Source: Fusarium oxysporum f. sp. lycopersici 4287
Taxonomy: Eukaryota > Ascomycota > Sordariomycetes > Hypocreales > Nectriaceae
NCBI RefSeq assembly: GCF_000149955.1
Contig: NC_030989.1
Span: forward strand, 3,171,839-3,235,838
Direction of reading: 5' to 3'
DNA: 64,000 bases
Made by a program: the position numbers and the translations under genes. Below are positions 1 through 64,000 of this stretch, piece by piece; the first letter of the stretch is position 1; each line of letters starts with the position of its first letter. Under the pieces are notes generated by a model. It was given only the letters and a program-made list of their open reading frames with translations, searched no databases and was not told the DNA's origin.

Positions 1-326
1 ATCAAGTGAACATTACAACATTATGTATAACATATCAAGTCAATTGATGAGATTTCTGTTCGCAATCGCAGAAGATCTCCTCAATAGATAAGATAAAGAA
101 TACGAAATCTTTCCACAATTTAAGCATACCATTCCCTTCAGGGTTTTCCGTTCGTTAGCACTGCTACATACCCCAATAAGGTCCGAGCCGATCATTGTTT
201 ATCTTTAACCGTAATTTGACGGCGAAACAAATTCCACCACTTATAAACACCCAGTGATCTGCGCCGTTTGATCAAGAGCCCCTCTCGTTTGATCATTGGT
301 GCTAATTGTCAAGCCCGACAGGGGTT

Positions 327-343
327 CCCCGCAAACACCCCGG
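327..343. promoter_or_regulatory. Two CreA-type GC boxes upstream of the pectate lyase gene
   Basis: CCCCGC at 327-332 and CCCCGG at 338-343 both match, on the minus strand, the SYGGRG consensus of the fungal carbon-catabolite repressor CreA/CRE1. They lie 5 bp apart and about 150 bp upstream of the pectate lyase start codon. Closely spaced CreA pairs are the functional arrangement known from other hydrolase promoters, so glucose repression of the lyase is a reasonable inference. The consensus is short and would also occur by chance. Confidence 0.4.
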
Positions 344-493
344 AATTAAGCAGTACTTTAATCCTAACCGAGCTCGGGGTTCTTGATGTAAAGAGAAAAA
401 AGCGCAGATGATCTTGAATACATATACCGTGCCAAAGACCATGTTTGTGCCATTTACATCTCAGTTCCTTCTCATTCTTGTTCAACTGCCAAG

Positions 494-1657
494 ATGAAGC
501 TGTCCTCGGTTCTCTGCGGTGTCTTTGCGACTCTCACTGTTGCGTTTCCCAAGGAATACCTCAGTCTCGCGACTTGGGGTGTTGAGGGTTATGCGAAGGA
601 CAATCCCATTGGCATTACCACTGGTGGCAAGGGTGGAAAGACTGTTACTGTTACTACTGCCGAGGAGCTTGTCGCTGCTGTCAAGGGTACTGAGCCTAAG
701 ATCGTGAAGCTCAAGGGCAAAGTTACTCTCCCTTCTCGCCTCAAAGTCGGATCCAACACTTCTCTCATTGGTGTTGGATTGACCGCTCATATCACTGGTG
801 CTGGAGTCGATGTTTATCATGGAGACAATGTCATTCTGCAGAACTTGAAGATCACCCATATTTTGGATAATGATTGCATCACTATCCGAAACAGCACTCG
901 CGTCTGGGTTGATCACAACGAGTTTTCTTCTGATATTAACCAAGGCCCTGATCACTACGTAAGTCCCGTGCAAGCTGCCAACTGCCAAGTGTTTAGCTGA
1001 CCTCTTTTTCCAGGATGGACAAGTCGATATTATCCGTGCCTCGGACTGGATCACTGTCTCATGGAACTACTTCCACGACCACTGGAAGTCTTCCCTCGTT
1101 GGCAACGACGCTACCTTCCGCGACCTCGACTTCGGCCACCTCCACGTCACATACCATCACAACTACTGGCGCAACATGGGAACCCGTGGTCCCGCTGGTC
1201 GCTTTGGCCACCAGCATGTGTACAACAACCTCTACGAGGACTTCCTGTACCAAGCTATCCACAGTCGATCTGATAACCAGGTATGTCTGGCGCAGGCCAA
1301 TTGTGAAACTTTGACTAATTGAAAAAGGTTCTTGTTGAGGGCAACGTTTTCCGAGGTAACACCAGTGAGGCTCTGAGCACTTACGGTCTTGTCATCCCCA
1401 TGGATTCTCCCAACACTTGCACTTGTGGTGACGAGGAGCTTGATGGCTATGCGAACCTTGGAGCCAGTATGTATACTTCTTCTACCATTCAAGATCTTAC
1501 GACTGACTATTAAACAGAGAACGATTGGGGTAAGGCTGGAGTTAACATTACACAGAAGGGTAACTTCTACAAGGCTGATTACAAGTACAAGTTGACTCCC
1601 CTCAAGCTTGTCCCTACTGTGGCCAAACTTGGAGCTGGTGTTGGTAGAATCTGGTAA
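494..1657 (+). CDS. Secreted pectate lyase, polysaccharide lyase family 1
   Basis: The protein should cleave de-esterified pectin (polygalacturonate) by Ca-dependent beta-elimination outside the cell. I read four exons: 494-958, 1014-1280, 1328-1466 and 1518-1657. All introns are GT-AG with consistent phases, giving 336 residues, the usual PL1 size. The first ~17 residues are a signal peptide (MKLSSVLCGVFATLTVAF). Family landmarks follow in order: VGSNTSLIGVG, the first parallel-helix turns (VILQNLKI), the calcium-site motif VWVDHNEFSSD, then HNYWRNMGTRGPAGRFG with the catalytic arginine region, and HVYNN. No carbohydrate-binding module is attached. It is transcribed toward another secreted polysaccharide-active protein at 2641. 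The lyase activity call is strong; pectin rather than pectate preference is inferred from the lack of pectin-lyase motifs. Confidence 0.92.
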
Positions 1658-2267
1658 TATGGTAGCTTAAGCCTCTTACCATTTACTTATTAATACGATT
1701 CATGCTGCTTTATTGCAGCCTTTTGGTTCTTGACTCATGTCCATGCCATGTTAAATATTTTGAACCTCAGATGTTATAAAAAGTCTTACCGGGTACTAGC
1801 AACGGGCCCCATGAGATGCTGGATAGATTTGACGGGGCTATCAGAGTAACCCTACAGGTATGGCTGAATTCTCATCTCTGAATGCAACATGGAATTTCAA
1901 AATTAGTTACCAATTTTCAAATATCAATGACGGGTTTTCTCGCAGATAGATCTCAGTTACATAGATCGACGATCCGGGTTTCGTCTTACATTCTCCATAT
2001 TGACTGCTGTGGTTATCGACTAGGACTCATTCTATAATCGCGCTCACTGGTCTTCCTTTCAATTCACTCAAACTTTTGTTATACTTCTTCGCACATAGTC
2101 GCTTCACAGAAGTATCCTTACGATGTCTTGCAAAGCATGTACCTATAAGCATCAAACTACCATGGTTCTCCACTGAATGCACAATTTAGGTATCGGGGCA
2201 TAATGTATACAAGAATCTCGCATCGTTAGTGGAGATATCGAATGACTGTGAACCCATTTCCAGTCAA
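1658..2267. other. Intergenic stretch without a recognisable gene
   Basis: This is the 3' flank of the pectate lyase and the distal promoter of the propeller gene. I see no open frame with coding character, no tRNA and no repeat here. The regulatory-looking elements begin at 2268. Confidence 0.5.
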
Positions 2268-2306
2268 CGGAACCACCGCCCCCGCAAGCCGACCTCGGCC
2301 GTTCCG
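2268..2306. promoter_or_regulatory. CGG-N5-CCG palindromes upstream of the propeller gene
   Basis: CGGAACCACCG sits at 2268-2278 and a variant, CGGCCGTTCCG, at 2296-2306. Both are CGG-N5-CCG inverted triplets, the type of site bound by dimeric Zn2Cys6 regulators. The same AACCRC core recurs in two other promoters of this locus (9838-9848, 13723-13733 and 13765-13775), which argues for a shared regulator. The site is about 360-370 bp upstream of the start codon at 2641. Confidence 0.5.
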
Positions 2307-2406
2307 CCACCCACCTCCGCTTCACGCGGCATCTCCATCACGCGGAACTAAGAAGCGCATTAACAACGGGGACTGGACTCAATTCTTCAACGAAAATTGA
2401 TCATGC

Positions 2407-2454
2407 GGGATGAATTTCTTGACCATACGGCGGTTCCTTCAAGAAATTCATCCC
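2407..2454. repeat. Perfect 16-bp inverted repeat with 16-bp spacer
   Basis: The arms at 2407-2422 and 2439-2454 are exact reverse complements (GGGATGAATTTCTTGA against TCAAGAAATTCATCCC). The spacer, 2423-2438, contains CGGCGGTTCC, close to the CGG-N5-CCG motif of this locus. The structure lies about 190 bp upstream of the start codon at 2641. It could be a cruciform, a double operator or the remnant of a small insertion. Confidence 0.85.
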
Positions 2455-2640
2455 ATGTCCACGGTTCTACCCCAGCTTCTATGCTGATCCCAAGTGCGGA
2501 GAAAATCTGGGGAAGCATGCAGCGGAATTATTGCCGACTCCAGACTAGGATATCGTGATGGACTATTTAAAGAAGAGTGGATAATGGCCTAAATCTTTTT
2601 TCCATCAGCAGATCAACTTCAACTCCTCATTCTTCTGCCT

Positions 2641-3969
2641 ATGCACTTCGAAATGGCAAATCTTAAATCCCTCATCTTTCTGGCTGCTGTTTCGGCTGTA
2701 CGCGCTACTATCAGCCCTGGTAGTCTCGTCACTATCTCTACAGCTGTTGATGCCACCAGTGGAGCTGCCTGGTGGGACCCTCTGGATGAGTACGGCGGCT
2801 ATGACTGGCTTGCTTATCTGAGAAACCCTCCTGGTGGTGCTATTGCTGATAATAATGTCATGGTCGCACGACGCTCTATCTCAGATGGCAGTGTCTCTCG
2901 CGACTGCGTCAGAGATTCAGACGGGGAGTGTGCTGTCTTTGCGGATGATCTGGGACATAACACTCCCAGTATCAGTGTTGACGGCGATGGATATGTCCAT
3001 GTCTTTACAAGCATGCACAACGAGCCGTGGAAGTACTTCCGCTCGTCTCAGCCATACAGCAGCACTCTCGTCAACGCCAGCTCTGATATGCCCGATCAGA
3101 CTGTCCTCATTACATACCCTGTTATCAAGCGTGATGCCGACGGAAACCTGTGGCTGATCGTCCGAGGGCAAGCATCTGGTGATGGCTCCGCAAGGGGTGG
3201 CTACTTCTATAAGTACACGACGGACAACAAGAAGTGGACCCGCGTGAGCCTCTGGGCGTACAACAAGGGCTACTCTGTATACCCCGATGATATCGCGTTT
3301 TCGTCTGATGGAGATGTTCATGTTCAGTGGGAATGGAGCAAGTATCCCGCGTCTGCTGTGCGCCACCAGGGAAGCTATGTCCGCTATCGCCCATCTACCA
3401 ACTCCTTCACCTCCGCCTCTGGATCTACCGTTTCGACACCCATCACCCAAAACGCCGCCGATATCGTGTATCAGCCTTTGACTTCAGGGGAGACATACAG
3501 CGGCGACATCAACGCTTCACCCGGACCAGCTTTCCAGAGTGCAAAGATGGCTCTATACGAACGCCCCGCTGGCACCGTTCACATCCAGAGCGCCTACCGC
3601 TTCAAGACTTCTACTAGCGGAACATGGCAAGTTCGTCGTGCTACAGCAACATATGGTACTTCTAACCCTTGGACGCGTGAGATCCTGTATAGCGATAGTG
3701 AGACCAGCGCTGGTATTGGTATCACTCATGACGGAACAACTGCTCGCATCTACTACAGTCGCTCTTCAGCCAGTGCCTTTGTGCTGGAGAATGTCGGTGG
3801 GGCTGGCTGGACCAATACTGCTATTGAACCGGCTGTTGGCAAGAAGGTGCAGCGTCTTCAGGCTTTGATGAGGAGTGATGGAACGGATGTCTTGTACTTG
3901 GGTGCCCCAACGAATGTTAACTCGACCACCGGAAGCTTGTATCTATTGACTGTTGGCGGCAGGACTTAG
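2641..3969 (+). CDS. Secreted BNR_4-type beta-propeller protein, candidate uronate lyase
   Basis: This single-exon gene encodes 442 residues, or 438 if translation starts at the second ATG (2653), which gives the cleaner signal peptide (MANLKSLIFLAAVSAVRA). The mature part is a run of propeller blades with Asp-rich turns: DLGHNTPSISVDGDGYVHVF, then KRDADGNLWLIVRG, then YPDDIAFSSDGDVHVQWEWS. This pattern fits the BNR_4 repeat family (PF15892), whose fold is found in ulvan-type lyases of PL24/PL25. It is also the fold reported for a Fusarium oxysporum rhamnose-glucuronate lyase (PL42, recalled from memory). The likely role is extracellular cleavage at glucuronate in plant gums or arabinogalactan proteins; a sialidase-like hydrolase cannot be excluded. 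The promoter carries the locus motif and an inverted repeat, and regulator and sugar-transporter genes lie downstream. The fold call is good; the substrate is inference. Confidence 0.7.
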   Translation: MHFEMANLKSLIFLAAVSAVRATISPGSLVTISTAVDATSGAAWWDPLDEYGGYDWLAYLRNPPGGAIADNNVMVARRSISDGSVSRDCVRDSDGECAVFADDLGHNTPSISVDGDGYVHVFTSMHNEPWKYFRSSQPYSSTLVNASSDMPDQTVLITYPVIKRDADGNLWLIVRGQASGDGSARGGYFYKYTTDNKKWTRVSLWAYNKGYSVYPDDIAFSSDGDVHVQWEWSKYPASAVRHQGSYVRYRPSTNSFTSASGSTVSTPITQNAADIVYQPLTSGETYSGDINASPGPAFQSAKMALYERPAGTVHIQSAYRFKTSTSGTWQVRRATATYGTSNPWTREILYSDSETSAGIGITHDGTTARIYYSRSSASAFVLENVGGAGWTNTAIEPAVGKKVQRLQALMRSDGTDVLYLGAPTNVNSTTGSLYLLTVGGRT

Positions 3970-4132
3970 TGGCACGATGCCTGTCTAGCATGAGACGCTT
4001 GGATGTAATTTAGTGGAGTGGCCATAGCTGGGGCTTCATCTCGTCCCATATTAGTCAATATGACCCTTCTCATATCTCAAGGGTATTTCCATTCTATCTT
4101 ACATATCAGCGTTCTGTTAAAAACGCCGACCA

Positions 4133-6626
4133 TTACTGCCCAGCATTGTACGCATAGTCTCCATCCTCTGGATACTCTACTGGCATCTCAGGAGTGATAT
4201 TACTAAAGTCTCCGTGAAAATTCAGGATGCTGTTGGTAAAGGACTCATCTGGCCTTCCTGTAGTGTTGAACTGGGACGTCGACATATCCTCCACGCCGAG
4301 TATTGGGGCCGATAAGTATGTCCAGAAGTTGATCTCATCGGGTGCGACCGCTACATCTGAGAGATCGAAGAGTGGCCACGTATCCTCTGGCATCATTGAT
4401 GATATGGTGTTGTGACTCTGCGCGTCGCAAAAGAGTCCTTGTTGAGTATTTGTTGATGTCTCAAAAGCTGCCCAATTGTCGCCCGTGGATTGCGTCCCGT
4501 ATCTAGCTGTATTAGCTGCTGGTCGGTGTTGAGTCTCGTCGCCTATATGAGGTCCATAGACCTGATTCAATCCTCCGTTACCCGTTTCTAGATTTATGTT
4601 TCGAGGACTAGTGTCTTGCATATTTGTATCACCTCCAACGGCAACCAAGCTCCGCTGCGACACGCCATCAGAATCCTGTCTTCGGAGCTGCTGTATGATG
4701 GAACGCCTTCGATCTCGTCGAGACTCCTCTGAGTTGTGATGTATTGGTAGTCGTTGGCCTCCTCCCGCTGATCTCATCATGTCCTTCTCGACAAGATCGA
4801 TAGTAGCATCAGCCAGTTTTGATAGTGCTTCACGAGCTCTCGCGATTCTCTCCCAACGCACTCCAAGTTTCTCAAGTATGCTCTTCCATTGATACAAGCA
4901 GCTCTTGAACGAGATCCAGTCATCTTTTGCCTTGATTCGCGCCTGAGTATTCTTCCAGACCATGAACACGAGAGTGACTCCGCTCATGAATTGGAAATGC
5001 AGGTCTATCCAGGTGAAATCCATCAAACCTTCACTGATACGAAGGTATGATAGCTGAATAAGATCTTTGGCAGCTTCGTAGCATGAAAGCGTTTCAGAAG
5101 TACTCAAACTTGGGCGAGAGGGCGATGGTCTGTAGAGGATGAGCAGCGCTGTACGATACCAGTAGCCCCACCAGTTGACGTTATGACCATCGGAGTCAGT
5201 AAGAGTTAGAGCCACTGAGTTCCAGCCTTTCAATCGCTGAGCTATCTCCTTAGTCCACTCGGTAAGGTCTGTGTCCTCTCCGCTATGGCCTGTATCGTCT
5301 CGCCGTGCTGCATGTAGCTTGTGTACAATCTCACTTTCGAGTTGTTGCAGTTCAAGCCAGTGTAGTATCTGTAGCCGCTTACTCGGTACTAAGGAGTGTC
5401 TCGGCAGATGAATGTCGACAGTAAAGTCGTCAAAAGTGAACGGTCGACCAAGAAGAATATTGAGTGTCCGATCAAAGCTGTATGTTACCCAGAATAGTCT
5501 TCGCTTCGTATCTGCTTCACTTATCCTCTCAATTTCTGTGTCGTTACCAGTTGAAGATATAGCTATTGTGGTCTCTGAGTGATATCCGAGATCAATGCAC
5601 ATGCGCATGCAAAGACCGGAGATATACCAAACCGGCGCAGAAGATGAGTCGAGGATAGAGAGAAGCAACAACAACAGAAGGCATTGCACCGACTTTACAT
5701 TCTTTGTCTGCATGATCAGACTGATATCCTCCATGGCATTGGCAGTGAAACCTTTCGATAGTGTCGTACTCTCATTATGATCGTGGGACATGAACATGAG
5801 AGAGATGGCAAGCACCATGTTAAGCATGAATCGAGTCCACACCTCGCCAGATCCTGGCCGATTATGACCATCTCTGTCGTTCTGGCGACCGTAAAATTCT
5901 GTCACGGCCTTGATAAATTCCTGCTGGTTGAGAATGGGATACTGAACCTGATATTGGCTGAAGAATGTCTCGATGAGGCTACTAGCCGTCTCTCGAGATG
6001 GCAAGGCAATTCTGGTACTACTACTGGAAGGTTCCTTTGGTCCGGTTCGAGCTTCTGTTGTTTCAGATGGCGATTCGAAGTTTGGATAGTTCTGCTGAGC
6101 GGACTCAAGAACTGATCGGACCAAGTACATTCCTAGACTTGTTTCAGCTCGAGTAACTACTATTAATCGTGCATTCATACCGCTTGAAGCTCCGATGAAA
6201 TGAGCATGTCCCTCATCTCCAACACGAATCAAGTCTTGAGCAGGCTCATCGTCTGAGCGCAATGTCGAGGTAGGTGGCGACACTTCAATTGTCGCATCGT
6301 CAACCTCTTGGAGCTGAGCCTCTAGTCGCATGAGTTGAGCTTCCAGATCATGGATGTAGCTCCGAGGATGGACGTCGCCCGAGCGGCCATCCGTGTAGTC
6401 ACAGATGGAGCCTGAGTTTTGACATGGTTGGCATGCAGGAATCTCTATTTCAAGATCAGTAAAATGGATCGACGGAAGACGAATTGTAGAGAAGCTCACG
6501 TGTATCGCACCGCGCTTTGCGTTTGCGACAACGGTTACACGCGTTTATCGTCTATCAAATTGTGAGTAACAGAAGCGTATAGAGAGAGAGTACCCATGAG
6601 TAGCTTACAAAGTACGGCGGATTCAT
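4133..6626 (-). CDS. Zn2Cys6 transcription factor with fungal_trans domain
   Basis: I read three exons on the minus strand: 6609-6626 (start MNPPYF), 6500-6551 and 4133-6444, giving 793 residues. The second intron splits the zinc cluster. Spliced, it reads CNRCRKRKARC, then CQPC, then C with spacing CX2CX6CX6CX2CX6C. A short coiled-coil linker (SYIHDLEAQLMRLEAQLQEV) follows for dimerisation. The middle of the protein is the fungal-specific regulatory domain PF04082: a segment with FFSQYQVQYPILNQQEFI, then WYISGLCMRMCIDLGYHSE and RRLFWVTYSFDRTLNILLGR. The C-terminus is low-complexity and acidic, probably for activation. The gene is convergent with the propeller gene and sits between it and the sugar transporter, so it may control them. 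The target is inference. Starting at the in-frame ATG of the long exon would lose half of the zinc cluster. Confidence 0.88.
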
Positions 6627-7507
6627 TGTCCGCCAAACGTGTCATCATCCTACATAGAATTGGTATCTGACGCGACTGCTTCCCTGCAATGTCTCGTCTG
6701 GGTCACGATCAAAGTCGGAGCCGATCGCTTTGAGTAAAAGTGCGGAGTAAAGTTGGTGTGGAATTCATTCCGCCCCCGCTAACGAAGCAGGGGATCCTCT
6801 TCACCACCCAACTCCTTACGTCGATCATACATACCCTGGAGTGATTTCCTTTGGAACGATAAGTCCGTTTTCAGTGGACTGCTAATTACGGCCTCGGCTA
6901 TATACACACTATTGAATTTCGAGACAAATTACCGATTGAGAGTCAATACAGCACATGGCCTAGGTATGGAATGCAAACCAGACGCAGAGATTTACAAAAA
7001 CTCGATTCTTGTTTCTATTACTGATGCAACTCACAAAAGTTAACATACCAAATCAAAGAGCAGAGTATAAATTGCATTACTTGTCCTTCTGAATTATCTT
7101 TTCTTGTTAATGTCATTTTTCCTTTCAGTTACGCTCATAATATTTATGGATATAGTGCCGGCGAGACAGACTCCATGCGGGTACGTAGTTGTTGGCAGTA
7201 ATTATAGAGTGAGCCGGAATGAAACTTAAGAGGCTGATATGGAACTTGCACCAAGTTCCTTAACATATGAAGCCTTATACGCGGACGATGTAGGCGACAT
7301 CCCATGGTGGAGATTACTGAAAGCTTGAACCGAAGTAGCTACCTGTTTGTCGGCAGAAATTGTCTTTGGGCGCCCATACATCTTAAAGACCAACTGATAC
7401 TGCCATTACTACGTTGATAACTATCCTGCATTCACTAATATCAGCAGTTGGCAAATGAAATGAGCAACAAGTGGAATGGGAAGGTTAAAGTATGTCCAAG
7501 ATGTGAC
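6627..7507. other. Intergenic region before the assembly gap
   Basis: This is the promoter of the minus-strand regulator plus about 700 bp of AT-leaning sequence with no coding frame that I can support. The tract 6780-6860 has several CCCCGC-type GC boxes. Confidence 0.4.
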
Positions 7508-7695
7508 NNNNNNNNNNNNNNNNNNNNNNNNNNNNNNNNNNNNNNNNNNNNNNNNNNNNNNNNNNNNNNNNNNNNNNNNNNNNNNNNNNNNNNNNNNNNN
7601 NNNNNNNNNNNNNNNNNNNNNNNNNNNNNNNNNNNNNNNNNNNNNNNNNNNNNNNNNNNNNNNNNNNNNNNNNNNNNNNNNNNNNNNNNNNNNNN
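7508..7695. other. Assembly gap (188 Ns)
   Basis: An unbroken run of N occupies 7508-7695, downstream of the transporter gene and in intergenic sequence on both sides. No gene appears to be cut by it. The true length is unknown. Confidence 0.99.
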
Positions 7696-7843
7696 ATAAA
7701 AGCATCAATTATTTACCCTATGGTAGATGTTGACACAAATCCTCATGCTTACCCAGGAATAGCTCTCATACAGTCAAAGCTTCGCTCCAAAGGAATGAAG
7801 CCCTAAGCTATCCTTAGAAGTTGCGTCCTCGACACGAGCCGAA

Positions 7844-9592
7844 TTATACAGACTTATCCCGAATCTCAACTCTCTCCTCCTCGGTACCTAGCATCTGCTT
7901 AGGTGTAGCATCCTCCTCAGAGTGAACATTGAGTGATCCAAAGTGCGAATCTAGTTCCTCAAGAGTCTTGTTCTTGGTCTCGGGATAGCAAGCATAGACA
8001 AGAATGGCGGCGAAGACGTTGAAGGCCATGAAGATGAAGTAGACTCGAGGTCCAATGCGGGAGACAGCAACGGGCCAAACCTGACCGACGATGATCGAAC
8101 CGAGGGATGAGCCGGAGGAGGAGATGGCGAGACCCTTGGAGCGGCAGTTGGCGGGGAAGATCTCGGAGGCGTAGATCCAGGCGCAGGGACCGAAGCCCAT
8201 ACTGTCTGTGAAGCTGTTAGCATGTTGGCTGCTTATTGGGTGATTTTATAACTTACATCCAACAGTAAAGAAGAAGATAAAGAAGATATTGACGTAGTTT
8301 GCACTCTGGTTGTTCTGGCCGGGATAAGCAGTCTGCAGAGCACCATTGATCTGAATTGTGTTAGCAGCTGTAAGTCAGACTCGTTCGAAGAAACTCACCA
8401 TCAGACAGAAGGCCATGATGATAGCACCAATACCAAGTGAATGTCTTCGACCCAGCTTATCAATGAAGAACATGGCCGCAACAGTGCAAACCACCTGCAC
8501 AGTTCCATCGATGCCAGAAGCAAGGAGACTCAATTCTTCAGAGGTACCAGCGGCGATAAAGTTGGTGGGGAGATAGTATCGAATACCAGCAGCACCGCTC
8601 ATCTGCTGGAGGAAAGCGAGTGACCAAGCGCGCCAGAGTCGAGACCAGAGTGGCTTCTGCTGAATGAAGACACGGGCTGAGGTGATGGAGTTTTCTTGAT
8701 GCCAAAGGATGTTTGCGCGGATCTCGTCAAGTTCGGGTTGGATTTCGGCGGCAGAGAGACCACGAAGCTTGCAGAGGGACTCGCTTGCGGCTTCGACTTG
8801 ATCTGTTTCGACAAGCCATCGAGGGCTGATAAGAGTTAGCGGGGAGCGTAAAGGACAACTATGATAGACATACCTCTCAGGAATGAACAAGACACCACCG
8901 AGGAAGAGAAGAGCAGGGACGAACTGCATGGCGGTTGAGAGGCGCCATTCAAGGTCAATACCATTGCCGTAGTCCCAGAATGAGTAGCCATAGCCAACCC
9001 AGAAAGCCATAGAGATACTGCAACAGTTAGCACTCTAGTCGCTCGATTCGAAGGCCAACTTACCCAGAGACAATTCCAACCTGATTAGCGGCAACGTAAA
9101 GACCTCTATGCTTTGCTGGCGAAATCTCACTGAGATAAAGCGGGACAGCGGTGGAAACAACACCCGTTCCAACACCAGCGATGATTCGTCCAATAACCAT
9201 CATAGCCAGGTGAACAGCACCAGTCTGAATCGCAGCTCCGACGCAGAGGAGGCAGACACCACCGAAACCAGCCCATCGTCGACCGTACTTGTTGTTAATG
9301 GGACCCGCAATGAGGGCGAAAGAGGCGAATTGACCAGCGGCGAAGATAGCTGTGATGAGACCCTTTTCGCTGGATGAGGGATGGTCGAGGGCTTTGTTGA
9401 AGCCAGGGGACACGTAGATGGTACTCAGAATGCCGATATCGTATCTATAACCCGTTAGTCTCTGGCCAATGCGTGTTGTGAAGTCTCAACCTACCCCCAG
9501 AAGATGGAACCCATCGAAATGACGAAGATACTGAAGAAGAGCCAGCCGCTCATCTTGCCTTGCGCGGGCATTGTACCCAACTCGGTAGTCAT
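7844..9592 (-). CDS. MFS sugar transporter
   Basis: This is a plasma-membrane proton-coupled sugar importer of the sugar porter family. I read six exons: 9495-9592, 9064-9444, 8874-9017, 8399-8825, 8257-8350 and 7844-8205. All junctions keep frame and give 501 residues, the normal size for 12 membrane segments. Signatures are in order: YDIGILSTIYVSPGF after segment 1, NKYGRRWAG in loop 2-3, GRIIAGVGTGVVSTAVPLYL with SEISPAKHRG in segments 4-5, PESPRWLVE before the central loop, QMSGAAGIRYYLP in segment 7, DKLGRR in loop 8-9 and PETKNKTLEELDSHFG at the end. The gene shares a ~400-bp divergent promoter with a reductase-like gene. That promoter carries the CGGAACCACCG motif, so the transporter probably imports the product of the neighbouring extracellular enzymes. 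The specific sugar cannot be read from sequence. Confidence 0.92.
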
Positions 9593-9805
9593 CTTGATAA
9601 CAAACAGTTCGAAATAATGATTGAACAAGCTGTGAAAACTCAAGTGTTCGTGCTGTTGAGTTTCCCCGCAAGAAAGTCTGGGGAAGGCATACTTTTTAAT
9701 CCTTTGTCAAATGGCTCTAAATCTGGGGTAGCGAAGTCGGGTTCTGGATTGAAACAGGGATTTCATGGTATGATTCCGCGTTGCGGGGTGCGCTAAAACA
9801 AGAGA

Positions 9806-9848
9806 CGGAGCCTCCGCTTCCTTCTCCTCACTCACCACGGTGGTTCCG
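9806..9848. promoter_or_regulatory. CGG-N5-CCG sites in a divergent promoter
   Basis: CGGTGGTTCCG at 9838-9848 is the exact reverse complement of the CGGAACCACCG site upstream of the propeller gene. A second CGG-N5-CCG palindrome, CGGAGCCTCCG, lies at 9806-9816. Both sit between the transporter start (9592, minus) and the reductase-like start (9987, plus), where one dimeric Zn2Cys6 factor could drive both genes. Confidence 0.55.
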
Positions 9849-9986
9849 TCTGGGGCTCTTGGAATAAGCTATCCCGCTTTGCGATAAGTTCTAAAGTTTG
9901 GTTCATAATGAACTGACTATTAGATGCAGGTTCAAGTCTAACGATTTACGAAAAATACTGATTATCACTTGACCCAATTCCCTGCC

Positions 9987-10844
9987 ATGACCGTCAACGG
10001 CACCAACGGGGATTCCCCGTCACTCGGCGAACTTAAGCATATCTCGTCGACTCGCTTAACTCCCAGCCTCAGCATTCATACATTCTCTATACTCACAAAC
10101 CAAAATTTCAGTCGGAGCTTCCGTCCCAGTCAGCACCTGACACTACAATTCCCGCCTGATCTAGATCCTGTGTCGGGACCCCAGAACTTATCGGACCAAG
10201 AAAGATGTCTTTCTTTCACACCTTTCAATTTGCAGTATGCTGAGGACGGAAGTATTGAGAGCATCTCGCTGATGGCGCGCAACGGCCGTGTTACCGGCTT
10301 GCTGGGACTCCCGAGGCCACATGGACCGTTGGTCGCTAAGATTGTTGAGGTCGGTGGCGGGTTCCCCTCAGAGGTACTGGAACAAACTGGTCAAGCATTG
10401 TGCATTGCTGGTGGTACTGGAATCGCGCCTTTCATCGCCATGGCGGCAGCCAAAAACTCCAACAGCAGCGCCAATGACCTGAAGCCTAGTCTCATTTCCA
10501 GCATTCGCGGCGATGACTTTGGAGTTATCGAGTATCTCTGGAACCACGAAATACTTCACCCGCAAGATTGGAATGTAGTTCGCATTTTCGTGACGCCAGG
10601 AGAAGAAACTGGTGGGATGGCTTCTGGCAGGTCACAGAGCTGGTGGCGTCATCGCTTCAAGGAGCTCTTACATGACCATAGCGACAATGATGTCTTCCGC
10701 CTTGGGAGAATGGAGAAGGATGGTTTGGAAGGGTTCAGTAAAGATAGAGATGGCCCAGTGCTCTTTTGTGGGAGTAAGCAATTGGAGTGGCAAGTCAAAA
10801 TGTGGTTTCTGGGAAAGAAGAATGTCCATTGTACGGAAAGATAG
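9987..10844 (+). CDS. Ferredoxin-NAD(P)H reductase-like flavoprotein domain protein
   Basis: This single exon encodes 285 residues. The frame is open further upstream but the first ATG is at 9987, so I start there. The N-terminal half has features of an FAD-binding beta-barrel (SIHTFSILTNQNFSRSFRPS), and the C-terminal half contains the nucleotide-binding signature CIAGGTGIAPFIAMAA and the closing VLFCGSKQLEWQVKMWF. This is the FNR-like arrangement seen in flavohaemoprotein and ferredoxin reductases. There is no haem, iron-sulfur or transit-peptide motif, so it would be a stand-alone electron-transfer module in the cytosol. Its partner may be the FAD oxidoreductase encoded convergently at 11134-13529. 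The classical RxYS flavin motif is weak, so its redox activity is uncertain. Confidence 0.65.
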   Translation: MTVNGTNGDSPSLGELKHISSTRLTPSLSIHTFSILTNQNFSRSFRPSQHLTLQFPPDLDPVSGPQNLSDQERCLSFTPFNLQYAEDGSIESISLMARNGRVTGLLGLPRPHGPLVAKIVEVGGGFPSEVLEQTGQALCIAGGTGIAPFIAMAAAKNSNSSANDLKPSLISSIRGDDFGVIEYLWNHEILHPQDWNVVRIFVTPGEETGGMASGRSQSWWRHRFKELLHDHSDNDVFRLGRMEKDGLEGFSKDRDGPVLFCGSKQLEWQVKMWFLGKKNVHCTER

Positions 10845-11133
10845 TGAATAATTGTCATGGTGTTCCACTCTGAAATTGTTGAAGAAACTATAATACAACC
10901 CCAGAGCCTAGTATTATTATTCCCCATTTAGAACATGGCGCAAAAACGAATACAACACTCTGAATATCTCTGTACAGTTGAGAGCTTGTAAGATGTTTGA
11001 TAGGTAGCAACGCAGTCCGAATTATGAGAAATTTATGGATGGTAACGACAAACTAAGTCCATAGAAGATGACTCAAGACCGCATAAACCATAAACAATTC
11101 CATGTATAATATTGATTCCAAGCTATGTGTCAT

Positions 11134-13529
11134 CTATTCGTAAGCCCGTACTTCAAAAATACCACCAAAAGCATTCTCATCACCATTCAGCTCCAGAACC
11201 TCAATACCAAGCTCTTTCAAAGTCCTGCTAGACTCAATGACAACCTCCCTGCGCGACAAGTGATTCTCATCTTCAACATACATCTCTCTCTCTTCACCAG
11301 AGAGGTCCAACAGACGCCACTTCTTTACACAGAACGGAATGGTCCGCTCTGGATGACCTCTCAACACCGACTCGAGAGCGTGATCATAGTCTGTATCAAA
11401 GTGAACAACAACCTTGTTCACCTTCACAGGCGTATCCCAACCAATCTTGAGAATCTTCCTACCAAAGGAGTCGGCACGAGGAACCCAGCAGTTGGTTCTC
11501 TTGGTAGGACGGGGAACGCCATTGCGGATGTTCTCAACTCCCCAAGCCTTCAGAGGTGGATCCAGCGTCAAGGCGAGGTTTTGACCCATGGGCCTGCGAA
11601 CTGGGGTCCAGCGCTCGAACTCATCGACTCCAACGTCACTAGGTGGACTCTGAGTACATTCGTGCTCAACAGTCATGAGAGCTGATACGCGTGTCTTTGT
11701 GGTACAGAGTGCCACTGAATCGTTCTGGAGGAAAGAGAGGAAGACATATTGAGTCTGAGGGTTCTCAACTTTGAAGTCGATAACAAGATCATTCTGTCCT
11801 GGTACCAGCGGAAACTTGGTCTCAGCCAGGATGACCTCGGGCGTGTAGTTGTAAGGCTTCTGAGAACCTCGAAGCTGAACCGTCAATACCGTGTTGTCGA
11901 CTGACATAGCCGTGATAGAGAAGGTAGGAACAGGTCCTTGTGAGAGGGGAAGCATCTGTGCAAGACTTCGGACCAGTACCTTGGGTGGACCATCGGGTGG
12001 AAGCTGCGATAGCTCAAAAGAAGATCCTTCAATCTTGGAGGCTGAGCGAACAAGATCTTCAGGGTCGTTGAGTTTGTAACCTGGAATGAACTGGCCAAAC
12101 CGCATGAGCTCGCGTTGGAAGTTCTTCATGTTGTTCTTCACGAGCAACTCCATGGGGTCGACGCTCTGTTTCTTACATAGAGAAGCGGCGATACCCAAAG
12201 CGTTGGCGTTGGCTCCGCACGTTGCCATGACACGAGTAGATGCGAAGGCGACGTGGGATGCTGACATGATGCGGCCTCCGTACATGAGATTGGGAATCTC
12301 GGAGCACACCATTGAGGAGAATGGTATTTGGTAGACGCCTGCGAGTTTCAGTAAAAGGAGGCCTCTATTGGGTGATAAACTTACCCTTTGAGTGCCACTG
12401 AGTGCAGCCGTCGACTTCAGAGAAGACACCATCAGCGGGGTGGAGATCAAGAGACCAGCCTCCAAAGGACACAGCATCAGTGTGATAGCGCTGCTCAACA
12501 ATGTCTTGCTGCACCATAATAGTAGGCCCAACTGTAAATGTTAGACATGCTTGCACTAATCTCAAAGATCAACTCACTGAACCTCCTACTCTCCCTCTTC
12601 CCCGGAATAGTCCCAACCCACTCAAGCGTCAAATTCTCTGCCTCCGGAAACCTCCCCGAATTCTTAAAATAATCCCAAACTCCATACACAACCTTCCAAA
12701 GCTCCCACTTGATCTGCTCCGTATCATGAATAGTATCAAGTCTACCACCATACTCAATCCACCAAAGATTACAGCCCATCTCTTTAGTGCTAAAGCTCTT
12801 GAAGCGAGGAATTTCTCCTTCGACGTCTTTGAGAGCGTAGGCTGGTGCAACGTACTTGACAGGCTTGCCGGTGTCTTTGGTGTAGAAGTAGATGGAGTGG
12901 CCGAGAAGATGTCCGTACTCGGAAGATGGGGCGAAGAGTTCGTTGAATTCATCGCGCTTTTCGGCGCCGATTCTGAAGGGGGCGCCGGCGAGGAAGGAGA
13001 GTGTGCCGTCGCCGGTGCAGTCGATGAATTGTTGAGATTGGACGGTGAACTTGAGAGAGGATTGGGAGTTGAAAGCGCTGACGGAGCTGATTCGATCCCC
13101 ATCTTTATCGCAACCAATAAGAGCTGTGTTGAGAAACAACTGAATATTCGGCTCCAGTCTCACTTTCTCAAGAAGAATCGTATCAAGAATTAGAGGATTT
13201 CCCTCAGGATTTCGATACAAATTGTCGAGTAAAATTTCATCAACAAGACCGCCCTCTCTCGCATAGCGGTTGTTGTTAAACATATGCGACGTAGCTCCAA
13301 GGATCCATAATCGGACCTCACTGGAAGCATTGCCTCCGAGAACAGGTCTATCTTGGATGAGAATGACTGATACGCCATTTCTCGCTGCTGCTATGGCAGC
13401 GATAGTACCAGCTAGGCCTCCACCGCAGACACAGAGATCTGAGTTCAAGGTGCGGAGCTGGAAGTCGCGGCTTTGTGTTGCTGGCTCGCGACGGAGGACA
13501 GGATCGTGGGATATCCTTGCAGGGGCCAT
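11134..13529 (-). CDS. FAD-dependent oxidoreductase (PF12831 type) with C-terminal beta domain
   Basis: I read three exons: 12578-13529, 12385-12531 and 11134-12338, with 46-nt introns, giving 767 residues. The N-terminus has the Rossmann fingerprint VCGGGLAGTIAAIAAARNG, then DRPVLGGNASSEVRLWI, and later FIDCTGDGTLSFLAGAPFR. This order is characteristic of the FAD_oxidored family PF12831. Residues from about 640 form a separate domain (FGRKILKIGWDTPVKVNKVV, ending FEVRAYE) that resembles a discoidin/galactose-binding-like beta-sandwich; that part is my inference. In bacteria, PF12831 proteins are common in polysaccharide-utilisation loci but mostly uncharacterised. No signal peptide is visible, so it is probably intracellular. 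It is divergent from a Zn2Cys6 gene, and the shared promoter has two copies of the locus motif. Confidence 0.8.
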
Positions 13530-13722
13530 GGTAGCGTAATCTGAGTGCTAACTGGCTAGTGGAGTGTTATAATTTGTGTTCAAGTCAAGCTAGGATGATG
13601 AGAATGAGTAGGTTACATGCTATGAAATAGTCTCTTTTATTACTCGCAATCGCAAAGCCCGATGATCACCCCCATACAGCCGCCTGCAATAAGTTGTTAG
13701 CCAATCTGACGAGCAATATCAA

Positions 13723-13775
13723 CGGAACCGCCGTTAGCTCATCAACTTGCCACTAACACTTTTGCGGTGGTTCCG
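13723..13775. promoter_or_regulatory. Two CGGAACCRCCG sites in a divergent promoter
   Basis: CGGAACCGCCG lies at 13723-13733 and CGGTGGTTCCG (reverse complement of CGGAACCACCG) at 13765-13775, 42 bp centre to centre (four helical turns) and in opposite orientation. They are about 200 bp from the start of the FAD oxidoreductase (13529, minus) and 250 bp from the start of the second Zn2Cys6 gene (14028, plus). This is the densest cluster of the motif and would allow autoregulation by the adjacent factor. Confidence 0.6.
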
Positions 13776-14027
13776 TCGGACATTCCACTTTTTCCCCGCA
13801 ACCGAACCCAGAGACTCACATCGGCATGAAGGAGCCGCCTTTGCTCGGTTATTCGATGCTCAGCTAAAGCCATTCAATGGAGAAATTGGTCCTCGCGGTA
13901 TATCCCTGAGCCCGGTTGAGCTTTTTTTTTGTAGGAATTGGCAATTCAGCACTGGACAGTGTTAGGCTAGTGACGTCGAATTGGCATCCAATAAGCTGCA
14001 GAGCCCACCTTACCGCCCTGTAAAACC

Positions 14028-16001
14028 ATGAGCGAGACTGGGGAAGATGTCCAAGGGCGACCCTTACGGAATGTCACCTTACGAGTATCTCAAATCTTTT
14101 CGGCCTGTACTTTCTGTAAAGCTCGGAAGATCAAGGTACGTGTATCGTTATACACTCGGACCCGACCAAACCTCATTTTTTTCTAGTGCAATGGTGCAAC
14201 TCCATCATGTGGTGGCTGCGTCAAGTTTGGCCGACAAGCAACATGTTCTCTCTCAACGGAATCTCCAAACCGTGGACGAGATTATCCAAATTATCTTCGA
14301 CAAAAGATTGATGCTGCCCAACAACGCCTCAGCCAACACAACGCTAGACAGAACAATCTCACTTCGCCGTCAGATACTGAGCGGTCCAACCGGAATGAAT
14401 CAGCAGAGACGCATCAACGGTCTATCATCGATTCACTCATAGCAGACATCGGAGCACTTCCCATCATAGCATGTTCATATCCATCAGCCGCAGAAGGGCC
14501 GACACTATCTTCACTTGTGCTCGCGACTGCAAGCACCAACCAACTCTCATCAGCCCTGCGGTTAACTCAAGCTGATGATGTTGCACCATGTTTACCCAAG
14601 GAGTCAACTGCCTTGAGCCTGGCAAAACATTACTTTGATCAGGTCTACCCACGAATACCTTTCTTCTCCATCCAGGGCTTCTGGGTGCAGTTCGAGCATG
14701 TCTTCTCCGGCGTTGATCCTCCTCGCGAGCGAGGACGAGACGGTCCACCGCAAGATCCAGCGAGTGTTCTGACGCCGAGTCAGGATGATCTTGATCGATC
14801 TTCGATAAGCCATGGGTATAGCTATTTTACTGTTCTATTGGTGCTAGCTATATCAGCTTCCAGTCTGTCACGAAGTGCCGATAGCGTTATATCTACCCAA
14901 GCTCAACGGCTCTTCCGTACAGCATTGACTTTTCGCGAGTCCGCAATCTTACCTAACACAATTATTGGTGTGCAATCAATCTTGTTCCTGATACAGTTCG
15001 CCACTCTCAACCCTTCGTTACTTGACGCCTGGTATCTCATCGGTGTCGGCATGCGCATGTGCGTTGATCTCGGGCTGCATCAAGATCCACGGCCTCTTGA
15101 TTCGGTCGCGACAAGTCTTTTGGAAACAAGACGCCGTCTTTGGTGGAGCATGTACTCTTTCGACCGGTCCATGAGTTTGGGATGTGGACGACCGACCGAG
15201 ATATCTGACTCGGCTATAAACGTATCCCTGCCCACGTTCAGAATTGAGACATCGGCAACGGCTGTCGAGGTTCACGGCTATCTACAGCGCTATCGTGCAT
15301 TGCAGATCCAGTCCGAGATATACAATCGCCTGACTAAGTCTCCAGGCTCTGAAACAGGTGATGCGCAATCAGTTCATGAACAACTCAGCAAGAAGTTGGG
15401 CGATTGGAAAGACTCAAGCTCACAGCTACCGAACAAGACTCTCATTGAGAGTGAATGGCTGATGGGTCGCATGTTGCTTCTTAGACCATGCAGACTCTTA
15501 CCTCAACGCACTTATGACGAGCTTGGTGAACTATGGCAAGCAGCTGTTGGATTCATCGCGATATATCGGCGGCTGGTGGAGTCTAACTCGATATTCTACG
15601 TGCAGATTGCCTGCGAGAAAGTATACTGGGCTGGTCTTATGGCGTTCTACAGCTACTGGCAGCTCCGCACCAGGATCAATCCAGATGCCAATACAATGCG
15701 ACGACTCGATGTTTGGATGATCGTCAAGGATGTCATGTTCATCCTTCGGGCGTTGAGTGAGAGATGGGAACAGGGGAAACTTCTGTGTGGGCGGTTTGAT
15801 GCCGTGAGCACTCGTGTCCTTGAGCTATCAGAAAACGATAGGGGAGATGGTTTGCCTGTTGAAATGCCTGTCGAGTTACAGAATTTGGAACAGTATACAA
15901 GCTTGACTGTTGTGTGGGCGTCGGGCGATAATATGGATCGGAGGGATGAACATGCGCTGGACACAAACGAGCTGCGACACTTAGTATCTGAGATGTTATA
16001 A
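14028..16001 (+). CDS. Zn2Cys6 transcription factor, candidate local regulator
   Basis: I read two exons, 14028-14135 and 14187-16001, giving 640 residues. As in the other regulators here, the intron splits the zinc cluster. Spliced, it reads CTFCKARKIKC, then CGGC, with a final cysteine at spacing 8 (CX2CX6CX6CX2CX8C). A heptad-rich linker follows (residues about 80-100). The fungal_trans domain begins near residue 200 (HYFDQVYPRIPFFSIQGFW) and has WYLIGVGMRMCVDLGLHQDP and RRRLWWSMYSFDRSMSLGCG. The gene is divergent from the FAD oxidoreductase, with two CGGAACCRCCG palindromes between them. That position makes it the best candidate to bind the motif and control the 2.6-14 kb locus; this remains inference. 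The start at 14028 is the first ATG in frame with the zinc cluster. Confidence 0.88.
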
Positions 16002-16546
16002 TTGTAGAAGAACAAGAAAATCATTTCTGGTCGTACATGCTCAGGCGCGGCGATATGTTCACGCGGCTGAATCTCTGCAGGCAGGGGTGAACTTTTTGTC
16101 TAATTGCCTTTGGTTACGGAGAAATGAACTATTTTCGATGGTATGTTTGTTGACTAACGTTATTGCTTAGATATGTTCCTCACATTAGCGTCTCGCCCAA
16201 GTTAGCGCTGCCTTAACATCTGAAGAGTCTAGCACGAAACGTGTTGCATGCTTGGCTCGACGCCCCAGAATTTCGAGATTACCTACTGAGGGACAACAAG
16301 TATCACTGAATTTATGTGACTGAGAAGCTGATTCTTGGTGTTGTTTGTCTATGATTTCGCATACAATCTCCCCTCCCTCTGTATTGACCTACAGAAGCAC
16401 TGAAACAAATACTTCAAATTCTGAAACGCCGCGGTTAGATATGCGCTCAGTTATTCCTTTACTCTATACACAGATTACATTATAAGTCTATTCAGGTTTC
16501 CATTGTTCGTCAATATACAACTCTTATCACATCCTGGTGGTAGCAA
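16002..16546. other. Intergenic 3'-to-3' region
   Basis: This stretch separates the converging ends of the second Zn2Cys6 gene and the first HET gene. I see no coding frame, RNA gene or repeat in it. Confidence 0.5.
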
Positions 16547-18440
16547 CTAGACAAGCTTAACCGTTTTGCTGTCCTCGACATTGGCCCAGTATTCCTCAAA
16601 CGGAAGACAAAGTACACCAATTCGTTTACACTGATCAACAGCTCCAACATGGTCTGTGGCCTCCAAGATTAGTGCAGCACCAATCACTCTCTTTTCCGTG
16701 GGAGTCCACATTGACGGTAGGAGTTTCGCTACCAAGATGCAGGTGTAACTCCTGTTGATGATTCCCAAGAAGTTCGTATAATCCAAATATGCGATGCGAT
16801 CCTCAGGCTTTCTAATACCCTGGACAGCTTCACTCTTAATTGTTTTCCCTTCCTTGTCGAAAGCGTCGGGACCAAAAACAAAATCCAAGTTCAGATCATA
16901 GAGGTTGAATGACTTGGCAGGACCACTAATAGTGACACTCCCCTCTAGCATTTGGCCTGAAGTCTGAGGTCCGTTGGTCCTAACCGACCAGGACTCCACC
17001 TGAAGCGTTACATACTGATCTTTGTAGTAGGTCATGATCGGCAGAAATGTGATCGGATGAATAGGGGAGGCCCAACACCACGAGGGTCGATTTGCGCCAC
17101 GCGATGGGTCAGCTTCAGGCTCCTGTCCTCCCCAGCCTATCCAAAGTAGTCCTTGAGGAATAGAGGACTCCCACATTCCCTCTATGTAATCTTGTGGAAA
17201 GCGACTTTGGATTCTCTTGGCGATGCCTGACAGCGCGGGGAGCTTATCTCTATAAAAGGAGAAGTTCGTTCCTGAATAAACCTCGACAAATTGGTACCAT
17301 AGCGTTATAAGCTCATCTTGCTGCTGATTCTCCAAGTTTCTAAAAACAGAAACGAATTCTTCATTTCTGTAACCGTAGACTTTGGGGTCTGAGCTGTTGG
17401 GGCTCGCCTCCGTAGTTTTAAGTTCACGACATTCCCATAGTAAACAGCTGGCGCCAAAATGGAGTATTCTTTTCGACAGGACTCGCTCTTGTATAGCCCA
17501 TCCTCTGGTAAGAAGAGGAACGTTCTGGATACTTAGCTCCCATGAAGGGGACGCTGGCTGAACTTCAACGTGTGTAGTGCCACCAGAGATCTTATTGATC
17601 GTGAACGTCACTGGTTGCGGATCGAAGCAGAGCGCAGGTCTGTCAAGGAATAGTCCTTGTTGGGATGATATGGCACCACTTGCAGCGATCGTCAATGTGG
17701 CGTTTTCGTAGTATTGTCCGAACCTCGCCGCCTCGTAAGACCAGTCATCTTTGTGCCGCTGGTCATCTGGTCCTTCGCTCTGTAATATGCACAGAGCATC
17801 CACCCATAGATACTTATATCCGAGCTTTCTCGTAAAAATAATCGCGTCTTGTACAGTCTTCGCAAGATCATCCCATGGCAGATGTTTCGTCATCTCCACC
17901 AGATTGGTTGCCGTCGTTTTGGCGAAATCGTGACCGGAACCCCATGCATAGCTCAAAGCAAGATACTCCATCTCAGATGAAGGGTTTGTGATTATTATCT
18001 TTGGAGAAAGTGCCCCATCCTTGGAGCCAACGTGAATGAGTCTTGTTGGTATCGTCTTGATCAGGACTGGACCCCCAGGCTGCATGCCACATTTTTCATG
18101 GCTCGTTGAACAGTTCTGTATCCACCTTTTGGCCAACGTAATAGCCTTGTCAACGCCCTCAGCTGATGATAAATCTGCTATTGATCTTATATTGCACGAG
18201 TCCCATTCCCCTATGCCTACTTCTTTTTCCTCATGCGTGACAAGTGGCAGAGGGTGCCATCTACTGCGGTCTATGTCTGTTCCAATACCGCACCACACCT
18301 TTGGCTCTTTTGGATCTTGGTTGCACGGTGCTTGTCCTTCAGCTGTATCTTTTCTGTAATGACGGAGGACCTTGTATGCGGAAAGATGAATGGCCAATGT
18401 CTCAGAACTGCTTGCAGGTAGCACACAAGTATTCAGTCAT
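16547..18440 (-). pseudogene. HET-domain protein gene with a start-proximal frameshift
   Basis: A single long frame (16547-18424) carries a clear HET domain (PF06985): LALSYAWGSGHDF, then DDLAKTVQDAIIFTRKLG, then YKYLWVDALCILQS and YYENATLTIAASGAIS, followed by LTRGWAIQERVLSKRILHFG. HET proteins trigger heterokaryon incompatibility cell death. The frame has no ATG upstream of the domain except one about 115 codons in. An ATG at 18440 begins a typical HET N-terminus (MTEYLCATCKQF) but hits TGA after 12 codons. The downstream frame is offset by one base and continues the expected sequence. I see no intron that would join them. The simplest reading is a one-base indel near 18405, inactivating or a sequencing error. 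A shorter protein from the internal ATG would still keep the HET core. Confidence 0.72.
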
Positions 18441-18840
18441 GATGCGCAACAGATAGTAACAATAGATATTTTGTGTTGAGCAATCAAGGCTGAAATTCCA
18501 ACTTGACTGGCTTGAAATACCCGTCCAAAGAGCCTGCCCACGCTAGCCACGTGATGATGGCTGACACGACATGCCCGCTTACTACCGAATTGAAGCACGT
18601 GAGGCGGTGCTGCTAGGCGGACTGATAAAAATGCAATGTCGAAATAGAAAGACGACTTTAATAGACTAGCTAGGATGTCATGCGTTGAGTAAGAGGAAGA
18701 TGACGTTGCTCGCTCGAGGCTGAGATGTCCTACTGAAGTGTAGAGCAAATTACAAACTTGGACTTCAATTACCAACTAGAGCTAGACCTCGGATTGCCGA
18801 TCACGGCTATTTTGAAAAAGGCACCCTACCGGGACGTCTT

Positions 18841-19758
18841 CTAGGGAGTTGATGTTCGATGGGAAAGAAACCACTGTTCGGCAAATTTGACTGCCTGAGG
18901 TAGCGAGAACAAATGGCAGTTTGCTGCACCAATTTGGCCCTTGGTCACACTGTTTTGCTCAACGAGATCCTTCCCCAGTTCCAAAAAGTCTTCCTCGTTC
19001 ACACTGACGTCTGATACAGTCGCCCATTCTCTAGCTCCGTTGACTGAAATTGCGAATGAGATATCAGCCTTTGGTGAGTTGACTCTGTACTCTGCAAGAT
19101 GAAAGCAGGTACAGCGATTGAATCCAACGCCGATGAGTAAAACCTTCGCGCTTAGCTCCTCCAAACGAGCTAGGGGACTCTTTTCCCCCAGCATACTGTC
19201 CAGACCATGTCCGTCTGTGATAAACGTCGCATTTGCACCAATTGCAGCAAACGAAGTATGAGGGTGCATACTTCTCACTGCACCTGGCCATGTTCTGACT
19301 GTCTCAGCCAGCACACCCATGCTCTCACTTCGAGTTGTTTTAGGGTCAAATGCAGGTCGAGTTTCGCGAATAGTCTGCCACCATTTCTCTGGGACGGGCG
19401 GGTTGACCCAATTCGATGGATCCGAGTTGCTGCTGGTGTGTGTTGGAACAACAAGAGTTCCGTCGGGTGTAAGGATGTCGAGAAGAGCTTGGGTAAGAGC
19501 CTCAGCCCCACCATTGATCCATCCCATGCTCTTAAGAGAGCAATGCACAAGAACTATATCTCCTGGTTTGAAGCCGAGATTTCGGAGGTCCTGAGTAAGA
19601 GAAGGCCTGGTGCATAGAGGTCCAGTAAGAGGTGGGGGCATCATAGCTACTACTCGGGGATTAGAAGATTGGCAGAAGTTGGAGATTGTCGAGAAAATGC
19701 AACAATAGTAGCGAGGCAGAAATGGAGCCAGCCAAAAGAATGCACTGATTGAAGCCAT
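18841..19758 (-). CDS. AAC(3)-type N-acetyltransferase homologue
   Basis: The gene has no introns and encodes 305 residues, or 267 from the second start at 19644. The family is Antibiotic_NAT (PF02522), acetyl-CoA-dependent enzymes that in bacteria acetylate the 3-amino group of aminoglycosides. Landmarks are clear: LGFKPGDIVLVHCSLKSMGW near the N-terminus, DGTLVVPTHTSSNSDPSNW, RSESMGVLAETVRTWPGAVR, the conserved HPHTSFAAIGANA and LLIGVGFNRCTCFHLAEYR. The first 38 residues are hydrophobic and absent from bacterial members. They could be a signal or membrane anchor, or untranslated if MMPPPL is used. Fungi do not need aminoglycoside resistance, so the substrate may be another amine. Lack of introns and bacterial kinship suggest horizontal transfer. 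The flanking HET gene and AT-rich sequence mark an accessory region. Confidence 0.85.
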   Translation of the reverse strand: MASISAFFWLAPFLPRYYCCIFSTISNFCQSSNPRVVAMMPPPLTGPLCTRPSLTQDLRNLGFKPGDIVLVHCSLKSMGWINGGAEALTQALLDILTPDGTLVVPTHTSSNSDPSNWVNPPVPEKWWQTIRETRPAFDPKTTRSESMGVLAETVRTWPGAVRSMHPHTSFAAIGANATFITDGHGLDSMLGEKSPLARLEELSAKVLLIGVGFNRCTCFHLAEYRVNSPKADISFAISVNGAREWATVSDVSVNEEDFLELGKDLVEQNSVTKGQIGAANCHLFSLPQAVKFAEQWFLSHRTSTP

Positions 19759-21590
19759 AGGCTGGAAACTAGCTTATATGGATTTCCCACGCTAAACTAT
19801 TCGCGCTCCCCCGCCCACTCGAATTTTCAGGACAGATTGTTCGCCGGCTGAGTCATAACAAATTGACGCAAAAGGCTCCAACTAGTCTAAGCAGAGACGG
19901 ATAGGGGTTTATGACCTGACATTAGTAGATTGATAAGGAAAGATTTATTATAGATTATTTCAATATTGATAATTATTTTAATCCCAAGTAGGGACCATTA
20001 ATAGTATTTTAGCTTTCTCCATGTTCAGATGACCGAGACTGTAGACTAGGGCTCTTTACCTCAAGGCACATCAGACGCAGAGTATTATTAGTATCAACGC
20101 CCCTGCTGCCGTGCTATATAGCTATATAGCTATATACGCCCACAGAAAGTATCGCCGATGACGCGCTTAAGACAGGATGAACCATCCAGGGTTTACAAGC
20201 TGATCAGCCACGCTGGAATTCATCCATGGCATCGCTTTTGTTGAAGCTCCAGGCCATTTGTCGCACCACATTGCCCGCCCACTCAAATCGGCCTCACCAT
20301 CCAAGGTGGTCTGAATGCATCTGGCCATCGAAGTATCCCCGTGACAAACATAGATCCTGTGATGATTCACAACTCCTGCTAGAAAGAAGCGCAACTCTTC
20401 GTTGCCCCATGTTTGGCTAATACACCTAAAGGGCATACCATTTGAAGGCATAGATTTAAATATTGCTTGTCAAATGGATCCACTGCTTTATGGGGTTCTA
20501 GGGAAGCTGGACTAGGTTTATTGCAGCCGAAGGAAGAATAGAATGGAGACTTTTGACAAAGTGGTAAAGTTTCTAACCGGAGTTCCTAGGAGTTGGTCCC
20601 GAGGGGGATTCTTATAAAATTAACTTCCTCACAACTTGTTCTACATTGAGAGCGAGAGTAACAGAAGTAGCCGTGTTTAATTGGTCAACTAGCATCCGGC
20701 AGTTGACTAAGGTCGCTGGACGTTAATAACAAAATGCGTGCATAGGACAAGCGAGTCTAGATATCGTAATAATCACTACATATGTCAGGCTGGAAATAGC
20801 AATATTTTGAGCAGATTAGGTACAGCATCATCTGGTCAATTTGTTTCGTAGCAATTGCAACGTCGCAATGAAACATTTCGTCTAATGCCAAGCCATTCGT
20901 GACGCGCATACAAGACAATAACCTCGTATTAAAATGACGATCATCCGAGTTCCGTCGCGCCTATGCTCGCCTGAAATGACTTTCAATGCAAAGCAATTAC
21001 CTATATCTCGGCCGAGAGACATCTTCAACGTCATTACGTTCCTGTCAAAGCGTCTTCTCCATGACATCACTGTAAACACTTCTAGGCCCTCGGCCCACGA
21101 TTTCTTCACCCAAAATGGTCAAGCGGTAACGCGATAAAAATAGTAGCTATTTATATCACAGGACCCTGAATCTTGCCAGCTTTTTAGGCCTGGGCCCTTC
21201 TGGATTTAAATCCAGGCTATTGAGATGCTGTGTTCAATTGAGATAGGACCATAAAAAAATAGCCTGAATAAGGGGATGATCTAGCTGAAGGGCCATGCAT
21301 GCGAAATGCCGAGTTCCGGACGGCACGTAGAATACGAGATTTGGGGATCGTGACCCTCAAGTTCCCCACAAACAACAGGACTCGAGGGCGGATTTGTGAG
21401 GGATCGGCGAATGAGGCGATCGACATGCGCTCGAGCATTTTCTGGGGACAATCGCATTACAAAAAGGGAGGGTTTCCTCAATGAAAGTTCACTCTTGATC
21501 TCAACAACAACTCAACTTCACTACCATTCAGTACTATAATTCCTCTCTCAACCTAAACAAAACACCAACCTTTTCTTCACAACCACCAAA
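19759..21590. other. 1.8-kb region without a supported gene
   Basis: It holds an AT-rich tract (19915-19990), a short tandem of TATATAGC units near 20117-20140 and the promoter of the small secreted protein gene (CT-rich leader 21490-21590). Short open frames at 20167-20451 (minus) and 20934-21137 (plus) lack recognisable homology or splice context. The minus one could be a gene relic, but I cannot support it. Confidence 0.45.
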
Positions 21591-22075
21591 ATGAAGTTCT
21601 TCACCACCGCTCTTCTCTCTGCCGCCGCCGTCTCTGGCTACTCCGTCTACGAGGTCAAGGACTTCACCGCTAGCTGCGTCCCTCACAGCACCTTCTGCAA
21701 GTCAGTACTATCCCTTCTACTCTTCATAAGAACAAGTCCTAATATAGTTTCTCTAGCTATGAGTTCAAGGTGATCCAGTCCGGATCCATGGAGACCTGGA
21801 AGACCCCCGTTCACTGCTCCGCCCACGTCCAGTCCGCCAACTATCTCCTCCCTGATGTCAAGGACGCCAAGTGCAAGGACTCTTCTCGCACCTTCTCCGT
21901 CAAGCGTAGCAAGAAGGGCTTGACCTTCTCTGTCTCCCAGCCTGTCAGCCCAATCAGCAACACGGTTGGAAAGCATTTTATTCCCAACAAGCAGCTCTGG
22001 CAGTCCAAGGAGCCTAATGCTGAGATCCAGGCTTACAAGGGCCCTAAGGACTTCAAGCTCAACGCCGTTGAGTGA
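21591..22075 (+). CDS. Small secreted cysteine protein, AA1-like/elicitor-type
   Basis: Two exons, 21591-21700 and 21757-22075, give 142 residues. The signal peptide is MKFFTTALLSAAAVSG, then YSVYEVKDFTASCVPHSTFC. The mature protein is about 125 residues with four cysteines (two in CVPHSTFC, then VHC and AKC), enough for two disulfides. Sequence style (KDFTASCVPHS, FSVSQPVSP and GPKDFKLN near the end) fits the fungal AA1-like or hypersensitive-response-inducing protein group related to the Alt a 1 beta-barrel. Members are abundant secreted proteins, some recognised by plants. The promoter has a TATA-like and CT-rich leader typical of strongly expressed genes. Assignment to the AA1-like group is from memory of the pattern; the secreted effector-like nature is read directly. 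Confidence 0.8.
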
Positions 22076-22243
22076 CTTGGGATTTAGATCTTGGTGATTT
22101 GGGGACCACTTCATTTTTTTTCGTTTGAAAGACGCAGGCGTGTTGATTGTATTTGAACTATATTTTAGACTAGACTTTTAGGTATCTGAACATTCATCTT
22201 TCGATTCTCATCATTCGTAGTACGTTCCATAAAAGCCTAGAAC

Positions 22244-24314
22244 TTAAATTCTGCACAGTCTTCCATTCTGTGTCGGGATACCGTCAACTTGATCAGTGAC
22301 GTACCATCGCTCGCTTCCAACACCCTGCAGTGCATAAAAGAGCCCATACGGATCAACCTTTTCCTTGATGGACAAAAGCCTCTTATACTTGTCAGTGCCG
22401 TAGAACGATTGTTGGAAGTTGGGTTCTGTTACGTCCGCTTCAGAAGCATACGCGCCACCGCCAGGAGTCACTTCCCTCCATGGTTTCATCCAGTCATTGG
22501 TCAATGTCTTACTCTTCTCAGCAACCACATCCCAGGAACTTCCTTCGGGATAGTCGATGACGGAGATCGCCCACATGGCTGCACTTCGCCATGCAGGGTT
22601 CACGGCATTGTCGGGGTAAGGTCCTGGACCTCCGGTGATGCCGAAGCCAATGATCTGCCCGCCCTTGTCTGAGAGACTCTTGAGGGCATCGAAAGTCTTG
22701 TTGAACTTTGCAGCATCTTTGAAGTTTTCACTTATTGTATTGTTTAGCGAGCTATGTGAGCAGAAAGACGAAAAGAATACTTACGTAGGGAAGAGGCGAC
22801 CAGCTGTTTTGGTCTTCGCACCGCCCACAACCTCACGGGGGAACCCAGCTGCCCAAGCACCGTAGTAGCTACTATGCTCCGACTCTGTAACATTGAACTC
22901 GATTCCAAGATCCTTCCACGTTTGGAAGAGAGGCGCAACGAGAGTCTTCAGCTCGACGAGAGTATGGTTTGGTGCGAACCATGGGAAGAACGAGAAAGCT
23001 AGCAAATCACCCTCTCCGTGGGTCACAGCCCAGTACTCGTAATTGCCAGCAGCATTAAAAGTTGGAATGAGTTCCCAATATGCTCTCACTGCTCTCCAGA
23101 AAGTGTTGTATGAGACTGTATTACTGGTGGTGAAGGAGAAACTCATGATGGCAGCCTTGATCTTGGGAAAGACTTTGACAGTGTATGAAGTCACGACGCC
23201 AAAGGTGCTTCCTCCACCACCGCAAAGAGCCCAAAACAGATCAGTGTTTTGGTGCTCGTTGGCAGTAACAAAGCGACCATTGGCAGTAACGACTTCAATA
23301 CTTAGAACCTGCGTCATGTTAATCCAGCCCAATTCAACAGTATGATAGGGGCTCAAACTACCTGATCCGCGCCCATACCGTAGAGCGGCGACATGGGAGA
23401 GTGTCCACCACCAGCTAAGAATCCACCAGCATAGCCGACGCTCATACCTTCACCACCAACAGCAGTAATGCCATACCTCTCAGCAGCTTCATAAAGCTCA
23501 GAGCCGATGACGCCAGCTCCCACCTTCAGGGCGGGCCCGCTGTAAAACTTGGTCTTGTAGCTCTTCAAGAACTGAATACTCTTGAAGCGCTGCATCCAGA
23601 CCGATAATGCACCAGCACCAGCAGACCGACCATTAAAGTCGTGGCCAGTATTCTTGATGACAAGTCTCAAGTTCATAGATCGTGCAAAGTTGACAGCCAA
23701 CTGCAAGTGAGCGACATTTCGTGCATCAACGACATATGAAGGATATCCGCCAAGGGTACATCTCCCATCGGTCTTCTCACCTGGTTGACATGTGCGACCT
23801 TGGTAAAGCGGCCACATGACAGACGATGGGTCGGCGATACTGAAGCGGGGTCAACTGGCGCTCTAACAAGGGATCAAAAGACCTACTGCAGAGAAGAGTT
23901 GCTCCATTGGTCCACGACACGACTACATTCTACCTTGTCATAAGAACCAAGGTTGCGGTAGCATGGGGCTGCGATTGGGACAGTCTTGATCAAAGCGCCA
24001 CCAGTGATAAGATCAAGCAATTTCCAGACAGAACTGGAAGGCCAATTGCGATCCTCAGGGAAGGTCTTACATTTTCCCAGTACGTGGTGAGTCGTGCTTC
24101 GGCCTTTCGAGGTGCTATTCGGATAGAAAAGAGAGGCGTGTGAGGGATCGATCTCATCAAGGGCTGAGAGGGAGGTATCTGTCAGTTGAAACGTCTCTTC
24201 CTTCAGGTAATCGCCCTGGACATGCTCGCCGACCTCTTTGGCTTTGCTGGGAGCTGCATGGACAGAGGCAAGAAGAGCGAGCAGACTGCCCAGGATGCTT
24301 GGAGTCATCTGCAT
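22244..24314 (-). CDS. Secreted FAD-linked oxidase, berberine-bridge-enzyme-like
   Basis: I read four exons: 23887-24314, 23362-23839, 22785-23308 and 22244-22730, giving 638 residues. An in-frame ATG further upstream (24431) is possible, but the start at 24314 gives a proper signal peptide ([20 protein letters not shown]). The FAD-binding PCMH domain (PF01565) spans roughly residues 150-330: [20 protein letters not shown], then [14 protein letters not shown] with the likely flavin-linking histidine, then [18 protein letters not shown] and [20 protein letters not shown]. The BBE domain (PF08031) closes the protein ([19 protein letters not shown]). Such enzymes oxidise alkaloids, other secondary metabolites or oligosaccharides (AA7) with release of hydrogen peroxide. 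With no biosynthetic neighbours, I cannot choose between an AA7-type sugar oxidase and a secondary-metabolite oxidase. Confidence 0.88.
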
Positions 24315-25486
24315 GGTGCTACTGCTCTGGGACAAAAGTAATGGATGCAGTAGGTCAGAGGAGGGGAGATGGCCTGGGAGCCACAACATGAGACAATGAA
24401 CTGTATGTAGATTAAAAAAGCATCCGCACAACCGGGATTCACCGGTAGATTACGATATTCCATGCCATATTCAGGCGATGCAGGTCCTGACGCGTAGTTC
24501 TAGCGGTGAACCAATTATCATTCCTTAAGCATGCATCATACCAGTTCCTGCATCGCGATTATTTCCAGACTTGTCATTTATGGCCGTTTGGTCAGATTTA
24601 AGTATAAGCAGGGTGTTAAGACCCCTGTGCCCTGCAAATTACTCAGGACTCCCGCATCGGCACAACGGGATTCTCGCTGAATTATCTAGACAATGTTGCA
24701 TCCTCCACGGATTAACCCCTCCGTTGACCGGGACTCGGGGATACGAGGAACCTTGGAATTCGGCTTTGATGTATCCGAGGAGCTAGGCAATTCATCCGGT
24801 TGGCGGGCTTAAGGGGATCAAGGATCTACGTAAATCCTGGAGCCGCAATAATATGGGTTTAAGATGTGGAGAACTATCCGTAGTCCCGTTTCTATTTAGC
24901 CAGCACAATTGCTGACAAGAAAGGGGATTCTATGATTAGTCAGTATTTTGGGCACTGAAGACTCAAAATAAGTCTGCGATCTATTGTGACTTGGCCCTGC
25001 AGTATACACTGTGACTTTTCCTATGTCGTCTCTAGCCCCCAATTGAGAAGCCTTACCAGTATCTTCAAGTCAGGTATTTTGGAAGCTTTAGGAGAGTGAT
25101 TTCATGCTGAGCAAAATTAATGCCTCACAATGCGGGGATCGGGGTTCTTCTCCCTGTAACGGATCGGTTCCCGCAATGTGACTGTGTGTTGGTTGAGATC
25201 TGAACCAACAGCTTTGGCGTAGATTCATCTAGGATCACCCTAACTCCGCGGAGGATTAACACCACTGCAGAAATGGAAAAGGTCTGATGTTGTTGGCTTG
25301 GAACACAATTTCGACCTTTGATTGAAATGACCCCGTTGCAATGTAATTCATCATGATTCCTGCGTGGCAGTCAGTCTGTCACAGGCCGCTAATGGAGTGG
25401 CTGCTTAGCTTGCGCCTATGTACATATAGACTAAAGAGATCTTGTTACTTCCAAATCGAGAGTCGAAGCTATCAAACTGGCTCGAG
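24315..25486. other. 1.2-kb intergenic region without a supported gene
   Basis: This lies between the divergent starts of the FAD oxidase and the rhodopsin-like gene. I found no coding frame with consistent splicing, and no RNA gene or repeat. It probably contains two independent promoters. Confidence 0.45.
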
Positions 25487-26814
25487 ATGAGGGTGGTTCA
25501 ACAGGCCTTCGGTCTCGGTATGTGCCCGTTTCTCAGCTACCTACAACGCCCCTACAGCAAAGTGCGATCGCGATAATATTTCTTATGACGTCTCTTGCCT
25601 TTGTTACCAGTAGTGCCCGTATATATACCCGCTTGAGCAAAAAGCAAGTCGGCATTGGTGAGTGGCTGACACTATCGGCATGCATAAAAAAGAATTGAAT
25701 CTGATCTAATGAACGCAGACGACTGGCTCGTCATCGCCGCAACGGTAAGCCTGTCGCCATCTATCTAAAGGTAAACCTAATGATCAACAACATAGCTGTT
25801 CTCGATTGGTTTGGCTGTACCGAATTACTTCTGTAGGACCCAGTCATGTGCTGCGTGAACTCAGCTCATCCCCAACAGTCTTCAAATACGAATACATAGG
25901 CTTTCCTACAGGCGATGTCCCCGATTCCTACGATGTCGAGCCGGTGTTATTCTATAACTGGATCATGCAAGTTCTCTACAGCCCGATCCTGGCGCTCGTC
26001 AAGTCCTCGATCCTTTTCTTCCTTCTTCGCCTCGGAGGCCATCGACGGAGTATCAGATGGTCAATCTATGCCTTGAACACATTCAACGTTACATTAATGA
26101 TCACCATATTCACCACGGTCATCTTCCAGATCCCAATTGCCGCATTCTGGAACCATTCCGTAACGCCGCGGCGACAAATTGACGGGCCGATGTTTTATAT
26201 CACGACGGCCATCATCACAATCGTTACAGATTCTCTTGTGCTTCTGATTCCGTTCTGGGTATTTGTAGGGCTGAAGATGCGACTAGCGGCAAAGATTGGT
26301 TTGATTGTCGTGTTTCTCATAGGCGGCGTGTGAGTTTGCATCGGTTGTTTGCCCGCAATCTCTAATCATCTAGGGTTACAACTGTTGCGATATTTCGTGT
26401 GATTGAGCTTCATAAGAAGTTCTATCAAGAAGGCTACGACTCCAGAAACTCTTTAGGCGACATTCTCAGCAGCATTGAGGTTAACCTAGCCACCATCGTC
26501 TGCTGCGGCCCTGCACTAAGACCGTTGTTCCGCAAGATGTTTCCACGCCTGTTCTCCGGTCGAAGCACTAATGAGACTGGGAAGTATAATACGCCCAGTC
26601 GATATGGAAATTGTGCTAGTGGTGGTGGCATATTTCACCTCAAGGATATGCATCGTAGCAGGACGCAAACGGAGATACGCGGATACTCACCAAATGGCAG
26701 TGAAGAGGAAATCATGACATACAACGGTATTCTGCGAACAACTGCTGTAAGTCGAGACATGTTGCAGATACTACCCTTTATATTCTGTCCAACAGTGACT
26801 AGGTTGACATTTAA
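25487..26814 (+). CDS. Fungal-rhodopsin-like integral membrane protein
   Basis: This gene encodes a seven-helix membrane protein of the fungal rhodopsin-domain family (PF20684, related to PTH11-type receptors). Supported exons are about 25558-25657, 25719-25744, 25796-25832, 25879-26329, 26374-26746 and 26803-26814. Helix 1 is AIAIIFLMTSLAFVTSSARI and is followed by KKQVGIDDWLVIAATLFSIG, the usual loop and helix 2. Later helices include YSPILALVKSSILFFLLRLG, FTTVIFQIPIAAFW and DSLVLLIPFWVFVGLKM. The motif LGDILSSIEVNLATIVCCGP is the helix-7 hallmark of the family. The first exon is uncertain: the ATG at 25487 joins in frame only with an unusual donor, and 25585 is an alternative start. The protein ends early, three codons after the last splice; the decayed copy at 34.7 kb is open further there, so this copy may be C-terminally truncated. 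Confidence 0.75.
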
Positions 26815-26849
26815 TATAACAAAGTCTAGTCAGTAGATAGAAACACGGT

Positions 26850-27539
26850 CACGGGACCGCAAGCGGGAGGGCTAGGAGGCCATGGAACATCATAAGAGCT
26901 TTTATAGATTTTTCAAGAACTCACACTGTTTTGCCAATATAGGTCACGCCATAAATATTAATATTAGAACTTTTGTTTCCGTAAGAGAATTAAGAAAATC
27001 AGATAGCATAGATTAAAATGTCTAAGACCTGCCCTTGCTTAATTAGCATATTTATCAGGGTAAGGTCCTAGACCTCTAGCAATACTAAAGCTTTTACCTA
27101 CCATTATCTAGGAGACTCTTAGATATACTAAAAGTCTTATTAAACCTAATAAGATCTTTTAAGCTCTTACTGAAGTTATAGTAAACAAGCTATATAAGCA
27201 GAAAGAAGGGAAAACTATATATAAGGAAAAGAGTAAGGATATTATAAGCAAGTCAGGCACATGATACAAACATCAGCTACCAGGTCCATTAACTTAAAAC
27301 AATACTCTTATAAATACAGCTTAGGTAGCGTATTAATTACCTATATAATTACCTAAGATAAGCTTTTTAGCATATCTAATAAAGTCTCATATATAAAGAG
27401 AACTCTAAATATATTCCCTAAGGAATAAAAAGGTTACCTCTAGTCTCCTATTATGGCTCCAACTGAACAGATATCATAAGCATAAATTAATCCACTTTTG
27501 TACAGAAAACTATGAGAATCCAGGTAAATGATTTATAAA
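26850..27539. other. AT-rich, decayed-looking sequence
   Basis: The part up to about 27060 is homologous to 34990-35230 (see the decayed duplicate). From about 27060 to 27430 the sequence is rich in TA, with repeated short TATAAG and CTTATT words and no open frame, the texture left by repeat-induced point mutation. No gene is supported. Confidence 0.6.
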
Positions 27540-28099
27540 CTATTCCTTGCTGTGAAGAATCAACTCAATAGGGACACCGCCAGGTAAATCCTCCTTGTTG
27601 TATGGCCGAGGCGTCACCCAATATACTGACCATTCGCCACTGCCGTTTGGATTTCTCCATGCCACCCAGTGCCCATCATTTATGTTCTCATCGGCAATTC
27701 CCAGAAGATGGTCCCCAGTCCCATCATCAAGAACATTCATCGAAAAGCCATGATAGATCATTGAGCCAATCCCAAACGGTCGAGTTTCAGGAGAAGTCCG
27801 CAGCTTGTAGGGCCCTCGGCCGCTTGGGCCGATGACAGATAAGAAGTCTGACCTAAGGTCATCCTTTAAGATGAGAGCAGTTTCATTTATATTGTACTGC
27901 AGGCAAAAGTCTAGTGTCCCGACATTGTCAAGGGTCAAAATTAGATTCTTGTCCGAGTTATGCGTGACATGCATGCCATTCACCTCATGCGATTCGCTAC
28001 AGCGCGTTAGTCATTTTCAGGTAGCTCTAAAGTTGTAAGAGTGTTGCTAGAAATAACGAACCATGAGACGCGGATAACATAGGTTTCAGATGTACTCAT
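27540..28099 (-). CDS. Hypothetical small protein, 164 residues
   Basis: Two exons, 28062-28099 and 27540-27996, give 164 residues starting MSTSETYVIRVS. The intron has a GTTCGT donor and a clear TGACTAAC branch site. I do not recognise the family. There is no signal peptide or membrane segment. The sequence alternates beta-like stretches (NLILTLDNVGTLDFCLQYN, FGIGSMIYHGFSMNVLDDG, WRNPNGSGEWSVYWVTPRPY), which suggests a compact beta-sandwich cytosolic protein. It sits between AT-rich decayed sequence and a broken AA9 gene, in transposon-rich surroundings. Codon use looks normal and the frame is intact, so I treat it as a real gene. Confidence 0.6.
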
Positions 28100-28668
28100 C
28101 GTAATGTATTCTGAAGAATATCAAGAATTAAGGACAGGTCGTAATGAGGCTTGACTCCGCCCGGATTTGCGGTTTGGCCGAGAGCCGAGAGCCATCAATA
28201 TCGTATCCACTTACCCGATGTGGCTTAGAAACGATGCTGAACTGAATGTCAACTCGATTCTCTTCCCAGAGTTCTTATCATGGAATGGGAGCAAAGGTAA
28301 TAGATAGTAAGGAGGACAACCCATATAATCTCTTCCATGACAAAGAATACAAAGGTTAGGCTCTCAAAGCTCTGGGAAAAAACTGTGATGGTGGCAATGG
28401 CAATTCTCAGGTTTGCTGAAACTAGAAAGCCCAGTGCTATCATTTGTTCTGTGAAAATACTTAATCTCTGAAGGCATGGTAAATGGGGTCCTAGCATTGT
28501 GCTTAAAATTTCTATTTAATAGAGAACAGACAAGCCAATTCACAGTGACGAGCTATCCAGTCATGGCTACCAGCGCCAAATCCCGATAAATGTGCAAAGG
28601 AAATGAAGGAAAGTCCAAAGGGTTCATTGGAAAATGTACACAATGGACCTTGAATTTAGCTATAAGGT
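28100..28668. other. Intergenic region without a gene
   Basis: This is the upstream flank of the 164-residue gene and the 3' flank of the broken AA9 gene. I see no supported frame or repeat here. Confidence 0.4.
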
Positions 28669-30408
28669 CTAGAAACGAGAATGCCTAGTCTTCTGGTTTT
28701 TAGCTTTTCGCACAGCTCTACATCCGCTCGCGGATGGCTTAGGAGAGGAATCACTGGGTACGCTAGTGGCAGTTGGAAAGGCGTTGGTGATAGCTTCGAA
28801 AGTGGTTGGCTTAGGAAGCCTAGAGGTGACCAATGTAGTCGCAATAATTGGGGCGATCGTCTGGTCTTTGGCAATTGAGGATCTGACAGAGCCATCGGTA
28901 AGACCTCCATTACCGTCCTTGAACAGAGGAGGACCAGGAATGGTATAGTTCTTCAAAATTGTGTAAGGGTTGAAGTAGAGGCCCGGATCAGTGGGAGTGT
29001 AGAGCTTAGTGCCCAAGACACCCTCAGGCTTGGCAGTTCCCGACCCTATAGTCTCGATATTGAAGCATTGAGGGTAGTTCTGTACAGGGTTCAAATCCAC
29101 GACACTCCACGACACATTTGTGAATATGGCGTGGATATGGATGCTGACTAATAATTTCGATGTGGAATGGGTGGAAATGGATCCATTATGGAAATGGATC
29201 CATATTGTGGAATTCGTGGAATGGAAACCTACTTCGTCCAACAATGGTAATTAATGGGTCCCGCCCGCCCTCGGTGACGTCAATGTTTTTGTCATTGGTC
29301 CATTAAAATCCGCCGTTGCTTGACGCAAAGGCAACACACCCACCGACGTTCCTGTTTCTTGTTATGCTGGATATTCGTAGCCGAACCGATATACCTATAG
29401 ACGCGCCTTGCCGTCTCTCTCCGTCAAGATCCAGCTTTTGTAGAGCTGAAAGAGCCGTTGATTGTCCTCTTCTGTTCGTTCTGGAACGGATGTGGTTGAC
29501 TTGGTAGGATGGGGAGTGGCCATTTCGATTTGGGGTAGTAACGCGAGTAACAGTGAAGCCCCCAGAATGGACTCATTGTGTACGGAGGAAAATGGGGTGG
29601 CAAATCGATGTTGTGTTGTTGTGGGTGATAGAAAGTACTTAGGATATGCGGGATTTCACAAGGAAATCAAGGTATTTTCGAACCCCACCTAAAATATTCC
29701 ACGATTTCCACATGTGGAACATGTGGAAGGGGCTTCGTGGCGTGGATATGGAAATGCTGAAGCCCACGTGGAATGGAATGGAATGGATATGGATCCACAT
29801 TATGGATCCATATGTGGATTTCGTGGTATGGATTTGAACCCTGGTTCTGTACGCCGCCAATCCTGTTTGACCCGTGAACAGCGATTATTTCGTGACGGAA
29901 GACATAGTTGCCGGCAGCTAGCGTCGAGGGTATCTTTGTCGTCCATGTTCGGTTGTTGTTGACCATCTTTCTAGCCGCCCACTCTTGAGTGTCAAAATCG
30001 ATCTCCGCTTTCGTCAATCTTTACCCACTTGAGGGTGGTCTTGTCGACAGCGGAGCAATCGCCATTGCAGGGAGCCACATAGGTCATCATTGAGTCGAAA
30101 TGAGCCCATTTAGTCCATTGAAAGTCGATGGCCCCGCCAGCGGCAACCTGAACAGTCAAATTGGCCGGCTTTCCATTCTTCTGGCAAATAATGTCTGGAT
30201 GAGTATAGTTGTTTGGGGACACGAAGCCATTGTCGAGGTTCTCAGCAGACCATGCAGCCAAAGGAGGGAGAGCTTTGCCGTTCTTGGTATCATAGTAGTA
30301 GTTCATCATGTAACCTTGGTGTTCAGCACCATCAGTCTTGAAGCTTGAGACAACGCCATGTGCAGCGGCGTTGCCGACAAAAGCAGCCAAGACGAAGGTG
30401 AAGTGCAT
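28669..30408 (-). pseudogene. AA9 lytic polysaccharide monooxygenase gene broken by a MITE and a frameshift
   Basis: AA9 enzymes use copper to cleave cellulose oxidatively outside the cell. The start at 30408 gives a 16-residue signal (MHFTFVLAAFVGNAAA), then the mature N-terminal histidine (HGVVSSFKTDG) that forms the copper brace. The second brace histidine is in FRHEIIAVHGS, and the QxY-like NYPQCFNIE follows. The C-terminus is a Ser/Thr/Pro-rich tail without CBM1. Two lesions are present. Near 29995-30015 the frame of KWVKIDE shifts by one base before the conserved DTQEWAARKM. At 29085-29843 a 759-bp element splits the codons of GGVQN and YPQCF, with a duplicated GTTCTGTA. Removing one target copy with the element rejoins the frame exactly, so the insertion is recent relative to the coding sequence; the frameshift would still disable the gene. 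Confidence 0.88.
29085..29843. mobile_element. 759-bp non-autonomous hAT-type MITE
   Basis: The element is bounded by an 8-bp direct repeat GTTCTGTA (29077-29084 and 29844-29851). Its terminal inverted repeat starts CAGGGTTCAAATCC at both ends and continues imperfectly with CACG-rich sequence. Both subterminal regions carry many ATGGATCCA and GTGGAATGG words. It has no open frame for a transposase. An 8-bp duplication and a CAG-initial TIR are hallmarks of the hAT superfamily. It lies inside the AA9 gene. Its TIR differs from those of both larger hAT elements in this window, so neither is the obvious mobiliser. Confidence 0.88.
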
Positions 30409-30429
30409 TTTGACGAAGAAAGACAAATC

Positions 30430-31245
30430 GAAGAACGAGCCAAGTAAAGCGGGAACGAGATAAGATAAAAAGAAACCGAATCTGAAAGAGAGGACGTGCA
30501 GTTAGCACCGGGCTTGAAGGAGCGGAAAGATGAACGCAGAGGGGAAGCTTGCAGGCAATTTCATGTTCTTTGCGAGGAGTTTATAATGCTAGATATCTTT
30601 AGAGATCTATTGCTACAAAATGTTAGACAACTGTAATTCGGAGCAAAGGGCTATGAGGGACCCTAAGCTGAAACACTAAAAGTTTGACAAAACGGAGTCC
30701 AAGATAATCACCTGCTAATTTTCCAATACCTGGGCCTTTATTTTCTCGGCCCCCGCGGAGAGCGGAGGGGGACCTGTGCTAAAATCACAGTGCTGGTGAA
30801 ACATATTACATACACTTACTTTACCAAAGAGATGTATAAGAACGTGTTTCAGGTGTCAGTACTAGATTGGGCGTCTAACACTGCTCTCGTTGGCCATTCC
30901 ACGGTGCCTGCCAGACTTGAACCATGGGCTCCCGATAGCCCTGACTCCCTAAACACTGAGGATGCGATGATTAGTCGCTCGCGGATAGTAATTTTCCACC
31001 AGACACAGCTCCCTCTCTCGACGAGCCAAGCCTCCGCCCTATGATAATTCTTTTTGAATGCCACCATGTTCTTCACAATTAAGCTATTGTACAATCTCAC
31101 GGCGTGCGGGAGCGTTTTGGAGGCCCGAGCCATTCCTTCTCGTCACTCGCGTTTCGTGTTGAGCTGTCACTGGCTAGAGAGGGCGAAATTCGAGACACAG
31201 AGGGCTATACATGTGAGTACATGTAATAAAAGCGAAGTGGCAAAG
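30430..31245. other. Intergenic region between the AA9 pseudogene and the hAT element
   Basis: This is the promoter of the AA9 gene and about 500 bp of sequence with no supported gene. Short open frames at 30790-31251 have no recognisable features. Confidence 0.4.
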
Positions 31246-31253
31246 CCCTAGAT

Positions 31254-34200
31254 CAGCGCAGCCCCCAGATCAAATCCAATCAAACAAATTGCCAAACAAA
31301 TCAATCAAATATGCCAAAATTTTATTTCAATCAAACAAATACAAAATCCTCGATTTGAAATAACATTTGATATATTTGATACACAATATGCCATCCAGCG
31401 TCCATGCTGCCAGACCGTTGACCGCGCTTTCACAGCTTACCCGGAACCTGGCTGGTGAGCGACCCCAGCCAATCAAAGTCATCCATCAAGCCTTCCATTA
31501 GTGAGCTACCCCAGTACCACGGTCAGGCTGGTGGGGGAGAAAGTAGCTCCTTAACTTTTACGTCCCGTCCTCGCGACATCAAGTCGCGTCGGTGCTAGTT
31601 TGTTTACCTTTCAACGCGTACCATTCCTCCCACGAGTCGACGCCTAACCCGATGGAATCCGACGACATCATGCTTCCTTCGCCTCCACCCTCTGCCTTTT
31701 CTTTTCTTCGACCACCGAGGAATTTGGCGAGTCAATTCGAGCTGACGACGCAGTCGGCATTGCCAGACCACCCTACTGTTGCAGATCTTCCGCGAGCAGT
31801 GTGGAGGAACAAACGATATGTTTTGGAAGAGTCCTTGTCCCGGAAGGGCTCGAAGGGCCGGAAGAGCTGGATCAAGCGCCATGGATTTTTTCTTGTTGAG
31901 ATCGACACTAACGACAGTCCTTTGAGTCCTTACTGGGCCTGTCGTTTGTGTGACGCGAAGGGTCAGCCTGAGTTCTTCGCCGCTGCTGCTACGAGTTCGG
32001 CAGCGGACCATCTCCGCAAGTATGTGAATGTGAATGTGACGTCGCGAGCTTGAGCACTATTGACCAACGCCAGGTCTCACAGGATTTTCGAGAGCAGTCA
32101 AGCAGCTGATCCAGATCTGTCAACCGATGAATCTGAACGGCCTAAGCGACGACGCTTGCAGTACAGCGCCGTGCCGCGTGCTAGAGTCAAGATGATCCGA
32201 GAACTGAGCCTGGGACTTCTGATCAACACCAATGTTCCTTTTTCCTTCTTCAGCGATACATTCTTTCAGCAGCTCGCTTGGCAGCTTGACCCTCACCTAG
32301 CTGACCAGATACCATGGAGCCGGCAATCGATGGGCCGTTTGCTGGATGACACGTACAAGTCTAAGAAAGATGAGATCAAGCAGGAGCTCTCAGATGCCCT
32401 TACTAAAATCCATCTGGGGTTCGACCTGTGGACATCGCCTAATCGGCATGCTGTTATGGCAGTCACAGCTCATTTTCTTGACCGCCAGGGCAAGCACCAG
32501 TCGCGCCTATTGGCACTCCGTCGCCAGCTAGGGTGTCATAGCGGAGAAAGTCTTGCGGTGACGCTCGGGCAAGTTGTGCGAGAATGGAAGATAGAGGACC
32601 GAGTCGGAACCGTGATCTCGGACAACGCATCTTCAAACGACAGCTGTCTCGTGAACTTTTACGGAGATCTCGACGCAGAGATGAGTCTGGCGGACGTTCG
32701 GGCCAGACGTATGCGCTGCTATGGGCATATCCTGAACCTGGTTGCTCGCGCCTTTCTCTACGGCGAAGATTTCGAGTCTTTCGAGGCCGAATCGCAGGTA
32801 TTTGATCTTCTCGGCCGGCGCGAGGATGACCTACGACACTGGAGAAAGAAAGGGCCGGTGGGAAAGCTCCACAATGTTGTCAAATTCATCAGATCTTCCC
32901 CTCAGAGGTGTGAGCTCTTCAAAAGGATCTCACGCGAGAACGACGAAGCACAAGAATACCTCTTGGCGAGTGAGTCGACGGCAGAGCTAGAGGTCGTAAT
33001 GAATAACGATACGAGATGGAACTCCACTTATCTCATGATCTCTCGAGCGCTCGTCAAGCAGGGAGACATCAGGGCGTTCTTGGTCCACCCAGAAGTGGAG
33101 AAATGGCTACCGGAGGCCGACATGCTGAAGGGAGATGACTGGAGACTGTTGGCAGAAATCAAACTTATTCTTGAGCCATTCTATCTACAGACTATGAGAA
33201 CGCAGGGCTGGGGCAGCGAAGGAGGTAACGGACGGCTCTGGGAAGTGATGACGGGTATGGAGTACTTGCTGGAACACCTAGAGGATCGGAAGCTGTTCCA
33301 TCATGCCGTTCCAGACGAGGCAGGGGGGCAGGACACCAACTCGCAGGCCGAGCTGGCTCGAGGGCGACCAGACCGTAACCGGCAGCTTCCTGCTCGATTT
33401 AGGGATTGCGAGACGGATATCCATCCGCGAAAGTCCAGGCAAGGCCCCTTGTCAGATCGTGGCTCGAGACAATGCGATGATGGATCAGGCAAGCCATCAG
33501 GATCATTAGGAATCGATGACATGGGAAAGGATCACCGACACTATTTAAGACTGTCCATCATGACTGCCTGGCAGAAACTAAACGAGTACTACACCAAGCT
33601 TGGAGACTCACCGTTGTTCGCTGCATCCATCATCCTCCACCCATCACTCGGCATGAACTATCTGGAGGTGAACTGGGCGTCGGAAGAGCAGCTTGTGTGG
33701 GTGAGGGATGCCAAAATTGGACTGTCTGACTACTTGGACCGTTGGTACCACTGCACCCCGCCCGGTGGATGAGCAGCAGAGAGATGATCATGGACACATC
33801 GACATCCTTAAGCGTACCAAGGACGCCACCTGAAGTTAGCGTGTTCAAGCAATGGATTAAAAGCAGGACAGCGAAGACCACGGTGATGGGAAGCGAGCTT
33901 GAGCGGTATCTGCGGCTAGAGCCGCAAGAGACTGAGGATCCAATCGAGTGGTGGATGGCTCACCAGGGACAATTCCCGATGATCAGCCAATTGGCTCTCG
34001 ATATACTCGCGATACCGGCGATGGCGACTGATTGCGAGAGGTCGTTCAGCCTAGCCAAGCTAACGCTGACGACGCAGAGGCTTTCGATGACGACGGAAAC
34101 GCTGGAGAAGTTACAATGCCTTAAGAACTGGGTCAGACATGGTGCGGTGAAGCTAGGGGCGACAATAGGTGGGGGGGAGGAGGTCCAATGGGAGATTGGA

Positions 34201-34347
34201 GATGTTAGCATGGAAGCATAGAGAGTCAGATTTGAAATATTTGAAATATTTGAATAAATATTTCAAACAACAAATCCAGTCTTGAGAGTTATCAAATATC
34301 TCAAATATGACCCCGGATTTGATTTGTTTGATTTGAGGGCAGCGCTG
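31254..34347 (+). mobile_element. 3.1-kb hAT transposon
   Basis: The element is flanked by the 8-bp direct repeat CCCTAGAT (31246-31253 and 34348-34355). Terminal inverted repeats begin CAGCGC and read CAGCGCAGCCCCCAGATCAA on the left and CAGCGCTGCCCTCAAATCAA on the right. Subterminal regions are full of ATCAAAC and CAAATA words on both sides. It contains one transposase gene in plus orientation. The complete ends and target duplication show a discrete insertion. Confidence 0.93.
31652..34221 (+). pseudogene. hAT transposase, probably inactivated near its 3' end
   Basis: Exon 1 (31652-32019) and exon 2 (from 32074) join across a 54-nt intron that completes a BED zinc finger: WACRLCD, then DHLRKSH. 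The RNase H-like core follows (LGFDLWTSPNRHAVMAVTAH with the first catalytic Asp, then TVISDNASSND with the second). Next come GPVGKLHNVV and MNNDTRWNSTYLMI. The hATC dimerisation domain near the end is intact (DPIEWWMAHQGQFPM, LDILAIPAMATDCERSFS). Between LDRWYH (stop at 33770-33772) and the hATC frame (from about 33830), coding potential moves through all three frames. This fits two small indels rather than one clean intron, although a GT-AG intron from about 33738 could in principle bridge it. The long open frames show only recent damage. Confidence 0.8.
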
Positions 34348-34366
34348 CCCTAGATTGCACAGCCTC

Positions 34367-34714
34367 TTAAAGTCTCTTGTTAAACTCGAGCATACAAGGC
34401 TGGTATATCAGATCGGGATCACGATCCTCTAACATAGTTGTTGGCACCCCAGATACCTCATCGTTAACTAATGGCTTTTCCAAGCTTGCAGTAAGTCCAG
34501 TCTGGGTCGTTGAACTCCCGCTAAGCGAAAATTCAGTCCGATTGTTTTCGGGAAAAGAGCACAAGAGACCCACAATGTGTCAAATGACAGGTGATATCTG
34601 GGGTTTGTATTCGTAGCAGGGTAGTTTGCAGGGCTCTGGATAACCGCGACAGCGCTTAGCAAGCATAAAAGGACAGTAGAAATGAATAAGTAATAGATAT
34701 TGGGGGCGGGCACT
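34367..34714. other. Sequence between the hAT element and the decayed duplicate
   Basis: About 350 bp with no supported gene. It probably belongs to the same decayed block as the rhodopsin-like fragment but is too diverged for me to align. Confidence 0.35.
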
Positions 34715-35230
34715 GCGGCCATTGTTCCGCAAGATTTTTCTTTGTCTTTTTTTAGGTCTGAGTTCAAATGAGCTGGGAAGTATACCACGACTAGCCGATA
34801 TGGACATGAATTTTGTCCCAAGGATATGTATCACAGAAGAACATAGACTGAGATTTGCGCAGACTCACCAGGTGGCAGCGAAGAACAGATTATGGCACAC
34901 GGCAAGATTTGTGAACAATCGCTTTAAGTTCATGTGAGCCCAAAGATTGCCTTCATACTTCGCCTGACACTAAATAGGTTGACATGAACTATGATCTACG
35001 TTCAGTAAAGGGGTCGCAACCAACAGGATAGGAGAACCGCATTAAATAGATTATAAACATGCTAGTTATGAGAATTCAAATCCACCTACCCTTGGCAATA
35101 TATGTAGCACCTTGAATATCGACATTGGAACTTTTGTTGAGATAAGAGAATGAGACGCGATAACGTGGATTAATAATGCTCGCGGTCTGTCCCCGCTTAA
35201 TTAGCACGTAATCGGCATATTTAGCACGCA
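34715..35230 (+). pseudogene. Decayed copy of the 3' end of the rhodopsin-like gene and its flank
   Basis: The segment aligns with about 26505-27060. Shared words are TTGTTCCGCAAGAT, GGGAAGTATA, CCAAGGATATG, the ACTCACCA...GGCAG block, TAGGTTGACAT, GAACTTTTGTT and GCTTAATTAGCA, in the same order and orientation. Reading frames are broken here. After the last splice site this copy has TGAACTATG where the gene at 26.8 kb has an early TAA, so each copy preserves something the other lost. The differences include many C/T and G/A changes, as expected from repeat-induced mutation of duplicates. Confidence 0.75.
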
Positions 35231-35342
35231 AATCGCCAACTAATCAATGACGATTGCGGGGACCCCCAAGAATCTCAATCACCCAATTCTTTTCCTCTTA
35301 TCATCATTCATTTGAGGATATACAACATCTTCAAAACTTACA

Positions 35343-36770
35343 ATGACGACTCAAGCTGATCCTGAGAGTCTTGCGCGAAGTACTGAGCAGACGCCGCTGC
35401 TAGCGGACCAGCCATCGCCGGAGATAAATGAAGCCGATAATGAGCCGGAAGCCGAGCCGACTCCGGAGAAAAGGCCGAAGAGCTGGTATGCTTGGAGGAT
35501 ATTCTGGGCTGTGCTTGCGATAGTGGTATTGGCGGTTTTTATCAAAGGCTGGATCGATGCAGATGAGACTGAGGTGAGATTGCCGTCTCCATGAGAAATG
35601 CCTACTGACTTGTTTAGTTTGACCTCAAGAAAGCCCTCAAGCGGGCTCTTGGCGGAGGACTCAGTGGCGCGGCAGCCATGGTGCTGCAAGTCTTACTACT
35701 GATGGTAGGCTATTGTCTCGAAAGTATGAATATGGTTCGGCTGACAGCGTGCAAAGCCTCTGCGGACAATTATGAACTATCAGTATCGCCACGGCACGTC
35801 CTTTACAGTTGCCACGCGGACTCTTTACACCGAGGGCGGAATTCGAAGATACTACCAAGGCATCGCACCTGCGTTGTTCCAAGGTTTGTGCTACTATCCA
35901 CGGCCTTGGAATACTGGTATCTGACTTACATAGGCCCAATCGCAAGATTCGGAGATACGGCTGCCAACGCTGGTATTCTCGCCTTGCTCCAATCAAATCC
36001 TTACCTCAAGAATCTTCCATCACCTATTAAGACCATTTTTGCCTCTCTATGGTAAGTCGGAGCCCGCGTTCCTCTGCAGGAAGAAGCTTATTAGTTGCAA
36101 GTGCCGCTGCGTTCCGCATGATCCTCACTCCAATCGACACTTTGAAGACAACCCTCCAAGCTCAAGGTGCCCGTGGAACAGCCCTTTTGCGACGACGTAT
36201 CAAATCGAACGGAATTGGCAGCCTGTGGTGGGGGGCTTTCGCTACCGCTGCTGCTACTTTTGTCGGCCATTATCCTTGGTTCGCTACGGTAAGTCCAAAT
36301 TCAAATTTGAAAGACAAGAAATTGACATGTTGCAGTACAACTACTTGTCCGAGGTCATTACTGAGCCCCCCAGACATCCTCTGTTCTGGTGGTTGCTCCG
36401 TCTCGCCTTCATCGGCTTCTGCGCTTCAATCGTCTCCGATTCCATCTCCAACTCACTGAGAGTTGTCAAGACCTATCGACAAGTCAATGACACCAAGGTT
36501 TCGTATGGTAAGGCCACCTATATCACGAGCAGAAGCCAAAGTCAAGAACTGACATCATCATGTTTTAGCCGAAGCTGCACGCGCTGTGGTCATTCAAGAC
36601 GGGGTTATCGGCCTCCTCGGACGTGGACTCAAGACTCGCATTTTGGCCAACGGCCTACAGGGCATTCTGTTCTCTATTCTCTGGAAATTATTCCTCGATC
36701 TGTAAGTAACCCTTGAATCACGTTGTTGGCTGGCTACTAACACTCTGGTAGGTGGGAAAAGAAGACCTGA
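35343..36770 (+). CDS. Mitochondrial carrier family protein with extra N-terminal membrane segment
   Basis: I read eight exons: 35343-35573, 35618-35704, 35757-35883, 35934-36051, 36102-36288, 36336-36507, 36569-36701 and 36752-36770, giving 357 residues. The carrier repeats are visible as [20 protein letters not shown], then a [19 protein letters not shown] segment, then [17 protein letters not shown] with the PxD signature, then [15 protein letters not shown], and [12 protein letters not shown] followed by [15 protein letters not shown]. The PxDxxK motif is canonical only in repeat 2; repeats 1 and 3 are degenerate. The first 50 residues are acidic and are followed by a single hydrophobic helix ([18 protein letters not shown]) before the first repeat, which ordinary carriers lack. 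The substrate cannot be inferred. Several homologous fungal genes are annotated simply as mitochondrial carriers. Confidence 0.85.
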
Positions 36771-36939
36771 GTGTAACGGGCCAGACCGATATCAATAAAG
36801 GTTTCGGCTCATCTGTTAAGCAAATATATTTATGAAGGATACAACTCAATAGATTCCAAGATGGTTTTGCATGTTTTCTCATCATAGCAAGTCATATTGT
36901 AGCAACTCTGTCTCCGCATAGGTTTTAAGCAGCTAGACA

Positions 36940-38634
36940 CTAAATTATTGAAATTTCCTCCAACACCTCAAGCCCTGTCCGCATCCTGTGTCGTTCCCTT
37001 TCAAAGGGCGACTGGGGACTTTGGCCATCTATCGCAACGACCTCACTGATGAGTTTGTATCCTTTCTCAGTAGAACGGAGTACATAAGGACAGGATGTGC
37101 CCATGAGCAGCCAGATTTCATCGCCCAGTTCAGCTTCATTCCGGCATTGGGGGCGACCTCCACCTTCTAAGATGAAGCGCTTGCCCCCAAAACTCGGGAG
37201 CTCCTTGCAGAACGTTTCCAAGATACTGAGGCGCAGCGCCTTTACAAGTAGAACAGTGTTCTGGCCGCCATCAGTACTCCTACCAAATCTGATGGAACCA
37301 ATGGCATCTCGTCTGATCTGAGTGGTGATACTAGCGAGTGGAAAGTTCTCCGAGTGTCCAAAAACAGAGAGTGTTGAAACAGTCGAGGAAGTCCAATCAG
37401 GCACCCATGATGGTAATTGGCATGAGGGTGCCTTGGCAAGTTGAAGCGCGTGTAAAAGTATGCTGAGATCTCCCTCGAAAAGAATTACCTTGACTGCAGT
37501 ATCAATCAGTACGTGTGAGAGAGTATTAGACTTGGAATAATTGGGCGTGATGTTGTATCCCGGGTGAGCAAGTCCCAGTAGGGAAAAGATCTTATCTCGG
37601 GGGTCAGTGGCCTTGGAATGACGAGCATCCAGGACCAACTTCTTAAAATCCATATTGCACTCTATCGGACCATTTCCCAACAATGTCTTTTGAAGAAGTA
37701 AGAACCGAGCAACATGACAAGTCTCCAGAGTGCGATAGTGTCGGTTAGTGAGAGTTTTCATTTCTTTCTTGAGCTCGCTTCTCGATGGTGAAAGTTCGGG
37801 AAAAAGCTTCTCGGGGTGATGGGGGTTGGTGACTAGATCTGAATGACAGATGGCTTGGAGCCACGACAACTCGGAAAATTCGCGGGCTTCCTTGTGATAT
37901 AAGAAGACTGCAGTTTGGGAACAAGCAAACTCCTGACGAATCCAAGCCCGGCTCCACCATGGACATTCAAGTAGATCGTAAAAGGCATTCCAACCTTTGA
38001 CATACTCTACCATCGTAATAGTGTAGGAATATTCAGCAGCATACTGATATACATCTCGCTCCGAAAACCAAGAAAACGCGTTTGGGCAACGCTTGTCTTG
38101 TCGGTCTGTCGAGAGGCAAATAAACGTTCCATGAGAATTTAAATAGATGTCTCGCATGAATGCTACTTGGTGCGATCTTTCTGAATTACTGTGCTGATTG
38201 ATGCATATCTGGTCAATCCAAAGAATGCAGTCGTCCTCAGAATACTTGGTAGTGCTCCAATATGCCAGTGTCTCTTGAAGGGCACAGTCTAGATTGGCAA
38301 AGACATTGAACTCGAGCCCTTGTAAGATCATAGGTCTGGTGTTTTTGGCGCTACCTGCGCAGTAGGATATTGTGTGATATTTGCCGCTAATGTCTGCGAG
38401 CTTCTGTGGTGGGAGAAGATTGCCGTGGATCAAATCACTTCCAGGTTTCTTGAATACGTGGACCAATCTGATCTCGTGCTCCAGATAATTGAGATCATGA
38501 TAAGAATATTTCGTCAAGAAATGCTCATTTGTCGGAGTTGCGAATATTTCTTGTGAAGGAGGCAAGTCTTTGGTACTTGTATCCTTCGAGACCTCGTTTT
38601 TTGGAAGCTCCTTACTTGTTCCCAGGTTCGACAT
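36940..38634 (-). CDS. HET-domain protein
   Basis: This single-exon gene gives 564 residues from the ATG at 38634 (MSNLGTSKELPKNEVSKDT). The frame is open further 5' but that part looks untranslated. The HET domain (PF06985) follows a short N-terminal region: YHTISYCAGSAKN at the position of the usual LSYxWG motif, DCALQETLAYWS, then DCILWIDQICINQHSNSERS and VAFMRDIYLNSHGTFICLS. The C-terminal half (from about residue 330) contains the family-typical DPRDKIFSLLGLAHP and LPSWVPDWTS. The protein is predicted to act in nonself recognition and programmed cell death. It lies 470 bp from the divergent protease-like/membrane protein pair at 39.2-43 kb, which may be functionally linked. The frame is intact, unlike the HET gene at 16.5 kb. 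Confidence 0.9.
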   Translation of the reverse strand: MSNLGTSKELPKNEVSKDTSTKDLPPSQEIFATPTNEHFLTKYSYHDLNYLEHEIRLVHVFKKPGSDLIHGNLLPPQKLADISGKYHTISYCAGSAKNTRPMILQGLEFNVFANLDCALQETLAYWSTTKYSEDDCILWIDQICINQHSNSERSHQVAFMRDIYLNSHGTFICLSTDRQDKRCPNAFSWFSERDVYQYAAEYSYTITMVEYVKGWNAFYDLLECPWWSRAWIRQEFACSQTAVFLYHKEAREFSELSWLQAICHSDLVTNPHHPEKLFPELSPSRSELKKEMKTLTNRHYRTLETCHVARFLLLQKTLLGNGPIECNMDFKKLVLDARHSKATDPRDKIFSLLGLAHPGYNITPNYSKSNTLSHVLIDTAVKVILFEGDLSILLHALQLAKAPSCQLPSWVPDWTSSTVSTLSVFGHSENFPLASITTQIRRDAIGSIRFGRSTDGGQNTVLLVKALRLSILETFCKELPSFGGKRFILEGGGRPQCRNEAELGDEIWLLMGTSCPYVLRSTEKGYKLISEVVAIDGQSPQSPFERERHRMRTGLEVLEEISII

Positions 38635-38745
38635 GGTTGCTATCGAGTTCTGATAGAGAAGAAGAAAGTTGAATGAGCCGTTGTGGTGGTTAAGTGATGG
38701 TATTGAGCAAGAAATGAGGCTGTGGGGGGGCAGTGCCGCCACCAA

Positions 38746-39213
38746 AGAATACGCCTTTGCTGAAAGCTACAGGTAATTCTTCAACTCGAATAAGCACTGG
38801 AGTATGACGACCAGGGAAAAGTGGGAAAAGGTTGCCGCGCTTGATTACTACAGGATGGCTGAGTTATGAACGCTTTGTTCCACTTTCCAATAGCCATCTC
38901 AAAGATGAGGGTCTGCTGATTGGGCATCAAAGTGCTGTCAGCCGTAGTACTTAGGCAGTAATCGAGCAGCGTCGTTGTTTGTCATTTCAGGCACGGAGTG
39001 CAAATAAACCTAGAATACTATATATTTTAAATGCAATCAATTAAGAGTGTATACTACAATCAATAGATAATGTCAATCCCCAAAGCTAGATCTCTATTTC
39101 GTAATCGAGATCTTGTGACAGTTGACTGCAAAGCCAACCAACAAGTGTTAGCTTTGACTTTGAGTTCGATTTCCAGTTATTCCCTATGTGCCTTCAAGAC
39201 GCAATCCAGTTCA
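38746..39213. other. Intergenic region between the HET gene and the protease-like gene
   Basis: Upstream flank of the HET gene and 3' flank of the protease-like gene. I see no gene or repeat. Confidence 0.4.
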
Positions 39214-41392
39214 TCAAAGGCTGAAATATATCTGGCCACTAGGTATAAACTGGCCAAACACGGAACCACATCCCATAAGAGCCGAGTCGGCACGAGAGGT
39301 ATCTGGAAACCGTAACAGGCTTGCTGAAGGTTGTGTCTCTGATATCTCGGACTCAAGGTCCATTATAGTGGTGAAATTGAACTTCGTCCCGCTGATGACC
39401 TTGGCAGAGATTCGAGCAATGACATTATCATCAGGTGACCACATTTCCATACGTGTATCTGACAGACTTTGGTTCTGTGGCATTGGCAAGAACTCAGATG
39501 ATCCGGTATCGGATGACCCGCTATAAGTAAGGCTTCCTGGGTTATTGCCAAGAGAGTTAGCCATATGCGGCCGCCTGTGGCTAGGAGCTGTGGGTGTTGG
39601 ACTACAGGCCATGAGTTGGGAAGCGGTCGGAAGCTCTTCAGGAGCCGCTATGGAATCCTCCGTCGCCCAATTGGATTTCACTGCCGATGATGAGATATGC
39701 TCCTCCTTATTGACTTCCCTTAGGCCCACTTCGTGCCCAAGATCATTGAATACTAATGCTTGACTTTCATCTTTCAGGTCAAGTTTAGGAGACCCTAGTG
39801 TGACGAGTCTTACATCTCGAGAATACTGTATAATGTCGGAGAACAGAGTCTGCGCGGTTATCATAAGTGCATATGGCTCTCGTTCGAACACCGCTATGAT
39901 TGAGCCGCATAGCCTACCCGAGTCTCGTAGGACAACCCAAGAACCGGATGTGCCACGACCTGAAATATATGGCCAGTGATTAGCTTACTATCCTTCCAAG
40001 ACTTCACTCCAAGGGTCACTCACCCAAAGGTGCATTCAGACGAATTTTACGTGTCCATATGGTCGTGCTCCCAACAGAAAAAGGCAATTTCGCTGGTTGC
40101 AGAAAACCTGCTGAGCCTTCGATTCCATTACCCAGCAAGACGAGTATTTCGTGCTCGTTCGCCGCCAACCAAGAGTCAGGACACATATTCGATACATTCT
40201 TTCGTCCATTAAAATTGTAAATGTTGTCGTTGTGGCCTAAAGGAACACCAAACTCCTTTCGAGATACAAGAGCAAAGTCGGCAGGTATCGGGCCAGTTGA
40301 AATATTGACGAGTTTCAAATACGGTGCTTCGGGCGAAAGGGGGACCTCGGCTTGTTGTATAAAATTGATCATCCCTGATAGGGTTACTGGAACCCAACTG
40401 CCGACCTTTTCAAGACCGATATAGCCGAGATCAGAAATGGGGTCTGGACTTTTGGTATCGTTCTCCACGAGCTCGCACTCATCGCTACTTGCTTTTCCGT
40501 CATCATCCTCTGAACAAGAGTTCGAATCAGAGCTTTTAGGAGTGCTTTGTAGATCGTTCCCGTCCATCGGGGTCACCTCGTCCGTGTTTTGCAAGAAGTA
40601 AAGGAGCATAGTGTGTCCAGAGGTCACCCCAGCCGCGAGTGAGGCATTGATGACCAGTACGCCTCCGATGCGGGATACTTCCTGATATACTATTCGCCCA
40701 TCTTTAACAATGGTAGTTAAACAGACCTCACCACATTCGTAAGGCATACTGACGGTCCACCAGGTAACATGAGTATGTAAACTTGCGCCATTTGATAACT
40801 CGATGCCCTTTGTCAAGCTCAAACGTTCTAACGGCACAGAAGCTGGGCCGTTTGCTGACCTTAAGCCACCTTCAGCGAAGGTTAATGCATACTGGACCGA
40901 ATCAAGTCCGAGTTTCCGAACTTCCTTTTGAAGCCTTTTCCAAACAGTACTGCTTCGAATGGCTTCATCGGTACTCCTTATCCAAATGCTTGGTTTTATG
41001 ATAATTCGCTGCTCGTTGGGCAGGTGAACACCAGCAAGTCGTAGCTCGACGGTCCATGGTGTTGTTGCAAGTGACTTTCTCCATATGTTATTCCATATTC
41101 TGTTGAACTCCGGTGCAAGCTTCTCCCACGTTTCTGAGGCTTGTTCGAATAGGTGTTTGTATTGAGATTGCTCGGGCCAATGATGATTGGAGTACCAGAC
41201 GTTCTTGGCTGAACAACAGATGCCCCTGGCCGTAGTTGGAAGTGAAAAGCGGGATTTATCAAATTCCAGTTCTAGAAAGCAGGGTTGCACCAAAAGACGG
41301 CCTGGTAGTTGGCATGTTGTTATCTGTGACGGACTTGTTGGTGGTGTAGTGAATAATTCGGTCTCGGATGAAGTGGATGTCATTCTTAGCAT
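39214..41392 (-). CDS. Large fungal protein with a degenerate serine-protease-like motif
   Basis: Two exons, 40024-41392 and 39214-39959, join in phase and give 704 residues from the ATG at 41392 (MLRMTSTSS). I do not recognise a named family for the N-terminal 430 residues. They contain a beta-rich region (TVELRLAGVHLPNEQRIIIK, TTIVKDGRIVYQEVSRIGGV) and an acidic linker. Just after the splice is GRGTSGSWVVLRDSGRLCGS followed by IIAVFEREPYALMI. This resembles the Gly-x-Ser-Gly nucleophile loop of chymotrypsin-fold proteases. The same motif (RGDSGSWVV) is common in uncharacterised ascomycete proteins near HET and NLR-like genes; that is from memory. A histidine and aspartate to complete a triad are not obvious. 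The gene is divergent from a membrane-anchored protein and next to a HET gene. Confidence 0.7.
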
Positions 41393-41921
41393 AGCACGGA
41401 GACATTTTGTGTTTTTTTTTGTCGACAAAGCCTGTGATGCAAGGAAGGTTGGAAGAAGGCAAATCGAGTGTGATCGAGTGTGAACAATAATCCGAGCGGG
41501 GGATGGGGATTCTCAGCCGCAGCAAGGATGACCAGAGAGCCTAGCAAGACAACACCACCCTGTTATTGGTTGAACCCCCGGTTCATCATGCAAGCCACGG
41601 CCACGCTGGAATTCGCAGAGCACAAAAGAGTGGCCGAAACCAGTTTTGCCTGCATAAAGTGGCATGTGGCTTGTCAAGGCAGACTGGCTGGATACGGCGA
41701 TGAGAGGAAGCCCAAGGCCTAGAAACAGCGGTTCGCGTCTCAGTTGTCTGTTGCAGTATTGTCTAGGGCCATTATCTCTCTCGTCATCTTTCATTTTTGA
41801 ATCGATTCTGCATAGTAATTCACGTTCAATCGCATTCGTTACCTTTATAGCTTGCGAAAGCTTTGGCCGAATAGGGCGATGCTGGCCAGCGGCACTGACC
41901 TCACAACACAACTTGGACAAA

Positions 41922-42986
41922 ATGGCTTTACGGCAGCTGAAAAGCGACGGGAAATATGGAATTCTCAATAAAATATGGCCACGCATGACTCGAAGCGACT
42001 TTGATACCTATATGGATCAATACGACAGATACTTCTTATTCTTGGAAGAGCAAATGGAGTTAATTGAACGGAAGTCAATTCTTTACTCGACGAAATCCAT
42101 CAAAGAACTTGCATCAATTATCGATCGAATTCGGCAATATCCTCATAAACCAAAGTCCGAGGTGTTCGAAAACTCATCAGAAGAAACTATGAGATCAGCC
42201 GATATGGCCATAAGGATCTGGCTAATGATCCACATTCAACATTCATCATCTGGATCAACAGGTTCTTGGTGGTGGCCGAAAACCATGCCATTGAATCTAC
42301 TGCTGCAAAATTGGTCTACGCCGAGCAAAAAGCAAGATCGCAAAAGTCGACAGATTTCCCAAAGCTTTTCTATTGCGAACCTAGCTCACTACTACGGTTT
42401 CCAAGTAAAATGGACAAGTGATCTGGCCCAGCATCTGAGCATCGACTGGGAGTATAAACAAATTACAATCTTTGAGCACGTTATTTGCTTGCGAAATCAC
42501 CTTGCATACCCCGACGACTGTCCACTCCCGAAGAGATTCGTGGGAGAGGCAATTGATACGATCAAACTGCTTTTTCCAGACGACAAGGACACGCAAGCAT
42601 TCTTATCGAGAGATGGAAGAAAGTTCCTCAAGATTCCCTTTGGGCGTGAGCGTTCATTATCACTTGGAGACTTCTCATATTGGGAAACAGAAATCTCACA
42701 GCTATTGGACGTCTGGGAGCAAGGCCCCAGCGGTTGGTCTCAGCTACGACTGCGGCCTGACCGCAGTAACTTCTTGGAGTACTCTACGTTCTGGGCTGCA
42801 GCAGTTGTTTTGCTGCTCACTGTTATTAGCATTGTATTTGGCGTGGCTGGCTTGGTGCTCGCTAAGAGAGCCTTGGATGTCAGCGTCAAGTCGCTTGATG
42901 TGTCGGTCAAGTCATATGAGTTATCTCTGGCTATTGCATGCGCTGAGGCGAATGCGACGGAGACCTTGCCAGCTTTTTGTAAATAG
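41922..42986 (+). CDS. Uncharacterised protein with C-terminal membrane anchor
   Basis: This single exon gives 354 residues from the ATG at 41922 (MALRQLKSDGKYGILNKIWP). Most of it is helical and soluble, with SADMAIRIWLMIHIQ, a Trp/Pro-rich NWSTPSKKQD region, then QSFSIANLAHYYGFQVKWTS and ITIFEHVICLRNHLAYPDD. Near the end a hydrophobic helix (FWAAAVVLLLTVISIVFGVA) is followed by an amphipathic repeat (RALDVSVKSLDVSVKSYELS) and a short tail ending PAFCK. This end, a membrane helix plus an LDVS/SYELA-like repeat, recurs in many ascomycete hypothetical proteins. The conserved core has no function known to me. The gene shares a 530-bp divergent promoter with the protease-like gene, which suggests co-expression. 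Confidence 0.72.
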   Translation: MALRQLKSDGKYGILNKIWPRMTRSDFDTYMDQYDRYFLFLEEQMELIERKSILYSTKSIKELASIIDRIRQYPHKPKSEVFENSSEETMRSADMAIRIWLMIHIQHSSSGSTGSWWWPKTMPLNLLLQNWSTPSKKQDRKSRQISQSFSIANLAHYYGFQVKWTSDLAQHLSIDWEYKQITIFEHVICLRNHLAYPDDCPLPKRFVGEAIDTIKLLFPDDKDTQAFLSRDGRKFLKIPFGRERSLSLGDFSYWETEISQLLDVWEQGPSGWSQLRLRPDRSNFLEYSTFWAAAVVLLLTVISIVFGVAGLVLAKRALDVSVKSLDVSVKSYELSLAIACAEANATETLPAFCK

Positions 42987-43156
42987 CGTCATGGGCATAT
43001 ATTTAGTGATTATAATTACTTCAACATGGACTGGGTAGACAGGACTCTCACTATAGGCTGAGCCTGTGAGTCTATCATCAGTATTGTATAATCGTTCAAT
43101 TCGCAGGCCGTTCCTGTAGCGCATGTTTGATCTATGTGGAAACTGGTATAACACTT

Positions 43157-44005
43157 CTACTCAAGATGTCTCTTGAACCAAGACACTGCCTGGTTGAACG
43201 CTTGCTCCTTGGCAAACAATTGCCTCTTATCTTTCATGTCTCCCTTGACAGCGAAGCCATGGTGAACTCCAGAGAACAGATTGATCTGGAAGTCCTGCTT
43301 TGACTGGGACAGGATGCCTTCACTCTCATGGCGTTTCTCTACTGTGAAAAGATCATCGAGCTCTGCAGCTGCGATGGACAGAGGGCCAGTGATGGCAGAC
43401 AGCTCCTCTGGCTCGACGAATGATGGATGGGCGATGAATCCAACTTTGATACCATCCTTGTAGTGACGAATGAGGTGCTATGAGTTGTTAGCTGTCTGGA
43501 AATCTTCACGCTTGCGTATGTAACGAACTTTGGCTCCTAAGCAGTATCCAACGGCAGCGATCTGGGTAATGCCAATGCTCTTTAGGTATTCAATACCAGA
43601 CACGACGATGGGATCCACAGCTTCCGCCGTGTGGGGATTCTTTCCATCAGAGCCCTCACCAAGCCACTTCATAATGTCGAATCCCTCTGGCATCTCCAAA
43701 GGCACTGGATCCCCATTAAAGGTGTCAATAACAAGGCATGTATAGCCCTCAGCAGCGAAAGCATCAGCCATAAGTTTGCTGTTTTGCCAAATACCAAAGA
43801 TGTCTGGGAGGTAAAGAACAGCCTGCTTGGACTCCTTGGAGGACTTTGCTAGATATCCGGTGACATTGCCGACTTTGACAATATCTCCCTTAGGAGTTCC
43901 CCTAAAACGTCTTAGTTGATAACTTCACCAAGTGGAATTATTGAGAGTGACTTACTCATGGAGATTGGCGATAGTGCAGCACGCAGCAGGAGGATGAGAA
44001 GCCAT
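43157..44005 (-). CDS. Dienelactone hydrolase family protein
   Basis: I read three exons, 43956-44005, 43529-43901 and 43157-43477, giving 247 residues, the standard length for PF01738 single-domain enzymes. The alpha/beta hydrolase nucleophile elbow is the cysteine type typical of dienelactone hydrolase (AAVGYCLGAK). The catalytic Asp is in AAELDDLFTVE and the His in FSGVHHGFAV. The enzyme would hydrolyse a lactone or ester bond, classically dienelactone in aromatic ring breakdown, but fungal members have varied substrates. No signal peptide is present, so it is cytosolic. The splice after GAK uses a GTTCGT donor and leaves a slightly short beta-strand; a longer exon reaches a stop. It is divergent from the short-chain dehydrogenase gene at 44381. 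Confidence 0.88.
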
Positions 44006-44380
44006 TTTCGATATCGTTTCAGCTGATGGAGTCACGTCGTTGAGGATCACAATTACCACGATAAGATATGGAACACTACCGCATGCATAAATACGATAAT
44101 TTCCCCAATTCTAATCAGTTACTTGACAACAACTAGTCTCATGATCAAGTTAGTTCGGCTTGGACCTTGACTATAAACGGAATGGTCCGTGATCCGTTCC
44201 GAAGGCCGGAAGGTGGGTCAATGGCATTCCGGGGTCGGCAATTGTTCAGCAGATGATAAGTAAAGAGCCGATAAGATGATGTGGCCACATCATTTATAAG
44301 AAATACTGTCATCAAATACATTCTAGACCAAGTAACTGATTATCATATTCTTCAATTCGCATTATACCCACTCAATCAAT

Positions 44381-45259
44381 ATGGCTACAGACGCTCTCCA
44401 CGATGTCCGTCCTATGTTTGAGCTCCGCGGACGAAACTACATCGTCACCGGTGGAGCTCAAGGCATTGGTTTCGCTTGCACGCGAGCTATTTGCGAAATG
44501 GGCGGTAATGTGGCTGTGTTAGACATCCAGAAAGAACCTACTGCCGAGTTCAACACGTTGAGTGAGAAGTTCTCTGCCAAGACTGTTTACATCCAAACGG
44601 ATGTTACGTCACAGGAGAGCATCAATGCGGCTTTCGACAAGGTGCTGAAGGAGTTTGAGACCATTGACGGTGTTGTGCCCGCTGCGGGTATCGCTATTGA
44701 TAAGCCGTTCCTGGAACAGACTTGGGAGGAGTTTACCCGTATTCAGGACATCAATGTAAGATATCCGGTCTGCCAAGATGGATTTGACTAACAGGGATAG
44801 GTCCGGGGAACGTTCTTCGTGGCTCAACTTGCGGCCCGCCAGATGGTCAAGCAAGGTACAGGCGGAAGCATGGTCCTCCTCGCCTCTCAATCCGCACACA
44901 TCGGCCTTCCCGGCTACCGCATGGCGGCATACAACGCCTCCAAGGGCGGTATCCTCATGCTCTCCAAAGCCTTGGCTGTTGAGCTAGCACCAAAGGGTAT
45001 CAGGGTGAACACGATCTCACCAGGATTTGTGGACTCTGAGATGACGAGAACTGTTCGTGAGCTTAAGAGTAAGAGGGAGGGAGAGCAGATGTGGTTGGCA
45101 CCGCCGAATCAGAGGTTGAGTACGCAGAATGATCTCACAGGGGCAGTTATCTACTTGTTGAGCGATGCGGCGAGACATACTACAGCGGCGGATATTCCGA
45201 TTACAGGCGGGTTGCATGCTGGTACTATTGATGGATTGATTAGTTATGAGAACAACTAG
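44381..45259 (+). CDS. Short-chain dehydrogenase/reductase
   Basis: Two exons, 44381-44755 and 44801-45259, give 277 residues. This is a classical SDR: cofactor motif YIVTGGAQGIGFA at residues about 21-33, the acidic end of beta-2 (VAVLDIQ) favouring NAD(H), the AAGIAIDKPF variant of NNAG, catalytic Ser in LLASQSAHIG, and YNASK with the Tyr and Lys of the active site. It ends with IPITGGLHAG. The overall style resembles polyol and sorbose/arabinitol dehydrogenases, so a sugar alcohol substrate is plausible but not shown. Its promoter is shared with the dienelactone hydrolase, and a Zn2Cys6 regulator is convergent downstream. These three may form a small catabolic unit, although nothing in the sequence proves it. 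Confidence 0.9.
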
Positions 45260-45686
45260 GTTGAGTTTAGCGTTCAGAATGATATGAAATTGAGTTTATC
45301 CATCTTCCCAATCATTATTCCTTCAACCTCAAACCTTAATCTTCAACTGGGTATTCCATCACACACGGCTGCATCGTTGAGGGAGAGTCGGAGCTGAATC
45401 TCATTCTTCACGCTGTATTACCCAACGTATGTCTATCATAATCTTGGTATTGCCAACTGGCGCCACTGATAGCCAAGTCGGTTGTTATCAGATGAATGAG
45501 ATACCTTTCCCGCCGTGAGCCTCAAGTGATACACCTTCAGCTGACCAGCGGCCCGCGAAGCGGATACCGCACCCGGATCCGTTCCTGAACCCCATACCCG
45601 CCCGCTATCTTCAACATTATCCGGAATTGCGAATCATCGGCTACGGGATCATAATCATCATAATTCATTCCTGACGCTAACCATAA

Positions 45687-48071
45687 TCAAAATATACTCT
45701 CCGAAAACATGTGATTAACATCCCCAATAGGCCACTGCAACCTTAGCGAATCCTCCCAGCCCATCTGCATATCCGTATCCGAAATTACCGTCCCAGCCAC
45801 CGCAAATCCACCCGGAACGACCCCGTTATTAAAAGGCGGCGAGTACTCCGCATAAGGCTGGAAATCTTCAACTGGCTGTGCGAGGCTTGCTCTTCTGATT
45901 GACTCTGTGACGTTATCTAGACCCTCGTGACTTCCTGGACTCGCTGGGTTTAGAATTCCCAGGCTGAGAAGGTTACGCCGCATTTCGATGAGGCGCTTGG
46001 CGAGACGACGTGCGGAGCGCGAGCGGTGGGTATATTTTGTTGTGAGGGTCACGCACATGCTGAAACTGCCGCCGAGAGATTCGATGAGATCGGGGGTTAG
46101 GCTTGGCAGCATCGTTGCTCTGTTTTGCTTTATGAAAGCGATGAGCAGAAATGCTAGACCAGCGGTGCATGCCAGTATATGCTGGTAATGTGGATGCTGT
46201 TTGCGGTAAATATCAGTAGTCACGTCAAGCGTGTGCAAGACATGAATGATATCGTAAACTCGATCAGTTGCCGATCGAACGTGGTTCTTTGTAATCTCAA
46301 TATCCAACTCTGAGAAGAAGAATGGTTTGAGGAGTTGACTCCGAACGGATTCCGCTCGGAGATTTAGTAGGATGGTCCATGTTGGCGGACGCGCTGATGG
46401 ATCTGTATGCCATGTCTGACAGTTTGCAACGGTGTAATCACCAACAGCTTTCTTCCTCCACTGCTCGATTTGAAAGCTCATCAGCTCAAATGAGTTTTCA
46501 TCGTTATATCCTTCGCCTTTTGCGGCGTTGGATATAGGTTCGCTGAAGCGATCGCTTATTAGGATGAAAGAGAGCATGGCCTTGAGGTATGGATTTTTGA
46601 CAGACGATGTTGACATGGAGCTGAAGCTCTTGTCTTGGAAGTGTGTCGGTAGACCCGTTGCGTAGCTCCATTGTCGATCAAGAATGACGATACTGCTGAT
46701 GAGAGTGCAAGCTTCTGTGCGCTGAGCCTCTGTCTTGACTGTATGTCTGAAGACTTCGGCGTTATGGAGACCAAGTTCCATCAGCATGCGACCTGCGATA
46801 CCGCACATGCGCCAAGCTGAGCGGGGCATCTCTTGGAAGAAGTCATACCAGCCCTGTTTGAATTAGTAAATTTCTCATTTTAGACAGTGGTAATACCATA
46901 CCTTGAGGAATATTATGGTCGCATGCTGAATGCTATTAGCGGGTGCGGCCAGCTTCGCATTTACAGCATCCTGAAAACTATCCCTCAACAAAGTCTCCGT
47001 ATTCGAGCTCGAAGGGTTTCCATCAGCCCTCAAAGCAATAGCCAAGCACAAGTTCAATATCAATAACAACTCGTACGTAGCAGCTCCAGTGCTCGATGCC
47101 AGAACATCCCAGATTCCAGCACCAGCTTCAGCATACCACGAGCGCGTCTGCATGATGAGCGCATCGATATCAACAACGGGATGAAGTTCACCGACAACTT
47201 CTTGATAAATGTACAAAAGCTGAGTGGCGTCTTGCAACCCCATAATTGAGCGGAATGTCAAAAGCATGGCTGGATCGCCTTTGTCGATTGTGCGCGGTGA
47301 GACGGAGAATTGTGTATTTTGCCCATCGTTCTGATCTGCTTCGTCGGAAGCGTCGTCTTCGTGAATACTGGCAAGTTGTAATTGCTTTTGTTGAAGTGGT
47401 GGGCCTGGACAACTATTTCGTCGGAGTTTTAGTTGTCCCACGTTCAATGCGTAGTCTGGACATGTTGGGCCGTAGAAATGTTGAGAGGCGGTTGTTCGTG
47501 AGGATTTTGGCGTTGAGCTCTGATCATCGGTGGTGGATTCAGTGTAACTGTGACTGATGATGAGTATTGTATTGGGATTTGCGTTAGGATTAGGATCGCG
47601 GGGCCGTGTCGCAGCAATCATGGTCATTGGCGATGGAAGATTCGTTTGTTCCTGGTTACTCGAGTATTGCACTTGCGACGCCAAGCTATTTAATTGCTCC
47701 TGAAGACTAGAGAGCATATCAACAATCGCAGCTTGATTCGTCTGACATGAGGTCCCTGAAGTTGTGCAATCACGGTTCGTAGTCGCAGGGATCGGGTCAG
47801 TAATGGCGGGCGCTGGAGGCGCTGCTGTCGTTGTAGTTGGGTGCCAATCGTCACTCTCAAGACTGGAGCTATTATTCTCAAGACTGCTGCTGTAACTGCA
47901 ATTTTGGTTTCGGCTTGAGCAGTGCCTGCATGGCTGTCGTCCGTCGCATTTTCCCTTTCGTCTTCTACATGCGTCGCATGCGCGTAGAGCATATGGTGTC
48001 CTCCGTTTTCCGGTTTCTCCGGTTGAAGTGCTGGATTTCTTTACGCCTTTGGGTTCACGTGCCTGGGCCAT
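45687..48071 (-). CDS. Zn2Cys6 transcription factor
   Basis: Two exons, 46902-48071 and 45687-46853, joined by a 48-nt phase-0 intron, give 778 residues. The zinc cluster at residues about 33-60 reads CDACRRRKGKC, CRHC and a last Cys (CX2CX6CX5CX2CX6C), preceded by a basic KRRTPYALRA. A serine- and proline-rich linker with low complexity follows (about residues 60-230). The fungal_trans-type middle region holds LHPVVDIDALIMQTRSWYAE, then FFQEMPRSAWRMCGIAGRML with ELGLHNAEVF and WSYATGLPTHF. The gene is convergent with the SDR gene and may regulate it and the hydrolase. A start at 48071 (MAQAREPKG) is the first ATG in frame. Confidence 0.87.
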
Positions 48072-49048
48072 GGCTAAAACAGGGGTTCCGTCTGCCCCCT
48101 TTGTCGCGTCGCGTTGATGAGTATCCCAGTGTAACCAGTCAATCGAGTCTGTCCTTTCATTTAATATTCTTTCGAGTATGTCGGAAGTCGGGTTAGAGGT
48201 GAGAAAGGCGGAAACTCGGGGCCAAAAGGTGAAGAAACACCGCGTTGATTATTTATCTTGGTCAATCTTGACTAGCGTCGGTCTTCACCTTGGACCCATG
48301 CGGGGTAAACCTGACTAGACTGAGATCGGCGAGACTAAGCTTCTACTTCTTATCTCTCATAATTTTAGCTGCAGAAATAAGTAGCGGACTTCTATGGATT
48401 CGGTTTAGGTGGTGGCCAACGACTTACATGAGCGGTTTGGAGGCCAATCAGACATTATCGGTTTGCAAGACCCTTATCATTCACCCCGGTTTCGGAAGAG
48501 CATCCGCTGCATTGGTTGGGAGGGTTCAGGGTAGATGATTCAGATTATCACATTTGACGGCATGGCCGAGTCAAAAGATGCAGGTGAAAGCGCTCGGCTG
48601 GAAACACAAACGCCTCATAGTCATTAATGGTGGCAATGTCTTAGACTGTTGGTGAGGACGTTGTAAGGGTTGCGGTAGGACTAGACAATTGCCGCACTGA
48701 TACCAATGCGCTTCAAAGGTAGTGTGTCATCACGATTACGATTTGTAGTACTCTCTGGCATCACCCCCAAGTATTTGTGCTTTTGACATGTCAGAAACAG
48801 CAAAACTCACAAGCCAATGGTCTTATACAAGTTTACCTCGTCATACAATAACACCGATTCAATTGGCTATAATTCCTCCATGGCTATTGGGGCTCAAGAG
48901 CATGCGAATCTTGAGCGTCCAAACAAGACCCCGAGTGGGGCAAAGTTGTCGTCACACTTCGGGACCGAATACTACCCGCGGGAAAGAAAAGTTAATGTTT
49001 TACTCAAATCAATTGACGCCGAACTAATGCTTCTAACAAAATGCTACA
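48072..49048. other. Intergenic region upstream of the third Zn2Cys6 gene
   Basis: Nearly 1 kb that must contain the regulator's promoter. Short frames at 48290-48540 and 48788-49074 have no coding character that I can support, and no RNA gene is evident. Confidence 0.45.
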
Positions 49049-50394
49049 CTAAACCTCCCGAACTTTGTAACTAAACATCTCATTCGAAGCCACCGAATTC
49101 CTATCCCTCATCTTCGCCGCTGTATCAATACCCGTCACCGGCACACGATACTCATACTTGGCACCCTCCTTCTGTCCTGCAACAGGATACGGGAAGGGAA
49201 GATACTGCGGTATCAAACCCAATTGTGCAAGAACAGTGCCCTGGTCCCACGCGATATGCTCATGGTAGAGACGATCGCCGCGGATGTTTACGACTGCTGT
49301 GAAGGGGACTTCCATCTTCTTGTCGGTTGGTGGAACGCCGGGAAGTCTGAGATGTTAGTGAGGGATACTAAGAGGGACAGGAAGTGACGTACAGCCAGTC
49401 AATTGTCTTATTATGTGTGAACTTGTAGAGGAACTCATCGACTACTCGGTCAATACCGATTGTGCGGCTGATGAGTTCAAGTTCTGTGTCGTCTGAATTT
49501 TGAAAGATGAAGTTATCGCGGTAGAAAGTTGTAAGTGACTTGCGACCGATGCCACCGGTAAGCTGAACCAATGTTAGTACCTCAACCCATCCTCAATGTA
49601 AAAGCTGCAGTGAACTTACAGTAGGCACGTGATTAACGTATGGCTGATCAACCATAGTACTCATTGTATGCTCAACCGACCGGTCCGCAAACTCATAATA
49701 AGTATGCTCATCCCAGATAGCCTCAAGATCAAAGTACGGGCCATTAGTAAGAGGCTTGAGAAACGTCAAGTTTCTTGTGTGCGATAGAGACTCAGTCCAG
49801 TAGTCAAAGTCATCTTGGAATGGAGTTGCCATGAGATGAGACTTTGCGCTGGAGTATGAGTATGTTGTGAGGCCATCACCTCTCTCAATGATGGCTGTGC
49901 GGCCTGCAATGTGGCGCAGGATGGGAATATTGGACTTTTCAAGGGTTGCGAGATCTGCGTCGTTGGCGTAGATCACGGCGCCTACTAGACCAGAGTTGTT
50001 GACTGAGCCAGCTACCTGGTTCCATAGCTTGGGGTCATATGCTGTCGGAGAATTAGTATCACGTCACCAACCAACACACGGACTCACTCACCGATAAGTC
50101 CAACTTTTCTATCCTTCTCCAATTGCTCACAGCCCCTCAAAGATTTCAAAGCATCACTCAACACCTCACCCGCATCTCTCTTAAACGCCTTAGCCTGTAT
50201 CTCAACAACAGCATACCCCTCCTCAGCCCACTTCAAAAGAGCAGAAGGAACACCCTCAACAATCTCCAAATGCTTCTCCGAGTCAGGACTCAGAATAACA
50301 AGACCAGGTCCATGACCCCGTCTCGAAAGTGGAGGCAGAAGAGTTATCCCCTCACCAACAGTCTCAGGCTTGGCCTGGGGAAGAGGAGCAGGAG

Positions 50395-53365
50395 CAAGGT
50401 TCCGATCAACTACACCAACTACACTTTTCGACCCAGAGTAGTGTAAATGTAAATTATGTAAGCAACTGTCCGGTGTGGTGGGTGTAGTGTGCTACACCAG
50501 CGCCTTTGGTGGATGTAGTTGACGGTTGGTTTGTCGTACACTTCGCTCACGTGACTTGCGCTCTTGATCATGGATGGTACTTGCCCAGCCTACTACCCCT
50601 CACTCTCTCCCTCATCGCCCTGAGCCCTCAGCCATGCCGTTGCTTGTTCTGCTAACTCGCCATCACTCATCCCAAGACCCTCATAAATCTGCTCTTCCTC
50701 GCGCCACGAGATCAACATCGGATCCAGTTCCTTGACGATCCCAGCCCTATACCATGACCGCGATACCTGACAGATGGAGATAATCTGGGCATCCAGAAGG
50801 CTTCGCGACGGCACCGCCATTCTTCCGGCAGCTGAAAAGAGCCTCTCGCACTCTGCAGACATTGGCTGAATGGTCAAAAAGTCCAACGCCATCCGCGAAA
50901 GTCGAGGGTATTTCAACCTCCTTTCATGCCAGTACGTAATAGGATCGCGAACTCTCCTATCACTCACTTCGCGGCTACCTTGCCATGTCTCGTATTCATC
51001 ACCTTTGACTGCTTCATCGTCTGAAGAGTCGTATCTTGCCGGCATATGACGACTGTTGGCCTCGAATGGGCTGAAGAACTTGCGTCTTTTTGCTGGACGT
51101 TGGTCGTCTGACTCGTCTGCTTGAGAGAGGATATCGGAATTCGCGTACTCGGTCCTCCAAACTCGGTAAACCATCTCCTTAGCCTTGTCGACCCATTCTG
51201 GATGGGTGTCCCAAGTGTGCTCGAAATACGCCCACTTGTATGCAGGATGGAGAGCAAGAGCGGCATAGTAGATGGGTGTTTCATCTAGAGCTGAATAATA
51301 CTTTTCAAGCTTGTCCCAGGCGAGATTAATCCCGATCCTGAACTGTTCGGCGTCGGGAAAGCCTGCTGCAAGCAATTTGTATTGCTCTAGTTTCGAGAGG
51401 AGCTCTTCGAAACCTAGAATCACATCCCATATGTTACCATATGAGCCCAGAAACCCTCGCCTTCTCTTTCTAACTTGTCCGTCACCCTCCAAAGTCCTCA
51501 CTACATTCTCATAATGCGTCAATATCTCCTCCAGGCACTGGAGGGCTTCCCAGTCGCTGTCCGTTAGCTTGTTCTCCTCCTCGCAGATACGTGGCAGTTT
51601 TGCGGACTTCCTGACCTGACCCGTCCTCTTCGACCTATTCTCATCTTCCCACTCCTGTTTGTACTTTACCACCAGTAAGATAAGATATGGCCGAATTTTG
51701 AGTGCCCTACGGATCATGTACAGTTGGGAAAGCCAGCGGGTATTATTGTCTCGCACCACAGTAAGTGGCTTCCTCGATCGTTCCCTTAACGAACTGGCTT
51801 TGCTGATTGCATCTTGTTGAAGATCTCGCAGCAAGTACATCAATCTGTTGGACCGAAAGATGTCATAGACAAGGTTATGAAGCTTCCCAACGGGGCCTTT
51901 GCTCCTCCATGATTCCCAGTCTGCTTCCGGCAGGGCCGACGCGCCGGAGAGTTGCTCTTCGAAAGCGCTTGCGTTCTTGCCAAAAAGCAACGCCTTTGCT
52001 GACAAGTTGACCGTGTGACCGAAACAGCGGCCTCGGCGAGACGCACCAGTGAAGCCTAGTTCACGACCAATGGCCCCCATCGCTGTATCATTATTCTCTG
52101 CGTTGTCAAGCGTGAAATATCCTATTTTCTCGGTAATCTGGTAGGCTGTCAAGATATCAAGGACTTGAGCTGCAATATTCGATCCACTGTGGCGTACGGA
52201 AACCTCGGGCACACCCAGCACAATCTTACGGGGCTTGTTGTGCTCATCTCTGAAGAAGCAAGCGATTCCGTACAAGGTATGCCGGTTTCCCGACGTCCAG
52301 CCATCGAAAGAGATGTGAATCAGGCCGGGAGATTGTCGAAGGACGTCGATAACGGTGTGGCGGTGTCGTTGATACTCAGTGATAATCCTGGTCCTGAGGG
52401 TATCTGCAGATAAGTGGCCACCACGTATTGACACTGATGGACTAAGATAATCGAATATGGCTCGGAGATCCTCGTCTTCGACCGTGAGAAAGGAAAGATT
52501 ACTCTTAACGATCCATTGCATCACCATCCGTTGAAAATGGTCCCTGTCAAAGTTCTTGACGAAGGAGTTCGCCATGGCCTGCTCCCGCGGCTTTTCCGGA
52601 TCGAGCGTCAAGGTATCAGCTATTGAGCGGTGCTGCTTCTCGACGCTTTCCGCTTTCAACTGCGTCGAAGACTTCGTCTTGCCCTCTGGCGCCCGAATAT
52701 GATGTTCTTTGAACAGATGTTTGCTGGCATTTTGAAGACCAGTATGCGTGAAGTTCTTCGGCTGGGGGACTCGTTGGTGAATGCAGAGTTTGCATACCCA
52801 TCTTCGCTCATGAGCCCGCTGGATATCATACCCGTAGTCCCAAGTCCAGGAGGAGGTGTCCTTTGCGCGCTCGGAGAAGAGCCAGCCGCGGAAATGACGA
52901 AACAGACGTTCTTCCTGTAGCTGTTGGGCATCAGCTAGTAACGTTGATGGTGAAAGAATTGGTGGAGAGGTCTCAACGACTTTGTCTTCTAAAGGATCGG
53001 TCATTACGGGAGGTGTGAATGCGTCAAACAGATCGATGAAAATTTGGACCTGTACGGGAAATTACCCCAGGATATCCTCTATAACTACTGGGGGCCCGAA
53101 AATAAGTTAGGAAATACTAAAGTCTGTGTGGCCCTGCCCTCACAAAAGACAGTACCTCCTAACAGGGTGGATCCAGATGTCCAAAACTGGATACCCTGTC
53201 CCACTAAAAATCCACCGCTGCAAAAATCCACTACACCTACATCAACCAGGGTCGTCGATGTAGGGTAGTTGATCACGTCGAGGGTTCAGGTTGATTGATG
53301 TAAGTGTATGAGTAATACACCAATCGATCAACCGGTGGGTTTCGGTGTAGTTGATCGGAACCTTG
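50395..53365 (-). mobile_element. 2.97-kb hAT transposon with complete ends
   Basis: Both termini carry the inverted repeat CAAGGTTCCGATCAACTACA with one matching extension (CC). The element is flanked by a perfect 8-bp target duplication AGCAGGAG (50387-50394 and 53366-53373). Subterminal regions are dense in GTGTAG, TGTAGTTGA and their complements, likely transposase-binding sites. It contains a single uninterrupted transposase frame in minus orientation. Full structure, perfect duplication and intact frame suggest that it is potentially active. Confidence 0.95.
50593..53004 (-). CDS. hAT transposase, full length
   Basis: This single exon encodes 803 residues. Domain order is BED-type zinc finger (WVCKLCIHQ, then KHLFKEHH, residues about 70-105), then the RNase H-like core with IHISFDGWTSGNRHTLYGIA (first Asp, near residue 230) and YFTLDNAENNDTAMGAIGRE (second Asp). 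Next is the insertion domain with GPVGKLHNLVYD and DNNTRWLSQLYMIRRAL, and the C-terminal hATC dimerisation domain (DPITYWHERRLKYPRLSRMA, then FLTIQPMSAECERLFSAAGR with the catalytic Glu). Proteins of this size and order carry out hAT cut-and-paste transposition and make 8-bp target duplications, as seen at this element's ends. No stop or frameshift interrupts the frame. It is distantly related to the transposase at 31.6-34.2 kb (shared GPVGKLHN and NNDTRW/NNTRW motifs). Confidence 0.95.
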   Translation of the reverse strand: MTDPLEDKVVETSPPILSPSTLLADAQQLQEERLFRHFRGWLFSERAKDTSSWTWDYGYDIQRAHERRWVCKLCIHQRVPQPKNFTHTGLQNASKHLFKEHHIRAPEGKTKSSTQLKAESVEKQHRSIADTLTLDPEKPREQAMANSFVKNFDRDHFQRMVMQWIVKSNLSFLTVEDEDLRAIFDYLSPSVSIRGGHLSADTLRTRIITEYQRHRHTVIDVLRQSPGLIHISFDGWTSGNRHTLYGIACFFRDEHNKPRKIVLGVPEVSVRHSGSNIAAQVLDILTAYQITEKIGYFTLDNAENNDTAMGAIGRELGFTGASRRGRCFGHTVNLSAKALLFGKNASAFEEQLSGASALPEADWESWRSKGPVGKLHNLVYDIFRSNRLMYLLRDLQQDAISKASSLRERSRKPLTVVRDNNTRWLSQLYMIRRALKIRPYLILLVVKYKQEWEDENRSKRTGQVRKSAKLPRICEEENKLTDSDWEALQCLEEILTHYENVVRTLEGDGQVRKRRRGFLGSYGNIWDVILGFEELLSKLEQYKLLAAGFPDAEQFRIGINLAWDKLEKYYSALDETPIYYAALALHPAYKWAYFEHTWDTHPEWVDKAKEMVYRVWRTEYANSDILSQADESDDQRPAKRRKFFSPFEANSRHMPARYDSSDDEAVKGDEYETWQGSREVSDRRVRDPITYWHERRLKYPRLSRMALDFLTIQPMSAECERLFSAAGRMAVPSRSLLDAQIISICQVSRSWYRAGIVKELDPMLISWREEEQIYEGLGMSDGELAEQATAWLRAQGDEGESEG

Positions 53366-53395
53366 AGCAGGAGGCTTTGAAATGTCGGCATACAT

Positions 53396-54164
53396 TGTGA
53401 AAATTGATTGGTTGATTTTCGAGTCTGGGGGTAAAGGTGGTCTAGGCGCTGCTCGAAGAAACAATATATAGATAGTAAATTAAAATGTGAAGTACGTAGA
53501 GCGGAACTCCGCCGAGGTTTGGTTGAAACCCGGATTATGATACGAGGGGTTATCGCGAACCCCGCTTTTGACAAGTCTTATCGCAGATCTGAGATAAACG
53601 CTTCAGCTTCGGAACTTCCGGTCGGAAAGTCCGTAGGCGCATGATGCGCTGTTAGTCTTTAAGCTAAACATGATAACCGAGTCAACTCCAGCGAGTCGTC
53701 TCTGTTCCTGCGTCACTAATCTGGATTAGATATATGAGTTACAGGGTTCGGAACACTTACTGAAGCTCTCGTGTCGTTCCGTAGTGATGATTTACCCCAG
53801 ATAAGGCAACTGATACGTGGGGACGGAATGGGGGTGACGGAACGTGGAATCTGGGGTAGTAGCTAAGCTAGTGTTATCGGCATTCCTTGTTTACGACAGT
53901 TCTACAGCAGTCGAGATATCGTTCCGACATGTATTGGTTGTTTGAGGGGTTCAGCTGAGTTGTCAGTTGGAGATTAGACGAGGTTTTGGAGTGAAACTGA
54001 CGTTTGGGGATACCCGACGCTTGTGGTTGGATAGATATAGAAAGCCCATGGTTCGCCCCCTTGGCTTGTTTGCATCATCATACTTGCTTCTTTCAACTAA
54101 TAGAGTATACACGATCTTGCCTTTTACCTCTCAACACTCATTCTTCTATCTTTATCAAGACAAC
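53396..54164. other. Divergent promoter region with several CGG/CCG pairs
   Basis: This 770-bp stretch separates the starts of the split hydrolase gene (minus) and the flavin monooxygenase (plus). It contains CGG-N5-CCG at 53610-53620 (CGGAACTTCCG) and a nearby CGG-N9-CCG, possible Zn2Cys6 sites, but not the AACCRC core of the 2-14 kb locus. No gene is present. Confidence 0.4.
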
Positions 54165-55932
54165 ATGACTAAATCCTATGATGTCGTGGTTGTAGGCGCT
54201 GGTAAGCCTCTCCCTTCTGCTCCCAGAGACGTCGTCATCTAACAAGTCAGGATGGTTCGGTCTGGCCGCCGCAAAAGCCATTAGACAAATCAGCCCCCAC
54301 GCCAATCTGGCCATCCTCGAATCCGCCGAGTCATGCGGTGGCACTTGGTCCAAGAACCGTCTCTATCCCGGTCTCAAGTCCAACAATATGAAGGGCACAT
54401 ACGAATTCCCCGACTTTCCCATGGTCGAGAAGACATACGGCGTCAAGCCCAATAGCCACATTCCCGGAACTGTCCTCCATCGATATCTCACCGACTTTGC
54501 TAAGCACTACGACTTTCACGATCGAATCCAGTTTAACACTTCTGTTAACTTGGTAGAGCGAAATGGCGATGCGGGATGGAGAGTTAGTGTTACTTCCCCC
54601 GAGGGAACAGAGAGTATCACTACTGAGAGATTGGTGCTGGCTACTGGTCTTACATCAACACCGAATATGCCCCAGTACAAGAACGCTGACAAGTTTGGCG
54701 CTCCTCTCTTCCACGCTAAGGACTTCTGCAAAGAAGCTCCTAACCTGAACGTCAAGAAGGCCATTGTCGTCGGTGGTGCCAAGTCTGCCTTTGACGTTGC
54801 TTACGCTCTGGTTCAAGATGGCGCAACAGTCGACTTGGTTGTGCGCCCTACAGGAAACGGACCAGTCTGGATCGCTCCTCCTTTCGTCACACCTCTCAAG
54901 AAGCGACTTGATCAGTTGCTCAACATTCGATGGATGACCTGGTTCAGTCCTTGCCCTTGGGGCCAGGAAGATGGTTTCCCTGCTGTACGAAACTTCCTCC
55001 ATGGAACTTCTGTCGGCAGATTCCTCGTCAGTAACTTCTGGAAGGCTTTGAGTAACGATGTCACTGGGGCTATCGGATACGACTCTCACCCTGAGCTTGC
55101 GAAGCTCAAGCCTTGGCACTCTGCTTTCTGGATTGGTAGCGGACTTAGTATTCTCAACTACGATAGCCCTTTGTTTGACCTTGTTAAGCAGGGTAAGATC
55201 AGAGTTCACATCGATGATATCGAGTCATTGGAGCCTAACCGAGCTGTCCTTGCATCTGGCAATGTTATTGACACCGACGCTATCATTTGCTCAACTGGAT
55301 GGAAGAAGGAGTCTACTATCAAGTTTGCGGAGGATGAGCTTGGTCTTCCCTACTCAACAGAAAAGAGGCGCTCCTTGGCCCAAGCCGCGGACGAGAAGGT
55401 CCTCTCTCTGTATCCCGGCCTCAAGAAGCAACCAGAGCTCAATGTCAAGCCCAAAGAAGCCAATCCTCTTCGCTACTACCGCTTCATGATTCCCTCCGGC
55501 ATGGTCAAGACCCGTGACTTGGCTTTCGCCGGCATGATCTCAACCGTCAGCACAGCCACATGCGCAACTATCCAAGGCCACTGGATCGCTGCTTTCCTCG
55601 CCGGCAAGATCGACCGCATTCCTACATCCGACAAGGAGATCACCGATGAGATTATGCTTCACACTCAATGGGGCAAGTGGCGATACCCTTGCGGTTACGG
55701 AGCCGATCTTCCTGATCTTGTATTCGAGGGTCTGCCTTATTGCAACATGCTTATGAAGGATATGGGACTCGAGACACATCGCAAGGGAAGTCGGTTCCAA
55801 GAACTCACCTCGCCTTATCTCCCTGCTGACTTCAAGGGATTGGTTGAGGAGTGGAAGGAGAAGCATGAGGCTACTGAAGAGATTAACGGTGTCGAGGTTG
55901 AGCAACTTGCTGGTGCGCTGAAGAAGGCGTAA
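54165..55932 (+). CDS. Flavin-containing monooxygenase-like protein
   Basis: Two exons, 54165-54201 and 54251-55932, give 572 residues. The N-terminal FAD fingerprint spans the splice (MTKSYDVVVVGAG joined to WFGLAAAKAI). An ESAESCGGTWSKNRLYPGLK segment follows, then LVLATGLTSTPNMPQYK, and the second Rossmann motif AIVVGGAKSAFDVAYALVQ for NADPH near residue 185. The IICSTGW motif is the usual closing FAD contact. This is the class B monooxygenase layout shared by FMOs and Baeyer-Villiger enzymes. The typical FxGxxxHxxxW motif appears only as FHAKDF, so I prefer FMO-like. Such enzymes oxygenate N, S or ketone substrates. The adjacent MFS exporter on the same strand suggests a detoxification or small metabolite pair. 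Confidence 0.88.
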
Positions 55933-56518
55933 GGTGTATTGTTTTGTCGTTAGCATATATCCATGGTCGAGATTGTTCGCGCTACTGTCCATTGGCAGTT
56001 ATCGCATGATAGCAGAATGAAAACGAGTATTCTTTAGTATTTTCCTGTGACTCTTTTCTCGATGATCGAGGTGCTCATGAAGATTGTGATTAACGTTCTC
56101 TAGCGTTGGCGGCCTATAGTTGCAGGCTTCTAGTCAGTGCGTTCTAGCTGGTCTCGCATTGCTGGAGGAGGCTGGCCACTTGAGCTTCAGCGCTGGCGCC
56201 AACAGCCTAGACTATGCGTTTCGCCAAATCACGTCGCTGTCCGTTGGCGTGGGTATGACTTGTTATCGAGCTCTCATAAATGACGTTGCTATAACAATGC
56301 CAAAGAATGCTTGGCGATTTTCTTACATCTGCGACAGATCCAATTGAGTAATTTGAACCTTGTAAACTGATGTCATTTGTCAGCCTGAAGCGCGCCCTTG
56401 AAATGAACTATGACGCTGCTTACCATCAACTGATGCGACCTTGAATTATACTTAAAAGAGCTTATCTCGACTTCAAACTCGCTTCACCATCATCGAACAC
56501 GCAGTGCAACAGCGCAGA

Positions 56519-58264
56519 ATGGACCGCAGCTTCGATATCACGACGGAAACGGGCGCTGCGTCGATTCACGGCGGCATCATTCCCCTAGAACCCCTCAATC
56601 CGAAAGCGAAGATAAGAACAGCCAATCAAGCCAGCATCAACAATGACAGCGACACGCAACTGAACCCTCCAGTTCCCGAAGAGGAAAATGCTTCAAGCGC
56701 ACAAGACTCAAATGGTCTGGGGATATCCAAGACAAGAGGTGTCATTGTCATCGTCACTCTTGCGGGCATCAGCTTTCTCAATACCATGGGCTCCGGCATT
56801 CTCATCGCTGCGCTTCCCAAAATTGCTGACGACGTTGGCCTCTCTGAGAACCTCATCCTCTGGCCCGCAGCAGTGTATGCGCTCGCAGCTGGATGTCTGT
56901 TACTCATCTTTGGTGCAATCGCGGATGTCGTCGGAGCCAAGTTGATGTGGGTTACGGGGAGCTTTCTCTTTGTAGCTTTCACATTGGCTGTTGGCCTTGC
57001 TCAGACGGGCATTCAGGTCATTCTTTTTCGCACTCTACTTGGAGCCTCGATATCGATGTGCTTGCCTACAGCTGTCAGCTTGATAGCCAATACCTTCCCC
57101 AAGGGACCTTGGAGAAATGTCGCGTTTGCGATCAACGGCATGGGCAGTCCTCTTGGCTACGCTCTCGGCCTCGTTCTTGGAGGTATCTTCACCGATACGA
57201 TCGGCTGGAGATGGGCTTACTACATGAGCGCAATCATCAACTTTTGTCTATCCACAGGCGCGATCTGGTCGCTTCCCTCTGTGTATACTCCATCAGAGCG
57301 GAAATGGACGACGCGCTTGATGCATGAGATTGACTGGGTTGGAGCTACCACTATGAGTGTTGCACTCGGCATGCTGCTCTATGTCCTTGCCATGATATCC
57401 TCGTCGTACAAGAGACTTGACGACCCCCAGAATATCGCGCTTTTGACAGTTGCCATTATTCTGTTGGCTGCATTTCCCTTCTGGATGGACTATCAGGTCA
57501 AGCGCGGAAAGCCAGCCTTAATACCCAACAGCCTCTGGAAGAATCGGTCTTTCACATCAGTTTGCATTGCTGTCTTCTTGTGCTGGGCTTCGCTGAATGG
57601 TATTGAGTATTTCACAACGCTATAGTGAGTCCCTTGAGATACTAATTTGATCACTTACTGACCCTGGCCCCGTAGCTTCCAAAAGGTCGAGGGTCTGTCG
57701 GCTCTAGAAAGCTCCCTCAGATTTCTACCGCATGTCATCATGGGTGTGGCGGTCAACATCATCACTGGCTTCCTCATCGCCAAAGTTAAGGTTCGCACGT
57801 TAGCTGTTGTCTCAGCACTTGTGACAATGGTGGCCGCCCCTCTGATGGCGACCGTTGACGTTGGTGAGAACTATTGGCTTGCTCCTTTTTGGGCCATGTT
57901 CCTTTCACCCGTCAATCCGGATGGTAGGTTAAACCGCGCTTTGACCTGGTCAAGCTAATGTAAAATAGTATTATTCACTGTGTCAAACCTCGTGATTTCC
58001 GACGCTTACCCCCCAGAGATGCAGTCCCTCGCTGGTGGTGTCTTCAACGAAGTCGCTCAATTTGGCAACTCAGTCGGTTTGGCCATTACCGCCGCAATTG
58101 CTGCTTCAGTTACAGAGCACTCCAACATCACGGAACGCCAAGAGGCTTTGATGAAAGGGTATCGGGCTGCATTCTGGACCATCTTTGCCAGCTGCAGCAC
58201 GGTCACCATTGTAGTATGGCTTGGTTTGAAGAAGGGCGGTATCGTTGGAAGGAAGCAGGATTAA
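56519..58264 (+). CDS. MFS multidrug-type transporter (DHA2 family)
   Basis: Three exons, 56519-57624, 57676-57923 and 57969-58264, give 549 residues from MDRSFDITTETG. An unstructured cytosolic N-terminus of about 75 residues precedes the first helix (GVIVIVTLAGISFLNTMGSG). DHA2 signatures are ALPKIADDVGLSENLILWP, AIADVVGAKLMWVTGSFLFV (motif A region) and TLLGASISMCLPTAVSLIAN (motif B region), then GSPLGYALGLVLGGIFTDTI with GWRWAYYMSAI (motif C and segment 5 end). About 14 helices are expected. The substrate would be a toxic compound or secondary metabolite exported across the plasma membrane. It is on the same strand as the flavin monooxygenase 590 bp upstream, a common pairing. The start at 56519 is the first ATG in frame. 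Confidence 0.9.
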
Positions 58265-58322
58265 TTATGAGTGTCCAGAATTTTTAATAACTTCAAATGG
58301 TATATTCGTAGCAACTACTTAA

Positions 58323-58673
58323 CTAAGACTTTCCAAAGAGCCTTCTAGCAAACCCTCGAGCTCCTTCTGAGCGCGTGATCATCTTCTTACGATCTGCCTG
58401 GAACTGATCGGGAGAAGTCAAGACGCATTGGTTGACTTGCTCGTGTTTCGACGTCCTGAACCGTATTTGACACATCCAGACGCCCTTGAGAAACTCCCCA
58501 GGTGACGGTATCACTCTTATCTCATGCTCTGTCAAAGACATGATGAACTCGGGTTTCAATATCCCACAAACAGCTGCTGCCCAGTTATACGGAAGGGCTG
58601 GTTTATGAGATGCCCAGTCCGTTTGAGACCATTGCGGAGCCACTGCAATTACTTGGAGCGGTTCAGTACCCAT
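58323..58673 (-). CDS. Hypothetical protein, possibly an exon of the PigL_N-type gene
   Basis: A 116-codon open frame starts MGTEPLQVIAVAPQW. The protein contains LPYNWAAAVCGILKPEFIMS and IRVIPSPGEFLKGVWMCQIR and looks like real coding sequence, but I do not recognise a family. It lies 100-130 bp beyond the end of the HeLo-like gene on the same strand. It may be its last exon or a separate small gene. The MFS gene on the other strand ends 60 bp away. Confidence 0.4.
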   Translation of the reverse strand: MGTEPLQVIAVAPQWSQTDWASHKPALPYNWAAAVCGILKPEFIMSLTEHEIRVIPSPGEFLKGVWMCQIRFRTSKHEQVNQCVLTSPDQFQADRKKMITRSEGARGFARRLFGKS

Positions 58674-58770
58674 GATGTTCTTGGTACAGGCGTGTTGGGG
58701 GCGGATTGTTGGTTGTACTGTATACTATCAAGACGTTAGAACAAGAAGAGTGTGGTTCCTCCTGAAGCAA

Positions 58771-60723
58771 TCAATGAACCTCGTGTATTGTCCCACAGAT
58801 CATTTTGCCAAAGACTTTGCAATGATCTTTATGATAAGGCGGATCCAGTAAGACACCATCCACTTTACTAACCAAGTTGTCTGTCTTGTACAGTATACCC
58901 AGCTCTGTGAGAATAATCTCGATCTCAGGGTGAATTCCATCCCATCTTGGAGGTCCCTCAACGACAATGACAATGTTATGCCATGAGGAGGTGGGACATC
59001 GTCGCCAAGCTCCAAACGCCGCGTCAATCCAACAACTGCAGTGGTGATAAACTCCCATTGGCGTTTAAAAACAGAAGAAGTAGTCATCGTCGTCACTGGA
59101 ATGTAGAAGACAATTTTGATGTCTCTAGGTTTTAGATATCGCTTCGGTCGTAGAGTGTCTTTCTGCGAGGGGAACTCTTGTGCTGAACACGCCAAAGCTG
59201 TGAAGCTATTGCAGGAGGATTCGATATAGTAATCTTCAGACAAGAGATCTGTGACCGCTGTTGGCATGGGCCAGTTGATCACTAATTTGCCGTGGAAAGT
59301 CTCAACCCCCAAGTAGCTGAAGTCTGGCGTTTCTGACAATACGTCATATCCGGAGATGGTAAGGCGATCTGTCTTCGATGCGTTTGTTGAGACACCTTTC
59401 GTTACCTCAGGTTCGTCATTTTCGTAGTTGTGAGAGTACCTTTCATTACTGTCATATTTTGCAGGACCCGGTTTGAACTGTCGTTCCTGGGCGGCTTGAC
59501 TGGTTTCGGTTGATCGGTCCTCAAATATCTGCCTCTCATGAACTCTTGCATGGTCTGGATAATGGATTCCAGCGACTCCTCGTGCATCGTCCTGTGATGA
59601 TGTAGACTGGGCTGAAGTCGTTAAACGCTCGACTTCGCCCAAATATGCCTGATTTACGTGAGCTTGCCATTCTTTCTCCTTCTTCTCCCAATATTTTGTT
59701 TCACTCTCTACTGAGGACTTCTCCCATTCTTCAAGGTAAGCGTCATCGGGCGGTACTGCAAGCTCATCATCTTCCTCGGAAGGTTGCCGATGACCTGAAT
59801 GGTGGAAAGCGATCGGCTGTTGGATGTGCTGCTGTGGAGACTCAAGCGAACGTTGGACGTCTTTCAGCTTTGTTTCGGCCAACCTTTCCTGGCGCTTTTG
59901 CTCTTCCCATCTCTTCTTCTTCAACTTGTATGACACTGGATCGGTCGCTGCAGAATCCAGCTCCCAGTCCGAAAGATAAGCAGGATCGGAAGGCTTATCG
60001 CTCCCTTCCTCTTTCTCAAGAACAAAAGATGGTGCTTTTGTGCTAGAATCTCCTCCATCGATAGATGCGCCATCCATGGTCTTCTCAGTATATGTCGTCA
60101 TCTCCTCAAGAAAGTTCTGAAGGATGTAGTCGTTTCCTCCTTGCTTCGGTAATCGTTGCTGAAGGCGAAGTATTTCTTCCAGAATTTGCGCCGTGTCATC
60201 TTTTATCGTTGACGTCTCATTACGAATCGCTGATGTGTCGTTTTTAATCTCTTTGGTAACGTGCCTACATGTATTGGTCAACCTGTCCCAAGTAGTCGCG
60301 TGGGTACTTACAGTGATATCATATCCAGAGCTAACTCCAATGCTGCCTTATGAGCCTCAAGATTTGAGCGCAGTTTTGCGACATCTCCTTGTCCATTGAT
60401 GGTCCAACCAGCCTTGGATTTGAGTCGGTTATCGCCGCCATATTTCGTGATACACTCTTGTAGCTCTACGACCACCGAGTTGCAATTGGTTACGATACCG
60501 AGACATGTTGTTCGAGAGTCGTGGGAAATGTCTTGCTCTCATCAGCCACATCTTCCTGGATGAGTTCAAGGACTGTTTGTAGAGAGAGCAGCTCACGTGC
60601 CACCCGGTCAAGATCACCCCGGGCTTCGCGACAAGTGCGAACAAAGGAGTTGATGGACAGTGATAGGGACCCAATGGTTGAAATGAGAGTGGCGCATCCT
60701 GTCGCTATCGATAAAGGGTCCAT
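58771..60723 (-). pseudogene. HeLo-like (PigL_N) domain protein gene with frameshifts
   Basis: The first exon starts at 60723 with MDPLSIATGCATLISTIGSL and CREARGDLDRVARELLSLQT, the hallmark of the fungal HeLo-like/PigL_N domain (PF17111) found at the N-terminus of NLR-like and cell-death proteins. Near 60500 the frame shifts by one base in the middle of this domain; the continuation (VVVELQECITKYGGDNRLK, then ALELALDMIS) is in another frame. A good intron (60265-60311) leads to a 490-codon frame with a coiled-coil region (IRNETSTIKDDTAQILEEIL) and long charged linkers. The C-terminal domain (YLGVETFHGKLVINWPMP) is uncharacterised. Its frame appears to shift again between 59040 and 59100, because the more protein-like end (IVIVVEGPPRWDGIHPEIEI) is in the other frame and stops at 58771. 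Either the gene is decaying or the assembly has indels here. Confidence 0.65.
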
Positions 60724-62374
60724 GATACTATAAGATATCCATGATCATTGACATGCGACAGTGAGATTCTTGAGCGAGGGGTACTGAAACCGGTTTTCAG
60801 CTGACGGGGGATCATTTGATCTGGGATACCCAATTGGTTGATGAGTTCAATGCATTTTACTAAGGCGCTTAACAATTATACAGTTGCGTCATTGGCTCAT
60901 CAAGATGCCAAGCTTCAACGGTAATCGAACGATAATGGATAAGTTGAAGGATGTTATTCGCATAATTCTCGCATCGTCAGAAATCGCTGAGATTGGCGCA
61001 CAATTGAGTATCGCTGGTACCACCGAGCACTATGTAAAGATGACAGAAAGATGTCTAGTATATAAACTTAATTGGATGTTGTAGTACAGCCGTTCATTTA
61101 AGGATGCTCAGTAAGCACAGCGGTAATTCATAGGTGATGATTATTGTTTCCCAAGAAGATATATTTGCGTATAATCTTAAAAAGAAAACATCATTTTCTT
61201 TTCGGGCTCTAAAAATGAGTACGATGCCCTAGGAAGATAACTTTAATACGTCAAATGCAAGTAACCTTTGCAATGCCTCAATCCGAGGCTAACGTCATTT
61301 GCAGCTCCGCCTTCTGTTCCGTGTGTCACGAAATTGAGGTCGGAGGAATGGTAGGTCCACCAGGTTTTATGCTGGCAGTAGACCTCACTATCCTGGAAAC
61401 CAGGCCACTCAAAAATGAGTGATTAACATTAAGAAATAATCATTCTCAAAACTTACCTAAACCTGCGTTGGCATGCTTATCTCGCTGTCCCGGGTAGGTG
61501 GAGAAATATGTGACGACAATGGCATGATCAGAGGCGCCTCGTCGGACTAACGATGTGCACACGAGTAATGGCTCAAAATAGCTTGCACGGAGTTAATCCG
61601 TTGTCGCTAATGAATAAACTCTCGTGCTGTAGTGCTTGCATAAATCTAATCGGTCTAACGGTGAACGTCAGCCACCCGGAGGAGATGCGCCGGACATACA
61701 AGTGTCATGGTGCATGGCGATCGCCAGAATCTGGTTAACGATAGGGCTGTGTGAGCGGCTACTTCAGGGGAAACTCGATCTGGCCAATCGAAAGCTCCAG
61801 CTTAAATAGTCTATGCCATCATAAGTTTGCTTGTGAGATCTAATGACAGTGCTTTGGGACTAGTAGATCCATGCAAACATCTCCCTGAATTTCGTGAATG
61901 AGACTGTCTAACTCCATTCTCTCATCAATGACAAGCTGATAATTCATTTCCATCATTCTCACCGATAATTGCTCTGCAAATTGGCCCATACCCCGGGTTT
62001 GGCTGCTATTGTTGTTAGTTACACCGCATCATCATCTAGTCTGAATGCGGGGTGAGCATTGGGCGATCACCAATATTTGACCGTGAATTTCTTGTGCGAC
62101 ATTGTGTTGGGAATTGAACAAAGCAAAGTCAATGACATCTACGAATATGCTCACGGCGAAGAGCAGAGAACAAACACTTCGATCAATTCGATCCATGACG
62201 TCAATGAGTTCGTATGTCTCAGCGTTTGCTCGATGAATATGAGAGGATTGATGTTTATAAAAGAAGGACAAATCTCTAAGTTGTGCTTCCAATTCATCAT
62301 CATCAAACATTCAATCTCATCAACAATCACAAACAACTTCACCAACCTTTATCACCACCAACAACTACTTCATC
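60724..62374. other. 1.65-kb intergenic region without a supported gene
   Basis: I see only short unsupported frames here and no RNA gene or repeat. The last 100 bp have the CT- and CA-rich leader of the small protein gene at 62375. Confidence 0.45.
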
Positions 62375-62675
62375 ATGTCTGACTACAAGCCCACTGGTAC
62401 ATCTTCCCTTCCACTCTCCCTCATAGCACAGTCTCTAACAACATACAGAGCACGACGGCCTCCGCAAGGACGGTCAGCCTGACGGTCGTGTCGGCACCGG
62501 CGAGTTCGCTCACGGCAAGGTCGACCCCCACAAAGCCGGCGAGCAGGGCGGAAAGACCTCCGGCTCCGGAGAGGGCCTTGGAAGTAGTGACAGCAGCGGT
62601 GGTGACTACAAGCCCACTGAGCACGGTGGCCTGAAGAAGGACGGCAGCCCTGACCAGCGTGTCAAGGGTAACTAA
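62375..62675 (+). CDS. Small hydrophilic stress/conidiation-type protein with repeated motif
   Basis: Two exons, 62375-62396 and 62449-62675, give 82 residues. It is extremely hydrophilic and rich in Gly, Lys and Asp, with no cysteine, signal or membrane helix. The motif DYKPTEHDGLRKDGQPDGRV at the N-terminus recurs at the C-terminus (DYKPTEHGGLKKDGSPDQRV). Between them lie GTGEFAHGKVDPHKAGEQGG and a Gly/Ser linker. The central KAGEQGGKTSG resembles the KGG-type motif of stress and conidiation proteins such as CON-10. The CT-rich leader and tiny first exon are typical of highly expressed, inducible genes. It is probably an intrinsically disordered protectant made in spores or under stress. 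The exact family name is not certain. Confidence 0.78.
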
Positions 62676-64000
62676 GGCGTTACGGATTATGCAGCGATAT
62701 CTAGTATGTGAAAGATAAAGCTTTAACACCGATCTCTCATGTCGCGTCTACTATAGTGAAAGTGAACGTGATGTATGTGACTTGAAAGGACTTTGATTAT
62801 TTGAATGATGCACTTGCTTATTGGGTTATAACGCCAGCATGCATAGCGTCATTGTGATGATGCACATTGTCTCACTCCGAAACTTCACTGAACGAAAGCA
62901 CTATCATTGTTAAAAACTTAATGATTCAGATAATCTTACCAATTTTGGAGTTTTAATTGGCATGGCATCCGGGTTTTGTCCAAACGTTGCGATTGGCTTC
63001 ATTCACGACGTTGGCTGAGCCGCAAAACGCCAACATCAACCACTTTATCTGAGCCGCAGACTAGGAAATAACATTGCGATCTACATTTCGTATCGCAAAT
63101 ATTTCCTCTTTCCTCGAGCGACATCTGTAACAGACCATACTATGTAAAAAAAATAAGCTTCGATAGATTGACTCGCGTCTCACTCTCAGGGCTGAGGCCC
63201 GTATCCACCGCGGAGCCGAACCCTCAGCATTGACCAGGGTAAGCACATGGCATTTTGACAACACCACGCGATGAGGCTTGAGCCACGAACTATCTATTAC
63301 CTTCTGTCCGGGATCAATTCATCCTGTCTCTAATCATCCAACACCACGTTTTTTGAATTGGTACTAGATAAGCCCCTTTTATTCAGTGTGAGTTGACCAA
63401 GGCTAACTAATCTCTCAGGCTTGTGTTCCGGGCTTTTGGGTGTTGATGGACGCTAAGATGCGGAGCCGCAAAAGCAAATACTCGTCCAGGGTCTTGTATG
63501 CAAGACTGCCAATAGTGATGATTGGGAATGACTGCTAGGTATTGATTAGTGATTCAGCTAAATGACCCAATTCGCCATTTCAAGAAGATGGGAAAGATGG
63601 GAATGAGGGCGAGATGTCGATAAATCAATTGATTAGGACGTAGAGTCATAGACAATGAGACAATCTTCAAGTAACCTAATTCAACTCCATTGACCCGGGG
63701 ACATGCACGTCTGTAACCAACATCACACATCGCGGGGTACCTTGCAGTCATAACACTCCCAAAAGAAATGAGCCCAGGGGATCCGGACAATTGGGCTGCA
63801 ACCTCCCACACAAAAGATCTTCCACGGTCCGTATTCCGGTGCATAAGCGCATCATCCAAGAGCCAGGATCAGGCTCAGACGCAAAAGTACGCTCTAACGG
63901 ATGCAACGCCTCCTCGTGGCCCCTGAGTCGAGCTAGCGTCTGCACCTTTTCCCTCAAATATATGCATCTCAATGCACCAAGAAAATCTGGCCTCGGAGTC
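62676..64000. other. Terminal 1.3 kb without a supported gene
   Basis: This is the 3' flank of the small protein gene and further sequence to the window edge. Open frames on the minus strand at 63554-63972 overlap each other in different phases and have no recognisable features. I cannot exclude the end of a gene beyond the edge. Confidence 0.4.

Follow-up and report, generated by a model that had tools for sequence, protein, structure and literature searches.

Gene unit and paired promoter sites

We analysed a 64 kb stretch of DNA (the window) in which a BNR_4 propeller gene (2641..3969, + strand; PF15892), whose protein has PDB relatives in GH145 and PL42 and a structure model with a pLDDT of 85, is followed by the gene for a Zn2Cys6 factor, TF1 (4133..6626, − strand; introns at the N-terminus). 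Further along lie a multi-exon MFS sugar transporter gene (7844..9592, − strand), with PF00083 matched on the exon at 8378-9031, the start at 9592 and the stop read from the sequence, and a single-exon gene for an NAD-binding, ferredoxin-reductase-like reductase (9987..10844, + strand), which scores just under the PF00175 cut-off (21.4 versus 22 bits) and has weak NCBIfam matches to electron-transfer subunits. The gene model of a 767-residue FAD-dependent oxidoreductase (11134..13529, − strand; PF12831) comprises exons 13529-12578, 12531-12385 and 12338-11134, and that of a second Zn2Cys6 factor and candidate regulator, TF2 (14028..16001, + strand; 640 residues), comprises exons 14028-14135 and 14187-16001. 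As the initial annotation had it, two Zn2Cys6 factors are encoded locally; we found PF04082 and a zinc cluster in both.

The motif CGGAACCRCCG occurs exactly at 2268..2278 (+ strand, CGGAACCACCG) in the BNR_4 promoter, at 9838..9848 (− strand, CGGAACCACCG) in the divergent transporter/reductase promoter, and at 13723..13733 (+ strand, CGGAACCGCCG) and 13765..13775 (− strand, CGGAACCACCG) in the divergent FAD/TF2 promoter. These are the positions first annotated, and the window holds no further exact copy; the core had not been noticed initially in other promoters of the window, and all four exact sites do lie inside three intergenic promoters that together span 982 + 395 + 498 = 1,875 bp, or 2.9% of the window. 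Across 100 dinucleotide shuffles, the window contained 0.02 exact sites on average and never more than 1, compared with the 4 observed. The three promoters serve five genes, encoding the BNR_4 propeller, sugar transporter, reductase, FAD oxidoreductase and TF2. The proposed catabolic unit of five to seven genes is retained as a coherent, conserved unit, but with five site-bearing genes rather than up to seven.

Although the motif had been described as a palindrome, this applies to its CGG/CCG arms and not to the AACCR spacer, whose asymmetry gives each site a direction. In all three promoters, two CGG-N5-CCG sites converge on each other. For the BNR_4 promoter, the exact site at 2268 is paired with a − strand site at 2296..2306 (CGGAACGGCCG; one mismatch) 28 bp away; in the transporter/reductase promoter, the partner of the 9838 site is a + strand site at 9806..9816 (CGGAGCCTCCG; two mismatches), 32 bp off; in the FAD/TF2 promoter, the exact sites at 13723 and 13765 face each other at 42 bp. 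The gaps between paired sites are 17, 21 and 31 bp, and in two of the three doublets one half is imperfect. All three weaker variants listed initially do exist, but the one at 2428..2438 (− strand, AGGAACCGCCG; one mismatch) has lost its first CGG, does not conform to CGG-N5-CCG and probably lies outside the operator.

Comparison of the three promoters returned the same element: they have three 10-mers and four 9-mers in common, every one derived from CGGAACCRCCG. Among 2,000 random segment triples drawn from 16.5-64 kb of the window, 29 had at least one 10-mer in common and 5 had at least three. CGG-N5-CCG is found 24 times in the window, compared with 7.9 in shuffles, and 6 of the 24 sites are inside the three promoters (binomial P = 5e-5; the motif was picked after inspection of the data, which makes P values optimistic). 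None of the other 15 CGG/CCG spacings tested (N0-N15) was enriched in these promoters. Across the window the commonest spacings are N2, N5, N8 and N11, a threefold rhythm that we read as coding sequence. A fourth close CGG-N5-CCG pair (53610/53623) has no link to the gene unit, and window positions 1-494, ahead of a pectate lyase-like gene, contain no CGG-N5-CCG and one GGTTCC, at 323.

Genome-wide distribution of the paired sites

Enrichment of CGGAACCRCCG was then considered across the genome (61.24 Mb), as the initial annotation had suggested. The global count is close to chance, with 50 exact sites where base composition predicts ~46 and where the reversed pattern occurs 133 times, but four exact sites within 11.5 kb arose in 1 of 20,000 random placements. 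With the genome-wide count at chance, it is the local cluster that constitutes the signal.

The paired arrangement is rarer still. The 61 Mb contain 4 convergent doublets, of which 3 are in the promoters described here (2 for the reversed control), and none of opposite orientation (control, 0). Within the searched spacing, the 13723/13765 pair is the genome's sole CGGAACC...GGTTCCG doublet, compared with 31 per strand for the control. A partner lies within 60 bp of 4/4 sites in the locus, 1/26 exact sites examined elsewhere and 4/51 CGG-N5-CCG sites in 200 kb of genome; likewise, the preceding base is A in 4/4 sites in the locus versus 7/26 elsewhere. The sequences flanking the three doublets differ from one another.

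The fourth genomic doublet, at C2:1967397, has no ORF longer than 172 amino acids around it. Another two exact sites lie 3.9 kb apart (C4:4732536 and 4736426) and were considered as a second unit; the flanking genes bear no resemblance to those described here (three of four scanned ORFs matched Pfam, as a nucleotidyltransferase, an amino-acid permease and a GDSL lipase), and we treated this pair as chance. The exact sites L031 and L036 have no overlapping long ORF, and one of three scanned flanking ORFs is a GH76 gene. Searches of the genome with the FAD and BNR_4 proteins each matched their own gene alone, and the family model located a further BNR_4 gene at C12:749094-750006; none of these revealed a second copy of the gene unit. 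Narrow literature text searches found no description of such a doublet operator, and the matches listed for CGGAACC were all unrelated. CGG-N5-CCG as such was found in one paper, on AtrR, in which three candidate sites are considered for a drug-pump promoter and this is one of them.

Predicted enzymes and conserved gene linkage

BT3686, a GH145 α-L-rhamnosidase, is one of the propeller's top-ranking neighbours both by sequence and by fold, and FoRham1, the PL42 L-rhamnose-α-1,4-D-glucuronate lyase of Fusarium oxysporum, has the same BNR_4 propeller. Similarity to FoRham1 is distant (partial alignment, E = 3e-6; 16% identity in the fold match), but the catalytic-type residues agree: by our own reading of the alignment, and with residue roles as given in the available text on FoRham1, H106, H126 and R175 align with His85, His105 and Arg166, so that the base-acid histidine, second histidine and neutralizing arginine of PL42 are all present. 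The three residues are invariant in 17 aligned sequences. Propeller Y51 falls at FoRham1 Tyr34, which the accessible part of PMC8377490 equates with the catalytic His48 of BT3686; via this alignment, the propeller has a tyrosine in place of the GH145 catalytic histidine, and its GH145 NCBIfam score is 71.8 bits against a cut-off of 700. Because the residues of the PL42 gum-arabic rhamnosyl-glucuronate lyase are present and the GH145 histidine is absent, the propeller is likely to be a secreted PL42-like exo-lyase for a uronide-capped glycan.

Two large open frames of the FAD gene match PF12831 at 173.7 and 65.5 bits (cut-off, 27), and among the named proteins listed, bacterial PF12831 oxidoreductases share 53-55% identity with the enzyme over nearly its full length. 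No characterized close relative was seen among the matches listed. PDB matches cover the N-terminal FAD-binding stretch alone (best E = 0.002). With the low-confidence structure model (pLDDT 67.7), most Foldseek matches fell on the FAD-binding part, in the fumarate reductase group; a CBM32-like C-terminal part appeared at low score. Some relatives are labelled trichothecene C-8 hydroxylase. We found this label unsupported, the TRI1/TRI16 cluster being on another chromosome: in F. graminearum it is placed on chromosome 1 in the available text of PMC5907747, while the FGSG_04781 and FGSG_04785 entries are labelled chromosome 3. The literature matches listed for this FAD family in sugar clusters contained nothing relevant.

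The gene unit is supported independently of the sites by its linkage in other organisms. In F. graminearum, the tags FGSG_04781 (BNR_4), FGSG_04785 (FAD) and FG05_04786 (TF2) fit the same gene order. The tags of FAD and TF2 follow each other directly in seven genomes (F. avenaceum, F. graminearum, Stylonectria, three Sporothrix and Cladophialophora), and an Emericellopsis gene model (P0038) fuses BNR_4 to TF2; in Stylonectria and Cosmosporella, BNR_4 is distant from TF2 by tag number. In prokaryotic genome contigs, we counted 80 bacterial loci encoding a BNR_4 relative; 35 of them also carry the FAD enzyme gene and 45 showed none, and in loci with full flanks the linkage is 26/55. The FAD gene is single-copy in 7 of 8 linked bacterial genomes checked.

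Candidate regulator and relation to known systems

Zn2Cys6 zinc clusters follow the pattern CX2CX6CX5-12CX2CX6-8C, which TF2 displays after splicing (CTFCKARKIKCNGATPSCGGCVKFGRQATC). The six cysteines are invariant in 16 aligned relatives (of 103 matches), the PF04082 middle domain scores 76 bits (cut-off, 23) and PF00172 is precomputed in many of the relatives, which include proteins of F. venenatum; the TF2 alignment picked up no relative in viral contigs. Because the strongest doublet separates TF2 from the divergently transcribed FAD gene, and because TF2 recurs beside FAD and BNR_4 genes in several genera and keeps its six cysteines invariant, the sequence evidence favours TF2 over TF1 as the predicted binder.

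We consider it fairly probable that the five genes form one regulon of TF2, a locally encoded activator acting through the doublets. A TF2 dimer would read each CGG-N5-CCG site, with the AACCR spacer setting direction, and the two facing sites of each promoter would allow two dimers to bind cooperatively. We infer activation rather than repression: an inducer derived from the substrate would activate TF2, which would switch on the propeller lyase, sugar transporter, reductase and FAD oxidoreductase, and also its own gene in positive feedback. The secreted lyase may act on a plant glycan capped by uronic acid, of which arabinogalactans with their rhamnosyl-glucuronate caps are one example, and cut off the terminal sugar; a lyase product would be imported by the transporter, and the FAD enzyme and the reductase could perform a redox step on it.

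That TF1 binds instead, or TF1 and TF2 together with one dimer per doublet half, seems rather unlikely. TF1 lies inside the unit, its zinc cluster is complete and followed by a stretch read as coiled-coil-like, a Zn2Cys6 gene (FGSG_04782) adjoins BNR_4 in F. graminearum, and the strong and weaker halves of two doublets would suit two proteins. However, the TF1 promoter (6627-7507) contains no CGG-N5-CCG, GGAACC or GGTTCC, and TF2, the factor for which other genera were searched, lies repeatedly beside FAD and BNR_4 there. The available text of PMC5310905 lists FGSG_04782 and FGSG_04786 as Zn2Cys6 factors and describes null mutants of both as lacking a phenotype, which counts against the TF2 reading as well, although growth on the substrate of the unit was probably not among the tests in that study.

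Control by a distal regulator, for instance one homologous to RhaR/PDR-1 or CLR-1, with the genes belonging to a wider plant-polysaccharide regulon, is less probable again. The unit resembles plant glycan use, and SYGGRG, the CreA consensus, exceeds its average density in two of the promoters (8 versus 3.4, 6 versus 1.3 and 2 versus 1.7). Against this, a broad regulon is hard to reconcile with a motif at chance level genome-wide, and no exact site lies within 170 kb of the BNR_4 gene on C12. The N11 spacing of RhaR/PDR-1 sites, given as CGG-N11-CCG in the accessible part of PMC5469009, is not enriched here (1/14 in the promoters), and that of PMC5468973 lists the CLR-1 site as CGGN5CGGNCCG. 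Lastly, coincidence or a functionless relic of promoter duplication is very improbable: the motif was spotted by eye among many possible patterns and its 50 genomic copies match chance, but the three promoters share doublet and orientation within unlike flanks, and the sites are confined to promoters and nearly unique in the genome.

The doublets provide a concrete, testable candidate operator for an unnamed regulator, and tie together genes whose database entries read hypothetical or, in the case of the FAD gene, doubtfully trichothecene C-8 hydroxylase. The sites point to a local regulator of a small, little-studied pathway for breakdown and uptake of a plant-type sugar. More tentatively, the unit could represent an uncharacterized carbohydrate-catabolic module of ascomycetes and bacteria, comprising a propeller exo-lyase, a PF12831 flavoenzyme that oxidizes or reduces the lyase product and a sugar transporter, with the fungal version placed under a dedicated Zn2Cys6 factor via a doublet operator. 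The bacterial BNR_4-FAD pairing suggests that the pathway is shared between kingdoms, so that non-pathogenic bacterial strains could serve to elucidate it.

The proposed regulon is of a type already known, here built around an uncharacterized module. RhaR/PDR-1 (L-rhamnose, pectin) are cluster-specific Gal4-type activators with the same binuclear zinc cluster and PF04082, and systems of this type have the same inverted CGG triplets in the promoters of their targets and of the regulator itself. Whereas RhaR/PDR-1 sites have N11 spacing, those described here combine N5 spacing and a direction-bearing AACCR spacer with convergent doublets and a narrow, local regulon.

Clustering and pairing of the CGGAACCRCCG sites

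The initial annotation had proposed a regulon marked by CGGAACCRCCG, a CGG-N5-CCG site with an AACCR spacer, across three promoters: upstream of the propeller gene BNR_4, between a sugar transporter and a reductase, and between a PF12831 oxidoreductase (FAD) and the Zn2Cys6 factor TF2. We confirmed exact copies at 2268-2278, 9838-9848, 13723-13733 and 13765-13775 and found no further exact copy in the window; all four lie inside these intergenic promoters, which make up 2.9% of it. Comparing k-mers between the three promoters recovered the motif, every common 9-mer and 10-mer being a piece of CGGAACCRCCG. Among common 8-mers there was one non-motif example, CCCCGCAA (2280-2287, 9664-9671, 9781-9788 and 13794-13801; four of its six window occurrences), one copy of which starts two bases past the 2268 site. 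Across CGG...CCG spacings from N0 to N15, over-representation in the promoters was limited to N5 (6/24). In the genome-wide enrichment test suggested by the initial annotation (61.24 Mb, 71 contigs), the motif occurs 50 times, close to the 46 expected from composition; the enrichment is therefore a cluster of sites at this locus and not a dispersed regulon. From sequence, the regulon interpretation appears largely right: a predicted Zn2Cys6 regulon specific to this gene cluster, whose putative doublet operator is unusual, built around an uncharacterised catabolic module.

With site direction defined as CGGAACC outward, each promoter carries two mutually facing CGG-N5-CCG sites: 2268/2296 (28 bp start to start) for BNR_4, 9806/9838 (32 bp) for the transporter and reductase, and 13723/13765 (42 bp) for FAD and TF2, the weaker halves being oriented by better match and, for 9806, by our own reading. 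One other CGG-N5-CCG pair within 60 bp exists in the window (53610/53623), and 13 of 5,000 random placements gave at least four pairs. A genome search for an exact site followed 10-40 bp on by CGG-N5-CCG returned four places, three of them these promoters (reversed control, 2), while the opposite arrangement was absent genome-wide (control 0). The perfect CGGAACC...GGTTCCG form occurs once in the genome, between FAD and TF2 (reversed control, 31 matches per strand). Flanks were examined for 26 of the 46 exact sites outside the locus, including three pairs with identical flanks; a partner site lies 60 bp away or less for one of the 26, and an A precedes 7 of them, compared with all four local sites.

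The fourth doublet, at 1967397 on contig C2, was taken as chance; the surrounding 6.5 kb holds no ORF longer than 172 aa. The window's additional pair (53610-53633; CGGAACTTCCG and CGGAAAGTCCG, 13 bp apart) is flanked by genes resembling a hAT transposase and a flavin monooxygenase, with an MFS transporter after the latter.

SYGGRG, the consensus of the carbon repressor CreA, is 2.4 times denser than the window average at 1659-2640 and 4.6 times at 9593-9987, which would fit carbon catabolite repression; its density is near average in the FAD/TF2 promoter.

Conserved linkage of the genes

From left to right, the locus comprises BNR_4 (2641-3969, +), TF1, the other Zn2Cys6 factor (4133-6626, -), the sugar transporter (7844-9592, -), the reductase (9987-10844, +), FAD (11134-13529, -, three exons) and TF2 (14028-16001, +, two exons), with a run of N at 7508-7695. 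Fusarium supplies the best matches for the window proteins: F. agapanthi for BNR_4 (97%) and FAD (96%), and, for TF2, F. subglutinans (93%) and F. oxysporum f. sp. zingiberi (98% across 72% of TF2). Further right, an aminoglycoside 3-N-acetyltransferase family gene (18844-19773; PF02522, 303 bits) adjoins a HET-domain gene in this fungal genome.

The gene unit is real, as three motif-independent lines tie the genes together. In F. graminearum, BNR_4, FAD and TF2 correspond to FGSG_04781, FGSG_04785 and FG05_04786; in an excerpt of PMC5310905, FGSG_04782 and FGSG_04786 appear as Zn2Cys6 genes, and the tag order fits the window gene order. FAD and TF2 tags are consecutive in seven listed genomes, from Fusarium to Sporothrix and Cladophialophora. 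An Emericellopsis cladophorae protein (P0038) runs from BNR_4 into a TF2-relative stretch (58% identity over 26% of TF2) and is best read as two adjoining genes joined by annotation. Counting against the unit, BNR_4 and TF2 tags lie far apart in Stylonectria and Cosmosporella.

Among the best 80 of 107 prokaryotic loci around a BNR_4 relative (L053-L132), 35, many closely related and hence not independent cases, carry a FAD relative within the fetched flanks, as do 26 of the 55 loci whose flanks are complete; no FAD gene was seen in the other 45, which counts against the unit. Linkage occurs in Streptomyces, Microbacterium, Isoptericola, Promicromonospora, Labedella, Paenibacillus and Alteromonas (for example, L126:10001-20588, L063:9914-19639 and L110). 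Since, of eight genomes (4.0 to 9.2 Mb) picked from those with linkage, seven have one copy of FAD and the eighth has two, we estimate chance proximity at below about 1% per locus. A partial scan of neighbours in five of the 35 linked loci found sugar ABC transport components in four and a sodium symporter in the remaining one; three of the five have AXE1-type esterases, and the regulators seen are IclR (three, one weak), AraC-type (one) and LacI-like (one). The pairing may represent an unnamed catabolic module of Actinobacteria, Paenibacillus and Alteromonas.

Predicted enzymes

The nearest neighbours of the BNR_4 propeller model (pLDDT 85) are GH145-type proteins and FoRham1, the lyase on which PL42 was founded; ulvan lyases of PL24 and PL25 come next. 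H106, H126 and R175, invariant in 17 aligned fungal and bacterial sequences, align with FoRham1 His85, His105 and Arg166 (our count, with a two-residue offset), whose roles are described in an excerpt of PMC8377490. As BNR_4 also has a tyrosine where GH145 has its catalytic histidine, and an N-terminus that to us looks like a signal peptide, the sequence and model make a secreted exo-lyase likelier than a hydrolase, although sequence similarity is too low to assign it to PL42. A second BNR_4 gene, on contig C12 and without an exact motif nearby, may be the FoRham1 orthologue.

The matches listed for the FAD protein include no close relative that has been characterised. Several Fusarium relatives are database-named trichothecene C-8 hydroxylase, the role of the P450 TRI1; this looks like a propagated error.

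Candidate regulator and known systems

TF2 is favoured as the predicted binder on three grounds: it shares with FAD the divergent promoter that holds the strongest doublet, its linkage, searched for this factor, recurs, and inspection of the TF1 promoter revealed no site. The excerpt of PMC5310905 reports no phenotype for null mutants of either F. graminearum factor; those tests probably omitted this unit's substrate. The N5 spacing differs from the N11 of RhaR/PDR-1 (PMC5469009, in excerpt), and the CLR-1 site appears in an excerpted review as CGGN5CGGNCCG (PMC5468973).
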